A DNA stretch of 45,399 bases from the IMG/VR virus record IMGVR_UViG_3300038441_000952, positions 1-45,399 of that record; one strand, given 5' to 3'. Under the pieces are notes generated by a model that searched no databases, was not told the origin of the DNA, and saw nothing but the letters and a program-made list of their open reading frames with translations. Source of the stretch: a virus. Numbering within the stretch: the stretch's first letter is position 1; the number at the start of each line of letters is the position of its first letter. The translations under genes and the position numbers were made by a program. Below are positions 1-45,399 of this stretch, one piece after another.

Positions 1-1155
1 GGCATGCTCACCACCGCTACGACCGCTATCACCACCGCCGCCACCACCGTAGGCGCCTGGGTGACGGCGGCAGCCACCTGGGTCACAACGGTCGTTACGT
101 CGGCGGCTACGGCCGTTACGAGCTGGGTCACGGGCATGATCACGATGGCGACCTCGGCCGTCACCAGCGCGACGACCGCCGTGACCTCCTGGCTCACGGC
201 CGCTGGAACCTGGCTCGCCTCCATGGCGGGCATCGCAGCCGGTGCCGTCGCGAGCGCTGCCACCACCGTCGCCACGTGGGTTGCCGCTGCTGCAACCTGG
301 GTTGCTTCGATGGCTGCTGCAGCCGTCTCAGCCGTCGCCTCTGCAACTGCCACTGCAGCCGCATGGGTTGCCGCCTGGATCACGATGGCTGCACAGGCGA
401 CGATGAACGCGCTCCGAATGGCCGCCGCCTGGATCATCGCTATGGGTCCGATCGCGCTCGTGATTGCGGCCGTCGTCGGCCTGGTCGTGCTCATCATCAA
501 GAACTGGGACACGATCAAGAACTACACGATCAAGGCATTCCAGGCTGCATGGGACTTCCTCAAGAAGATGTGGGAGGGCGTCAAGTGGCTGATCGGCAAG
601 GCGATCGACGGCATCAAGTACATCTTCCTCAACTTCACCCCGCTCGGTCTCATCATCAAGAACTGGGGCGGCATCACCAAGTGGATTACTGACCTCTGGA
701 ACAACGTCGTCGACAAGATCTCCGGTGCGATCAATCGCATCAAGGGATTCTTCAAGGGCATGTGGGACGGCATCGTCAACGGGCTGAAGAGCGCGCTGAA
801 CGGAATCATCGACACGCTCAATGGCGGCATTTATGGAATCAACGTGCTCATCAGCGGCGCGAATTCCATTCCGGGCGTCAACATCCCGCAGATCCCCTAC
901 ATCCCCTTCCTGGCGAGCGGTGGTATCACCACCGGTCCCACGATGGCGATGATCGGTGAGGGCGCCGAGCAGGAGGCCGTCCTTCCGCTCAGCAAGCTCC
1001 AGGGTCTGATTGACATGAACCGGGGCGGAGGCTCCGGCATGCAGGTCTCGTTCGCTCCTGGTGGCGGAGACCTGTTCATGGAATGGCTGATGGAAACCAT
1101 CCGCATCAAGTTCGGTGGAGACGTGAACCGACTCGGAACGGAGAGCGCGCGATGA
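1..1155 (+). CDS. Tape measure protein, C-terminal part
   Basis: This is the 3' end of a tail tape measure gene; the reading frame is open to the left edge, so the true start is outside the window. The first ~130 visible residues are a low-complexity Ala/Thr/Val/Trp stretch with recurring TWV and AWV units. A hydrophobic segment (around residues 140-160) and amphipathic stretches with regularly spaced Trp follow. Such repeats and membrane-active segments are usual in siphophage tape measures, which set tail length and may aid DNA entry. The stop overlaps the next start as ATGA, consistent with a tail operon. The family call rests on composition and position, not on a catalytic motif. Confidence 0.85.
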   Translation, partial: GMLTTATTAITTAATTVGAWVTAAATWVTTVVTSAATAVTSWVTGMITMATSAVTSATTAVTSWLTAAGTWLASMAGIAAGAVASAATTVATWVAAAATWVASMAAAAVSAVASATATAAAWVAAWITMAAQATMNALRMAAAWIIAMGPIALVIAAVVGLVVLIIKNWDTIKNYTIKAFQAAWDFLKKMWEGVKWLIGKAIDGIKYIFLNFTPLGLIIKNWGGITKWITDLWNNVVDKISGAINRIKGFFKGMWDGIVNGLKSALNGIIDTLNGGIYGINVLISGANSIPGVNIPQIPYIPFLASGGITTGPTMAMIGEGAEQEAVLPLSKLQGLIDMNRGGGSGMQVSFAPGGGDLFMEWLMETIRIKFGGDVNRLGTESAR

Positions 1156-4100
1156 GCCTGCCTCCCCAGCGCAAGACAGAGCTGTTCTACAACGGCGTGT
1201 GGAACGACATCACGGGCGACATGCGCGACACGTCCGCCCTGACCATCACGCGCGGGCGCAACTCGGAGAGCACCAGGGCCGATCCGAGCGCTGCTTCCGC
1301 CGTGGTGGACAACCGAAACGGCACGTACAGCCCGCGCGACCCGCTCAGCCCGCTGTACGGCCTCATCGGGCGGAACACCCCGATCCGCCACTCCGTGTTC
1401 GCCGGGGGCGCCTGGCTCAAGCTCGCAGGCGGCACGGAGGCGTTCACGACGCCTGACAACGCCGCGCAGGACATCACCACCGACATCGACGTTCGAGTCG
1501 AGCTCGCGCCGACCGACTGGGTGCACGCCTACGAGATCGCTGGCAAGTACGCCATCTCGGGCAACAACAGGTCCTGGGGCCTTCTCCTCACGGCCGAAGG
1601 CAAGATCCTGTTCATGTGGTCGCCGGATGGAACCCTAGCGGCACGCATCGCCACGGCCTCCACGATTCCGGTCCCCGCCTACAACGGTCAGCGCGTCGCG
1701 ATCCGTGCGACGCTCGACGTGAACAACGGTGCTGGTGGTAACACCTCCACGTTCTACTACTCGAACTCGATCGACGGCGTCTGGCGACAGCTGGGTGAGC
1801 CGACCGTACTGACCGGCACGACCTCTGTGTTCAACGGCAACGCTCAGCTGGAGGTCGGCTCGCTCACCGACCTGTCTGACTCATCCCTGGTCGGTAACAT
1901 CTACAAGTTCCAGCTCTGGAACGGGATCGACGGCGTCAACACGGTCGACCTGGACTTCTCCGTGGCCGATCCGGGCGACACCACTGTCACCGACAACACG
2001 GGCTTCCTCTGGACCGCTCGCAGCACGGCTGAGCTCTCCAACGAGCACGTTCGTCTGGAGGGCGAGGTGCCCGCTTGGCCGCCGGAGCGCGACCTGTCAG
2101 GCAACGACCGGTTCTCCTCGATCTCGCCGACTGGCATCATGCGTCGGCTGGACGCGGGCGTGAAGCCGATCGACAGCGCCCTGCTTCGTTTCATCAAGGC
2201 CAACAACCCGACCGAGTGCTGGCCGATGACCGATGGCGTCTCCTCTGTCGGTGCGACCTCCATCGTGCCTGGTGGTCGCACCATGACGCAGGTCCTCAGC
2301 TTCGGCAGCAACAGGATCCAGTGGACCAAGGGGGAGATCGCCGACTGGATCGAGCCGGTCGCCCTGGCGCCCACGAACTCGGACGGCGTGCTGATCAGCA
2401 ACCGAGTCGCCACATCCGGAGTCGTAGACGACACATACATCGACATCGTTCGGAACGGCGTCGGAGACGGCGACTACATCATCCTGACCGACACGGGCGC
2501 TGGGCAGGCAGGTTCTCCGCGAGTCAGTCTGCGGATGGACTTCGTCCCTGGGTCCGACCAGGTCACGGTCACGGTCACGTACAGGGAGATGGAGACTAGC
2601 AGCGTATCCCTCCTGCTCAGCGTGACCAGCGCCGGTATTTTCGACGACCAGCCGCACCACATCCGCCTTCAGACCGGTCGAAGGGCGGTCGATCTCCCGA
2701 CCTATCTCTACATCGACGGAGTTCTCCGCGACAGCGACCCGATCGGTTCCGGGGGCGGACCCATCGGCAACATCAAGGAGGTCCGATACGGCTGGGACAT
2801 GGACGGAGTCACAAGCAATCCCCAGTCGTTCGGATACCTGACGCTGTGGGAGCACCCCGACCTTCTGGACCCGGGTCCTCCGACCGCAGACGAGATGTAC
2901 CAGGCCATGATGGGGTTCCCCGGAGAGCGTGCCGGAGAGCGTGCCCTGCGAGTCGCCACGGAAGCCGGTGCCACTCTGTCGGTTGCAGGCATCAGCGAGA
3001 TCGAGACTCGTATGGGCTCGCAGGGTCGCGAGAAGCTGATGGACGCCCTGGACTCCTGCGCCAAGTCGGACGTCGGCTTCCTCGGAGAGCGGCGGGACGC
3101 GCGTGAGCTGATCTTCCAGAGCCATGGCGTCATCTACAATCAGGCTCCGATCCTCACGCTGGACTTCTCTGCTGGCGTGATCAGCGCGCCGTTCAAGCCG
3201 ATCGATGACGACCGCTACACCGAGAACGACGTCACGGTCCAGCGCGAGCGCGGCGGCTTCGGCGTCGGCATCCTCGAAGAGGGTGCAATGTCGATCCAGG
3301 AGTTCCCGAACGGAGTTGGTCGATACGACTCCAGCTACACTCGCAACCTTGAGGACGACGAGCAGCCCGAGCAGTTGGCCAACTGGCTGATGGCGCTGGG
3401 CACGTTCAACGGTCTGCGCTACAAGCAGATCACTCTGGACCTCGGCAATCCTCGGGTCTACGAGATGGTGGACGACATCCTTCGCCTGGACGTCGGAGAC
3501 CTGATCCGCATCACCAACCTGCCCGACGCATACGGCCCGGACGACGTCGACCTCCTGATCCAGGGGTACACCGAGGAGATCGGACCGAGCGCCTGGAAGA
3601 TCACCTTCACCTGCTCGCCTGGAGAGCCCTGGGCAACCGGCTTCCTCGACGGCGGCTTCAAGCTCGGCAGCACCGTGTCGAAGCTCGCTGGTGCAGTCAC
3701 GGACACGGCCACCAACATGGACGTCGAGGTGCCCGTCAACGCCGCCCGCTGGGCCGACTCGGCCACGTATCCAAACGACTTCCCGTCGTTGTTCAAGGTC
3801 GGTGGTGAGACTGTCCAGGCGACTGCCTGCATCTCCTTCCTGAAGGACGCCTTCGGTCGCACCGTGGCGAACGGATGGGGAACCTCCGACTCGAACAAGG
3901 TCTGGTCCACTGGCGGCGGTGTCGCGGGTGACTACGCTGTCGGGTCCGGATACGGTTCGCACACGCTGTCCTCTGTGGCGGTCTCGCGACGAACCTTCGT
4001 GGACTACGTCGCGACTGACTTCGATGCGACGGTCGGGATCGCCGTGTCGGCCACCGCAACCGGGGCCGCTCTGACCGGAGGACTCACCGCCCGGTACAGC

Positions 4101-4550
4101 AGCGGCGACAACCTGTATCACGCCCGGCTGATCTTCAACACTTCGGGATCGCTGCAGCTTGACATCCGCAAGCGAGTGGCGGCAGTCGAGTCGGCTGTTG
4201 GGTCGACCTTCACGCCGGGCATCACGTATGTAGCCGGTACGTTCTACAACCTTCGATTCCAGGTCGAGGGAACGAGCCTCCGGGCGAAGGTTTGGCGGAC
4301 CACCGTGGCTGAGCCCGGCGCCTGGCACATCGACGCCACCGACAGCAGCCTGACCACCTCTCCGCTCGCCGGTGTCCGATCCATCTCGGTCACGGGCAAC
4401 ACCAACGTCAATCCTCAGGTTCGATATGACAACTTGGACCTGAACAACGTCCAGAGCTTCACCGTCGTTCGTAGCGTGAACGGTATCGTGAAGGCTCATG
4501 CAGACGACGAGCCGATCGATCTCGTCAAGCCGATCTACGTCTCTCTGTAA
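1152..4550 (+). CDS. Large minor tail protein
   Basis: A 1132-residue protein directly after the tape measure, where siphophages encode distal tail and baseplate proteins. I chose the ATG at 1152 because it forms an ATGA overlap with the tape measure stop; an upstream in-frame start at 1083 would overlap by 73 bases. The sequence is rich in beta-strand-type Gly/Asp/Thr/Val segments. Two regions, roughly residues 70-290 and 890-1110, look like lectin or LamG-type sandwich folds (for example WGTSDSNKVWS and NLYHARLIFN), which would suit carbohydrate binding on the host envelope. That domain reading is inference; the minor tail role is supported by position and size. Confidence 0.8.
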   Translation: MSLPPQRKTELFYNGVWNDITGDMRDTSALTITRGRNSESTRADPSAASAVVDNRNGTYSPRDPLSPLYGLIGRNTPIRHSVFAGGAWLKLAGGTEAFTTPDNAAQDITTDIDVRVELAPTDWVHAYEIAGKYAISGNNRSWGLLLTAEGKILFMWSPDGTLAARIATASTIPVPAYNGQRVAIRATLDVNNGAGGNTSTFYYSNSIDGVWRQLGEPTVLTGTTSVFNGNAQLEVGSLTDLSDSSLVGNIYKFQLWNGIDGVNTVDLDFSVADPGDTTVTDNTGFLWTARSTAELSNEHVRLEGEVPAWPPERDLSGNDRFSSISPTGIMRRLDAGVKPIDSALLRFIKANNPTECWPMTDGVSSVGATSIVPGGRTMTQVLSFGSNRIQWTKGEIADWIEPVALAPTNSDGVLISNRVATSGVVDDTYIDIVRNGVGDGDYIILTDTGAGQAGSPRVSLRMDFVPGSDQVTVTVTYREMETSSVSLLLSVTSAGIFDDQPHHIRLQTGRRAVDLPTYLYIDGVLRDSDPIGSGGGPIGNIKEVRYGWDMDGVTSNPQSFGYLTLWEHPDLLDPGPPTADEMYQAMMGFPGERAGERALRVATEAGATLSVAGISEIETRMGSQGREKLMDALDSCAKSDVGFLGERRDARELIFQSHGVIYNQAPILTLDFSAGVISAPFKPIDDDRYTENDVTVQRERGGFGVGILEEGAMSIQEFPNGVGRYDSSYTRNLEDDEQPEQLANWLMALGTFNGLRYKQITLDLGNPRVYEMVDDILRLDVGDLIRITNLPDAYGPDDVDLLIQGYTEEIGPSAWKITFTCSPGEPWATGFLDGGFKLGSTVSKLAGAVTDTATNMDVEVPVNAARWADSATYPNDFPSLFKVGGETVQATACISFLKDAFGRTVANGWGTSDSNKVWSTGGGVAGDYAVGSGYGSHTLSSVAVSRRTFVDYVATDFDATVGIAVSATATGAALTGGLTARYSSGDNLYHARLIFNTSGSLQLDIRKRVAAVESAVGSTFTPGITYVAGTFYNLRFQVEGTSLRAKVWRTTVAEPGAWHIDATDSSLTTSPLAGVRSISVTGNTNVNPQVRYDNLDLNNVQSFTVVRSVNGIVKAHADDEPIDLVKPIYVSL

Positions 4551-4559
4551 GGAGCTGTC

Positions 4560-5003
4560 GTGCCCTACGTTCCGTTTCTGGCCGGTCGGGAACTCACCGC
4601 CGACCTGCTCAATACGCGCCTGATCGAGGAGGTCATGGGCTGGACTCCGATCGACGACATCGGCAACTACGCGGCGGGATTCTCTGCTGGTGGTGACACG
4701 CCTCGCATGCGCAAGGTGAAGATCCTCGGTGTCGAGCGATGGGAGTATGCCGGTCGCATCAACTGTGTTGCTGGCACGATCGTCGCCAACGTCAACACGA
4801 CGGTGTTCACGTTCGACGTTGGCTTCCGGCCGACCACCGAGCGCGGCTGGCCTCTGATCGGCTCCAACACCTTGTTCTACAACCTGCGCAACACGATCAG
4901 CAGCGCGGGCGTCTGGCAGGCCGGTCTTCCGACCGCTGCCGGAAACAACTGCACCGGCATCTACCTTGAGGGTGCCTACATCGAGAATCCGCTCGGCGTG
5001 TAA
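4560..5003 (+). CDS. Small tail/structural protein
   Basis: A 147-residue protein starting at GTG 4560, with GGAG seven bases upstream and only 9 bases after the previous stop. It begins MPYVPFLAGRELTA and contains a beta-rich stretch with VNTTVFTFDVGF. In actinophages, short proteins with a similar N-terminus sit next to the large minor tail protein and are annotated as minor tail or head-fibre-like proteins; I rely on that context and see no catalytic motif. Confidence 0.7.
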   Translation: MPYVPFLAGRELTADLLNTRLIEEVMGWTPIDDIGNYAAGFSAGGDTPRMRKVKILGVERWEYAGRINCVAGTIVANVNTTVFTFDVGFRPTTERGWPLIGSNTLFYNLRNTISSAGVWQAGLPTAAGNNCTGIYLEGAYIENPLGV

Positions 5004-5045
5004 CAAGATCTAGCGCACGTAGTCCTGCCCACGCGTAGCCACGGA

Positions 5046-5060
5046 AAGGGGTAAAATCAG
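5046..5060 (+). promoter_or_regulatory. Possible promoter -10 before the lysis block
   Basis: The run AAAGGGGTAAAATCAG contains TAAAAT at 5052-5057 behind GGGG, like the TGGGGTAAAGT core of the promoter family described elsewhere in the window. No good -35 is visible. A transcript starting near 5064 would carry the Shine-Dalgarno at 5099 and so agrees with the GTG 5111 start of the next gene. Confidence 0.35.
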
Positions 5061-5110
5061 TGAACGGGGATTTCCGAACGCTGATGGCGCATACCAACAC
5101 GGAGGCTGGA

Positions 5111-5320
5111 GTGTCTATTCCCGACCCGGAGGGCGGGCCTCTCGAGAGGCTGGCTCGTATCGAAACGAAGGTGGACATGCTCCTGGAGCGAGCCCAGGAG
5201 GATCGCAACGACTTCCGAGGCAGACTGCGCGCGCTGGAGCGCTGGAGGTACGGGACCGGGGCTGCCGTTCTGATGGCTCTGGCTCCGATCCTCTCAAGCT
5301 CCCTCCCCAAGGGGTCGTAA
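5111..5320 (+). CDS. XhlA-like holin accessory protein
   Basis: A 69-residue protein with a charged coiled-coil-like first half (ERLARIETKVDMLLERAQED) and one hydrophobic segment near the C-terminus (GTGAAVLMALAPIL). That layout matches the XhlA/hemolysin-type small proteins that sit beside holins and help with lysis. GTG 5111 is preferred because GGAGG lies five bases upstream; in-frame starts at 5060 (GTG) and 5084 (ATG) would add 17 or 9 residues. It lies just before the endolysin and holin. The membrane anchor is clear; the lysis role is inferred from neighbours. Confidence 0.65.
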   Translation: MSIPDPEGGPLERLARIETKVDMLLERAQEDRNDFRGRLRALERWRYGTGAAVLMALAPILSSSLPKGS

Positions 5321-5414
5321 GAGGCCCTACGTGGCCGCGTAACGGCCTGCGCCGACAGCCTGAGGCCCGCGTACCGACCCGCCTTCCCGGGGCCGTTACG
5401 CGGGCCTCTACGGC
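5321..5414. repeat. Boundary repeat R1
   Basis: First member of a dispersed intergenic family with mirrored ends. Here CCGCGTAACGGCC on one side faces GGCCGTTACGCGGGCC on the other, and the right end carries CTACGGC. It separates the XhlA-like gene from the endolysin. It may also fold as a strong hairpin in RNA, so a terminator or processing role is possible. Confidence 0.7.
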
Positions 5415-5456
5415 TTTTCACGTAAGATAGACCTCAACCAGAGGAGGAACTCACCC

Positions 5457-6383
5457 ATGGCAACACCGATCGCACCCGACAGGCTCGTCGAGATCCTGCG
5501 GGCGGAGGGCCTGAAGGTCGTCGAGACCAAGGGCTGGAAGACGCACGAGCGAGACGACGAGACCGGCAAGGCGTTCGGTCCGGTCCACGGCATCATGATC
5601 CACCACACCGTGACCAAGGGCACCGCCAACACGGTCCGCATCTGCAAGGACGGGTACGCGTCTCTGCCAGGACCGCTGTGCCACGGCGTCATCGCGAAGA
5701 ACGGCACCATCCACCTGATCTCCGCCGGTCGAGCCAACCACGCGGGCACGGGCGACCCGGACGTCCTCGCCGCCGTCAAGGCCGAGTCCTACGGCGACAA
5801 GCCGCCCACCACCGACGTGCACGACGGCGAGTCCGGGGTCGACGGCAACGACGCCTTCTACGGCTTCGAGTGCGAGAACCTCGGCGACGGCGAGGACCCC
5901 TGGCCCGCTGAGCAGCTCGACGCGATCGAGAAGGCTTCGGCCGCGATCTGCCGCGAGCTCGACTGGAAGGCCAAGTCCGTGATCGGCCACCTGGAGTGGT
6001 CGGACTGGAAGAGCGACCCCAAGGGCTTCTCCATGGTCACCATGCGAGCCCGCATCGACAAGCGACTCGAAGGCGACAAGCCCGAGGCTCCCAAGCCGCC
6101 GGTCGAGCAGCCCAAGCCTCCGGCCAAGCCGAAGTACCAGCCGTTCCCCGGGGCTGCGTTCTTCAAGAGCCAGCCCAACAGCCCCATCATCACGGAGATG
6201 GGCAAGCGTCTGGTCGCGATGGGCTGCGGTCGGTACAACGTCGGCCCCGGTCCCCGCTGGTCCGAGGCCGACCGCCGCTCCTACCAGAAGTGGCAGCGCA
6301 AGTGCGGATGGCTCGGACAGGCCGCCGACGGCTGGCCGGGCAAGGACTCGTGGGACCGCCTGAAGGTCCCGTTCGTCAAGTAA
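5457..6383 (+). CDS. Endolysin: N-acetylmuramoyl-L-alanine amidase with C-terminal binding domain
   Basis: A 308-residue lysin. Residues ~45-190 are an Amidase_2/PGRP-type zinc amidase: the MIHHTV motif, then CHGVIAKNGTIHLI, GRANHAG, GFECENLG and IGHLEWS give the expected His residues and overall order. A Pro/Lys linker (~205-225) leads to a C-terminal ~80-residue module with RSYQKWQRKCGW and GWPGKDSW, resembling the peptidoglycan-binding repeats of actinophage lysins. It would cleave the amide bond between muramic acid and the stem peptide. AGAGGAGG precedes ATG 5457. The holin gene follows after 10 bases. Confidence 0.93.
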   Translation: MATPIAPDRLVEILRAEGLKVVETKGWKTHERDDETGKAFGPVHGIMIHHTVTKGTANTVRICKDGYASLPGPLCHGVIAKNGTIHLISAGRANHAGTGDPDVLAAVKAESYGDKPPTTDVHDGESGVDGNDAFYGFECENLGDGEDPWPAEQLDAIEKASAAICRELDWKAKSVIGHLEWSDWKSDPKGFSMVTMRARIDKRLEGDKPEAPKPPVEQPKPPAKPKYQPFPGAAFFKSQPNSPIITEMGKRLVAMGCGRYNVGPGPRWSEADRRSYQKWQRKCGWLGQAADGWPGKDSWDRLKVPFVK

Positions 6384-6393
6384 GGAGAGCTGC

Positions 6394-6621
6394 ATGACGC
6401 TCAGCAAGGCCAACAAGCAGACGATCAGAACGGTCGTCCAGGCCGCCATCGGCATCGCCGTCGCCCTGCCCGGGATCGTCGACGCGACCGGCCTGGACGA
6501 GACGACCCCCTGGGTCGCGGCCGGACTGGCGGCCTCGGCCACGGTCACTCGCCTCATGGCGATCCCGCAGGTCCAGAAGTTCCTCTGGTTCCTCAACACC
6601 GAGGACGACGCACAGAAGTAG
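6394..6621 (+). CDS. Holin
   Basis: A 75-residue membrane protein directly after the endolysin, with AAGGAG before the ATG. It has a short basic N-terminus, a hydrophobic helix around residues 12-27 and a second moderately hydrophobic helix around 38-57, ending in an acidic tail. Size, membrane segments and position are those of a phage holin that releases the amidase to the cell wall. Confidence 0.82.
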   Translation: MTLSKANKQTIRTVVQAAIGIAVALPGIVDATGLDETTPWVAAGLAASATVTRLMAIPQVQKFLWFLNTEDDAQK

Positions 6622-6631
6622 GAGTTCCAGC

Positions 6632-8368
6632 ATGCCCATCCCTCCGGGAGTGGAGACTGTCACGGTGTCGAGCGGCGAGCCGCTCACGACACCGGACGGA
6701 AGCCTCATGCGGGGCCACATCAGGTTCGTGGCCCCCGACCTCGCGGTCGCTCCGTCCGACAACTACACTCTCGGAGGAGAGGCAGTTGCGGAGCTGGTCG
6801 ACGGCGAGTTCAGCATCACACTGGTGGCTCCGGACGCGACCGGGATCAACCCGACCGGCTGGACCTACACGATCATCGGCGAGTTCACCAACGCGCCCAA
6901 CTGGGAGACGTTCGCCGTCCTCACCAAGGACGAGCCGAGCGTCGTACTCTCGGACGTGATCGAGGCGGAGGCCATCAGCCCGGCCTTCTCGACGATCTAC
7001 CTCCGGCGCGACGGCGGCACCATGACCGGCGACCTGGTCCTCGCTGGCGATCCCGACCAGCCTCTGGAAGCGACCACCAAGCAGTACACCGACGAGCTCG
7101 TTGACACCCTCACCAACACCGTCACAGCGCTGGACGGCCAGAACGTCAAACTCACCCAGGACCAGACGGTCGGCGGCATCAAGACGTTCACGTCCATTCC
7201 TGTTGGGCCTTCGTCCGATCCGATAACTGGCAACCAGCTCACGCGCAAGACCTATGTCGACGCGGGCGATTCTGCCGTCCAGTCCAACGTAGAGGTCGTC
7301 GCCGACAACCTGGCCACCCTCGACGGCGAGGTCGCCACGCTCGATGCGCAGAACGTCAAGCTCACGGGGACGCAGGTCATCACCGGAGCCAAGACCCTCA
7401 CCGACAACGCCGACGTCACGATGCCCAACATCACTGAGTTGCTTGGTGCGTTGGTCTCGACCGGCATCATCCGTGGCGGAGCTGTCGACCCGAACCTGTC
7501 GAACCCGATCGCGATCGACATCGCCCCGTTCGTCGGCTACATCGTCGATCACACCGCCAACGAGAACGTTCCGTCGGTCGTTCGAGTGGAGAAGTCGACC
7601 ACAAGCACGATCATCAACGCGAACCCGTCGTCGCCGATCACGTGGTACTACCTCAACAAGGACGGCACCTTCGGCCAGCAGACGACCGAGCCCACGGCAG
7701 CCGACCGTGTCGCTCGTCTCCAGCTCGGCTTCAGCCTGCAGTCGGGCGGGCTGATCATCGAGGTGCAGACTACCCACGAGCGGATCACGCAGAAGACCGG
7801 CGACTGGTCTCGCTTTCTGGAGAGCCTGGGCTCCTTCTCGGTGCGAGGCGAGGAGATGTTCGTCTTCGCCAACGGCGCGAACCTGAGCATCAACACCTCG
7901 GCTGGTCGCATCTTCAACCGAGCCATCGGACTGTACAACGGACCGACGCTCAACTACGACCGGAACGTGACGACGCAGGACGCGGTCGTCCAGCCCTCGT
8001 TCCGTATCGGAACTCGCGACCCCAACTCGCTCACCGGCTCTCCGACCAACGTCATCCTGCCGGGGAACTACGACGTGAACGGAGTCGTCACGCCGGTTCC
8101 CAACCCCACGGGAAGCGTGACGATCCAGCGCGTCTACTACTCGCCGCTCTCCGCCCCCGACAACAGGTTCTTCATCCAGTACGGCCAGTCGGTCTACGCC
8201 AGCTTGACAGAGGGCGTCAACGCCATCGGCACGACCAACTACCAGGTCAATCCCCTGCTCAAGTTCACGCTGCTCATCGGCTACATCGTCGTCGTCAAGA
8301 CGGCCACCGCCCTCAACAACCCTGCTCAGGCGATCATCCTGCCGTCTGAGCGCTTCCGCATCCGGTAA
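6632..8368 (+). CDS. Tail-fibre-like structural protein
   Basis: A 578-residue protein. The N-terminal ~110 residues are beta-rich and resemble phage proteins with a GxxxLTTPDGS start. A central section carries repeated units of the type DGQNVKLTQDQTVGGIKTF and DAQNVKLTGTQVITGAKTL, the pattern seen in tail-fibre shafts (GGTMTGDL is another fibre signature). The C-terminal part is beta-rich and may bind the receptor. It follows the holin, a common place for fibre genes in these phages. Receptor binding is inference. Confidence 0.78.
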   Translation: MPIPPGVETVTVSSGEPLTTPDGSLMRGHIRFVAPDLAVAPSDNYTLGGEAVAELVDGEFSITLVAPDATGINPTGWTYTIIGEFTNAPNWETFAVLTKDEPSVVLSDVIEAEAISPAFSTIYLRRDGGTMTGDLVLAGDPDQPLEATTKQYTDELVDTLTNTVTALDGQNVKLTQDQTVGGIKTFTSIPVGPSSDPITGNQLTRKTYVDAGDSAVQSNVEVVADNLATLDGEVATLDAQNVKLTGTQVITGAKTLTDNADVTMPNITELLGALVSTGIIRGGAVDPNLSNPIAIDIAPFVGYIVDHTANENVPSVVRVEKSTTSTIINANPSSPITWYYLNKDGTFGQQTTEPTAADRVARLQLGFSLQSGGLIIEVQTTHERITQKTGDWSRFLESLGSFSVRGEEMFVFANGANLSINTSAGRIFNRAIGLYNGPTLNYDRNVTTQDAVVQPSFRIGTRDPNSLTGSPTNVILPGNYDVNGVVTPVPNPTGSVTIQRVYYSPLSAPDNRFFIQYGQSVYASLTEGVNAIGTTNYQVNPLLKFTLLIGYIVVVKTATALNNPAQAIILPSERFRIR

Positions 8369-8381
8369 GGAGCAACAGCTC

Positions 8382-9311
8382 ATGCGAGTAGTCCTGTTGG
8401 GAGCCCCGCGCCCGATCGGTGACAACCGATGGAAGGACGACATAGCCGAGTCCGGCGAGTCCATGGGATGGGACTTCGTCCATCTCGAGGCGCGAGGCTC
8501 TCAGCCGGACGACGTCGTCGATCTCTGTCGCGGTGCAGACCTGTTCATCTGGGCTCGCACACACCATCACGACCCGTTCGGCGACGGACGCGAGATGATG
8601 CGACGGATCGAGGACCTTGGAGTTCCGACCGTCGGCATCCACATGGACCTGTACTGGGGCATCGCGAACCGCGAGCCCCGCATCAACGCCACGGACCAGC
8701 CATGGTGGAGCGCTCAGCACGTCTTCACGGCCGACGGCGGGAACCAGGAGCGCTTCAAGGAGCGCGGGGTCAACCACCACTGGATGCCTCCTGCGATGGG
8801 CGTCCGGTTCTTCGGTCGTCGCGATCCTGACCCCAAGTACCAGAAGAGGTACTACGTGTTCGTGGGGTCCAACGTACCCACCATCCATGGTGAGCACCGG
8901 ACACGTCTGCTCGACTCTGCACGCAAGCGGAATCCGCAGCGCTTCCGACACTTCGGCCGCGCTGTGAAGGTCTACGGCGGCGAGCTCAACAAGGTGTACG
9001 CCTCTGCTCGCGTGGTGCTCGGCGACTCGGCACCGGCGGACTACTACTGGTCCGACCGAGTCCCCAACACCCTTGGCAGGGGTGGTGTGTTGGCCTATCC
9101 CCGCACCCTCGGTCTGGAGGAGCAGGGCTTCGACGACAGCAACATGATCCTGTACGACCGGTTCGACTTCGCACCCATGTGGGAGCGGATCTACTCGATG
9201 TCCGAGCAGGACCTTCGGGAGATGTCGGACAACGCGCTTCAGGCCATCCGTGACAAGCACATGTGGACGCATCGACTGATGCAGATCGCAGAGACGGTAG
9301 GTCTGGCATGA
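8382..9311 (+). CDS. Glycosyltransferase, GT-B/CgeB-like
   Basis: A 309-residue protein that begins with a Rossmann-type strand (MRVVLLGAPRPIGDNRW) and has HMDLYWGIANREPRIN, FVGSNVPTIHGEHRTRLLD and a C-terminal stretch with VPNTLGRGGVLAYP, GLEEQGFDD and the Ser/Asp-rich lead-in to a final helix. This order matches the CgeB-like glycosyltransferases that carry a C-terminal nucleotide-sugar binding half. It is first of three overlapping genes (ATGA at 9308), so it likely works with the nucleotidyltransferase-like protein and the methyltransferase, perhaps on virion or cell-surface sugars. Confidence 0.7.
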   Translation: MRVVLLGAPRPIGDNRWKDDIAESGESMGWDFVHLEARGSQPDDVVDLCRGADLFIWARTHHHDPFGDGREMMRRIEDLGVPTVGIHMDLYWGIANREPRINATDQPWWSAQHVFTADGGNQERFKERGVNHHWMPPAMGVRFFGRRDPDPKYQKRYYVFVGSNVPTIHGEHRTRLLDSARKRNPQRFRHFGRAVKVYGGELNKVYASARVVLGDSAPADYYWSDRVPNTLGRGGVLAYPRTLGLEEQGFDDSNMILYDRFDFAPMWERIYSMSEQDLREMSDNALQAIRDKHMWTHRLMQIAETVGLA

Positions 9312-9964
9312 GGGCGATCATCGCAGCTGCAGGTGGCCAGTCGAAGTGGAACGAGCACCTGGGTGTGCCGTCGCATCTGTGCCCGCTGACGCGCCACGGT
9401 AACCAGCCTCTCGTGCACAGGACCATCGAGCAGGTTCGTGGGTACACGCCGGACGTCACGATCACGACGCCGGACGACGATCGATACAACTCCGTGGCGC
9501 CGATGTGCGTTCGCAGCGTTGTGACCGGCGAGCATCCGAGCGAGTACGCTGCAACTCGCCATCTCTGGAACGAGGATGGTCGCACCGTCCTGCTCCTGGG
9601 TGACGTGTTCTTCAGCGAACAGGCCATGCTGCAGATTATGTTCGACACTCGGCGCCAGTACATGGTCTACGGCCGGTACAGGAAGAGCGCCATCACCGGA
9701 ACGCCGTATGGCGAGATCTTCGCGGCGAGCTGGTGGCCTGAAGAGCACGAGCGCCTCGACCGAACGATCAAGATGGTCCACGACGTCCGTGCGTCCGGCG
9801 CTGTCACGAGGCCGCCCGGCTGGATGATCCTCCGCGCCTACCAGGGGACGCCTCTCAACCGACACCTGGTCCTGTCTGACTGGTTCACCGAGATCGACGA
9901 CGAGACCGACGACATCGACTTCCCTGCCGACTACGACCGCCACCCCGCAACGAGGAGCGCCTGA
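9308..9964 (+). CDS. Nucleotidyltransferase-like (GT-A fold) protein
   Basis: A 218-residue protein with the N-terminal signature AIIAAAGGQSKW, close to the AAGxGxR loop of GlmU/IspD-type nucleotidyltransferases. VLLLGDVFFS around residues 96-105 fits the metal-binding Asp of that fold, though the second usual strand signature is weak. It overlaps the glycosyltransferase by ATGA and the methyltransferase by TGATG. It may activate a sugar phosphate or act as a small GT-A transferase; the substrate cannot be read from sequence. Confidence 0.6.
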   Translation: MRAIIAAAGGQSKWNEHLGVPSHLCPLTRHGNQPLVHRTIEQVRGYTPDVTITTPDDDRYNSVAPMCVRSVVTGEHPSEYAATRHLWNEDGRTVLLLGDVFFSEQAMLQIMFDTRRQYMVYGRYRKSAITGTPYGEIFAASWWPEEHERLDRTIKMVHDVRASGAVTRPPGWMILRAYQGTPLNRHLVLSDWFTEIDDETDDIDFPADYDRHPATRSA

Positions 9965-10608
9965 TGGGCACCGTGTTCACCGACTTCCCCCGACTCATGG
10001 TCGACCTCGCGATCGAGCCCCTGCACATCGTGCACGTGGGAGCCCACAAGGGCGAGGAGATGCCGTACTACATCAAGGCGGGCATCCCTGAGATCACGCT
10101 CGTCGAGCCGATCCCCGACCTCGCCGTCGCGCTCGAGAACAAGTACCCCTTCGCCAACGTTGTGCAGGCGGCATGCGGCCTGGAGCGCGGGACGGCGACG
10201 CTCAGCGTCATGCGCAAGACGAACCTCTCCACGCTCAACACTCCGGCCAAGCGCGACCAGGTTGCCGGCAAGATCGAGGTCGCCGTCCTCCCTCTCAGCG
10301 AGGTCCAGGGGGACGCCAACATCGCCGTCATCGACGCCCAGGGGCTCGAGATCGAGGTTCTGCGGAGCGCCAACCTCGACGACCTGGACCTCGTCATCGT
10401 CGAGACCTGCACCGTCCACGATCCGACCATCGCGGCCGGGCACGACGACGTCGTGCGGTACATGGACGAGCAGGGCTGGGAGGTGGCCAACGTCTGGAGT
10501 CGAGACTACAACTTCGTCGCCAACTGGGCGCGAGGCCGGGGAGCCAAGTACCCCGAGGGGCTCGTCAACGATGTCGCGTTCGTGCCTAAGGAGGAGTCCA
10601 ATGGCTGA
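9964..10608 (+). CDS. FkbM-family methyltransferase
   Basis: A 214-residue SAM-dependent methyltransferase. The SAM-binding motif I appears as HIVHVGAHKGEE near residue 20-31, followed by TLVEPIPDLA and VQAACGL. IAVIDAQGLEIEVLRS is the FkbM-type IDxQGxExxVL signature. FkbM enzymes methylate hydroxyls, often on sugars or other small molecules, which fits the two preceding sugar-related genes. The 3' end overlaps the next gene by 8 bases. Confidence 0.85.
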   Translation: MGTVFTDFPRLMVDLAIEPLHIVHVGAHKGEEMPYYIKAGIPEITLVEPIPDLAVALENKYPFANVVQAACGLERGTATLSVMRKTNLSTLNTPAKRDQVAGKIEVAVLPLSEVQGDANIAVIDAQGLEIEVLRSANLDDLDLVIVETCTVHDPTIAAGHDDVVRYMDEQGWEVANVWSRDYNFVANWARGRGAKYPEGLVNDVAFVPKEESNG

Positions 10609-10813
10609 GCCGGATCCGGACATGGTCTGGGGCCTGCTGCTGGCCACGGGCTTCGCATACGAGGTGTACGCCCTGCTCAACAAGACGCCCGGGGACACGC
10701 TGTCCGAGCGGACGCGGGCATGGTTCCGCACCCACAAGCAGCCGGGTCGAGCGGTTTTCGCGGCGGCCTGGCTCGGCTTCGCTACCTGGTTCTTTGTACA
10801 TATTCTCTGGTAG
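10601..10813 (+). CDS. Small membrane protein
   Basis: A 70-residue protein with two hydrophobic segments (residues ~8-24 and ~50-68) and a basic stretch between. AAGGAGG lies before the ATG within the methyltransferase gene. The size and two-helix layout could suit a second holin or an anchor for the sugar-modifying enzymes. I do not recognise the family. Its TAG stop is part of the GGTAG box of the next promoter. Confidence 0.7.
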   Translation: MAEPDPDMVWGLLLATGFAYEVYALLNKTPGDTLSERTRAWFRTHKQPGRAVFAAAWLGFATWFFVHILW

Positions 10814-10858
10814 GGGTTTACGTCGGACTGGAGTTGGGGTAAAGTTCTACTCGTAAGC
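10809..10858 (+). promoter_or_regulatory. Promoter P10.8 of the GGTAG/TGGGGTAAAGT family
   Basis: TTTACG at 10817-10822 and TAAAGT at 10840-10845 are 17 bases apart, with TTGGGG before the -10 and TCTACTCGTAAGC after it. The same string GTAAGC and TTCTACTC recur at the leftward promoters near 38.82 and 44.09 kb. A GGTAG box lies at 10809-10813. It drives the single gene at 10886. Confidence 0.8.
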
Positions 10859-10885
10859 AAGAGAACAACGACAAGGGAGCCCACC

Positions 10886-11449
10886 ATGAGCAAGATCGTC
10901 TGCAACCTCGCCCTCCGCTTCGACCTCGTTCGCAAGTCCAACAACAAGTTCGCCGTCCGCGAGATCGAGACCGGCAACGAGGTCAGCAACGAGATGGAGC
11001 TCACCAAGGCGATCTCCCTGGTCCGAGGCTTCGAGAACGCCGACCGCGCCGGTTCCTCCTGGATCGGCCAGGGCGACGAGGGCATGTCCGAGCTGACCCG
11101 GGTCCTGCTGGAGACGCCCAAGATGAAGACCCGCAAGATCCGGGGCTTCGAGATCTGCGTCGACGTCATGGACGAGTCCGACATCGCGGTCGTCTCCACC
11201 TGGACCGACTCGGCTCTCAAGTCCCTGCAGGTCCGCAAGATCCGCGAGGGTGGCAAGGTCTACAAGATGGCCCCCGGCCTGATCGCCACGGTCAAGGCGA
11301 CCCTGTCCGCCTCCGCCACTGCTCGACGTGCCTACGACGCTCCGGCCGCCGCCGCTCTCGGTCGCCAGGCCCGCGAGGCGATCATGATCGACCTGGGGAT
11401 CGACGCCCCGACCGCCTCCAACATCATGCGGAAGATGCGCAACATGTAG
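10886..11449 (+). CDS. Unknown protein in its own transcription unit
   Basis: A 187-residue protein I do not recognise. AAGGGAG precedes the ATG. Codon use is dominated by C-ending codons (AAG, ATC, CTC, GTC), more than in the neighbouring tail genes, which suggests strong expression. The C-terminal part (residues ~135-187) is helical, Ala-rich and basic, ending NIMRKMRNM. It has its own family promoter upstream and a strong terminator 11 bases after the stop, so it is transcribed alone. It is the last rightward gene. Confidence 0.8.
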   Translation: MSKIVCNLALRFDLVRKSNNKFAVREIETGNEVSNEMELTKAISLVRGFENADRAGSSWIGQGDEGMSELTRVLLETPKMKTRKIRGFEICVDVMDESDIAVVSTWTDSALKSLQVRKIREGGKVYKMAPGLIATVKATLSASATARRAYDAPAAAALGRQAREAIMIDLGIDAPTASNIMRKMRNM

Positions 11450-11460
11450 CCACCAACACG

Positions 11461-11495
11461 AAGAGCCCCGATCCCACCCAGGGACCGGGGCTCTT
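11461..11495. terminator. Bidirectional terminator hairpin
   Basis: AAGAGCCCCG at 11461 pairs with CGGGGCTCTT at 11495 around a short loop. It lies between the last rightward gene and the end of the leftward helicase gene, and its ends give a short U run in one direction. Confidence 0.8.
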
Positions 11496-11540
11496 CTGCG
11501 TGCGGGGCGGAGGGCTTCTCCGAGGCAGCCCCGGCATGGG

Positions 11541-11630
11541 GCCTAGGCGCCCGCGTAACGGCCGAACGGGGCTGGGTGAGTACCTTGGCCCATCGGCTCC
11601 GAGATCGCTCGTTACGTGGGCGCCTACGGC
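11541..11630. repeat. Boundary repeat R2
   Basis: GCCTAGGCGCCCGCGTAACG at the left faces CGTTACGTGGGCGCCTACGG at the right, an almost perfect mirrored pair of ends about 50 bases apart. The centre has GGGTGAGTACCTTGGCCCAT, shared in form with R6 and R7. It lies between convergent genes. Confidence 0.8.
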
Positions 11631-11635
11631 TTCGG

Positions 11636-13456
11636 TCAGTCGTTCCGGAAGACGTCGGGCAGGTGGCTGGACATCTTGGGGAAGACGTTCCGACGCATGA
11701 TCCGGTGGAACCGGCCGTCGCAGACCACGACGACCCCCTTGTCGCTCTGGGAGCGGAGGAGGCGACCGATGCCCTGAATCAGCCGGGTGTGCATGCACTC
11801 GATGCTGAAGTTGATCTGCTGCTCCCTGGTCTTGCCTCCGATCGCCTTGTGCAGGAGCGTGGGCACCTCGTAGGGCAGCTTCCAGATCGCGACGAGCGAG
11901 AGGGCCGGACCCTGGATGTCGACTCCCTTCCAGAAGGACTCGACGCCGATGAGGATCGCGTTCCCGTCTCGCCGGAACCTCTCGATCAGGACCGGGTTCA
12001 TGGCGGTGTTGCCCGGCTCCTGCAGAAGGACCTGTCGCCCCGGGAAGCGCTTCCGAGCCAGAGAGGCCAGGCGGTCGGCGTCAGCGTTCGACGTGGCCAG
12101 GATGAGGGAGCCGCCCTTGGCCGAGTCGATGAGGCCAGAGAGGTCGTTCCAGCGCTCCTGCCACCACCCCTTCCCCTGCCAGTCGCTCGGGTCGTACTGC
12201 TCCGGGAACGCGATCCCCTTGCAGTTGTTGCTCCAGTCGAACATCTGCGGGATGTAGTCAAGCGTCGAGTTGGCATAGTAGCCGGTTCGCCGGGGCAGCG
12301 ATCCGGGCACCGTGGCCGAGACCATCTTGGGCTTCCAACCTCGACACGCCTTGAAGACCTCGGGGCCCGCGTTGAGCACGTCCCAGTGGATGCCGTCCTT
12401 GTCGATCCAGGTGAGGCAGAAGCCGTCCTCCTTCTCCTCGGCCACCGTCGTGGTCATGGCCGCGATCCGGCGCATCAAGAACTGCTGCGGAGTCTCGACC
12501 TCGTCCATGTCGTCTTCGGAGAGCTTCTCCTTGTTGATGCGCTTGGCGAAGTCCTCCAGCTTCTCCTTGATCGCCTTGCGCTCGACGTCCTTGAGCACGC
12601 GGTCCTGGAAGCGCTTGGCCGGGCTCGGGGCGTCTGCGCTGCGCCCCTCGGCCTCCTCCTCGGCCACGTACTCCTCTATGATGAGCTTGACCATGTCGCG
12701 GAACTCAGGGGCGAGGTTCTTGCCCAGCTGGCCTCCGGACATCTCGGTCATCTGCCAACCCAGGCTGTCCATCACCGTGTTGGGGAGCAGCTGGGCCTCG
12801 TCGACGTACGGCTGCCCGAACGGCAGAAGCTGAACCAGGCCGTCGGTCTCGTCGTGCAGCGACGAGTTGACGAGCCACATGCTCGTGTTGGTCAGGATCA
12901 CGTCGGCCTCGAAGGCGAGGCGACGGGCTCGCTTGCTCCAGCAGATGCCGTCCTCGTGCAGGCACTCGTCGTTGGTGCACGCTCCCGGACCGGCACAGGC
13001 GATGCACTTGTTCCCGCCGTTGCAGGGGCGGATGTCCTCGCTGGGGACGGCGAGCTCCGAGCCACGGAACAGCGGAGCTTCCAGGGCTCGCTCCAGCATG
13101 CGCTTGTATTCGGGGCTGTCCTCGTTGTTCGCAGAGGCACAGGCGTAGTGGCGACGCCCCTTGACAACTGCATACTCGAACTCGTTGTCAGCCTGGATCG
13201 TCGGAAGGTCCTTGCTGGCATACTGGGCGAGCAGCGTGTTGTCCGCCGCGATGATGATGCTGTGGTCACCCGTGGCCATCGCTCGGGCAACCGCGTGGGC
13301 GATCACGGCGAACGACTTGCCGACGCCGGTCGGCGCCTGCACATAGCGAGGGTTCTCGCCGCTGAGCATGTTGAGCAGGTCGACCTGTGCCGGACGCGGG
13401 TTGATCCCGGCGTTGGTCATGATCTCGATGGCGTCGTCCGCCAGCGGGTGATTCAC
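11636..13456 (-). CDS. DinG/XPD-type superfamily 2 helicase with Fe-S cluster cysteines
   Basis: A 606-residue helicase. Walker A is APTGVGKS at residues 41-48 and the Walker B box is DEAQ at 219-222 (DEAH is usual). Motif VI is QGIGRLLRS from about residue 561. Between them lies a Cys-rich block with C106, C145, C151, C154, C160, C165 and C172, the place where DinG/XPD enzymes hold a 4Fe-4S cluster. It should unwind DNA 5'->3', perhaps at R-loops or replication forks. GTG 13456 is chosen because GGAG lies five bases upstream; a longer frame would start in the terminator. Confidence 0.92.
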   Translation of the reverse strand: MNHPLADDAIEIMTNAGINPRPAQVDLLNMLSGENPRYVQAPTGVGKSFAVIAHAVARAMATGDHSIIIAADNTLLAQYASKDLPTIQADNEFEYAVVKGRRHYACASANNEDSPEYKRMLERALEAPLFRGSELAVPSEDIRPCNGGNKCIACAGPGACTNDECLHEDGICWSKRARRLAFEADVILTNTSMWLVNSSLHDETDGLVQLLPFGQPYVDEAQLLPNTVMDSLGWQMTEMSGGQLGKNLAPEFRDMVKLIIEEYVAEEEAEGRSADAPSPAKRFQDRVLKDVERKAIKEKLEDFAKRINKEKLSEDDMDEVETPQQFLMRRIAAMTTTVAEEKEDGFCLTWIDKDGIHWDVLNAGPEVFKACRGWKPKMVSATVPGSLPRRTGYYANSTLDYIPQMFDWSNNCKGIAFPEQYDPSDWQGKGWWQERWNDLSGLIDSAKGGSLILATSNADADRLASLARKRFPGRQVLLQEPGNTAMNPVLIERFRRDGNAILIGVESFWKGVDIQGPALSLVAIWKLPYEVPTLLHKAIGGKTREQQINFSIECMHTRLIQGIGRLLRSQSDKGVVVVCDGRFHRIMRRNVFPKMSSHLPDVFRND

Positions 13457-13479
13457 TTGGACTCCGTGTTGTTCTCGAG

Positions 13480-13505
13480 GCCCGGGGCGGGTGGTCGCCC
13501 CGGGC
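13480..13505 (-). terminator. Hairpin between resolvase and helicase genes
   Basis: GCCCGGGGCG pairs with CGCCCCGGGC around a GGTGGT loop, right after the resolvase stop in the leftward direction. There is no U tract, so it may be a weak terminator or an RNA-stabilising hairpin. Confidence 0.5.
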
Positions 13506-13516
13506 ATGGGTTGTTG

Positions 13517-14122
13517 TCAGTCGTTGCTGTTGATGATCTTCATGCGCTGCCTACGCAGCCAGAGGATCGCGTGCCGAGTGGCGTCCCTGGCGTGGTCCGG
13601 ACCCGGGGTGTACATGGCGTACTGCTTGAGGCGGTTGTCGTTCACGACGTTCTTCGCGTCGTTGGCCGACTGCCAGGTCGGCTTGAACACGCGCTTGTCC
13701 CCGGCTGCGACGCGGATGCCGCGCCAGAACTGGTAGTCGAGCTTGTGTCCGATACGGACGGGCGACAGCAACTCTCGCCCCTTGATGGCGGATTGGAGAA
13801 TGAAGTCCTCGATGGTGGTGTCCATCCCGGCGGTCGTACGCTCCGAGATCCATCGCAGGGCGGCCAGCGTCTGCTCGTTCTCCTCGCCGTAGAGGCACGA
13901 GGCCTCCCATGCCATCATGCATCGCTGCACCGGAACGGAGGGGCTGAGCAGTCCCTCCTTCCAGTACCAGAGGGTGCAGATGCCGGTGACGCCGCCCGGG
14001 TCGATGGCGGTGACGGCGTCGAACTCCTTGAGGCTCTCCGGCTGATCCTCTTCGATCCGGAGCCTCTGGATCCCGTTGGAGGATCCGCGTCCAGGCGGGC
14101 TCTCAGCCCATTCCCAATCCAC
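13517..14122 (-). CDS. RuvC-like Holliday junction resolvase
   Basis: A 201-residue RNase H-fold nuclease. The first acidic residue is in TAIDPGGVTG (D41), the second in TTIEDFIL (E105/D106), and the last in PDHARDATRHAILWL (D176, D180, H184), the usual RuvC-type order. It would cut branched DNA made by recombination or replication before packaging. The start is GTG 14122, immediately following the upstream TAG. A conserved HAILWLRR end is common among actinophage resolvases. Confidence 0.85.
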   Translation of the reverse strand: MDWEWAESPPGRGSSNGIQRLRIEEDQPESLKEFDAVTAIDPGGVTGICTLWYWKEGLLSPSVPVQRCMMAWEASCLYGEENEQTLAALRWISERTTAGMDTTIEDFILQSAIKGRELLSPVRIGHKLDYQFWRGIRVAAGDKRVFKPTWQSANDAKNVVNDNRLKQYAMYTPGPDHARDATRHAILWLRRQRMKIINSND

Positions 14123-14383
14123 CTACAGCCCGCCCCTCCAGCCGGTCCGCCAGCGGATGAACTGCCAGCGGAAGGTCTTGCCCATGATGTTGCACTTCTT
14201 GTCACGATGGACGATCTCGGTCGCGTGCCCGGTGCCACCCAGCATGACAGCGATGGCCTTCAGCTCGATCGCCAGGAGACGCCACTCGCCGGGCTCGAAG
14301 TCCTCGCCCTCAGCGAAGTCCCACTGCCCGCCGTCCCAGATCTGGACGGGCTCGTTGCTGCCCACGGCCAGCCCCCTAGGCAT
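14123..14383 (-). CDS. Unknown 86-residue protein
   Basis: The protein has an acidic, Trp-rich first half (QIWDGGQWDFAEGEDF) and a basic end (RWRTGWRGGL). The region EPGEWRLLAIELKAIAVML looks like a helix. No family is recognised. Its ATG overlaps the end of the upstream gene by 8 bases and its stop touches the resolvase start, so it is part of the same operon. Confidence 0.65.
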   Translation of the reverse strand: MPRGLAVGSNEPVQIWDGGQWDFAEGEDFEPGEWRLLAIELKAIAVMLGGTGHATEIVHRDKKCNIMGKTFRWQFIRWRTGWRGGL

Positions 14384-14582
14384 TGGTGCGAGCGCGGCTC
14401 GCGAGGGCCGCCCACATCTTGGTCTCGGCCATGGAGGCCGGACGAGTGTTGCCCTCCGTCGGACTGGTGCCCGCCGCGTCGGCCACGGTCACGTTGATCA
14501 GCTGTCCACCCCGGGAGCCGTGGCGCACAACGAACCCGAGCTCGATGCCCAGCTTGCGCTCGGCGTCGTTCATCCACCTCAT
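14376..14582 (-). CDS. Unknown 68-residue protein
   Basis: AAGGAG is six bases before ATG 14582, a good start signal. The protein is small and mildly basic, with VRHGSRGGQLINVTVAD in the middle and no membrane segment. It is the first gene after boundary repeat R3. No function is recognised. Confidence 0.6.
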   Translation of the reverse strand: MRWMNDAERKLGIELGFVVRHGSRGGQLINVTVADAAGTSPTEGNTRPASMAETKMWAALASRARTNA

Positions 14583-14613
14583 GTGTTGCTCCTTGCTAGA
14601 AGTTCTGAAATCA

Positions 14614-14710
14614 GTACGCGCCCCGTAGGGCGGAGAACGCGGGTCGGTCGGACGGTTTCACCGACCCGCTCCCGTTCTCTCGCGTACGCCCCCGTAGCGC
14701 CCCGTTACGA
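14614..14710. repeat. Boundary repeat R3
   Basis: CGCGCCCCGTAGGGCG on the left and TACGCCCCCGTAGCGCCCCG on the right flank a central hairpin in which GAGAACG, GGGTCGGT pair with ACCGACCC and CGTTCTC. It follows TCAGTACG, a string also found at the left end of R4. The repeat reaches the last codons of the next gene. Confidence 0.7.
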
Positions 14711-14977
14711 GGCCGCCTCGTCGTCCTGTTCGTCTACGACTCGGACCGGCCGACCGTTGCGACGCCGGAACCAGTCCATGAGCTCCTGCGAGGCCTGCCC
14801 GCTCCGGAACCGCGCCACGGTCTTGATGGCGGATCCAGTCTGGATCGAGAGATACTTGCCCTTCCGCCCCGGGATCGACGTGATTACCAGAGCGGACTCA
14901 GGCTCGTGTTCAGAGGGGTCGTGGTCTCCGGTTGCACACAAGACGCAGTACTCGTTCCCGTTCCAGCCAGAGCTCAC
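14705..14977 (-). CDS. Small protein with CxxC and His pair
   Basis: A 90-residue protein with CVLC at residues 11-14 followed by GDHDPSEHEP, so two Cys and two His could bind one zinc. The second half is basic and ends in an acidic tail (VDEQDDEAAS). GTG 14977 overlaps the upstream stop as GTGA, with GGAGGGG upstream. It may be a small DNA- or protein-binding zinc protein; no named family is assigned. Confidence 0.65.
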   Translation of the reverse strand: MSSGWNGNEYCVLCATGDHDPSEHEPESALVITSIPGRKGKYLSIQTGSAIKTVARFRSGQASQELMDWFRRRNGRPVRVVDEQDDEAAS

Positions 14978-15165
14978 AGCCCCTCCGAGTGTTCCTCGTG
15001 CTCGAAGCCGCCCTCGCCGTCGCCGTCAGCCCGGATCATGTCTCCCGGCTCGATGCGGTCTCCGCATACCGAGCAGCTGGATCCGTACCGAGCCTCGAAG
15101 ATCGGCCCCTTGCCCGACGGCCGGTCCTCGTCGCTGACGCCGAAGCTAGTTGTCCTCGTCGCCAC
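14974..15165 (-). CDS. Small zinc-finger-like protein
   Basis: A 63-residue protein with CSVCGDRIEPGDMI in the middle and FEHEEH near the end, giving a C-x2-C...H-x2-H arrangement. Such short treble-clef-like modules are common in actinophages. The start is GTG 15165 with GGAGGAG five bases upstream. It overlaps the 3' end of the upstream gene by 20 bases. Confidence 0.65.
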   Translation of the reverse strand: MATRTTSFGVSDEDRPSGKGPIFEARYGSSCSVCGDRIEPGDMIRADGDGEGGFEHEEHSEGL

Positions 15166-15718
15166 TGGTCTCCTCCTTCACGACCAGGCGACGCCGACGT
15201 TTGATCAGGCCGACGTGGTTCTTGGCGAGCTCCGCGATCGAGATGGCTCCCTGTCCGACAGAGGGCTGCCAGTTGTCGATCTGCACCTCCAGGTCTCGGA
15301 TCGCTCGGTCGAGGTGCTCGACCGTCAGGAGGTCCATGCGCTCCATGACTCCGAGAAGCTCCATGTCGTCGCCGACGCGGACCATGCTGAAGTCGGTCCA
15401 ACCGGCGGACATGTAGGAGGCGATGGCCGAGCGGTACATCTCCCGCCTGCCCTCGTCGCTGCCGACCGTCGCCTGGATGCCACGGAGATGGATGTTGATC
15501 GCGGACGTGGTCTCGTTGTGGGGCACGGCCTGGTCCTCCTCGTTGTTGTGAGCGAGCCTGTTCAAGATGGACAGGATGATGGCCCGCGCAGACGAGCTGT
15601 ACGGCTCCATCCTGGTGTTGTCCGGACCAGGGACCCAGTTGTCCCGCAGGACCGCCTCGACGTAGTCGACGATCTCGTGGAACGAACCGGGTCCCTGTGC
15701 AGCGAGGATGTGCTGCAT
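15146..15718 (-). CDS. Unknown 190-residue protein
   Basis: A mainly helical, soluble protein with no recognised motif. It has FHEIVDYVEAVLRDNW near the start and a long helix pair between residues 115 and 150, ending in a basic RRRR stretch and an acidic tail. The ATG overlaps the upstream TGA as TGATG. It has the look of a conserved phage protein of unknown role. Confidence 0.65.
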   Translation of the reverse strand: MQHILAAQGPGSFHEIVDYVEAVLRDNWVPGPDNTRMEPYSSSARAIILSILNRLAHNNEEDQAVPHNETTSAINIHLRGIQATVGSDEGRREMYRSAIASYMSAGWTDFSMVRVGDDMELLGVMERMDLLTVEHLDRAIRDLEVQIDNWQPSVGQGAISIAELAKNHVGLIKRRRRLVVKEETSGDEDN

Positions 15719-16164
15719 CAGAAGTTGCCCGTGGCGAGCAGCTCGCCGCTCTCGCTGTGGACGGTGACGAGCCCGTTCTCGGACTTGAAGCAGTCGGCGA
15801 ACGCGGAGGCGATCAGCTTGGCCTTGCCGCCGTTCGGACCGAACATGTCGCCCTTCAGGTCGGTGAAGACGTCGGCCGTGTCGAGGACGTTGTTCATCTT
15901 GTCAGCGACCTTGACCTTGGTCACGTGCTTGGTGGCCGCCTTCTCGGTGGCAAGCCCGCCCTTGGCGACGCAGTCGCGGAAGAGCTGCGCCTTGGTGGAC
16001 TTGTTCTCCTCCGTCGTCGGCTGCGGCGCGTAGGAGGTGGCCGTGCCGATCTGCGGCTGGACCGCGACCTTGTCCGACGCACCCTCGCCCGCCGCCACGG
16101 ACCCGAGGATGATCACGGTCGCGGCTCCGACGAGCCCCGCGAAGATCTTCTGCTTGGTGTTCAC
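15718..16164 (-). CDS. Exported or membrane-anchored protein
   Basis: A 148-residue protein starting at GTG 16164, which overlaps the ThyX stop as GTGA. The first ~28 residues are NTKQK then a hydrophobic run ending in GSVAAGEGA, a likely signal peptide or N-terminal anchor with an AxA-like cleavage region. The rest is hydrophilic, with two Cys (LFRDCVAK and FADCFKSE) that could pair outside the membrane. No family is recognised. Confidence 0.65.
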   Translation of the reverse strand: MNTKQKIFAGLVGAATVIILGSVAAGEGASDKVAVQPQIGTATSYAPQPTTEENKSTKAQLFRDCVAKGGLATEKAATKHVTKVKVADKMNNVLDTADVFTDLKGDMFGPNGGKAKLIASAFADCFKSENGLVTVHSESGELLATGNF

Positions 16165-17219
16165 TTCTTGTCCATCCCCGGCCGACGGCCGATCGTGTGG
16201 AACAGCGGCTTGAAGGAGCGCTGCTCGTCCTTGGCCCACGGCTTGTCACACTGGCCCTCCGGCGACTCCCAGCCCTGGAAGGTGCACTTGGCGCCGATGC
16301 GCCCCTGGCCGAAGCAGGTGTGGCAGGTGATGGTCTCGTACTTGTCGTACGCGACCTTGCCTTCGACCTCGCCCTTGCCGTTGCAGTCCTGGCAGACGGA
16401 GCCGGTCTTCTCGCAGGAGATCTTGACGTACGGGGCGAGCCAGTGGTTCTCGCCCTCGGAGCCGACGAGCTCGGCGCGCATGAGGCGCATGACCTCGACC
16501 ATCTCCCACATGAACATGGAGCAGGCCCGATAGGCGTAGACGTTGATGAACTCGCGCACGGTGTAGGTGCACTGGATGAAGTTCACCGTGCCCTCGACGA
16601 GGACGAACCGAGCGTCCTGGTACGAGATGTCCTCCTCGCACGCGATGCGGTACGCGTCCCACGTCGCCGCCACGGCCTTCTCGAACGCGGCCCGAGCCCG
16701 AGGGTTCTTGTACACCGACAGCGGCATGCGGACGTCCGGCCGGTCGCCGTAGAACGTCGCGCGCTGGGACTGCTGGTTGAACGCCGCGTTGCGCGTCCGG
16801 ACGAGCTGATGGGTGAGCGCCCGGCTCGCGTTGTAGATCCGGAAGACGATGGTGTCGGACTCCAGGGCTCCCTGCAGGCCGCCCTTCATCATCTCCTCCC
16901 AGTCCCGCTCGTCACCCGGGGCGTGCGGGTCGATGCCGACCGTGGCCCGCGTCGCGGACGACAGCACCGACTTGAACACCTCGAAGTTCGGCGCCTTGAC
17001 GAGTTCGACCCGGAGACCGGCCGTGCCGACATGCAGGGTGTTCTGATCGTACGGGCTGACGTGCTCGCCGTCGTTGACCGAGTGCTTGTTGAACACGAGG
17101 TCGGTGAGCTTGGCGTCGGAGAGGTCCTGCGGATTGGTGTTGTAGTACGCGTTGCTGGTTCCGTCGTAGACGTTGCCTTCGCGGTGCTCGACGAGCCAGG
17201 ACGGGATGCTGTTGCTCAT
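16161..17219 (-). CDS. thyX: FAD-dependent thymidylate synthase ThyX with extra zinc motifs
   Basis: A 352-residue ThyX. The flavin/dUMP signature appears as RTRNAAFNQQSQR at residues 141-153, matching RHRxxSxxxxSQR apart from the His-to-Thr change. It makes dTMP from dUMP with methylene-tetrahydrofolate. Most ThyX proteins are about 220-250 residues; here a C-terminal extension carries CQDCNGKG (276-283) and CHTCFGQG (299-306), the CxxCxGxG repeat of DnaJ-type zinc domains, with further Cys at 269, 312 and 324. The extension may bind zinc; its role is unknown. Confidence 0.9.
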   Translation of the reverse strand: MSNSIPSWLVEHREGNVYDGTSNAYYNTNPQDLSDAKLTDLVFNKHSVNDGEHVSPYDQNTLHVGTAGLRVELVKAPNFEVFKSVLSSATRATVGIDPHAPGDERDWEEMMKGGLQGALESDTIVFRIYNASRALTHQLVRTRNAAFNQQSQRATFYGDRPDVRMPLSVYKNPRARAAFEKAVAATWDAYRIACEEDISYQDARFVLVEGTVNFIQCTYTVREFINVYAYRACSMFMWEMVEVMRLMRAELVGSEGENHWLAPYVKISCEKTGSVCQDCNGKGEVEGKVAYDKYETITCHTCFGQGRIGAKCTFQGWESPEGQCDKPWAKDEQRSFKPLFHTIGRRPGMDKK

Positions 17220-17242
17220 GCTGTGGTGTTCCTCTGCAGGAG

Positions 17243-17275
17243 GGGCGCCCCGACCAACTTGTGGTCGAGGCGCCC
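17243..17275 (-). terminator. Hairpin after the HU-like gene
   Basis: GGGCGCC at 17243 pairs with GGCGCCC at 17275, and CGACCA with TGGTCG inside, around a short loop. It sits between the HU-like gene and thyX. It lacks a clear U tract. Confidence 0.55.
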
Positions 17276-17289
17276 GAGTTGGGTTGTTG

Positions 17290-17613
17290 TTACTTGGTCT
17301 TGTGGGCGTAGGCCGGGAACTCGACGAGCTCGTCGTCCGAGTTCAGCATCCGCTTGACGTTGGCGGCCGGACGCCAGGAGGCGCGGACGGACGGCGCGAT
17401 CTCGACGGGCTCGCCGGTCTGCGGGTTGCGGCCGGTGCGACCCGGGACCTCCTTGACGGAGAACTTGCCGAAGCCGAAGAGGTCGATCTCGTCCTCCTCG
17501 ACCATCGCCCGCAGCAGGCCGTCCAGGACGATGTCCAGGGCCTCCTCGGCCTCCTTCTTGTCGCCGTCGAAACGGGTGTCGGCGATCTGGGCGACGAGGT
17601 CCTTCTTCTTCAC
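17290..17613 (-). CDS. HU-like DNA-binding protein
   Basis: A 107-residue member of the HU/IHF family. It has the N-terminal helix pair (KKKDLVAQIADTRFDGDKKEAEEALDIVLDGL) and the beta-arm signature GFGKFSVKEVPGRTGRNPQTGE. HU proteins bend DNA as dimers and can aid replication, packaging or transcription control. The start is GTG 17613, which overlaps the upstream stop as GTGA, with GGAGAGGAA upstream. A short acidic and then basic C-terminal tail extends past the usual ~90 residues. Confidence 0.92.
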   Translation of the reverse strand: MKKKDLVAQIADTRFDGDKKEAEEALDIVLDGLLRAMVEEDEIDLFGFGKFSVKEVPGRTGRNPQTGEPVEIAPSVRASWRPAANVKRMLNSDDELVEFPAYAHKTK

Positions 17614-17921
17614 GGGGTGTTCCTCTCCTGGTTGATGCGGATGGCGTGTACCAGCGCACCATGGGCCACGGCTCCGACGGGCGTCGAACCGAAGTCGATA
17701 GGGCCGTTGTCGATCATCTTGATCAGATCAACGACGTGATGATGATACCTGAGCCAAAGCCCAGGGTTTCGGCGGGCGTACGATACGGCGGCGATGGATA
17801 GCACTTGGGGGTCAACCTCGTGACTGCTGAGGAATACCTTGACTTCCCTTAGTGCATCTTCGAGCAGTCCGAGTTCCAGATCGCGTTCCAGACCTCGACC
17901 TGCGCCTCTCGCCTCCGCCAT
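17610..17921 (-). CDS. Unknown 103-residue protein
   Basis: AAAGG lies six bases before ATG 17921. The protein has a helical N-terminal half and a middle section RYHHHVVDLIKMIDNG. Its first 73 bases overlap, in another frame, the end of the upstream gene, an unusually long overlap for this genome. A shorter start at the GTG of QVLSIAAV would avoid it but has no clear Shine-Dalgarno. The stop overlaps the HU-like start. Confidence 0.55.
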   Translation of the reverse strand: MAEARGAGRGLERDLELGLLEDALREVKVFLSSHEVDPQVLSIAAVSYARRNPGLWLRYHHHVVDLIKMIDNGPIDFGSTPVGAVAHGALVHAIRINQERNTP

Positions 17922-18094
17922 GTTTCGCCTTTCAGAATTACGTGGACGCCGTCTTCGAACTTGCCGACGACTGTCCAGTGGTACTTGTGAAGCAGCCCGC
18001 GACGACTGATGATCGTCCGGACCCCCGAGAGGCCAGGCACCCACCGAGAACCGGGGAGCCGGGGGAACGTGGCCTCTCGTCGGTACGATCTCAT
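17849..18094 (-). CDS. Unknown 81-residue basic protein
   Basis: ATG 18094 overlaps the upstream stop as ATGA. The protein is basic, with GLLHKYHWTVVGKFEDGVHVI suggesting a small beta sheet, and ends NAIWNSDCSKMH. Its last 73 bases lie inside the next gene in a different frame. No family is recognised. Confidence 0.55.
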   Translation of the reverse strand: MRSYRREATFPRLPGSRWVPGLSGVRTIISRRGLLHKYHWTVVGKFEDGVHVILKGETWRRREAQVEVWNAIWNSDCSKMH

Positions 18095-18453
18095 CCGCTC
18101 GTCTCGGCCATGCGCTTGAGCTGGCGACGCAGGAGGTCCTCCAGCCAGGCCGTGAACACGGCCGCGTTCTGTGCGACCTCGATGATGAGCAGGTCCTCGT
18201 CGGTCTCGGCCAGAGCCTCCAGGAACTCCTCGGCGGCGATCGTCGCCCAGTCGTCCTTGCTCGCCTCGTGGTTGGCGTCGCAGACGGTCTTCCACTGCTC
18301 AGCGAAGATCTCCGCCACCACAGAGCCGGTGCCGTCGGGGTGATTCTGCTCGCCCCACTTGACCATCTGGCGGCGACGCTCGTCCCTGATCATCGACATC
18401 GCCTTGTGATGGGCGGGGTCGCGCATCAACTGGACCTCGGGGTCCATCTCCAT
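18091..18453 (-). CDS. MazG-like nucleotide pyrophosphatase
   Basis: A 120-residue all-alpha protein. The segment RDERRRQMVKWGEQNHPDG, followed by a second helix region with AAEEFLEALAE and then IIEVAQNAAVFTAWLEDL, matches the MazG-like fold seen in many phages (metal-binding EExxE and the closing E...AA..W helix). These enzymes hydrolyse (d)NTPs to monophosphates. AAAGGA lies before ATG 18453; an ATG two codons later is also possible. It fits a nucleotide-pool role with ThyX and dCMP deaminase. Confidence 0.72.
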   Translation of the reverse strand: MEMDPEVQLMRDPAHHKAMSMIRDERRRQMVKWGEQNHPDGTGSVVAEIFAEQWKTVCDANHEASKDDWATIAAEEFLEALAETDEDLLIIEVAQNAAVFTAWLEDLLRRQLKRMAETSG

Positions 18454-18475
18454 CTCGGTTCCTTTCTCGGAATCA

Positions 18476-18568
18476 GTACGTTGGCGCGTAAGCGCCGATC
18501 TAGCGGGGGTCGGTCCCCTTGCCCATCCCGCCGCTGTTCGCTCGGCTACGGGGCGCGTAGGCCCCTTC
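18476..18568. repeat. Boundary repeat R4
   Basis: It begins AGTACGTTGGCGCGTAAGCG and ends GGCTACGGGGCGCGTAGGCC, with GGTCGGTCCCCTTGCCCATC in the centre. Its right two thirds are read as the last ~25 codons of the leftward gene that ends at 18500, so the repeat has probably replaced or extended that C-terminus. Confidence 0.7.
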
Positions 18569-19024
18569 CCGGGGCTCTCCGGCGGCGGGCTCCTTCGAGG
18601 CGAGCGCATCGGCGAGCGGGACGACGTAGATCTCCTGCGTCTTCTCGCTGTCGGAGACGTGCACGTGCTGGGTCGGCACAGGGATGTTGTAGGTCTTGTC
18701 GGAGCGCAGCGGGAAGCCGGTCGGGCTGGCGTCGGCCACGGGCTCGGCGAACTCCTGCAAGGTCTCCTCGTACACCGGCTGCTCGATCGGAGCGACGGTG
18801 CCCAGCACCTTCACGAGGATCGTCTCGACGTTCCGCGCCATGATGACCTGCGCGTCGCCCCGGTCGTTGGTGAACTCGATCGGGTACGAGTCCATGGTCA
18901 GCTGGTACTTGACCTTGCCATGGAGGTCCTGGAGCTCCGTGCCCTCCGAGACCGTGAACGGCATCGTGTTGTACACACGGCCGCTGTTCATGACGTAGGC
19001 GAGCTGAACCTGCATGGTGTTCAC
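18500..19024 (-). CDS. Unknown 174-residue protein
   Basis: The start is GTG 19024 (GTGA overlap) or ATG 19015. Residues ~1-75 look like a beta-rich domain (VYNTMPFTVSEG, ARNVETILVKVLGTV), followed by an acidic, Pro-rich, poorly ordered half. The last ~25 residues (GEPREGAYAPRSRANSG) are encoded by boundary repeat R4 and are basic. No family is recognised. Confidence 0.6.
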   Translation of the reverse strand: MNTMQVQLAYVMNSGRVYNTMPFTVSEGTELQDLHGKVKYQLTMDSYPIEFTNDRGDAQVIMARNVETILVKVLGTVAPIEQPVYEETLQEFAEPVADASPTGFPLRSDKTYNIPVPTQHVHVSDSEKTQEIYVVPLADALASKEPAAGEPREGAYAPRSRANSGGMGKGTDPR

Positions 19025-19164
19025 TTGTCGTCCTTCTTCCTGTTGCGAGCCCGGCGAGGGCCGGACACGAGGGGCTTGACGCTGGTGGCCTGGAACTTGA
19101 TCCGATGGTTCCTGCCGATCGTGGCGGCCTGGTAGCCACGGATACGGCGCATGGTGTTGGTCAC
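19021..19164 (-). CDS. Small basic protein
   Basis: A 47-residue protein from GTG 19164 (GTGA overlap with the upstream stop), or 43 residues from ATG 19152. It is strongly basic (MRRIRGYQAATIGRNHRIKF and PRRARNRKK), so it may bind nucleic acid. No family is recognised. Confidence 0.5.
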   Translation of the reverse strand: MTNTMRRIRGYQAATIGRNHRIKFQATSVKPLVSGPRRARNRKKDDK

Positions 19165-19361
19165 TTCGGACTCTCGAACTGGTAGACGGGGGCGGGCAGG
19201 ATGCCGTGGTCGGCCATGGCGGGGAACACGAAGTGGAAGATCACGAACGCCATCCCGATGAACCCCGCCGCCATGGAGAGGTTCCTCGTCAGGGTGTACT
19301 GGACTCGCTGCTTGAGCCCCATGTCCTCTTCGTCGTCCCACAAGGGCTCTCGGTTCGCCAT
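19161..19361 (-). CDS. Small membrane protein
   Basis: A 66-residue protein with a charged N-terminus and one hydrophobic segment at about residues 30-50 (SMAAGFIGMAFVIFHFVFPA). AGGAG lies six bases before the ATG and directly after the polymerase stop, so it is translated from the same message. Role unknown. Confidence 0.65.
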   Translation of the reverse strand: MANREPLWDDEEDMGLKQRVQYTLTRNLSMAAGFIGMAFVIFHFVFPAMADHGILPAPVYQFESPK

Positions 19362-19370
19362 GGCCTTCTC

Positions 19371-22300
19371 CTAGTCTGGGTCGATCACCCACATCCGGGT
19401 GCAGTGAACAGTCTTGCCGTAGAACGGCTTCTTCTCGACTCGCATGAGAACGAAGTCGTGGTTGAGCGTGATGTCCCAGAGCGCATCCTTGAGCTTCGGG
19501 TACATCCACCGGTTGACCTTGACCGTCATCAGTCCGGACTTGTCCTCCATGTACAGCGTCATGCTGTCCTTGAGGTCGGGGTCCTTGACCGTGGCCGGGT
19601 CGAGCTCGTCGCCGGTTCGCGATCGATGGTTCTCGTAGAGGTCCTGGAGGTTACGAGCCCTGACCGTCCCCATAATCACGTGCGAGGACTTCTTGGCCTC
19701 GTAGGGGATGTCATCAGCCAGCGTGTCCGGGATCGGCATGCTGCCCAGCCGACCCGCCTTGATCTCCTTGACGATGGATGCCGCGCCGTTCTCCAGCTTG
19801 TCCAGCTCGAAGGGGTCGTCCTTCGTGCAGAACTCCATGATCATTTCCATCTTGGCCGGTCCGATGCCCCGAACTTTAATCAGGTCTTCCCAGTTTTGGA
19901 AACCCCCAACCTCTTCTCGCTGCTCGACAATTGCCTCGGCGAACTTCTCACCGATGCCCTTGATCTGCAAGAACCCGGCCTGAACGCCGTCGCCCTGAGG
20001 GGCGATCTCCCAGGTCTCGGAGGATCCCTCCAGCTGCGGCGGATAGATCTTGAAGCTCCGCCCGAACCTCGCGTCGCCCGCGTCTCGCATCAGTGCGATG
20101 TCGTTCCGCTTCTTCGGGTCGGGCTTGGTCTTGCGGAGCTGGGCCGCGTAGAACGCCAACGGATGGTGCTGCTTGAGCCACATGCACCAGAAGGCCAGCA
20201 TGGAGTAGGACACGCAGTGCGCCATGTTGAACGCGTACGTTCCAGAGGTGACGAGCTTCTTCCAGATCTTGTCGGCGAGGTCGTCGCTGATGTCCTGCGA
20301 CCGAGCCCCCTCCAGGAACTGCCCGTACAGCCGGTTGAAGGCGGCCTCGCCCTTCTTCTGCGAGATGACCTTCCGGATCTCCGAGGCGTGGACCCAGGGG
20401 AACTTGCCGACGTTCCGGCACAGCGCGAGGATCTGCTCCTGGTAGATGATCTGGTACTGGCTGTAGTGCGTGAGTTCGTCTACCAGCGGATGGAGATGCT
20501 CGACTTGCTGACGACCGTGCTTGACGGCGATGTAGTCACCAGTCGAACCCGAGTGAAGCGGACCAGGCCGAGACAGCGCATTGATGTCGCAGAGCTCCAG
20601 GAACGTGGTGGGCGCGACCTCCTGACACACCATCCGAGTTGTACGGCCCTCGAACTGGAAGATGCCAACAACGTCAGCCCGCCGGAAGGCGTCGAGAGTC
20701 TTCTCGTCCTCCATGCTGATGGCGTACAGGTCTTCAAGCGTCATCCCGATCAGTTCGAGGGCGATGCGGATCATGCCCATGGTCTGGAGCCCCAGGGCAT
20801 CCAACTTGAGGAGGCCGAGGTACTCGCCGTCATACTTGTCCACGGAGAGAACGGACAGCGTCTTCTTCTCCTTGCCCACGTTGTGCTTCGTGTACGTGGC
20901 CACGTACTCCGTGAGCGGCTGCGCTCCAACGACCACACCAGCGGCGTGGACTCCGAAGCCCTTGAGGTTGCCTTCCAGCTCGATCGCCTTGTGGAGGATT
21001 GGGTATCGCTCGAAGACCGCCTTGGCCTGGGGGAACGCCTCGACCGTGTCAGCGAGCGACGCGTCGAACCGGCTGTCACCGCCCGACCGCTCGACGATCA
21101 CCTCCTTGACCTGGTCGGCCTCGAAGGCGGGCACCTCGTAGACTCGCGCCACATCGTCAATGGAGTTCTTACCTCGATATCGGGTGTAGGTTCCGATGTT
21201 GCCGACGCGGTCAACTCCGTATCGCCGGATCATGTGTTGGCGAACGTAGTCTCGATTCTCGTCATCGAAGTCGAGGTCGACATCCGGCAGGTCATGTCGG
21301 TTCGGGTCGATGAACCGCTCGAACATCATCTGCGGATACAGCATCGGGTCGATCTCGGTGATGCGCAGGAGATAGCAGACGAGCGAAGCGGCGGCCGATC
21401 CTCGCGCCGGTCCGACCGGGATGCCTGCGTCCTTGGTGTGGCGGACGGCGTCGGACAGCATGAGGAAGTAGTCGACGAAGTCCTTGCTCACGATCAGGCC
21501 GAGCTCGTACTCCACACGCTGCACATAGTCGCGCTGACGAGCCTTGGGCATGCGGTTGAACTTGCGATACTTCCAGCCGTCGTTGAGCCAGACCCGGATC
21601 ATGTCGACATTGGTCATGCCCTCCTTGAAGGAGTCCTCGACCTCCAGCGGGTAACGAACCCGGTCCATCTTCGGAAGTCGAACGTTGCAACGCTCAGCGA
21701 TCTCAGCCGTGTTGGCGATGGCCTGCTCGGCTCCGGACTTGCTCAGGCCAGTGCCACGGAGCCGCTCGTAGATGGTCTCGTCCGACGTGGGGAACGTCAG
21801 CCGGATGTCGTACTCCCAGCCCGCCTCAGCGGCGGCCACGGTTCCGATGTTACGACCGGCGGCGTGGAGGATCTTCTGGATCTCGTTCTCTTCCGGGAAC
21901 GGGTAGTGGCAGTCGGACGTGGCGGCCAGCTTGATGCCCGTCCGCTTGCTCTGTTCCTCGAACCAGGTGTTGAGGAGGCCGGACCTCTGCAGCTCGGGGA
22001 ACTGCTGCGTCTCCAGGTAGTACCTATCTCCGAACAGACGCTGGAAGCTCTCCATGACCTTGCGAGCCTGACGCTCGTCTCCGGTCTGGATCCACTTGCC
22101 TCCGAGCAGCGCGTTGGACAGCATCGAGTCCGCGCAGCCCGACAGGCAGATGAGCCCCTCGTGGTGGTCCTTGAGGATGTTGCCGGTGACCGTCGGCCAC
22201 CGATAGAAGCCCTCTGCCCAGGATCGCGTCACGATCTGGTTCAGGTTGTGCAGGCCGGTCTCGTCCATCGCCAGCAGAGTGAGGTGCGCCTTCTGCGACA

Positions 22301-22568
22301 TGCCGACGCGGAGCTTGCCAGACTTGTCGATCCACTCCATCTCGCGCATGTTGCCCGGAGCGGTGTACGCCTCCAGACCGAACAGCGGCTTGATCCCGTA
22401 CTTGTCACACGACAGCATGTGCTTGACGTGCGACGAGATGTTGCCGTGCTCGGTCAACGCCAGGGCCGACATGCCGAGTTCGGCGGCACGCGCGGCGTGC
22501 TTGTCAGGCGAGCCGAATCCGTCCATGTACGAGTATGTAGTGTGGTGATGCAGAGAGACGTACTTCAC
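19371..22568 (-). CDS. dnaE: DNA polymerase III alpha subunit, DnaE type with PHP domain
   Basis: A 1065-residue family C polymerase. The N-terminal PHP domain has HHHTTYSYMDG, LTEHGN, GLEAYT and SDCHYPF in order, so its metal site looks intact and may act as a proofreading nuclease. The palm has GPARGSAAAS (386-395) and PDVDLDF (428-434), which holds two of the catalytic Asp residues. FGVHAAGVVVG and a C-terminal helix-hairpin-helix (VRGIGPAKMEMIM) follow. GTG 22568 overlaps the upstream stop as GTGA. No separate epsilon subunit or sliding clamp is visible in the window. Confidence 0.95.
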   Translation of the reverse strand: MKYVSLHHHTTYSYMDGFGSPDKHAARAAELGMSALALTEHGNISSHVKHMLSCDKYGIKPLFGLEAYTAPGNMREMEWIDKSGKLRVGMSQKAHLTLLAMDETGLHNLNQIVTRSWAEGFYRWPTVTGNILKDHHEGLICLSGCADSMLSNALLGGKWIQTGDERQARKVMESFQRLFGDRYYLETQQFPELQRSGLLNTWFEEQSKRTGIKLAATSDCHYPFPEENEIQKILHAAGRNIGTVAAAEAGWEYDIRLTFPTSDETIYERLRGTGLSKSGAEQAIANTAEIAERCNVRLPKMDRVRYPLEVEDSFKEGMTNVDMIRVWLNDGWKYRKFNRMPKARQRDYVQRVEYELGLIVSKDFVDYFLMLSDAVRHTKDAGIPVGPARGSAAASLVCYLLRITEIDPMLYPQMMFERFIDPNRHDLPDVDLDFDDENRDYVRQHMIRRYGVDRVGNIGTYTRYRGKNSIDDVARVYEVPAFEADQVKEVIVERSGGDSRFDASLADTVEAFPQAKAVFERYPILHKAIELEGNLKGFGVHAAGVVVGAQPLTEYVATYTKHNVGKEKKTLSVLSVDKYDGEYLGLLKLDALGLQTMGMIRIALELIGMTLEDLYAISMEDEKTLDAFRRADVVGIFQFEGRTTRMVCQEVAPTTFLELCDINALSRPGPLHSGSTGDYIAVKHGRQQVEHLHPLVDELTHYSQYQIIYQEQILALCRNVGKFPWVHASEIRKVISQKKGEAAFNRLYGQFLEGARSQDISDDLADKIWKKLVTSGTYAFNMAHCVSYSMLAFWCMWLKQHHPLAFYAAQLRKTKPDPKKRNDIALMRDAGDARFGRSFKIYPPQLEGSSETWEIAPQGDGVQAGFLQIKGIGEKFAEAIVEQREEVGGFQNWEDLIKVRGIGPAKMEMIMEFCTKDDPFELDKLENGAASIVKEIKAGRLGSMPIPDTLADDIPYEAKKSSHVIMGTVRARNLQDLYENHRSRTGDELDPATVKDPDLKDSMTLYMEDKSGLMTVKVNRWMYPKLKDALWDITLNHDFVLMRVEKKPFYGKTVHCTRMWVIDPD

Positions 22569-22834
22569 TTGGTCTTCCTCGTCCAGGAGCCGGGCTCCTC
22601 AAGTTCCCCAACTCGCTTGCCGTTGCTGACCACTTGCTCGTAGACCCAGTCCATGTAGTCCTCGAACCGAGCGGCCTCAACTCGCAGCAACCTTACTGCG
22701 GCCGTGGCCAGTCCGGACCGGCGTCCTTCGGTGAACCTGTTGGCGCCCGTCTCGGACTTGATGTGCCTGTCGTGCTTGAGGATCTCGTTGACCAGCCAGA
22801 GGACCTCGCCTCTGCTCAGGAATCCAGCCGCCAT
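22565..22834 (-). CDS. Unknown 89-residue protein before the polymerase
   Basis: AAGGAGG lies five bases before ATG 22834, a clear start. The protein is helical, with GEVLWLVNEILKHDRH and VRLLRVEAARFEDYMDWVYEQ, and ends in a charged tail. Its stop overlaps the polymerase start, so a role tied to replication is possible but unproved. Confidence 0.65.
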   Translation of the reverse strand: MAAGFLSRGEVLWLVNEILKHDRHIKSETGANRFTEGRRSGLATAAVRLLRVEAARFEDYMDWVYEQVVSNGKRVGELEEPGSWTRKTK

Positions 22835-22853
22835 GAAACCTCCTTGGTGCAAA

Positions 22854-22886
22854 GGAGCCGCCCCGCACTGGCCACGGGGCGGCTCC
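22854..22886 (-). terminator. Terminator upstream of the polymerase operon
   Basis: GGAGCCGCCCCG pairs perfectly with CGGGGCGGCTCC around a nine-base loop; leftward, TTTG follows. The hairpin at 30952 uses the same GGAGCC ends and the same flanks (AGTCT and GCAAGG-like). Confidence 0.75.
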
Positions 22887-22900
22887 AGTCTGTGTGCGGC

Positions 22901-23752
22901 CTAGAGGCCGTGCTGCTCGGCGTCCGACTCGCCGAAGGCGGGCGAGCTGAACCCGCGCGCCTGGTCGACGAGGTGCTGGTAGGCGGCGGCCTGGTTGTTG
23001 GAGACCTCGTCGGCCACCTTCATCCAGTGCTCGCGCTCGCCCTTGTCGAGATCGATCCAGCGGCACGTCGGCCCGGAGTTGAAGCGCTCGTACAGCCGCT
23101 GAGCCATCGTGGTGGCGACGGGGTGCAGCGTGAGCTTCATCTCGCCACCGAACTTGAAGCGGTCTTCGTCGCCGACCTTCAGACCGGCGACGGTGTACTC
23201 GCCGACGCCCTCGGGGCCGGTGACGGTCAGTCGGTCGCCCTTCTCGACGATCGGCACGTCCATCACGAAGCTCGGCTTGATGCGCATGCCGCACCGGGCC
23301 ACCAGCCGGTTGGCGAGGTCCGTGCCGAGGACGTTGGAGATGCTCATGGCCTTCTCCGGACCGCCGTACTCGTCGATGAGCCTGTCGAGGAACTCATCCG
23401 TCGACATCGTCGAGTAGGCGTGCTCGCGCTCGACCTCGTTGGCCATACGCTTCATGTACAGCGTGAGGAAGAGGTGGCCGATGAGGTCCTGGATGATCTC
23501 CTCCTCGTCCTCGAAGCCGAGCTCCTCGCCGTCCCACATCGACCGCTTGAGCTTGATCATCTTGCGGTGGATGTCGGAGTACTGGCCTCGGATGCCGAGC
23601 TCGAAGGCGGAGCCCGACCCGTAGTCGGCGTTCTTCGCGGAGAAGAGCGCCAGCCAGTCGGGCATGATCTCCAGCGCGATGGCGCGGAGCTCCTTGCTGT
23701 CGCTCTCCTCGGCGAGAAGAGTCACGGCGTTGATGGCGGCTTCCTGCTTCAT
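22901..23752 (-). CDS. Nucleotide-modification-associated (DUF1599/MazG-like) protein
   Basis: A 283-residue protein. The segment LFSAKNADYGSGSAFELGIRG, then DIHRKMIKLKRSMWDGEEL and EEIIQDLIGHLFLTLYMKRM, resembles the short all-alpha nucleotide-modification-associated domain (DUF1599). The second half (residues ~150-283) carries a small beta domain with GEYTVAGLKVGDEDRF. ATG 23752 overlaps the HAD gene as ATGA. If the match is right it may process nucleotides; the rest is unknown. Confidence 0.6.
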   Translation of the reverse strand: MKQEAAINAVTLLAEESDSKELRAIALEIMPDWLALFSAKNADYGSGSAFELGIRGQYSDIHRKMIKLKRSMWDGEELGFEDEEEIIQDLIGHLFLTLYMKRMANEVEREHAYSTMSTDEFLDRLIDEYGGPEKAMSISNVLGTDLANRLVARCGMRIKPSFVMDVPIVEKGDRLTVTGPEGVGEYTVAGLKVGDEDRFKFGGEMKLTLHPVATTMAQRLYERFNSGPTCRWIDLDKGEREHWMKVADEVSNNQAAAYQHLVDQARGFSSPAFGESDAEQHGL

Positions 23753-24381
23753 GCGTTGTTCCTGTTCTTGTGCATCTCGATGTAGGCGAGGATGCTCTCC
23801 TGCGCCTCGTTCAGGTCCATGACGACGGACTGGTCGTAGTCCGTCTGGTAGGACCGGTTGGCCTCGTTGCGACGCATGATGGTCTGGATGCCCAGACTCC
23901 GCGCCACCTTGATCTGGCTGAGGTCGTCGTCGATCGCGCACACGACGCGCTCCCGGCCGACCGACTTGACGAGGTCTCTGTACTTGTGCTCGCCGTACAG
24001 GATGTAGTCGACCTGCAGACCGTTGCGCTTCATCCAGTGCTGCGTGTCGAGGTCGATCGTCGACATGTGCAGGTACGGACGTGTCGTGCACGCGATCACG
24101 CGCACACCCTCGCCACGGATCGCCTTGGTCAGGTCGCGGGCTCCGTCGAACACCGGCATGGACCGCTTCATGCCGCCCATCCGATACGCCAACTTGCATG
24201 CCCGATATGTGGCCTTGCTCATGCCGAGCTGCTTGTAGAACGAGCCGTCGATGCTCGGGTCCCAGCGGATGTCGCGCCCGGTCCACATCTGAGCGAATCG
24301 CTCGAAGTGGCGATGGTAGTCCCCCATCGTTCCGTCGAGGTCCAGCGCGACGACGGGCGAGTCAGGCGTCGGTCGGGGCAT
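23749..24381 (-). CDS. HAD-superfamily phosphatase, deoxyribonucleotidase-like
   Basis: A 210-residue protein with HAD motif I VALDLDGTMGD (D14, D16), motif II in VIACTTRPY and motif III/IV in VCAIDDDLSQI. The layout matches small 5'(3')-deoxyribonucleotidases and related phage phosphatases. It could dephosphorylate nucleotides. It overlaps the upstream oxidoreductase gene by 20 bases. Confidence 0.82.
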   Translation of the reverse strand: MPRPTPDSPVVALDLDGTMGDYHRHFERFAQMWTGRDIRWDPSIDGSFYKQLGMSKATYRACKLAYRMGGMKRSMPVFDGARDLTKAIRGEGVRVIACTTRPYLHMSTIDLDTQHWMKRNGLQVDYILYGEHKYRDLVKSVGRERVVCAIDDDLSQIKVARSLGIQTIMRRNEANRSYQTDYDQSVVMDLNEAQESILAYIEMHKNRNNA

Positions 24382-25168
24382 CGGTCTTACCTTCCAGTCG
24401 GTCGATCAGCTTCATGGTGTCGTCCCAGGCCTCGTGGCTCAGGACGCCCTTCTTCCACTGACCGTACCTTCCCATGCGGACGACGTCGGGGAGGCAGCGA
24501 CACGTCGTGGTCGTCGGCTTCTCGACAAGCCACAGCCCGTGGCCCTTGCGCACGCCGCCGTTCCTGTCCGGGTGCTGGCTCAGGGGCCACTCGGTATTCT
24601 CGTGCCCCTGGATCTTGCTCGCCCGGTACCAGGGGAATCCGGGCTCGCCCTGACACAGCACGGTGTTGTCGGAGAGCTCAACCTCGCTGTAGTCCGAGGA
24701 CCACACCTTCGTCGATCCGAACCAGTGCTCCTGGGTGCAGAGCAGCTTGGCCGGGATCGTCGAGATCGTCGCGTCCGGCTCGACGAAGTGGACGAGGCGG
24801 GCGATGCTGTCTCCGATCCCGGCCTCGAAGCCGGTCACCGTGTGGCCGTACCGGTCCCAGAGCCAGTCGTAGGCCTCGCGGATGTCCCAGGCGAGGTGGC
24901 GGCCGACCAGCGTCTCCGGCGACACCTGCACGGCCGAGCCCGCGCCGTACACCTTGTCGCGATAGCCGTCGATCGAGCCGCTCATCTCGTAACTGATGAG
25001 GAACGGCTCGGACTTGCTGGCGTCCGGGATCGGCGCGTGGAGGTACTGCGCACCGTTCATGAACGACTTGCGCGGCTTGCTGTAGATGTGCGGGACGTGC
25101 CCGCGACTGGCCACGGCATGCGCAGCGATCAGACCGGCGGGTCCGCACCCGAGGATGAGGATCTTCAC
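24362..25168 (-). CDS. FAD/NAD(P)-binding oxidoreductase
   Basis: A 268-residue protein that starts with the dinucleotide-binding loop ILGCGPAGLIAAHAVASRGH. The rest includes TISTIPAKLLC and a C-terminal substrate-binding-like region with RCLPDVVRMGRYGQWKKG. It resembles short flavin-binding reductases found in actinophages whose substrates are unknown. GTG 25168 overlaps the upstream stop as GTGA. Confidence 0.75.
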   Translation of the reverse strand: MKILILGCGPAGLIAAHAVASRGHVPHIYSKPRKSFMNGAQYLHAPIPDASKSEPFLISYEMSGSIDGYRDKVYGAGSAVQVSPETLVGRHLAWDIREAYDWLWDRYGHTVTGFEAGIGDSIARLVHFVEPDATISTIPAKLLCTQEHWFGSTKVWSSDYSEVELSDNTVLCQGEPGFPWYRASKIQGHENTEWPLSQHPDRNGGVRKGHGLWLVEKPTTTTCRCLPDVVRMGRYGQWKKGVLSHEAWDDTMKLIDRLEGKTDAPTDA

Positions 25169-25350
25169 AGTTGGTCGTTCCTTACGTTCTCGACCGGCCT
25201 CCAGCCGGTCTCATGGATGCGAGCCTCGTACTGCTCGCTGTTGCCGAAGTGGGTCGGGCATCCGGCGGACATCACATGGACTCCGCCACAGGGCTTCACC
25301 CTCTCGCACGTGCACGCATCGTCTGGCACAACACAGCATACCAGACTCAT
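25165..25350 (-). CDS. Small Cys-rich protein
   Basis: A 61-residue protein with six Cys (C5, C6, C13, C15, C21, C31) and two His near the centre, a likely metal-binding fold. ATG 25350 overlaps the upstream stop as ATGA. No family is recognised. Confidence 0.6.
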   Translation of the reverse strand: MSLVCCVVPDDACTCERVKPCGGVHVMSAGCPTHFGNSEQYEARIHETGWRPVENVRNDQL

Positions 25351-25550
25351 GAGTTGGCCGCCTTGTCCATCATCCTGCGCTCGGCGAGCATCCAGGTGTC
25401 GGGGTTGAAGCCCCATCGCTCGGCGTCCCACTCCGTGGCCCGGTCTCGGTAGTCCAGCCAGATGTCGAGCAGTTCGTCCTGCGCCTGTCGACTGGTGGCG
25501 TTCGAGATCCTGTTGGCCAGATGCCACTTGGCCGCCTCGCCCATGGGCAT
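25347..25550 (-). CDS. Unknown 67-residue protein
   Basis: ATG 25550 overlaps the upstream TGA as TGATG; a second ATG two codons in is possible. The protein is helical and rich in Trp (LLDIWLDYRDRATEWDAERW). No family is recognised. Confidence 0.58.
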   Translation of the reverse strand: MPMGEAAKWHLANRISNATSRQAQDELLDIWLDYRDRATEWDAERWGFNPDTWMLAERRMMDKAANS

Positions 25551-26104
25551 CAGATGTTCGCCACCCTCTTGATGACGTCGTCCGGCAGCCACAGGTCGTC
25601 GCATGCCATCGCCGTCCGATCCCGCTTGTTGACCATGAGCTTGTACCCTCCAGCCGGATCGGCGACCGGCCAGAGCATCGGCCAGTACTCGTCAACTCCC
25701 TGGTACGGGATGGCGTAGTCCGGGATGATCGCCTTGGTCCGGACGCCGGTGGACCAATGGGACTTGATCAGGTCCTCGTCTTCGTACCAGGGCGGCTGCT
25801 CGAACAGCGTGCCCTCCTCGGCGATCTTCTTGCCCTGGTTGGCGAACACCCAGAACTTGCCGAGGTCGTCGCACCTGTTGACCCGCATCTCCACGCAAGC
25901 CAGCGATGCGTAGGTGTACAGGGCCAACAGGTTCCCGCGCCAACCGAGCTCCGCCGGTGCGAGCTTGGTGTCGGCGTCGGACAGGAGCAGTCGGTCCGTC
26001 GCCTCCTCCATGTACATGATCATGTCGGAGATCGCCTCGTCGTAGAGGACCTCCAAGGTATCGGTCGGCGTCCTATACAGCCACCACAGGATGTTGGTGC
26101 TCAC
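25550..26104 (-). CDS. Phage protein with a pyrimidine-dimer-glycosylase-like segment
   Basis: A 184-residue protein. The segment IKSHWSTGVRTKAIIPDYAIPYQGVDEYWP resembles, loosely, the LIKSHxSxLxRKDPxxY...YxWP motif of small phage proteins that are placed near pyrimidine dimer DNA glycosylases. The N-terminal half is helical with WRGNLLALYTYASLACVEM. I give the name with low certainty. GTG 26104 overlaps the upstream stop. Confidence 0.5.
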   Translation of the reverse strand: MSTNILWWLYRTPTDTLEVLYDEAISDMIMYMEEATDRLLLSDADTKLAPAELGWRGNLLALYTYASLACVEMRVNRCDDLGKFWVFANQGKKIAEEGTLFEQPPWYEDEDLIKSHWSTGVRTKAIIPDYAIPYQGVDEYWPMLWPVADPAGGYKLMVNKRDRTAMACDDLWLPDDVIKRVANI

Positions 26105-26280
26105 TCGTACTCCTCAAGGTTCACCTGGAAGCCGGGCTTGCCTTCGACGATGTCGAGGATCTCGACGCCGTTGTCCTCCATCTCGTCAGCCCGGTCGTTG
26201 GCGAGATCCTCTGTGTACGACACGACCGTGGCGCGCGGACGGCCGTCCTCGCCACGGTACACCACTCGATAGTCCCTCAT
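26101..26280 (-). CDS. Unknown 59-residue acidic protein
   Basis: ATG 26280 overlaps the upstream stop as ATGA, and the stop overlaps the next GTG. The sequence reads MRDYRVVYRGEDGRPRATVV at the start and ends VNLEEYE. It has the look of a small beta-alpha fold. No family is recognised. Confidence 0.6.
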   Translation of the reverse strand: MRDYRVVYRGEDGRPRATVVSYTEDLANDRADEMEDNGVEILDIVEGKPGFQVNLEEYE

Positions 26281-26609
26281 CGCTCCATCTTCAGTTCGAG
26301 GCAGTTGGACGAGGTGGGCTTGATCGAAGGAGCGGACTCGCAGTAGATCTTCAACACCTCACCTTCGATGTGGACTTCGAAGAAGCGACCGAACCTCTTC
26401 TCGCTCGCCGTCTTGAAGACGATGCGCGCCTCGTTGGGCAACGCCTCATCCTCGATGGGATAGCTCGCCTTGAGGAAGGTGTTCGTGTTTGTCACGTCCT
26501 GCTCAAGCGCGCGCTGCATGGCGAGGATCGAGTGGCGCAGCGAGGCGATGTGGTCCTGAGCCCACTTGGGCAGTCGGTCCTCACGAGGGTCGATCTTGTA
26601 GTAAACCAT
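26277..26609 (-). CDS. Unknown 110-residue protein
   Basis: ATG 26609 overlaps the upstream TGA as TGATG. An N-terminal helix (LRHSILAMQRALEQDV) is followed by a beta-rich region with RIVFKTASEKRFGRFFEVHI. No motif is recognised. Confidence 0.6.
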   Translation of the reverse strand: MVYYKIDPREDRLPKWAQDHIASLRHSILAMQRALEQDVTNTNTFLKASYPIEDEALPNEARIVFKTASEKRFGRFFEVHIEGEVLKIYCESAPSIKPTSSNCLELKMER

Positions 26610-26872
26610 CAGGGCCTCCAGCCCAAGCGCCAGGCCACCTCGGCCTCCTCCGGCGACAGGTTGAGCATGCGGTCGGAGAGCTCGACGTGTTCCTTCCAGG
26701 GCTGCTTGGATCCGATGAGGATGATGTCATCCTTGCAGGCGATGCCCTTGCCCCGCCAGGACCCTCCGCACTCCGGAGCGCAGAGGTGGCGCCCGTCGCA
26801 CTTGCTCTCGGGGATCATGCACACGCAACTACCCACGAACCGGCCGCAGTTGCGCTCTTTGTTGTTCGACAA
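26609..26872 (-). CDS. Cys-rich protein with TTG start
   Basis: An 87-residue protein from TTG 26872, chosen because AGGAGG lies four bases upstream and no better in-frame ATG exists. Seven Cys lie in the first 46 residues (CGRFVGSCVC, KCDGRHLCAPECGG), enough for one or two metal sites. The C-terminal half is helical and Trp-rich. Function unknown. Confidence 0.58.
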   Translation of the reverse strand: MSNNKERNCGRFVGSCVCMIPESKCDGRHLCAPECGGSWRGKGIACKDDIILIGSKQPWKEHVELSDRMLNLSPEEAEVAWRLGWRP

Positions 26873-26886
26873 GGTTCCTCCTGGAG

Positions 26887-26916
26887 CCGCGCCCCGTCAC
26901 AGCGGACGGAGCGCGG
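26887..26916 (-). terminator. Hairpin after the TerD-like gene
   Basis: CCGCGCCCCGTC pairs with GACGGAGCGCGG around ACAGCG, one mismatch. It follows the TerD-like stop in the leftward direction; no U tract is present. Confidence 0.5.
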
Positions 26917-26928
26917 CAGTACGGGGTT

Positions 26929-27627
26929 CTACTGAGCCTGCTGCATCAGCTGGGCGGTGCGGATGAGGAAGTCGTCCCGGTTTCCCTGCGTGACGTCGAC
27001 GGAGCGGTCCAGGACCTTCAGCTGCCAGGCGCCCGGGACGATCGCGCCGGAGTCGTCCCGCTTGCGCCGGAGCACCGCGACGCCGATGGTGTTCTTCGGG
27101 TTCAGGAGCGACGGCTCGATCCACGCCACGGGCTCCTTGGTCCCGCCGGTCGAGTCGTACAGCGTCACCTTGATGTTCTTGGCACGCCGCATGGACGATC
27201 CGTGCTTGAAGGCGGTGGCGTTGAGCATGATGCTCGTGATGCGAACCGGGATGTTGCCGAGGGCGAGCCGGATGGTCTCGTCGTCGCCCCCGCCCTCGCC
27301 GGTCTGGTTGTCGCCCGTGTGGACGGCGGATCCCGCCGCGTTGCCCTCGTCGGCGAAGGTGTCGAGCTCGTCCCAGCCGAGGTACTTGACCGGCCGGTCT
27401 CCGACGTAGAACGTGGCGACTCCGTCGAGGTCCGAGCCCGCCTTCTTGTTGACCCAGCCGAGGAGCCCGCCGGATCCACCGGTGGACTTGTCCCAGCCGA
27501 GGCCCATCTCGAGGACCTGTCCGGGGGCGAGCTCGTTCCAGCCGTCGGCCTCCGTGAGGTTGGCCAGGGTGGCGTAGTCGACAGCGACGGTCGGCGTGAT
27601 GTAGGGCTGCTTGCTGAGGCTGGCCAT
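26929..27627 (-). CDS. TerD-family stress protein
   Basis: A 232-residue protein with the TerD/stress-protein pattern: LEMGLGWD, then KKAGSDLDGVATFY, KYLGWDELD, VHTGDNQTGEGGGDDETIRL and VRITSIMLNATAF. The Asp-rich strings are the calcium-binding residues of TerD. Family members are linked to tellurite, DNA damage and phage resistance in bacteria; here the gene is inside a phage, so its role may be to aid infection or protect against host stress. GGAGAG precedes ATG 27627. It lies next to the tRNA. Confidence 0.9.
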   Translation of the reverse strand: MASLSKQPYITPTVAVDYATLANLTEADGWNELAPGQVLEMGLGWDKSTGGSGGLLGWVNKKAGSDLDGVATFYVGDRPVKYLGWDELDTFADEGNAAGSAVHTGDNQTGEGGGDDETIRLALGNIPVRITSIMLNATAFKHGSSMRRAKNIKVTLYDSTGGTKEPVAWIEPSLLNPKNTIGVAVLRRKRDDSGAIVPGAWQLKVLDRSVDVTQGNRDDFLIRTAQLMQQAQ

Positions 27628-27677
27628 GTTGGCTCTCCTGTTTGATGTGGACACGACGGGAAACCCCGAGGTGTTCG

Positions 27678-27756
27678 CTCCCACGGCAGGGTTCGAACCT
27701 GCACATCTACCCGGGTGCGACCCGACCAGCGCTCTGCCATACTGAGCTACGTGGGA
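27678..27756 (-). tRNA. tRNA gene with an extended anticodon arm (candidate anticodon CGC)
   Basis: The acceptor stem UCCCACG/CGUGGGA, D arm (GCTC...GAGC) and T arm (GCAGG-TTCGAAC-CCTGC) are all perfect, with G as discriminator and no encoded CCA. The anticodon arm is unusual: C-U-G-G-U-C-G-G pairs with C-C-G-G-G-U-A-G with one mismatch, giving an 8-position stem and a 7-base loop GUCGCAC, so U33 CGC A37 is the likely anticodon. An alanine tRNA would need G3:U70, but position 3 is C:G, so identity is uncertain. Length is 79 bases. Confidence 0.7.
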
Positions 27757-27759
27757 AAA

Positions 27760-27826
27760 GCCGTAGGCGCCCGTTTAAGGACCTATCGGCGCGGGGTCGG
27801 CCCCTTTGCCCAGGACCGACCCCGCA
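27760..27826. repeat. Boundary repeat R5
   Basis: It begins GCCGTAGGCGCCCG, four bases beyond the tRNA 5' end, and has GGGGTCGGCCCCTTTGCCCA at its centre facing GACCGACCCC. The far mirrored end is missing, so it is a shortened member of the family. Confidence 0.6.
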
Positions 27827-27832
27827 GGCTGC

Positions 27833-27867
27833 GAGAGACCCCAAAGAATCGCTTCTCGGGGCCTCTC
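27833..27867 (-). terminator. Terminator after the SSB-like gene
   Basis: GAGAGACCCC pairs with GGGGCCTCTC with one mismatch around an AAAGAATCGCTTCTC loop. It follows the SSB-like stop by 24 bases. Confidence 0.65.
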
Positions 27868-27891
27868 AGAGGGTTGTGCCGACCGCGCCGG

Positions 27892-28737
27892 TTAGAACGG
27901 CGGCTCGTCGTCGGACGCCGGGTCGCTCACGACCTCGTCCTCGACCAGCTGGGCCAGGAGGGCCTTCTTGCCCTTCGGACCCTTGTACTCCTCCAGGTCG
28001 GAGTCGTCGTACTCGTACTCCTTGGCGAGCTTCTTCAGCTCGACGAGGGACATCTTGGCGGCCTTGTCGTAGTCGACGAGCTCGTCCTCCTCGTCGCCGT
28101 CCTCGGCCTCGTCGTCCTCGTCCGATCCGGTCTCGCCGTCCTCGTCGTCGCCGTCGTCCTCCGGCTCCTCGACGTCCTCCTCGTCGTCCTCGATCTCGTC
28201 GTCGATGTCGTCGGACTCGTCCTCCTCGGCGTCCTCCTCCTCGACCTTGGACTTCGGCTTCCAGCCCGGGTACAGGTCCTGGGGCTCGGCCTTCCAGGGG
28301 GCCTCCTCGCCCTCGGGGACGCCGTAGGTGTCGCGGACCCGGGAGAAGGTCATGCCCGCGCGGACACCCTCCACCTTCTTGCCGCCGATGGTCTTGATCT
28401 TGCCGCCGTCCGCGATCTCCTCGTGGACGATGTCCGCGCTGTTCTTGCCCGCGACGGACTGCATGTACTGGGCGACACGGGTCTTCTGGATCTCGGCGTC
28501 ACCGGGGACGACGCGGTGGAAGGCGGAGTAGCCCTTGCACTCGCCCTCGGTGATCTCCCAGACGGAGTTGATGTACGGGGAGCCGGGGTTCTTGGAGTTC
28601 TCGCCCGTCAGCCGCATCGACGCCGTCTTCTGCACGACGGGGTAGACGACGTTGGGCTTCGGGAGCGGGCCCTCGTAGACGCCGAACCCGGAGTCCGTCG
28701 AGACGTTGTCCGCGACGCCGAACTTGGTCTTCGCCAT
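27892..28737 (-). CDS. Single-stranded DNA-binding-like protein
   Basis: A 281-residue protein. The N-terminal ~150 residues are beta-rich and could be an OB-like domain (YPVVQKTASMRLTGENSKNPG, INSVWEITEGECKGYSAF). A long run of Asp/Glu (~165-225) follows, then a small SAP-like segment (MSLVELKKLAKEYEYDDSD), and the end is DPASDDEPPF, like the acidic DDxxPF tip by which SSB recruits partners. It sits just before the Sak4-type ATPase and Cas4-like nuclease in the operon, a usual recombination set in actinophages. No intact canonical SSB fold motif is read with certainty. Confidence 0.75.
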   Translation of the reverse strand: MAKTKFGVADNVSTDSGFGVYEGPLPKPNVVYPVVQKTASMRLTGENSKNPGSPYINSVWEITEGECKGYSAFHRVVPGDAEIQKTRVAQYMQSVAGKNSADIVHEEIADGGKIKTIGGKKVEGVRAGMTFSRVRDTYGVPEGEEAPWKAEPQDLYPGWKPKSKVEEEDAEEDESDDIDDEIEDDEEDVEEPEDDGDDEDGETGSDEDDEAEDGDEEDELVDYDKAAKMSLVELKKLAKEYEYDDSDLEEYKGPKGKKALLAQLVEDEVVSDPASDDEPPF

Positions 28738-28754
28738 GTGTGTGGTTCTCCTTG

Positions 28755-29543
28755 TTACTTCGCAGTCGCCGTGCGGCGAGCTGCAGTCTTCTTGGCGGCG
28801 GTCTTCTTGGCTGCGGTTCCGGTCGTAGCCGTCATCTTAGCCATGATCTTGGGAACGGTCGGTTCGTCCATGTACCGACCCAGCTTGTGGAAGCGATCCT
28901 TGCCTCGGAAGGGGCCCGTGTGGACGAAGTACATCCGCCGGATCTCCTTGCCGTCCGAGCCCTCGACCGTCGTCCCGTACCCGGCCACGTTCATGTGTCC
29001 GAGCGTCTGCTGGGCGATCTCGCCACGGCCACCGTGGACATAGGGCAGGATGAACTCCTCACCCTCGCCGTCCTCCAGCTGCATGGGATGTGCCGTGTAG
29101 ATCATGTTGATGGGCAGATCGTTGAACTGCATGACGAACTTGATCGTCTGGATCTGCGCCTTCTGATGGACCGCGATCGACGGGACGTCGGGGTCCTGCT
29201 TGGCCGGATTGGCCTTGTACGAGGCGTCGAGCGCGGACCTCTGAAGGATCCGCTGCGCGCCGCCGATCGTGTCGACGATGCACCACTCGTACTCCTCGCA
29301 CCCCTCGTCCCTCAGCCACTTGTACGCGGCCTCCAGGTCCGAGAAGTTCTTGATGTCCCACTTGTCCGCGTCCGAGTTGAACGCGGCAGCGGAGATGGTG
29401 CCCTCGGGGTCGCACACGAGGAACAGCGCGTTGGGTGCAGTGCCGCTGAACACGGTCTTGCCCCAACCGGCGTCCGCCACCACCACCATCCGGATGCGGG
29501 CTCGCTGCCCCTTGACCGGGCCGATCGCCTTAGGTCGAGCCAT
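28755..29543 (-). CDS. Sak4-type RecA-like single-strand annealing ATPase
   Basis: A 262-residue RecA-fold ATPase. Walker A is VVADAGWGKTVFS near residue 22-34 and Walker B is EWCIVDTIGG; a later INMIYTAHPM may be the sensor strand. The C-terminus is a repeated basic tail (KKTAAKKTAARRT). The family works with SSB in homology-directed recombination of phage DNA. ATG 29543 overlaps the upstream gene by 14 bases. Confidence 0.85.
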   Translation of the reverse strand: MARPKAIGPVKGQRARIRMVVVADAGWGKTVFSGTAPNALFLVCDPEGTISAAAFNSDADKWDIKNFSDLEAAYKWLRDEGCEEYEWCIVDTIGGAQRILQRSALDASYKANPAKQDPDVPSIAVHQKAQIQTIKFVMQFNDLPINMIYTAHPMQLEDGEGEEFILPYVHGGRGEIAQQTLGHMNVAGYGTTVEGSDGKEIRRMYFVHTGPFRGKDRFHKLGRYMDEPTVPKIMAKMTATTGTAAKKTAAKKTAARRTATAK

Positions 29544-29715
29544 TGGCTCGCTCCTCCTTCTCTTCCGTCTCCTGGATGCGGGCCTCGATCTCGTCGATGC
29601 GCTCCCGCATGAAGTCGTGATCCTCCTTGGAGATGACCTCCGTTCCGAGCGCACGAGCTATGCGGTTACGCAGTCGCTTGCACTCGAACGTCCCGGCCTC
29701 CTGGAAGCTCTTCAC
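29530..29715 (-). CDS. Unknown 61-residue charged protein
   Basis: GTG 29715 overlaps the nuclease stop as GTGA. The protein is almost wholly helical and charged, with ERIDEIEARIQETEEKEE suggesting a coiled coil. Its place between nuclease and ATPase suggests a small recombination partner, by context only. Confidence 0.6.
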   Translation of the reverse strand: MKSFQEAGTFECKRLRNRIARALGTEVISKEDHDFMRERIDEIEARIQETEEKEERANGST

Positions 29716-30710
29716 GCGCTCTTCCTGTTCTCTCTGTGGTCCCCATAAGGGTCCCGTCGCTTAAACATCGAGTCCTTGAATTCCTCCACATCTGCGCCTG
29801 CCTCGTCGAGCATGCACATCTTATGGAATTCGCAGCGCCACTCACAGTCCATGGTGGGCCGCTTGTACATCGGAAGGAGCCCCTTGCGGAACGCCTCCAT
29901 GTGGATGGCTTCGTTCTGGATCCGGCGCTCCATAGTAGCGCGTTCACCCGACGACCGCCACACAACCTCACGCTGGAAGTTGGGGGCGGGCTGTCGCTTG
30001 GAGACTGAGCCATCCTTGTTCAGCGCCTGACCCTTGGAGTCCCGTGGCCGGTCGTCCGGCAGAGCCTTGCGCATGAAGTTGTAGGTGATCCCGGTGATGG
30101 ACTCGCGCGGACCGATGAGACCCTGCTTGCGCAGCACGCTCGTCGCCACGTACCAGTAGGAGCCCGCCTGGTCGTCCAGGGGAAGATGCCCTAGCCGGAT
30201 GCCCGCTGCGGTCTTGTGCTCCATGAGGAAGATCTCGCCCGTGCCCAGGTCCCTGTACACCCCGTCGAACGTGCCGACGTACCTGACCAGAGCCTTGCGC
30301 TTGCCGCTGGGGAGCCTGGCGACTCGGGGGTCGGCGATGAGGAGGCGGAACGTCTGCTCCGTGGCGATAACGTCCCACGTCGGGTCGTCGCCGTACAGGT
30401 TGACGTACTGCTCCATCATCGACACGCCCAGCTCCCGGGCGTTGACGTACTTGAGCTCGTCCTCTTCGAACTCCAGCGGGATGAAGCGCTCCTCATCGTC
30501 GCAGAAGTCCTCCCAGGTGTCAGCCGGGTGCGGACCGCGCTCCAGCCCCTTCTGATACCACTCGGCGAGGGCGAGATGGATGCCCTGACCGAACCAGAGG
30601 GGGTTGCTGTCGCGCCTCGCGGCCAGGCCCTCGTTCGTGGACCACTGCCACTTCTGGGGGCACTCCTTGAACGTCCCGCGCTCGGAGGTGCGCAGCATCT
30701 GGATGCTCAT
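29712..30710 (-). CDS. Cas4-like PD-(D/E)XK nuclease with Fe-S cysteines
   Basis: A 332-residue nuclease. The core reads TFDGVYRDLGTGEIFLMEHKT, which supplies D, E and K of the active site, followed by DDQAGSYWY as the QxxxY motif. One Cys in FKECPQKW near residue 17 and three in DCEWRCEFHKMC near the end match the four-Cys Fe-S cluster of Cas4/RecB-type nucleases. It probably degrades DNA ends for recombination. ATG 30710 overlaps the upstream stop. Confidence 0.88.
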   Translation of the reverse strand: MSIQMLRTSERGTFKECPQKWQWSTNEGLAARRDSNPLWFGQGIHLALAEWYQKGLERGPHPADTWEDFCDDEERFIPLEFEEDELKYVNARELGVSMMEQYVNLYGDDPTWDVIATEQTFRLLIADPRVARLPSGKRKALVRYVGTFDGVYRDLGTGEIFLMEHKTAAGIRLGHLPLDDQAGSYWYVATSVLRKQGLIGPRESITGITYNFMRKALPDDRPRDSKGQALNKDGSVSKRQPAPNFQREVVWRSSGERATMERRIQNEAIHMEAFRKGLLPMYKRPTMDCEWRCEFHKMCMLDEAGADVEEFKDSMFKRRDPYGDHRENRKSA

Positions 30711-30931
30711 GTCAGGCGGAGCTCCTCGTTGGCGTGGATGAGCCGGATCTCGTGGTAGCTGATCAGGCTGCCCTCGTTGACCATGAGGGCGCCCTGCACG
30801 GGTCCCGAGGTCCAGCCAGTGCGGAGCTCGGGGTCGTGGTTCTTCGCCTTGTCCCGCGTCGTGAAGACGCCACGGACAACCGGCTGCTGGTCCTTGGGCT
30901 TGAGGATGAGTGCAAACAGAGGAAGCGACAT
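30707..30931 (-). CDS. Unknown 74-residue protein
   Basis: A small soluble protein that begins with a hydrophobic strand (MSLPLFALILKPKD). The Shine-Dalgarno is weak (GAAAG). Its stop overlaps the nuclease ATG. No family is recognised. Confidence 0.55.
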   Translation of the reverse strand: MSLPLFALILKPKDQQPVVRGVFTTRDKAKNHDPELRTGWTSGPVQGALMVNEGSLISYHEIRLIHANEELRLT

Positions 30932-30951
30932 GGCTAGCTACTTTCGTGCAA

Positions 30952-30987
30952 GGAGCCCTGCCCCGGGGGAGGTTGGGGCAGGGCTCC
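30952..30987 (-). terminator. Terminator after the paralog-1 gene
   Basis: GGAGCCCTGCCCC pairs with GGGGCAGGGCTCC, 13 perfect pairs, around a ten-base loop. Leftward, TTGC follows. It resembles the hairpin at 22854 in its ends and flanks. Confidence 0.75.
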
Positions 30988-31020
30988 AGTCTTGCGGGTT
31001 GTGCGCGGCTCTCGCGCCGA

Positions 31021-31563
31021 TCAGAGCTCGTCGTCCTCGTCGAACGCGGCGACCGGCGCGGCCTTGGCGGCACCCCGGCGACGGCGGCCCACGGAGCGGG
31101 CGGCGGGCTTCTCCTCGGCCGGGGGAGCGGCCTTGGGCGCCGGGGCGCCCCGGCGGCGACGGGTGGTCGGCTTGGGGGCCTCCTCCTCGTCCTCGTCGTC
31201 CTCCTCGGCGGCGGCGGTCTCCGCCTTCTTGGCCTTGGCGGCAGCGGCGGCGGCCTTCTTGGTCTCCGCCTCCTCCTTGGCCTTGCGACGGGCCTCGGCG
31301 CGCTCCGCCTTCTCCTCCTCGGCCTTCTCGGCGGCCTCGCGCTTGGCGGCGAGGACGGCCTGGTTCTCGGGGGACTGCTGGAAGGGGATGCGCAGGGAGC
31401 ACGCGAGCTGGACCGTGCGGACGTCGATCTCGTCCTCGTCCAGGCCGGTGTTCTCGCTCAGCCAGACCGCGAAGCGCTGGTGGAGGTCGGTCGGGTCCTT
31501 CTCGAGCAGATGGGCGTACTGCGGCTCTTCGACGGGTGCCTGCTTGGCCTTGGCGTTCGCCAT
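31021..31563 (-). CDS. Paralog 1 of the PTDLH protein family
   Basis: A 180-residue protein whose N-terminal ~60 residues (DPTDLHQRFAVWLSENTG, TVQLACSLRIPFQQSPENQA) align with two other proteins in this window. After this module comes a long Ala/Lys/Glu helix (~70-115) and a basic Pro/Ala/Arg-rich tail with TRRRRGAPAPKAA and VGRRRRGAAKAA, ending in DEDDEL. The tail could bind DNA, like nucleoid proteins with AT-hook-like arms. It has its own promoter. Confidence 0.72.
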   Translation of the reverse strand: MANAKAKQAPVEEPQYAHLLEKDPTDLHQRFAVWLSENTGLDEDEIDVRTVQLACSLRIPFQQSPENQAVLAAKREAAEKAEEEKAERAEARRKAKEEAETKKAAAAAAKAKKAETAAAEEDDEDEEEAPKPTTRRRRGAPAPKAAPPAEEKPAARSVGRRRRGAAKAAPVAAFDEDDEL

Positions 31564-31594
31564 GGGATTCTCTCCAGGTGTGTGTGGCTTGCGA

Positions 31595-31635
31595 GGGGAA
31601 CCTTACCCCAATTTGTGACGACGTGTTGTTAGCTC
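31595..31635 (-). promoter_or_regulatory. Promoter P31.6, TGGGGTAAGGT type
   Basis: Read leftward, ATTGGGGTAAGGTTCCCCTCGCAAGC contains TAAGGT (31600-31605) behind TGGGG and TTC after it, as in the promoter family. The -35 region is weak and no GGTAG box is seen. It precedes paralog 1 by 36 bases. Confidence 0.6.
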
Positions 31636-31799
31636 TCCGAGTCTTCGGAGCTCCCTCGATGTCCATATCGACGGATGATGATGGAGCGGAGGACGAACCC
31701 CTGCTGACCATCCCGAAGCCCCTTCTTGTATGCCCTGTTGGCCGCCATGATCGGTCCAAGAACAGCGATCACCGCGACTGCCCAGTACACAAAGTTCAT
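31629..31799 (-). CDS. Small membrane protein
   Basis: A 56-residue protein: ATG 31799 overlaps the helicase stop as ATGA, with AAGGAG upstream. One hydrophobic segment covers residues 3-20 (FVYWAVAVIAVLGPIMAA), followed by a basic stretch and a Ser/Glu tail. Role unknown. Confidence 0.6.
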   Translation of the reverse strand: MNFVYWAVAVIAVLGPIMAANRAYKKGLRDGQQGFVLRSIIIRRYGHRGSSEDSES

Positions 31800-33685
31800 G
31801 CCTTCTCCTTCAGCAGCCTCCTGCCAAAAGCGACCCCGCGCCGAGCATCCAGGATTTCCTTCTGGATGACGTCCTTACCCACGTTCAATTCGGCGATTCG
31901 TTCGTCGATGGAGCCACGGGCGTAGAGGTAATGGATAGTGACCTTGTGGATGCGAGAGACCCGGTGGATGCGGTCCTCAACCTGCTCCTGATCGTCAGGG
32001 ACCCAAGTCTCGTCCATGAAGAACAGCTCGTCGCAGTGCTTGTCGAGGTCGATGGCGACCCCGCCTGCGGACGTGTTCAGCAGCATGATGCGAGGTCCGC
32101 CCTTGGACTGGAACGACTGCTGAGCCGTCAGCCTCTGCTTGGTCGAGACCTTGCCGGTGATGCGGAGCGTCGGTACGCCGATGTTGTGGAACTCGTCGGC
32201 CATCGCGTCGATCACCTGGGTGAACTGGGAGGCGATGACGAACTTGTTGCCGTCGTCGTACCGACTGCCCCCGATCACGCCACGTTGCTCCAACAGCTCA
32301 AGCAGATATGTCCACTTGCAGCTGTCCTTGAGGATCGGAACTCCGTCCGTCCCTCGGAACGCCGTCGCGATCTGCTTGAGGTAGGTGAGCTCGGCCAGAG
32401 CCGACGTGGCCGTGATCGCGTCGTCACCGAACATGACCTCGCCCTCGTCCTGCATCTCCTCATACTGACGAAGCTGCTTGGGACTGGGCTCGCACCAGTG
32501 CTCGATGGTCTGCTTGGGCGGGAGGTCGGGTGCGACCTCGGCCTTGGTCCGGCGCAGCATGATCGTGTCGAGCGACTTGTAGAACGCCTTCTCACGAGCC
32601 GGGTTGATGCCCAGCATCTTCTGCCCGAACGGCCCCTTCTGAACATCCATGTACTGCTCTGCCCACGCCCACTTGGCTCCGTAGGACTCGCGGTCCAGCC
32701 AGTACAGGACGCCCCAGAAGTTCTCCGGGTTGCCCTTGATCGGGGTGCCAGACAGCGCGATGAGCGAGCCGTCCTCGTCAACCTTGAGCCTGCACAGCCC
32801 CTCGGCGACGAGCGTCTTCTTGTTGGCACCCTTGATGCCTCCGAGGAAGCGGTGCGACTCGTCGAGCGTGACCGTGTTCCAGGTCTTGGTGAACAGCTCG
32901 GGGAACTGCACGTGATACGGACGAGGCGCCGTGCCGTGCTGCTCCTCGCGATGGTCGACATCCTGCTGAGGATCGTTGAAGTCCTCGACGAACGACTTGC
33001 ACTTGGAGCACCAGCGACCCAGCTTGATGCGCGCGGTCTCGGGGTTGGTGATGAGGAACACTGTGTCCGCCTCACTGGCGAGCGCGGCCTCCATCCCCTT
33101 GCGCTTCTGCTTCTCGCTGCCGGTCATCACGTGCACATCGAAGTTGGTCCACTTGCGAACCTCCTTCTCCCATGTGATCCGGACGGCGGTGCTGGGGCAG
33201 AGCACGAGATGGTGCCCCTTGTGCACCCCACGCTCAACGATCCCGGCCAGAGTCTGGATAGTCTTGCCGAGCCCTGGCTGGTCGGCGAGCAGGACGCCCC
33301 GGGTTGCGTTGGCGACGAACGCCGCGCCCACCCTCTGGTACGTCCTCGTCTTCATTGCCTCGCTCACCTCAGGAAGGATCTCCCTGACGCGCTCCAGGCG
33401 GAAGTTCTTGTGCTTGCCGATCCGGCGCATCGTCCCCTCCTGTGCCACGGCCTCACGAGCCCACTGTTCGAGCCGTGGCCCGATCACGAGCATATCCGTG
33501 AAGACGTGACGCAGGAGCCTGCAGGTCTGCATGTTGAGCGGGTACGTCCACCATCGGTTGGGCCTGGAGAAGTTCCAGCCCGGCACCGCCTTGCACATCT
33601 CCTCAAGGCCGTGAAAGTAGTCGCACCGCAGGATGATGCGGTCGCCCTTGTCGCTGAGTTCGATCCTGATCTTGACCTCGGGCAT
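31796..33685 (-). CDS. SNF2-family DNA helicase/translocase
   Basis: A 629-residue superfamily 2 protein. Walker A is DQPGLGKT (135-142), motif II DESH (275-278), motif III SGTPI, and motif VI lies in QVEDRIHRVSRIHKV. The first ~90 residues may be a HARP-like DNA-binding domain (WNFSRPNRWWTYPL). A Cys/His insertion before DESH (C226, C229, H245, H250) may bind zinc. It may remodel or anneal DNA forks. ATG 33685 overlaps the deaminase stop as TGATG. Confidence 0.9.
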   Translation of the reverse strand: MPEVKIRIELSDKGDRIILRCDYFHGLEEMCKAVPGWNFSRPNRWWTYPLNMQTCRLLRHVFTDMLVIGPRLEQWAREAVAQEGTMRRIGKHKNFRLERVREILPEVSEAMKTRTYQRVGAAFVANATRGVLLADQPGLGKTIQTLAGIVERGVHKGHHLVLCPSTAVRITWEKEVRKWTNFDVHVMTGSEKQKRKGMEAALASEADTVFLITNPETARIKLGRWCSKCKSFVEDFNDPQQDVDHREEQHGTAPRPYHVQFPELFTKTWNTVTLDESHRFLGGIKGANKKTLVAEGLCRLKVDEDGSLIALSGTPIKGNPENFWGVLYWLDRESYGAKWAWAEQYMDVQKGPFGQKMLGINPAREKAFYKSLDTIMLRRTKAEVAPDLPPKQTIEHWCEPSPKQLRQYEEMQDEGEVMFGDDAITATSALAELTYLKQIATAFRGTDGVPILKDSCKWTYLLELLEQRGVIGGSRYDDGNKFVIASQFTQVIDAMADEFHNIGVPTLRITGKVSTKQRLTAQQSFQSKGGPRIMLLNTSAGGVAIDLDKHCDELFFMDETWVPDDQEQVEDRIHRVSRIHKVTIHYLYARGSIDERIAELNVGKDVIQKEILDARRGVAFGRRLLKEKA

Positions 33686-34092
33686 CAGCCCTCCCAGACG
33701 ATCTGGCTGCGTCGGAGTCCTGCGTTCAGCAGGACCTCCCAACACTTGTGGCAGGGCTCACGAGTTGTGTACAGCACACACGCCCTCGTGATCGGGTTGC
33801 CACGCTTGAAGAACTTGTTGATCGCGTTGATCTCCGCGTGGACGGCGGTGCACCGGCCAACCCCGTCGAACCGAGCGCCGTGGGGAAGCTGATCGGTCGA
33901 CATCTGGCCGCGCGGGCAGCCGCCGTCCTCGCAGTTGGTCTCGCCGGAGCGAGGACCGTTGTAGCCGACGAAGACCTCCTGGTTGTCCACCACGAGGACT
34001 GCACCGACTTGATCACGGAGGCAGGAGCTCCGGGTCGCCACCGAAGCAGCAACCCCGAGCCACACCTCTGGCCAACTGGCCCTTCTAGACAT
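33685..34092 (-). CDS. dCMP deaminase
   Basis: A 135-residue zinc deaminase. HAEINAI carries the zinc His and the catalytic Glu, and TREPCHKCWEVLL the two zinc Cys. Further Cys in CEDGGCPRG may form a second site as in phage T4 dCMP deaminase. It converts dCMP to dUMP, the substrate of the ThyX encoded at 16161. ATG 34092 overlaps the upstream gene by 8 bases. Confidence 0.9.
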   Translation of the reverse strand: MSRRASWPEVWLGVAASVATRSSCLRDQVGAVLVVDNQEVFVGYNGPRSGETNCEDGGCPRGQMSTDQLPHGARFDGVGRCTAVHAEINAINKFFKRGNPITRACVLYTTREPCHKCWEVLLNAGLRRSQIVWEG

Positions 34093-34285
34093 GAGCGATC
34101 GCCACCGACAGGTACATGATGCCGACGCCGAACGCGGCCATGCCCGGCAGCACGAACGACTGGTCCTCGTCCGGGTGCAGGAACCAGCGACGCTGCACAG
34201 CGAGCACGATCCCACCCGTAACGGTGATGGCCGTCATGTAGCCCAGCATCCAGATGAGCATGCTGACGGTGATGGCGATGTTCAA
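34085..34285 (-). CDS. Small membrane protein, TTG start
   Basis: A 66-residue protein with two hydrophobic helices (residues 2-29 and 45-65) and a basic loop. TTG 34285 has AGGA seven bases upstream and no alternative start near it. Role unknown. Confidence 0.6.
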   Translation of the reverse strand: MNIAITVSMLIWMLGYMTAITVTGGIVLAVQRRWFLHPDEDQSFVLPGMAAFGVGIMYLSVAIAHV

Positions 34286-34302
34286 GTCCCTGTCCTGTCT
34301 TG

Positions 34303-34524
34303 CTAGTTGCGAGGCGCCGTCGCGGACGGCGTCGGCTTCACGTTACCGTCCTTCGGAGCGGCGTCGTCCATCTCGCACCCCTGGAGGATCAGGAGTCCGA
34401 TCGCGCCGACCGCCACGCCCTTGAGGAACGCGCTGGTGGTGTTGCCGTGTATCTTCTCGACGCTCTCCTTGGAGAGCGACATGGGAGTCCCCTTCGGGAT
34501 CTTCTCCCAGGTCATCTTCGCCAT
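34303..34524 (-). CDS. Small membrane or lipoprotein-like protein
   Basis: A 73-residue protein with a charged first 32 residues, a hydrophobic helix (FLKGVAVGAIGLLILQG) and then CEMDDAAPKD. The Cys directly after LLILQG is reminiscent of a lipobox, but the long charged N-terminus is unlike a normal signal peptide. GGAAGG precedes the ATG. Confidence 0.58.
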   Translation of the reverse strand: MAKMTWEKIPKGTPMSLSKESVEKIHGNTTSAFLKGVAVGAIGLLILQGCEMDDAAPKDGNVKPTPSATAPRN

Positions 34525-34576
34525 GGCCCGTCCTTCCCACGGGTCAGGGAGGGTCCGGCGCGGCCCGCTACGGGGT

Positions 34577-34654
34577 CGTAGGCGGCCTGCCGGGCCCTCC
34601 CGAGTACCTTTGCCCGACCGGTCCGAGATCGGCCCTTACGCGGCCGTCTAAGGC
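34577..34654. repeat. Boundary repeat R6
   Basis: GTAGGCGGCC on the left faces GCGGCCGTCTAAGGC on the right, with GAGTACCTTTGCCCGACCGG in the centre and CCGAGATCGGCCCTTACG after it. CGAGATCG before a CGTTACG or CTTACG string is shared with R2. Confidence 0.75.
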
Positions 34655-34662
34655 TTCCGGAC

Positions 34663-35325
34663 CTACGACCCGCCGGTCAGCTTGTCGTAGCAGATGTCGC
34701 CGATGCCCCGTTCGCGAGTCCGCTCGTTGGTGAGCGGGCTGCTGCAGACTCCGCACTGTCCGACCTTCTGGCCGAAGAGGGCGAACGCCTCCGTGGGGTT
34801 CTCGTGGATGGCGCTGAGGATCTTGTACACCCGCAGCAAGCGGCGCCGACGGAAGTCGCCCGGAGCTCCGGTGAGCTCGCTGACGTCCATCCGTCGATTG
34901 CCTCGTCCGTCGTCCATGAGGCGGTGAACCTGGTAGAACCGGATCGTCTCGTCCTCGGACTGGAGCGCGTACTTGCCGGGCTTGATGGACAGGAACTTGT
35001 CGTCCCAGCCCGCGTACCCGGCCTGTGCGCCACGGACGTACGGCTGCTTGAGCATCCTGGAGATGAAGGAGCTCGCGTCGGCGAACCCGAGCGAGTTGAT
35101 CATCTCCTCGTACTCGGCCTTCTCCAGCTCCTTGTACTCAGCCAGCCGCTCCCGCTCCCGACCCAGCGCGTGCGCCAGGGACAGCTGCTTGTGAGTGGAC
35201 TTGGCCTGGAGACCGTGGCTGTGACGGAGGACACGGTCGTGGGCGGTCTCCCGGGGCCGAAGCCCCGAGCAGGTCCTTACATCGTCGACCGTGTCGTGCT
35301 CGCCCTTGCAGTTACCGCACCTCAT
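34663..35325 (-). CDS. Protein with two zinc motifs, DUF6011-like C-terminus
   Basis: A 220-residue protein. The first ~18 residues contain CGNCKGEHDTVDDVRTC, a small zinc site. The last ~35 residues read CGVCSSPLTNERTRERGIGDICYDK, the zinc-ribbon-like pattern of DUF6011 proteins (CxxC...GIGxxC). The middle is helical and charged. AAGGAG precedes ATG 35325, which overlaps the upstream stop. It may bind DNA or other phage proteins. Confidence 0.75.
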   Translation of the reverse strand: MRCGNCKGEHDTVDDVRTCSGLRPRETAHDRVLRHSHGLQAKSTHKQLSLAHALGRERERLAEYKELEKAEYEEMINSLGFADASSFISRMLKQPYVRGAQAGYAGWDDKFLSIKPGKYALQSEDETIRFYQVHRLMDDGRGNRRMDVSELTGAPGDFRRRRLLRVYKILSAIHENPTEAFALFGQKVGQCGVCSSPLTNERTRERGIGDICYDKLTGGS

Positions 35326-36287
35326 CGGATCTCCTTCCGCGTGTCGCCGACACGGGTCTGGCCGAGGTCGGCGTTCCGGCCGTCGTTGCGACCCCGGGAG
35401 TAGGACTCGCCGATGATCCGCTGCTGGTAGCTGCGACCCTCCTTGATGTTGTTGTCCTCCTTGTACTTGTCGTACGCGTCCTGGACGAGCGCCCCCTTGT
35501 CGCGGAGGGCGAGCTCGGCGCCGGTCGTCGCCTTGACCTGAGCGTCGCGGTGCTCCTGGAGCTTGTACAGACGGATCGAGACTTCGGTGCGGAAGCCCTC
35601 GGCGTAGGACCGCTGGAAGGTGACCGGCGTCTGGACCGCGCGGTACTCCAGACCCATGAGCTTGCACCAGCGCTTGCAGGCGCGGATGAGGCGGCCGCCG
35701 TCCTTCTTCTTCTCGTGCCACTCGACCCACGGCCACGGCTCACCGATGGAGTCCTTGGGGTCGAGGTTGTGCTCCTCCATCCAGTGCATCCGGGCGATGT
35801 TCATCTGCGAGCAGGTCCGCTCCCAGTTGATCCCCGCCTCGTGCAGGATGTAGACGTTCTCGTCGTACGAGCGCTGCATGTCGACCTTCGGGTCGATCTT
35901 GCGCAGCAGCTGGAGACGGAGGCTCGTGTAGACCATCTCGGCGAACTTGATGTCCGAGGGCAGACCGATGAAGTCGCCGAAGCCGTTGCTGTACCCGTGG
36001 AAGGCGCAGTCGTAGTGCTGCGCGACGCGGATGCAGAGGTTGTACAGGCTCGTCGCGATCGGGCTGTCCATACCGGCGAACTGGAAGCGAACGCGCTCCG
36101 GCATCTCGACCGGCTTGGCCTTGTCCTTGTTCGCGGCGGCGAGGATGGCCGCGTCGATCTGGTACTTGGCCATCAGCTCGTCGGCCTTGGCCATGAAGTT
36201 GTTGGCGGCCTCCTCCTGCCCGCTCTCGCGGTGGGACTCGGCGGAGTTGAGCAGCGCCTGGATCTTGTTGATCATGGCGTCAGACAT
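35322..36287 (-). CDS. DUF2786-domain protein
   Basis: A 321-residue protein. The N-terminal ~45 residues, INKIQALLNSAESHRESGQEEAANNFMAKADELMAKYQI, match the DUF2786 repeat that is common in actinobacteria and their phages. The remainder is a mixed domain with WEWHEKKKDGGRLIRACKRWC. Its biochemical role is not known. The Shine-Dalgarno (GGGAG) directly follows the 3' strand of ribozyme H1's stem II. Confidence 0.8.
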   Translation of the reverse strand: MSDAMINKIQALLNSAESHRESGQEEAANNFMAKADELMAKYQIDAAILAAANKDKAKPVEMPERVRFQFAGMDSPIATSLYNLCIRVAQHYDCAFHGYSNGFGDFIGLPSDIKFAEMVYTSLRLQLLRKIDPKVDMQRSYDENVYILHEAGINWERTCSQMNIARMHWMEEHNLDPKDSIGEPWPWVEWHEKKKDGGRLIRACKRWCKLMGLEYRAVQTPVTFQRSYAEGFRTEVSIRLYKLQEHRDAQVKATTGAELALRDKGALVQDAYDKYKEDNNIKEGRSYQQRIIGESYSRGRNDGRNADLGQTRVGDTRKEIR

Positions 36288-36296
36288 GGGGTGCTC

Positions 36297-36359
36297 CCTG
36301 GTCTCCTCAGCATGGGTACCTTACCCATGGACGTGACTGGCTGTCACGTTTCGACCTGG
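36297..36359 (-). ncRNA. Hammerhead ribozyme H1 (type II)
   Basis: Read leftward: stem II CCAGGTC/GACCAGG (one A.A mismatch), GAAA, stem III CGTGAC-AGCCA-GTCACG, cleavage triplet GUC before C, stem I CATGGGTA-AGG-TACCCATG, and core CUGAGGA. All core residues are present. It lies directly before the DUF2786 gene, and the stem II 3' strand overlaps its Shine-Dalgarno. The predicted cut is in the last position of GUC. Confidence 0.95.
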
Positions 36360-36365
36360 ACGGGA

Positions 36366-36590
36366 TCAGTCGGTGCCGAGCACGATGTGCTCGTTGTTCG
36401 GGACGTCGCGGAGGGCGGCCTCGCGGATCGCCTCGTCCGACTTGTGCTTGTGCAGCATGTGCGCCAGCTTCTCGAGCTGCTCGGCGGAGATGTTGATCGC
36501 GTCCTGTCCGTCGTCGAGGAGGACGCCCTCCCATCCCTCGGACACGGTCGCCCAGAGGTAGTCGTCGAGCTGGACTCGTTCGTTCGCCAT
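36366..36590 (-). CDS. Unknown 74-residue acidic protein
   Basis: AGGAG lies five bases before ATG 36590. The protein is acidic and helical with LEKLAHMLHKHKSDEAIREAAL. It ends 6 bases before ribozyme H1. Role unknown. Confidence 0.62.
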   Translation of the reverse strand: MANERVQLDDYLWATVSEGWEGVLLDDGQDAINISAEQLEKLAHMLHKHKSDEAIREAALRDVPNNEHIVLGTD

Positions 36591-36598
36591 GGTCGCTC

Positions 36599-36727
36599 CT
36601 AGCAGCCCTGGTTGAGGATGAAGATGATGCCGAGCAGGACGATGATCAGGAGCACGATGCATCCGAACATCAGCTCGATGGCCATCTTGAGCATGTCGCC
36701 GTAGGACATGTTGGTGAAGCGCTTCAC
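36599..36727 (-). CDS. Small membrane peptide
   Basis: A 42-residue protein from GTG 36727 (GTGA overlap). Residues ~13-38 are one hydrophobic helix (MLKMAIELMFGCIVLLIIVL...). It ends NQGC. Role unknown. Confidence 0.55.
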   Translation of the reverse strand: MKRFTNMSYGDMLKMAIELMFGCIVLLIIVLLGIIFILNQGC

Positions 36728-37014
36728 GAGATCGCCTCCCACAGCGGACGGGGCGCGTAGGGGCTGATCCTGCCATAGCCGTTCACCTGGTCCGTGGCCA
36801 GCCACACGGCCTTGCGCGCCTCGTCGGCGAGCTCTCCGTCGATGTAGTCGGCGAGCTCCTCACCCGAGATGACGCCGAGCACGACCCCGGTGAGCGGGTA
36901 GGTCGGCTGCATCCCGACGAGCACCTCGACCTCGGAGACGTCGACACCGGCGTCCTCCAGGTCCAGCCGGATCTCTCCGAGCTTCTCGATGAGCTCCGTG
37001 AGCTTCAGCTTCAT
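36724..37014 (-). CDS. Unknown 96-residue acidic protein
   Basis: GGAGGG precedes the ATG by a short gap, and ribozyme H2 lies immediately upstream. The protein is acidic, with a helical first half (LTELIEKLGEIRLDLEDAG) and a VEVLVGMQPTYPLTGV strand region. Role unknown. Confidence 0.68.
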   Translation of the reverse strand: MKLKLTELIEKLGEIRLDLEDAGVDVSEVEVLVGMQPTYPLTGVVLGVISGEELADYIDGELADEARKAVWLATDQVNGYGRISPYAPRPLWEAIS

Positions 37015-37025
37015 GTTCCCTCCAC

Positions 37026-37090
37026 GATCTCGTCAGCACCCGTGCCATACGGGCGGACGCCACGGCTGGATGTCGCAGCGTTTCGATCTG
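37026..37090 (-). ncRNA. Hammerhead ribozyme H2 (type II)
   Basis: Stem II GATC/GATC, GAAA, stem III CGCTGCG/CGTGGCG (two G.U pairs) with a nine-base loop, GUC before C (cut between 37056 and 37055), stem I CGCCCGT-ATGGC-ACGGGTG, and core CUGACGA. It sits between the membrane peptide ending at 37101 and the gene starting at 37014, whose Shine-Dalgarno follows. Confidence 0.93.
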
Positions 37091-37100
37091 GCTGTGGTGG

Positions 37101-37226
37101 TTACCAGTGGAGCCCGAAGGCTCGCAGGACCAGCCCGATGCCGACCCCGAGCAGGACCCCGAGGATGGCGCAGGTGGCGATGTTCCACGGCGTGTCCGTG
37201 AAGAACGAGTTGAGCTTGCGAAGCAT
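37101..37226 (-). CDS. Small membrane protein
   Basis: A 41-residue protein with ATG 37226 and GGAGG upstream. One Gly/Leu-rich hydrophobic helix covers residues 15-36 (NIATCAILGVLLGVGIGLVL). It follows boundary repeat R7 directly. Role unknown. Confidence 0.58.
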   Translation of the reverse strand: MLRKLNSFFTDTPWNIATCAILGVLLGVGIGLVLRAFGLHW

Positions 37227-37240
37227 GAGCCCTCCCGAGG

Positions 37241-37330
37241 CCCTAGGCGGCCGTCTACGGGCCGCGCGTTGCCGGGTGAGCCCCTTCGCCCACCCGGCTT
37301 GCGTTCGGCGCTTACGTTGGCGCCTACGGC
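37241..37330. repeat. Boundary repeat R7
   Basis: CCTAGGCGGCCGTCTACGG on the left and CGCTTACGTTGGCGCCTACG on the right mirror each other around a hairpin in which GCCGGGTG pairs with CACCCGGC, enclosing AGCCCCTTCGCC. Together with R2 it gives the fullest form of the family. Confidence 0.8.
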
Positions 37331-37866
37331 GTCTCGATGAACCCGGCCTCGTCGGCGTCACCATTCTCGACCGCCGCGAGCTGCGCCTCGGAGACGGCCG
37401 GATAGAGGCCAGCCGGGTGCTCGGTGAAGTTGCTGGCGCTGGAGCAGCCGATGTACTGGAGCTCGCACTCGATCACGCGGAGCTCGCGGTTGCGGATCTC
37501 CGTGAGGACGTTGTACCGAGCCTTGAGCTGCGCCTGGAGCCAGCTCGGGTCGATCCAGGCCGAGGCCCGCATCTTCTCGTTCGCCTTGAGCTCCAGGTAC
37601 GCGAGCCGAACGAACTCGTCGACGTTGCCGAACTGCTCCAGGGTCGGCTCCAGACCGATCTCCATGTCGGTCCGGTTGCCGAAGGACTCCTTGAGGAGGT
37701 ACTCGACCTCGTCGTTCTGCTCCTGCGCCCGGAGGCGGTCGATGACCTCGTTGGCCCGCTTCTCAGCGTTGAAGCCGAGGATGTCGACGAAGACCTCGAT
37801 CGTCTCCGCCGTGTCGAACTCCAGGTTGGTCTTCTCGATGAGAAGGATCCGGATACCCATAACCAC
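37324..37866 (-). CDS. Unknown 180-residue protein
   Basis: The start is GTG 37866 (AAGGAG five bases upstream) or ATG 37860. The protein is helical and soluble, with AETIEVFVDILGFNAEKRANEVIDRL and a middle region VRLAYLELKANEKMR. The upstream frame reads on through ribozyme H3 to a GTG at 37893, which I reject. Role unknown. Confidence 0.65.
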   Translation of the reverse strand: MVMGIRILLIEKTNLEFDTAETIEVFVDILGFNAEKRANEVIDRLRAQEQNDEVEYLLKESFGNRTDMEIGLEPTLEQFGNVDEFVRLAYLELKANEKMRASAWIDPSWLQAQLKARYNVLTEIRNRELRVIECELQYIGCSSASNFTEHPAGLYPAVSEAQLAAVENGDADEAGFIETP

Positions 37867-37878
37867 GCTCACTCCTTG

Positions 37879-37931
37879 AGAGCTCCTCAGCACCGGCTCT
37901 TACCGGCGGACGCCCGAAGGCGTTTCGCTCT
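37879..37931 (-). ncRNA. Hammerhead ribozyme H3 (type II)
   Basis: Stem II AGAGC/GCTCT (5 pairs), GAAA, stem III CGCC-TTCG-GGCG (a stable UUCG loop), GUC before C (cut between 37909 and 37908), stem I CGCCGG/CCGGTG, core CUGAGGA. It is the shortest copy. The Shine-Dalgarno AAGGAG follows stem II directly. Confidence 0.96.
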
Positions 37932-37940
37932 TGCCTGGCG

Positions 37941-37980
37941 CCCGGTGCAGGGGTTTGGGTGGTCGCCACCCTGCACCGGG
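37941..37980 (-). terminator. Long hairpin between paralog 2 and ribozyme H3
   Basis: CCCGGTGCAGGG pairs perfectly with CCCTGCACCGGG (12 pairs) and an inner GGGTGG/CCACCC adds to it. It follows the paralog-2 stop. No U tract follows, so it may be an RNA 3'-end stabiliser rather than a terminator. Confidence 0.55.
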
Positions 37981-37994
37981 GCCGTCATGGGGTG

Positions 37995-38480
37995 TTACTC
38001 AGCGGCCTTGGCGGCCGTGCGGCGGGTGCGCCGGACTCGCGGCTTGGCCACGGGCGCCTCCTCCTTGGCCTCCTCGACCGGAGCGGTCTCGGCCACGGCC
38101 TCCTCGACCTTCTCCGCGTCGTCCGACAGCGCCTGGTCGGCCTCGCTGTCGTACTCCTCGGGCTTGGTCTCCTCGGCGACCGGCGCGGCCTCCTCGCCCT
38201 TGAGCTTGGCGAGCTCGGCCTCCAGCTTGGCGAGCTTGCGGGCCTTGGCCTCCTCGGCCTTCTTGGCCGCCGCGACCTTGCGGTCGGCGAGGTTCGCCTG
38301 GTTCTCCGGGCTGGCCTGGAAGTCCAGGCGGAAGGACACCGCGAGCTGGACGGTCTTGAGGTCGGGCTTGACCCCCGTCTTCTCCTCGATCCAGGCGGCG
38401 AACGCCTTGTGGAGGTCGGTGGGCTCGGCCTTGGCGCGCTCGGCGAAGGTCTTCTTCTTGGAGGCGGTGTTCTCGGTCAT
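37995..38480 (-). CDS. Paralog 2 of the PTDLH protein family
   Basis: A 161-residue protein with the shared N-terminal module (EPTDLHKAFAAWIEEKTG, DLKTVQLAVSFRLDFQASPE). A Lys/Ala/Glu helix follows, then an acidic stretch and a basic tail KPRVRRTRRTAAKAAE. AGGAG lies five bases before the ATG. It is the first gene after leader A and ribozyme H4. A DNA-binding or scaffold role is possible but unproved. Confidence 0.75.
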   Translation of the reverse strand: MTENTASKKKTFAERAKAEPTDLHKAFAAWIEEKTGVKPDLKTVQLAVSFRLDFQASPENQANLADRKVAAAKKAEEAKARKLAKLEAELAKLKGEEAAPVAEETKPEEYDSEADQALSDDAEKVEEAVAETAPVEEAKEEAPVAKPRVRRTRRTAAKAAE

Positions 38481-38490
38481 GGTAACTCCT

Positions 38491-38564
38491 AGGGACTCCT
38501 CAGCACCGGCACTCTACCGGCGGACCATCGGGGCGGCCTCTCGACCGCCCCTAGGTTTCGTCCT
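38491..38564 (-). ncRNA. Hammerhead ribozyme H4 (type II)
   Basis: Stem II GGAC/GTCC, GAAA, a long stem III with GGGGCGG/CCGCCCC inside, GUC before C (cut between 38523 and 38522), stem I CGCCGG/CCGGTG, core CUGAGGA. It follows leader A and precedes paralog 2. Confidence 0.94.
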
Positions 38565-38577
38565 GTGTACTGCTTCT

Positions 38578-38664
38578 CTCGCACCCGCCGGGACCTACCG
38601 GCTGCTTGTGCGAGGCGCGTCGACCAGTCGATTAGCCGAGCTACGGGTTTTGTGGAGGTCCCGT
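38578..38664 (-). ncRNA. Leader A: two conserved hairpins
   Basis: Hairpin 1 (38643-38664) is ACGGG/CCCGT with loop ACCTCCACAAAA. Hairpin 2 (38578-38614) is CTCGCAC/GTGCGAG with AAGCA on one side and GG on the other, topped by GCCGG-TAGGTC-CCGGC. The same two hairpins, with changed stem sequences but the same loops, occur in leader B. The loops can pair (ACCU with AGGU), suggesting a pseudoknot. Confidence 0.7.
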
Positions 38665-38809
38665 TCCTGTCAGAAGTCAGCGGCCCTTGCGGGGCGCGAT
38701 CTCAGCCGTCTTCCTGGGCTGTCCTACTCGGGCTCGCGGTCTTCGGGCTGCGTCTCGACCGTCGGCTGGATGCGCCGTCCCGGGAGTTCCTCGCTTGCCC
38801 TGCTCGCTT

Positions 38810-38940
38810 ACGAGTAGAACTATGCGCCATTCCTCCGGGGAAGGCAAACACCCATCTACCTGCGCATTCATCGCGTTTGCCCTGGTAGGGGGCTTGCGAA
38901 GATTCTATAATTTCTTTCAAGAAATTACATATGCGCAGGT
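38810..38940 (-). promoter_or_regulatory. Promoter P38.8 with mirrored GGTAG operator
   Basis: TTTGCC (38843-38848) and CATAGT (38819-38824) are 18 bases apart, and TTCTACTCGTAAGC follows the -10. Upstream, CCTACCAGGGC and GCAGGTAGA face each other around GATGAATG, as in P42.7. Further upstream lies an AT-rich stretch with TTTCTTGAAAGAAA. It heads the transcript through ribozymes H4 to H1. Confidence 0.8.
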
Positions 38941-39004
38941 AGACATGAGTGTCGACCATCTACGGCGATTCACCGCGCCTCAGCGCGAATCGGGCGAAAC
39001 CGCC

Positions 39005-39433
39005 CTACAGCGCCGTGAGCTTCCACAGCGAGCTGTCCTCCAGGCGCACAATCTGGGAGCCGTCCGAGGCCTTGCCGACGGGCTCGTACAGCTCCCAGGT
39101 GCCCGGCTTCTCCCAGGGGGCGCGCGGCTTGGCACGGGGCGGCACGGAGGCCGGGGTGCCGTCGCTGTGCGTGATGGGCTCATTCAGGTCCGCCAGGGGC
39201 ACACCGGCCACGGCGGGCTGAGCCTTGGGCGCCGCACTGTTGACGCGCCAGACGTGTCCCTTGGAGATCACGTCGATGTCCATCTTGTTCTGAGCGATGA
39301 TGCGGCGCATGACAGCGCGGACCTGCTCGTCGCGGAGGCCGGTCTCCTTGCAGGCCTCGTTGATGATGATGGTCTGGCCGATGCGCGCGACCAGGTACTT
39401 GGTCATGGTCGACTGCACGTTCATGTTACCCAT
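39005..39433 (-). CDS. Winged-helix-like DNA-binding protein
   Basis: A 142-residue protein. Residues ~10-65 have the helix-turn-helix look of TIIINEACKETGLRDEQVRAVM followed by a wing-like strand (IDVISKGHVWRVN). The second half is Pro/Ala-rich and ends in a short beta region. It might regulate phage promoters. ATG 39433 has GGAGGG nine bases upstream, just after ribozyme H5. Confidence 0.65.
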   Translation of the reverse strand: MGNMNVQSTMTKYLVARIGQTIIINEACKETGLRDEQVRAVMRRIIAQNKMDIDVISKGHVWRVNSAAPKAQPAVAGVPLADLNEPITHSDGTPASVPPRAKPRAPWEKPGTWELYEPVGKASDGSQIVRLEDSSLWKLTAL

Positions 39434-39448
39434 GTTGCAGAGCCCTCC

Positions 39449-39512
39449 TAGACTCGTCAGCGGCCGTCTACGGCCGGACCGCACCCCGGTGACCCGGGGC
39501 CGGTTTCGTCCT
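39449..39512 (-). ncRNA. Hammerhead ribozyme H5 (type II)
   Basis: Stem II GGAC/GTCT (one G.U), GAAA, stem III with CCG/CGG and CCCC/GGGG, GUC before C (cut between 39477 and 39476), stem I CGGCCGT-AG-ACGGCCG, core CUGACGA. It starts 8 bases after the stop at 39521 and ends just before the Shine-Dalgarno. Confidence 0.94.
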
Positions 39513-39520
39513 GTGGAGGA

Positions 39521-40153
39521 TCAGACGTAGGACCAGGAGCGCACGACCGACATGGTGCCATGGCTGGCGACCCGCTGCCTGGCCGCCTTGAGCAGCTCGT
39601 CCTGGTCGGGCTCTCCGAGCACCTTGACGCGCTGCTGGCTGATCTTGGCCGGATACTTGAGCCCGTGCTGCTTGTCCATCTGCACGACGGCGAGCCTGTC
39701 GTAGCGGTTGAACTCGCTGTCCTCGAACCGGAGAATCACGCCCTCCATGCCCACGTACCGGCCACGGGTGGTGAGCGACTTCACGCGCTTGCCGATGCCG
39801 GGGGTGGACCAGTTGTCCGTGGCCGACTTCACGAGCATGCGGATCGTCCACTCGTCGGCCGCCCTGAGCACGTCGATCGTGGCGTCGGCGGAGGCGTTGT
39901 GGTGGTACGTCCAGCCACGGGTCGTCGCGTACTGGATCGTCTTGACGCGCTCCTCCTCGGCGTCCCACACGACCGCGTAGAAGTCGCTGTCGTCGTGCAT
40001 GTTGCGCTCGTAGATGCCGATCACGGCTCCGAGATAGGTCGTCTCGTGGGCCTCAAGGTGCAGTTTGTTGAGCGCCTCGTCGGAGCTGTACTGGTTGGGG
40101 TCGTACCCCTGCTCCTTGCCGTGCCAGGGGTTGGTGCAAGTGATGATGGGCAT
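39521..40153 (-). CDS. Unknown 210-residue protein
   Basis: GAGGAGG lies before ATG 40153, immediately after ribozyme H6; an in-frame upstream start at 40435 would run through the ribozyme and is rejected. The protein has AVIGIYERNMHDDSDFYAVVWD early and a small beta domain with GRYVGMEGVILRFEDSEFNRYD. No family is recognised. Confidence 0.68.
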   Translation of the reverse strand: MPIITCTNPWHGKEQGYDPNQYSSDEALNKLHLEAHETTYLGAVIGIYERNMHDDSDFYAVVWDAEEERVKTIQYATTRGWTYHHNASADATIDVLRAADEWTIRMLVKSATDNWSTPGIGKRVKSLTTRGRYVGMEGVILRFEDSEFNRYDRLAVVQMDKQHGLKYPAKISQQRVKVLGEPDQDELLKAARQRVASHGTMSVVRSWSYV

Positions 40154-40165
40154 GATTCCTCCTCG

Positions 40166-40220
40166 GGAGCTCTTCAGCAGGACCGTGCAGCCCTGGACGC
40201 TCACATGAGCGTTTCGCTCT
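40166..40220 (-). ncRNA. Hammerhead ribozyme H6 (type II)
   Basis: Stem II GAGC/GCTC, GAAA, stem III CGCTC-ATGT-GAGCG, GUC before C (cut between 40196 and 40195), stem I CAGGGC/GTCCTG, core CUGAAGA. The Shine-Dalgarno GAGGAGG follows. Confidence 0.96.
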
Positions 40221-40380
40221 GGGTGGCGACCTCCGCACCCCTCCATATGAGTGCAGAGGCCGCCTGCGGGCCATTTCGAACAAGGCTCGTGCCCGGGCAC
40301 AACCCGGTCGGACGATCGTGCTCCTAGGAGTGCACTAGCGAAAGCCGTGCTGCACGAGCCAGGTCTTACGGATCCCCGCG
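40221..40380 (-). other. Non-coding leader of about 160 bases
   Basis: No gene is supported here. Read leftward it holds CTCTGCAC facing GTGCGGAG just before ribozyme H6, placed like hairpin 2 of leaders A and B, plus other short mirrored pairs such as GTGCAGCACGGC with GTGCAC. No family promoter is seen. Confidence 0.5.
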
Positions 40381-40398
40381 TTCCGGCCGTCGCCGGAA
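40381..40398 (-). terminator. Short hairpin after the zinc-motif gene
   Basis: TTCCGGC-GACG-GCCGGAA is a perfect 7-pair stem 3 bases after the stop of the gene at 40402. It lacks a U tract. Confidence 0.5.
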
Positions 40399-40401
40399 GT
40401 C

Positions 40402-40551
40402 TTATGCCAGCTCCAGGCCTCTGTCGAAGCCGCACTGGGCATGGGCGACGATGCTGATGGCGCCCGAACGATCGGCCGTCCTGAACTCAGCCATCTCGTC
40501 GTCCGGCCCCTCGTCGCAGAGCTCGCAGTCGTCGTTGAACTCGGGCAGCAT
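40402..40551 (-). CDS. Small zinc-motif protein
   Basis: A 49-residue protein with CELC near residue 9 and HAQC near residue 37, a possible CxxC...HxxC zinc site, within an acidic background. ATG 40551 overlaps the upstream stop as TGATG. No family is recognised. Confidence 0.6.
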   Translation of the reverse strand: MLPEFNDDCELCDEGPDDEMAEFRTADRSGAISIVAHAQCGFDRGLELA

Positions 40552-40808
40552 CAGAGGGCCTTCCGAACGTTGATGGAGAGGACGACCGGGTTGGTCCAGA
40601 TGTAGTTGCCGGAGCCGTCGGTGTTGCTCTGGTGGACGGTCGTCCTCCGGTCGATGCGGTATGCCATCACGAACCGCGCGGCCATCGTTATGTCCGGGAG
40701 CTCGATGTCGAGCGTGCCGGTTCGATCCATGCCGTGGACCGTGGCCTTGAAGGCGGCCACGTTGCTCGTCAGCAGACCCTGCAGAACGGTGTCGATCTCG
40801 ATGGTCAT
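40551..40808 (-). CDS. Unknown 85-residue protein
   Basis: GGAGG precedes the ATG at 40808, right after ribozyme H7. The protein is beta-rich (VHGMDRTGTLDIELPDITMAA, NPVVLSINVRKAL). No family is recognised. Confidence 0.65.
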   Translation of the reverse strand: MTIEIDTVLQGLLTSNVAAFKATVHGMDRTGTLDIELPDITMAARFVMAYRIDRRTTVHQSNTDGSGNYIWTNPVVLSINVRKAL

Positions 40809-40939
40809 GATTCCTCCGGTCTCTTCAGCAGGCGCACCTTACGCCTGGACGTCGCTGGCTGCGACGTTTCGACCTGGTTGGAGAAGTGGTCTTGCCGGCA
40901 TGCCCATAAGCAGGCTAGCCAGACGGATAGGGCGGCCAT
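40805..40939 (-). CDS. Doubtful short reading frame that contains ribozyme H7
   Basis: A possible 44-residue frame that begins ATG in a TGATG overlap, like its neighbours, has a short hydrophobic start (MAALSVWLACLWACR), and ends in an ATGA overlap. Its second half is the ribozyme read as protein (NQVETSQPATSRRKV). The overlaps favour it; the ribozyme inside argues against a conserved C-terminus. Confidence 0.25.
   Translation of the reverse strand: MAALSVWLACLWACRQDHFSNQVETSQPATSRRKVRLLKRPEES
40818..40877 (-). ncRNA. Hammerhead ribozyme H7 (type II)
   Basis: Stem II GGTC/GACC, GAAA, stem III CGTCGC-AGCCA-GCGACG, GUC before C (cut between 40848 and 40847), stem I CAGGCG/CGCCTG, core CUGAAGA. 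The stem III loop AGCCA equals that of H1. GGAGG follows stem II. Confidence 0.96.
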
Positions 40940-41034
40940 CAGGCCGCGCCCCAGAAGATCGCCAGGCTGACGGCGACAACGCCGATCACGAACAGGATGC
41001 ACCCGAGGGCCATCTGGTCTCCGCTAACACCCAT
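40939..41034 (-). CDS. Tiny membrane protein 1 of cluster
   Basis: A 31-residue protein with one hydrophobic helix (ALGCILFVIGVVAVSLAIFW). ATG overlaps the upstream TGA by one base. It is one of four consecutive tiny membrane proteins. Confidence 0.55.
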   Translation of the reverse strand: MGVSGDQMALGCILFVIGVVAVSLAIFWGAA

Positions 41035-41153
41035 CAGAAGAACTCCACCTTCGAAACGATGAACATGAGCACGGACATGAGGACCATCCCGACCGCCATC
41101 AGCGCGAGCAGGAACAGGAAGCAGCCGCGCGCTTCCTCGTAGCCGTCGGCCAT
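41034..41153 (-). CDS. Tiny membrane protein 2 of cluster
   Basis: A 39-residue protein starting MADGYEEARGC, then a helix (FLFLLALMAVGMVLMSVLMFIV), then SKVEFF. It is linked to both neighbours by TGATG overlaps. Confidence 0.58.
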   Translation of the reverse strand: MADGYEEARGCFLFLLALMAVGMVLMSVLMFIVSKVEFF

Positions 41154-41272
41154 CAGAACACCAGCCCCATCAGGATGGTGAAGCCGACACCCAAGGCGAA
41201 CCCCAGTCCGCCGAGACCGACAAGTATCTTGAACAGGTCGCTCCTGTCGCGATCGCTGGAACCCATCAGCAT
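41153..41272 (-). CDS. Tiny membrane protein 3 of cluster
   Basis: A 39-residue protein, starting MLMGSSDRDRSDLF, followed by a Gly/Leu-rich helix (ILVGLGGLGFALGVGFTILM). A second ATG two codons in is possible. TGATG overlaps join it to both neighbours. Confidence 0.55.
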   Translation of the reverse strand: MLMGSSDRDRSDLFKILVGLGGLGFALGVGFTILMGLVF

Positions 41273-41400
41273 CAGTGCTTCCTGCCCTTCTTGTCCTTGC
41301 CGGTGTTCTTGATGAGGACGTAGACGATCCAGCAGATCACGGCGATGAAGCCGAAGAACAGCAGGGTGTCCACGATGAGGATGAACAGTTCAGCGGGCAT
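41272..41400 (-). CDS. Tiny membrane protein 4 of cluster
   Basis: A 42-residue protein with a hydrophobic helix (ELFILIVDTLLFFGFIAVIC...) and a basic tail (KNTGKDKKGRKH), so the C-terminus is likely cytoplasmic. AAGGAG lies before ATG 41400, just after ribozyme H8. It is the first gene of the cluster. Confidence 0.6.
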   Translation of the reverse strand: MPAELFILIVDTLLFFGFIAVICWIVYVLIKNTGKDKKGRKH

Positions 41401-41411
41401 GCACTCTCCTT

Positions 41412-41495
41412 GAGCTCGTCAGCACGGCCACCTAGCCGTGGACGAGCCCCGGGCGAAGGGGTGTTGGGGAGTCCGCCCGGGGCTCGTTTCGCTCT
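41412..41495 (-). ncRNA. Hammerhead ribozyme H8 (type II)
   Basis: Stem II GAGC/GCTC, GAAA, a very long stem III (CGAGCCCCGGGCG with CGCCCGGGGCTCG, 13 perfect pairs) with an 18-base loop, GUC before C (cut between 41441 and 41440), stem I CACGGC/GCCGTG, core CUGACGA. It starts 4 bases after the TAG of the upstream gene. The long stem III would leave a strong 3' hairpin on the upstream message. Confidence 0.96.
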
Positions 41496-41498
41496 GTC

Positions 41499-41807
41499 CT
41501 ACTTGTCCGTCGGGACGTTGACGACCGCGTCGTCCGAGCCCCAGCCCGCGTTCGGGTCCGAGCCCTGGTCCTGCGGGATGTTGACGACCTCGCTGTCGTT
41601 GCCGAGGTACTGGTTCTCGTCGCCCATGTTGGCGATCTCCTTCTTGATCTGGTTCCAGATCGTCTCGTCGTCGAGGTGCGGGAACGTCTTCTTGGCGATG
41701 ACGAAGACCGACTGAATCTCGATGTCTCCCTCAGCCCAGCAGGGCATGCTGCCCGGGCCCGGCACCTTCTGCTTGGTCAGCTCCTGGATGTCGAGCTCGA
41801 CCTTCAT
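41499..41807 (-). CDS. Unknown 102-residue acidic protein
   Basis: AGGAGG lies four bases before ATG 41807, immediately after ribozyme H9. The protein is acidic with a helical middle (LDDETIWNQIKKEIANMG) and two copies of a VVN(I/V)P motif near the end (SEVVNIPQD, DAVVNVPTD). Role unknown. Confidence 0.68.
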   Translation of the reverse strand: MKVELDIQELTKQKVPGPGSMPCWAEGDIEIQSVFVIAKKTFPHLDDETIWNQIKKEIANMGDENQYLGNDSEVVNIPQDQGSDPNAGWGSDDAVVNVPTDK

Positions 41808-41817
41808 GCTTCCTCCT

Positions 41818-41876
41818 AGGACTCATCAGCACGGCTTCCTTAGCCGTGGACCCGGCTGGCTACCGGGTTTCGTCCT
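41818..41876 (-). ncRNA. Hammerhead ribozyme H9 (type II)
   Basis: Stem II AGGAC/GTCCT (5 pairs), GAAA, stem III CCCGG/CCGGG with loop TAGCCAG, GUC before C (cut between 41849 and 41848), stem I CACGGC/GCCGTG, core CUGATGA, the textbook hammerhead sequence. It begins at the TGA stop of the upstream gene and ends in the next gene's Shine-Dalgarno. Confidence 0.97.
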
Positions 41877-42202
41877 CAGTTGAACTGCGCCTCGACCAGC
41901 GTCCTGTGTCGGCGGATGGCCTGGCGTACCGCGTCGTACTTCGCCCCGTGCCGGAACGCCACGGCCTGCATGGCGCCTCTGACGCATCCGAGCTTGACCC
42001 AGTCCTCGTACAGCCTGGCGTCCGACACCCTGAGCGGAATGTACTCGCGCTGGACGATGTCGTACCGAGCCTTGAGCCGCCTGCGGATGCAGGTTTCGGT
42101 CACTCCGTACTGGAGCGCCGTCTGCGAGACGTTCCGACCGAGCAGCTCCCACATCGTGTGGATGCGCTCGTTGTCCTGGGGCAGCTGGCTGGTTGCCGGC
42201 AT
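41876..42202 (-). CDS. Helix-turn-helix protein
   Basis: A 108-residue protein. GRNVSQTALQYGVTETCIRRRLK is a good helix-turn-helix; a second similar stretch is AVAFRHGAKYDAVRQAIRRH, so there may be two. It could regulate the nearby promoters. GGAGG lies five bases before ATG 42202. It is the first gene behind P42.7, leader B and ribozyme H10. Confidence 0.7.
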   Translation of the reverse strand: MPATSQLPQDNERIHTMWELLGRNVSQTALQYGVTETCIRRRLKARYDIVQREYIPLRVSDARLYEDWVKLGCVRGAMQAVAFRHGAKYDAVRQAIRRHRTLVEAQFN

Positions 42203-42213
42203 GCTCACCTCCG

Positions 42214-42288
42214 AGACTCTTCAGCAGCGCCGTTCAGCGCCGGACAGCCCGCCCCCGGGTCATGGCCAAGGGCGGACTGTTTCGTCTT
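42214..42288 (-). ncRNA. Hammerhead ribozyme H10 (type II)
   Basis: Stem II AGAC/GTCT, GAAA, stem III CAGTCCGCCC/GGGCGGGCTG (10 pairs, one G.U), GUC before C (cut between 42243 and 42242), stem I CGGCGC/GCGCTG, core CUGAAGA. It separates leader B from the helix-turn-helix gene. Confidence 0.95.
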
Positions 42289-42298
42289 GTTGTGTTGC

Positions 42299-42491
42299 CT
42301 GCACCCCTGTGGGACCTACCACAGCGCTTGTGCAGTTCGCAGCTAGCTTTGCACCTTGCCTACCAACCTGATGTGTCCACGTAGAAGCGGGTTCCGTGTC
42401 TCCCTCGCTTGTACGTGGCCGTCCCAGGCCAGTCGCGTGCTGTCAGCCTCTCGGCTGTCGCCTGCCACTACCGGTTGTGTGGGGGTCCGGT
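42299..42491 (-). ncRNA. Leader B: two conserved hairpins
   Basis: Hairpin 1 (42470-42491) is ACCGG/CCGGT with loop ACCCCCACACAA. Hairpin 2 (42299-42335) is CTGCAC/GTGCAG with AAGCG and GG opposite each other, topped by CTGTGG-TAGGTC-CCACAG. Loops match leader A while stems differ but still pair. A third hairpin, CCACGTA/TACGTGG with AAGCG/CGCTT, lies between them. Confidence 0.7.
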
Positions 42492-42700
42492 TCCCGTCTC
42501 GAGTCAGCCGCCTGCTGGACACCTTCTCCAGAGGGGGCGATTAAGGCCGTCTCCCTTGGCCCGCCCGGGTTGTCGTCACCGGGCTCCGAGTTCGACCGCG
42601 AGGGCCAGCTTGGGGGATGGGTTCCCGGTTCACCCGTAGGTCGCTTCCGGTCCGCTCTCCCCGCCTCAGAGGGGGTCGGACCCTCTGCGACTCGGTGTTA
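42492..42700 (-). other. Upstream part of leader B, no gene seen
   Basis: About 210 bases with no supported gene on either strand. It has several GC-rich mirrored pairs, such as CAGAGGG facing CCCTCTG near 42670-42690. It is expected to be transcribed from P42.7. Confidence 0.5.
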
Positions 42701-42845
42701 CGAGGAGAACTATGCCCCAGTCGGGCTGAGAAGGCAAACAGCCTCCTACCTGGTCATTCATCGGAAAAGCCCTGGTAGGAGGCTTGCGAACAATCTTGAA
42801 GTTTTTTGAAGAAATCATGAAAGCCCTGGTAGGAGGCTTGCCGGC
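42700..42845 (-). promoter_or_regulatory. Promoter P42.7 with mirrored GGTAG operator and tandem copy
   Basis: TTTGCC (42733-42738) and CATAGT (42709-42714) are 18 bases apart, with ACTGGGG before the -10 and TCTCCTCGTAAC after. Upstream, CCTACCAGG (leftward) and CCAGGTAGG form an inverted pair around GATGAATG. The string GCAAGCCTCCTACCAGGGC occurs twice, separated by an AT-rich CTTCAAAAAACTTCAAGAT block. Confidence 0.8.
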
Positions 42846-42852
42846 ATGCCGA

Positions 42853-42945
42853 AGCCGTAGGCGCCCCGTAGGCGGCTCGCGAGCGCTCGCGAGGGCGCGG
42901 GTATCCGGGCGCGCCCGTTCGCCCCGTAGGCGGCCACGTAGCGGC
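42853..42945. repeat. Boundary repeat R8
   Basis: AGCCGTAGGCGCCCCGTAGG on the left and CCCGTAGGCGGCCACGTAGC on the right, with CTCGCGAGCGCTCGCGAG, a perfect palindrome, in between. It departs from the other members in the centre. Confidence 0.6.
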
Positions 42946-42968
42946 TCTGCCGGGGCCGGAACGCAGAA

Positions 42969-42997
42969 CAGCCCCGCTCCCTCTCGGGGCGGGGCTG
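42969..42997 (-). terminator. Terminator after the gene at 43011
   Basis: CAGCCCCGC pairs perfectly with GCGGGGCTG and is followed leftward by TTCTG. It lies 13 bases after the stop. Confidence 0.75.
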
Positions 42998-43010
42998 CTG
43001 GGGCTGGATG

Positions 43011-43382
43011 CTAGTCGACGAACTCGCTCAGGATCGCGTAGACCTCGACCTTGGCCTTGCGGGTCGTGGCCGCCTCGGCGTTGACCCAGGGGCTCGTCGA
43101 CTGGACGCCGTAGTCCTCGATCAGCTCGTCGCGCATCCGGCGGACCCGGTAGACCAGCTGCTTGGACTGCTCGACCGCGTCGGCCTTGTACTTCTCGGCG
43201 ACCAGGTACAGGCGGGTCCAGGCGTCCAGGACAGCCTCGGCCTTGGCCACGTCCTCCATCCGGCTGACCGGGACCCTGGTCGGCTCGGCGATCGCCTTGG
43301 TCAGCGCGTCGTACGCCTTGTTGAGGTTGGTGTTGGCCTTGGCGGCCTCAGCGATCACGGCGGCGGCGAGGGACTGGTACAC
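43011..43382 (-). CDS. Unknown 123-residue helical protein
   Basis: GTG 43382 has AAGGAG six bases upstream, in the shared AACAACAAC leader. The protein is almost all helix and rich in Ala (AAAVIAEAAKANTNLNKAYD, EKYKADAVEQSKQLVYRVRR). Codon use is strongly biased to C/G-ending codons. It is a single-gene unit with its own promoter and terminator. Confidence 0.75.
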   Translation of the reverse strand: MYQSLAAAVIAEAAKANTNLNKAYDALTKAIAEPTRVPVSRMEDVAKAEAVLDAWTRLYLVAEKYKADAVEQSKQLVYRVRRMRDELIEDYGVQSTSPWVNAEAATTRKAKVEVYAILSEFVD

Positions 43383-43404
43383 GGCGTTCTCCTTGTTGTT
43401 GTTC

Positions 43405-43475
43405 CGGTTGGCCTTACAGTAAGAACCATACCCCAGTCAGGGTGGAGGCGCTACCCTCCACCCCGGGCTTTCCTG
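43405..43475 (-). promoter_or_regulatory. Promoter P43.4 with dyad over the GGTAG box
   Basis: GGTAG (43451-43455) is 20 bases from TATGGT (43425-43430), with ACTGGGG before the -10 and TCTTACTGTAAG after. The box lies in the loop of GGTGGAGG-GTAGC-GCCTCCACC. Confidence 0.85.
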
Positions 43476-43477
43476 GA

Positions 43478-44038
43478 CTAGTTGTCGAGCTTGGGGCAGC
43501 AGGGCTTGGCGTCGTAGGCCATGTAGTTGTCCTCCAGGCTCGACTCACCCGAGTCGATCATGTCGGCGTAGATGATGTGGGTGACCTCGGTGTGGCTGCT
43601 GACCGTGACCGTCTCCTGGCTGTCGCCCTTGCGGCGGCTGCGCTTAATGTCGGCGCAACCCGCCTTGTGGACCTCCGGCTCGCCGTTGCCCTTGTACAGG
43701 ATGGTGAGCTTGACCTTCTCGGCGGGCTCGACCGGGGCGGCCTCCTCGACCTTGGGCGACTCCTCCTTGCCGGCACGCAGCTTGGCCAGCTCGGCCTCCA
43801 GGCGCGCCTTCTTGCGCTCGGCCGCACCCTTGCGCTTCGCCTCGGCCTTGGCCTTGCGCTCGGCCAGGGAGGCCTGGTTCTCGGGGGAGGCCTGGAAGTC
43901 CATGCGGAGGGTGGTGACCAGCTGGACGGTCTTCAGGTCGACCTCGACCCCGGTCTTCTCGGTGATCCAGGCGGCGAACGCCTTGTGGAGGTCGGTGGGG
44001 GCGGCGGCGGCGCGCTCGGCGAAGGACTGCTTGGCCAT
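43478..44038 (-). CDS. Paralog 3 of the PTDLH protein family
   Basis: A 186-residue protein with the shared N-terminal module (APTDLHKAFAAWITEKTG, DLKTVQLVTTLRMDFQASPE) and a Lys/Ala/Glu helix. Unlike the other two it ends in a folded-looking domain with LTILYKGNGEPEVHKAGC, TEVTHIIYADMI and a CC pair near the end, rather than a basic tail. GAGGAG precedes ATG 44038. It has its own promoter. Confidence 0.75.
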   Translation of the reverse strand: MAKQSFAERAAAAPTDLHKAFAAWITEKTGVEVDLKTVQLVTTLRMDFQASPENQASLAERKAKAEAKRKGAAERKKARLEAELAKLRAGKEESPKVEEAAPVEPAEKVKLTILYKGNGEPEVHKAGCADIKRSRRKGDSQETVTVSSHTEVTHIIYADMIDSGESSLEDNYMAYDAKPCCPKLDN

Positions 44039-44079
44039 TGTGGCTCCTCGTGTTAGGCTCGGGCTTCCTGCCCTCGCTC

Positions 44080-44145
44080 ATGAGTAGAACTTTACCCCAG
44101 TGGACTGGAGGTGGCTACCTCCATTTGCAACTTTCTTGAAGATTC
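44080..44145 (-). promoter_or_regulatory. Promoter P44.1
   Basis: GGTAG (44115-44119) is 20 bases from TAAAGT (44089-44094), with ACTGGGG before and TCTACTC after. The box lies in the dyad TGGAGG-TAGCC-ACCTCCA, with TTCAAGAAAGTTGCAAA just upstream. Confidence 0.87.
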
Positions 44146-44209
44146 TTTCGGGAGGCCGTAGGCGGCTGTCTGCCGGCATGCCGGCATGAGCGGGGCGCCG
44201 GGCATGGGC
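44146..44209. other. Short spacer with a partial boundary-repeat end
   Basis: GGCCGTAGGCGGCTGTC matches one end of the boundary repeat family, followed by a GCCGGCATGCCGGC palindrome. No gene is seen. Confidence 0.5.
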
Positions 44210-44239
44210 GAGGCCCCCTCCTGGTGCGGAGGAGGCCTC
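44210..44239 (-). terminator. Terminator after the gene at 44255
   Basis: GAGGCC and CCTCC pair with GGAGG and GGCCTC around TGGTGC, with one bulge, 15 bases after the stop. Confidence 0.6.
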
Positions 44240-44254
44240 TACGAGGCGGGGCGG

Positions 44255-44500
44255 TCAGAGCTTGGGGAAGTAGTGCGCCAGGTCGAGGTCCATCTGGTCG
44301 GGGTTGTCGCTGGGGTGCTCGACCACGTCGTACCCCTTGGCGCTGAGGTTGTTGTGTCGGACCCAGTAGACCCAGCAGTCCTCGTCGCCGGTCTCCATGA
44401 TCTCCAGCCAGGGCCCCTTGTGGCGGTAGGTGGTGGAGACGTCGAATCCAGTCTCGGCCGACGCCTGAACCATCGCCACGAGCTCCTCGATGCGGATCAT
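44255..44500 (-). CDS. Unknown 81-residue acidic protein
   Basis: I choose ATG 44500 because GAGGAGG lies five bases upstream within the shared AACAAC leader; the upstream ATG 44524 would overlap the expected transcript start and has no Shine-Dalgarno. The protein has TGFDVSTTYRHKGPWLEIME and CWVYWVRHNN, and looks like a small beta domain. No family is recognised. Confidence 0.68.
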   Translation of the reverse strand: MIRIEELVAMVQASAETGFDVSTTYRHKGPWLEIMETGDEDCWVYWVRHNNLSAKGYDVVEHPSDNPDQMDLDLAHYFPKL

Positions 44501-44514
44501 GCCGTCCTCCTCGT

Positions 44515-44580
44515 TGTTGTCCATGGGTAGAGTCTACGCCACTGCACATGTGCTGGCTACCTCCATGTGCGATTTGCTTT
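44515..44580 (-). promoter_or_regulatory. Promoter P44.5
   Basis: GGTAG (44557-44561) is 20 bases from TAGACT (44531-44536). The box lies between the paired arms GCACATG and CATGTGC. CTTTCGCAAAC-like sequence lies upstream, as in the other copies. Confidence 0.78.
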
Positions 44581-44592
44581 CGCAAACAGCAA

Positions 44593-44615
44593 AGCTCCGG
44601 CTGGCTGCCGGGGCT
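44593..44615 (-). terminator. Terminator after the gene at 44632
   Basis: AGCCCCGGC and GCCGGAGCT pair (one mismatch) around AGCCA and are followed leftward by TTGCTGTTTG. Confidence 0.7.
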
Positions 44616-44631
44616 CGGGGTGTGGCTCGGT

Positions 44632-44979
44632 CTAGCTCTCAATCGCGGGCCGCGCCCGGAGGCGCTCCTGCGCCGCGATGATCATCGCCCGCAGCGCGGG
44701 GACATCGGGCTCGTCCGCGCTCGTTACGTCGTCGTACAGCTCACGCGCCGTCGCCTCCAGGTCCTCGACCAGCTCCATGTTCTCGGGCGTCATCTCGTCG
44801 TACATCGCGCAGTTGCAGTACGACCGGCTCCCGCACCCGCACCCCGTCGCCTTGAGCACGTACAGCTCGCTCGTGTCGTCCTTGACCGCCAGCATCGCCA
44901 CGCCCGCCAGGTCGTACCGCTCCTGCGTGATGTCGACGTCGCCCAGGACCGCGTAGCCGGGGATCTTGTACTCGCTCAT
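44632..44979 (-). CDS. Unknown 115-residue protein with Cys cluster
   Basis: ATG 44979 has AAGGAG six bases upstream in the shared AACAACAAC leader; an upstream ATG at 45018 would overlap the promoter. The protein has a cluster GCGCGSRSYCNC in the middle, possibly binding metal, and an acidic helix afterwards (PENMELVEDLEATARELYDD). No family is recognised. Confidence 0.68.
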   Translation of the reverse strand: MSEYKIPGYAVLGDVDITQERYDLAGVAMLAVKDDTSELYVLKATGCGCGSRSYCNCAMYDEMTPENMELVEDLEATARELYDDVTSADEPDVPALRAMIIAAQERLRARPAIES

Positions 44980-44984
44980 CGTCT

Positions 44985-45055
44985 GCTCCTTGTTGTTGTT
45001 GATGGAACTATACTTCATGCCGGCTGGAGGCGCTACCCTCCAGCCGGAGAAGTTT
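44985..45055 (-). promoter_or_regulatory. Promoter P45.0
   Basis: GGTAG (45033-45037) is 20 bases from TATAGT (45007-45012). The box sits in the loop of GGCTGGAGG-GTAGC-GCCTCCAGCC, which may also end the upstream transcript. Confidence 0.85.
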
Positions 45056-45058
45056 CCG

Positions 45059-45304
45059 CTAGGACACCAGGGCCATGCGGACCGCCTGGATGATCTCCGA
45101 GGTGGTGAGGTCCGACTCCTCGGGCAGGGCGTCCATCAGGTCGAAGGACGCGGCCTTGAGGTGCAGCGGCATCGCCTTGCCCGCCGCGAAGTTCTCGGCG
45201 ACAACGTCCAGCTCGCGGGCGGCGGTGAGGAGGCGCTGGGAGCGGAGGCGGTCGGCCTCGAAGAGGGCGGTGGCGATCACGGTGGTGAGGTTGATCATGT
45301 CCAT
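45059..45304 (-). CDS. Unknown 81-residue protein
   Basis: AGGAGG lies eight bases before the ATG in the shared leader. The protein is helical (NLTTVIATALFEADRLRSQRLL, AASFDLMDAL). It is the last complete gene in the window. Role unknown. Confidence 0.7.
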   Translation of the reverse strand: MDMINLTTVIATALFEADRLRSQRLLTAARELDVVAENFAAGKAMPLHLKAASFDLMDALPEESDLTTSEIIQAVRMALVS

Positions 45305-45319
45305 GGGTCGGTCCTCCTG

Positions 45320-45395
45320 GTTGTTGTTCTCGCTTACAGTAAGAACTATACCCCAGCTGCAGTTGTGCGACTACCCCTTTGTGCAAACTTTCTTG
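45320..45395 (-). promoter_or_regulatory. Promoter P45.3
   Basis: GGTAG (45371-45375) is 20 bases from TATAGT (45345-45350), with GCTGGGG before and TCTTACTGTAAGCG after. CTCAAGAAAGTTTGCAC lies upstream. It is the cleanest copy. Confidence 0.88.
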
Positions 45396-45399
45396 AGAT

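Follow-up and report, generated by a model that had tools for sequence, protein, structure and literature searches.

Analysis of the window, by which we mean the whole 45,399-nucleotide stretch of IMG/VR record IMGVR_UViG_3300038441_000952 (probably an incomplete virus record), revealed ten type II hammerhead ribozymes (H1 to H10) on the minus strand of this Streptomyces-type phage, spread over about 6 kb between positions 36299 and 42288. The reading that we favour, with a probability of about 0.7, is that these elements are cis-acting self-cleaving processing sites of a leftward early operon, which would cut a polycistronic RNA into messages of one to a few genes, cleavage being expected from the known chemistry of hammerheads.

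Regarding the identity of the elements, reading of the sequence found GAAAC, GUC and CUGANGA in that order in all ten, with the three stems where the preliminary description had placed them. C17 is present in all ten, and the C reported to follow the GUC in every copy and the variability of N7 (A, U, C, A, A, C, G, G, C and G from H1 to H10) were both correct. The six kinds of stem II listed previously match exactly those read here, namely AGAC/GUCU in H1, GGAC/GUCC in H2 and H7, GAGC/GCUC in H3, H5 and H8, GGUC/GACC in H4 and H10, GGAC/GUCU in H6 and GAUC/GAUC in H9. All ten have the type II core (C3 U4 G5 A6 N7 G8 A9, G12 A13 A14 A15.1 and U16.1 H17) and the element order GAAA, stem III, UH, stem I, CUGANGA and 3' strand of stem II. 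A descriptor of the type II order, which adds the 5' strand of stem II ahead of GAAA, showed stems I and III closed by loops and stem II open in every element; core-adjacent mispairs in stems I, II and III are absent from all ten by descriptor and from the tables of orthologues.

The strict descriptor found nine elements in the window, against a mean of 0.05 per randomised window, and a relaxed version permitting a 2-bp inner stem III found exactly ten, with none in 60 first-order Markov windows; neither version detected a hammerhead on the plus strand of the window. The covariance-model check proposed in the preliminary description was run with a model (R1) trained on 35 elements, most of which came from unrelated metagenomic phages and one from the window (H5); its alignment was confined to elements of equal stem III length, an alignment of variable stem III being unusable for a model. 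H1 to H10 scored 40.1–55.7 bits (E 5e-13 to 8.5e-9), far from the next match in the window at 10.9 bits, while the covariation count of R1 is not independent evidence because the training elements were picked for paired stems, which makes it circular. Thus, the assignment of H1 to H10 as real type II hammerheads, as originally put forward, is well supported by the descriptor, R1 and the orthologue tables.

The closest relatives of the window are the Streptomyces phages Rooney, Gibson, ShakeNBake, Lizz, PHTowN, Dryad, Wentworth, Yara and phiRKBJ001 (about 77–80% identity over at least one third of the query). A search for relatives in IMG/VR with the 321-aa DUF2786 protein found none, and a DNA pattern search succeeded instead. 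Each of the seven relatives examined whole has 6–8 hammerheads, which without exception follow the coding strand and fall among the small early genes of the right arm. In these seven genomes and the window together, R1 found 59 elements, which come from related phages and are therefore not independent events; all follow the coding strand, and a start codon lies 8–18 nt past the end of each.

Within the window, each of the ten elements directly precedes a ribosome-binding site and start codon, and all features of the array lie on the minus strand. The array begins behind a promoter-like motif, GGGGCATAGTTCT, at 42719, followed by about 420 nt of non-coding leader (leader A, 42289–42719; about 80% identical to Yara over most of its length) that ends at H1. 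H1 (42213–42288, R1 46.4 bits, also found by descriptor) has its predicted cut after C17 at 42243 and lies before an HTH-like gene (42202–41876), a gene family that is preceded by the H1 orthologue in five relatives. H2 (41818–41876, 55.7 bits; predicted cut after C at 41849) lies before the gene at 41807–41499, and related genes stand behind two hammerheads in Yara. H3 (41411–41495, 51.1 bits; predicted cut after C at 41441), whose stem III reads as a long 15 bp in the sequence, precedes a run of small overlapping membrane-protein-like ORFs starting at 41400, and H4 (40817–40875, 52.1 bits; predicted cut after C at 40848) precedes the gene at 40808–40551. H5 (40166–40220, 55.1 bits, with the training set including this element; predicted cut after C at 40196) and H6 (39449–39512, 42.6 bits; predicted cut after C at 39477) lie before the genes at 40153–39521 and 39433–39005, both of which also stand behind a hammerhead in Yara.

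A second leader unit starts at a promoter-like motif, GGCGCATAGTTCT, at 38829, and its non-coding leader of about 250 nt (leader B, 38565–38829), similar in all seven relatives, ends at H7. This element (38492–38564, 43.7 bits; predicted cut after C at 38523), with a stem III of 2 bp at the core, an internal loop and a further 7 bp, lies between leader B and the gene at 38480–37995 (phrog_20596). H8 (37879–37931, 53.7 bits; predicted cut after C at 37909) precedes the gene at 37860–37324. H9 (37025–37089, 40.1 bits; predicted cut after C at 37056) precedes the gene at 37014–36724 and has orthologues in Yara and ShakeNBake. H10 (36299–36357, 50.3 bits; predicted cut after C at 36330) precedes the DUF2786 gene (36287–35322), and its orthologue, with compensatory changes, was detected in all seven relatives.

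Comparison of the eight genomes showed that the H7, H8 and H10 sites lie before the same gene family in every genome, that H1, H2, H5, H6 and H9 are common to some relatives, and that H3 and H4 are so far unique to the window. Pairing in stems I and II is intact throughout eight orthologue groups, and between two and ten of the 14 scored pairs per group (stems I and II and the first four of stem III) have changed on both sides, part of which may reflect one copy replacing another. Gene content around the hammerhead sites varies among relatives, the type of loop I switches between orthologous sites, and one unrelated contig holds several nearly identical hammerhead copies, all of which would suit elements that act mainly as gene-boundary repeats aiding the movement or recombination of cassettes, with cleavage secondary. 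We consider such a role improbable, as recombination requires shared sequence rather than compensatory pairs, whereas core and pairing are kept here while stem sequences diverge widely within one genome, and orientation always follows transcription.

None of the ten elements is reported by the Rfam type II hammerhead family RF02276 at its gathering score of 37 bits. A search with this single family gave six of them at 24–28 bits, the other four being unreported at E<=0.001, and standard Rfam annotation shows nothing here because the six matches fall under the 37-bit cut-off. On 15 metagenomic loci rich in descriptor elements, RF02276 likewise gave only three matches above cut-off. Scores of this kind could suggest decayed or chance hammerhead-like sequences that are inactive, an explanation to which we give very little credence in view of the ten consensus cores, the empty randomised windows and the conserved sites with compensatory changes.

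The Rfam form of the type II hammerhead has a 2-bp stem II, with the bases after stem II pairing with loop I (PMC3088659; Rfam alignments). The elements of the window share with RF02276 the circular permutation, the core bases, A15.1-U16.1, the NUH cut site and the phage setting, and differ from it in a stem II of about 4 bp, commonly 2 in RF02276, and in an A directly before stem II. This A is invariant among the 53 descriptor elements of the eight genomes and occurs in 198 of the 207 from metagenomes. Stem I, for which the descriptor permitted 4 bp or more, measures 6 bp in nearly all of 260 elements, and loop I nearly always starts with U. A pseudoknot of at least 4 bp between loop I and the tail just after stem II was sought by permutation and the outcome was not clearly positive: permuted tails gave a mean pairing score as high in 8/100 and 55/100 permutations for the eight genomes and in 5/100 and 14/100 for the metagenomic elements, the test being weak since the tails are alike. 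The elements of the window are a type II form without a demonstrable loop-I pseudoknot that is missed by Rfam at cut-off.

Regarding the surroundings of the array, both leader units (at 42.72 and 38.83 kb) combine a long inverted repeat, a promoter-like motif and a non-coding leader, and look stronger than the promoter-like motifs of the right end, where single genes between 43.4 and 45.4 kb stand behind related motifs and lack hammerheads; hammerheads occur only behind the two leader units. A scan of the window for Sigma-70 promoters gave one match against 1.0 expected. Terminator-like sites numbered nine against 5.8 expected, with none on the minus strand inside the array. By eye, usefully sized gaps between the genes from 42.3 to 36.3 kb carry a hammerhead except the one at 37320–37230, and overlapping genes carry none, while in five annotated relatives hammerheads were detected in 35 of 48 gaps of at least 55 nt and in none of 34 shorter gaps. 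A GC-rich hairpin element before the ribosome-binding site is common to the annotated relatives, and a similar one at 37320–37230 in the window may be a terminator. A second class of ribozyme in the hammerhead-free gaps was considered and set aside; Rfam gave nothing credible there and a scan for a short motif matched mostly coding DNA.

In the eight genomes, a ribosome-binding site and start codon occur no more than 45 nt from the core for each of the 46 distinct descriptor elements (19% in shuffles), and the leader from cut to start has a median of 43 nt. The predicted hairpins of stem I (mean -10 kcal/mol) begin at base 1 of the 3' product and those of stem III (mean -16.6 kcal/mol) stop 2 nt short of the new 3' end. 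The placement of the starts and ribosome-binding sites and the predicted hairpins at both new ends therefore favour processing into messages whose ends would be protected.

Built on the observed elements, positions and conservation, the proposed mechanism would have transcription begin at the leader promoter near 42.72 kb, at the one near 38.83 kb or at both, and run through the genes on the minus strand, each hammerhead folding during synthesis and cleaving after its GUC. From hammerhead chemistry, the upstream product would carry the stem III hairpin at its 3' end with a 2',3'-cyclic phosphate, and the downstream product a 5'-OH with the stem I hairpin from base 1; about 43 nt past the cut would come a start codon served by its own ribosome-binding site. 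Cleavage would thus stand in for a promoter and terminator per gene, and messages of one to a few genes would receive protected ends and be detached from the long leaders. As general RNA biology leads us to expect for such ends, every message could then decay and be translated independently.

Serial intergenic RNA processing, as suggested in the preliminary description, is the function that position, one-strand orientation and conservation support best, with cleavage itself predicted. The further suggestion that each message receives its own cut holds in part: H3, H4, H8 and H9 each head a segment of at least two genes, and the cuts at H1 and H7 would remove long non-coding leaders. Against processing, some gene gaps lack a hammerhead.

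Ends with a 5'-OH and a 2',3'-cyclic phosphate are substrates of RtcB-type ligases, and the ends expected here would suit a scheme in which pairs of hammerheads free gene-length RNAs that a ligase then circularises or splices. Circular RNAs are known for other hammerhead elements (PMC7761336). We regard this scheme as highly improbable for the array, since circular and spliced products were sought from phage clusters by Perreault et al. and none was detected (PMC3088659), and the annotation of the relative Rooney names no RNA ligase or kinase.

The hammerheads may alternatively cut with control as their main purpose, limiting or timing expression through slow variants, competition between ribosome and ribozyme folding or exposure to RNA decay. 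In agreement with this, only a few bases separate the ribozyme from the ribosome-binding site, and the H7 orthologue, present in all seven relatives, has the core CCGANGA (U4C) instead of CUGANGA in six of them, a change that, according to work cited in PMC3088659, slows cleavage in vitro yet is tolerated by a viroid in vivo. However, the full consensus of most cores and the near-constant 6-bp stem I suggest selection for a working fold, aptamer-like additions were not seen, and fold prediction gave no switch at the ribosome-binding site. Translational unmasking is not supported for the same site, its predicted access being unchanged (0.55 before and 0.53 after the cut). A mainly regulatory purpose is therefore rather unlikely in our judgement, and processing of the early message remains the preferred reading.

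Regarding wider distribution, a pattern for a single type of stem II was detected in at least 119 IMG/VR stretches, many with multiple copies, and in 28 bacterial genome stretches from several phyla, including Actinomycetota, Acidobacteria, Verrucomicrobia, Paenibacillus and Alphaproteobacteria. None of 48 loci with at least two elements mixes strands. Searches of whole records gave 1–11 copies per record, and ten copies are high, yet neither unique nor a record, because one metagenomic contig carries eleven within 4.8 kb, a start codon following soon after most of them. We put forward only tentatively, and with more doubt than belief, the broader proposal of a widespread pseudoknot-less type II subtype (stem I of 6 bp, stem II of about 4 bp and A before stem II) that is largely missed by Rfam and forms arrays of 5–11 copies replacing the promoters and terminators of whole early phage operons. 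On this view, the structured leaders would be removed by cleavage, and a conserved slow variant, U4C, would set the timing at one site.

Natural type II hammerheads were discovered by Perreault et al. (2011), who described prophage clusters flanking single genes or short blocks and proposed the same processing role (PMC3088659). Three clusters were shown to cleave in vitro and one in E. coli, while four of 18 consensus hammerheads were inactive under their conditions (PMC3088659). The clusters in prophages of Clostridium scindens, Azorhizobium caulinodans and Agrobacterium tumefaciens resemble the array in having several hammerheads around single genes or small blocks of one transcript; cleavage was shown there on fragments of about 2 kb, the one from A. 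tumefaciens holding three ribozymes, whereas in the window ten hammerheads share 6 kb, every one of them immediately ahead of a ribosome-binding site, and the set of related phages includes several in culture. Retrozymes and the hammerheads of viroids and satellites have the same self-cleavage core, but are of types I and III and belong to circular or repeat RNAs without a protein-coding operon (PMC6155905; PMC4918200). In the literature searched, of which coverage was partial, neither a description of this array nor a paper on point about hammerheads in Streptomyces phages was found. The kind of element and the processing hypothesis were already published in 2011, so that novelty is limited; the present analysis adds a larger array, a fixed place directly before ribosome-binding sites, conservation in related phages and under-detection by the public model.

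Bacterial ribozymes are enriched near other ribozymes, for a reason given as unknown (PMC10085705), and the purpose of clustered phage hammerheads has been an open question since 2011. The array and its relatives make it readily testable, because at least seven related Streptomyces phages, the records of most of which name a laboratory host, carry 6–8 hammerheads each at defined gene boundaries. If confirmed, the public hammerhead II model would be overlooking much of this population, and the phage would be a virus that lays out its messages by RNA catalysis instead of by host nucleases.

The IMG/VR contig behind locus L053 (G044) carries 11 type II hammerheads within 4.8 kb (14426-19243), all on a single strand and most of them followed shortly by a start codon, and this array is thus larger than that of the window, which has ten. 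Three hammerheads with equal scores and near-equal spacing were detected in each of two records from different genera, L137 (Phycicoccus jejuensis) and L138 (Streptomyces iakyrus), a likeness that may reflect either a phage common to both or cross-contamination.

At the site of H7, the seventh hammerhead of the window, a hammerhead with a CCGANGA (U4C) core is kept in six relatives (L007, 11253-11318; L009, 11247-11312; L010, 11449-11514; L011, 10353-10418; L012, 10876-10941; L013, 10927-10992), and the core is normal in the window and in Streptomyces phage Yara. Upstream of H5 lies a minus-strand non-coding block (40238-40402), with 85% identity in Yara and 73% in the related phage phiRKBJ001, where the copies are likewise located upstream of a hammerhead; judged by eye from the sequence, GGCUCGUGC and GCACGAGCC within the block can pair into a long stem.

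Some hammerhead-free gaps contain a conserved GC-rich structured element distinct from the hammerhead, consisting of CGTAAnGnnCGAACGC and a hairpin with a ribosome-binding site directly after it (window 37230-37320, minus strand; L007 12341-12435; L010 12878-12973; L011 11775-11870; L013 12342-12436), which may be a terminator or another RNA.

Among other minus-strand genes of the window, which include a tRNA-Ala gene with anticodon CGC (27677-27756), two phrog_20596 paralogues are present, one (43478-44038) with its own promoter-like motif upstream and the other (37995-38480) behind leader B and H7. Two stretches of the same strand (42289-42813 and 38565-38960) each comprise a promoter-like region with a long inverted repeat and, downstream of it, a non-coding leader, of ~420 nt (leader A) and ~250 nt (leader B), respectively. 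Neither region had an Rfam match. Both leaders are conserved in related phages, have short blocks in common, e.g., CAGGAACCGGACCTCCACAAAACCGGTAG, and are possibly antitermination-type leader RNAs.
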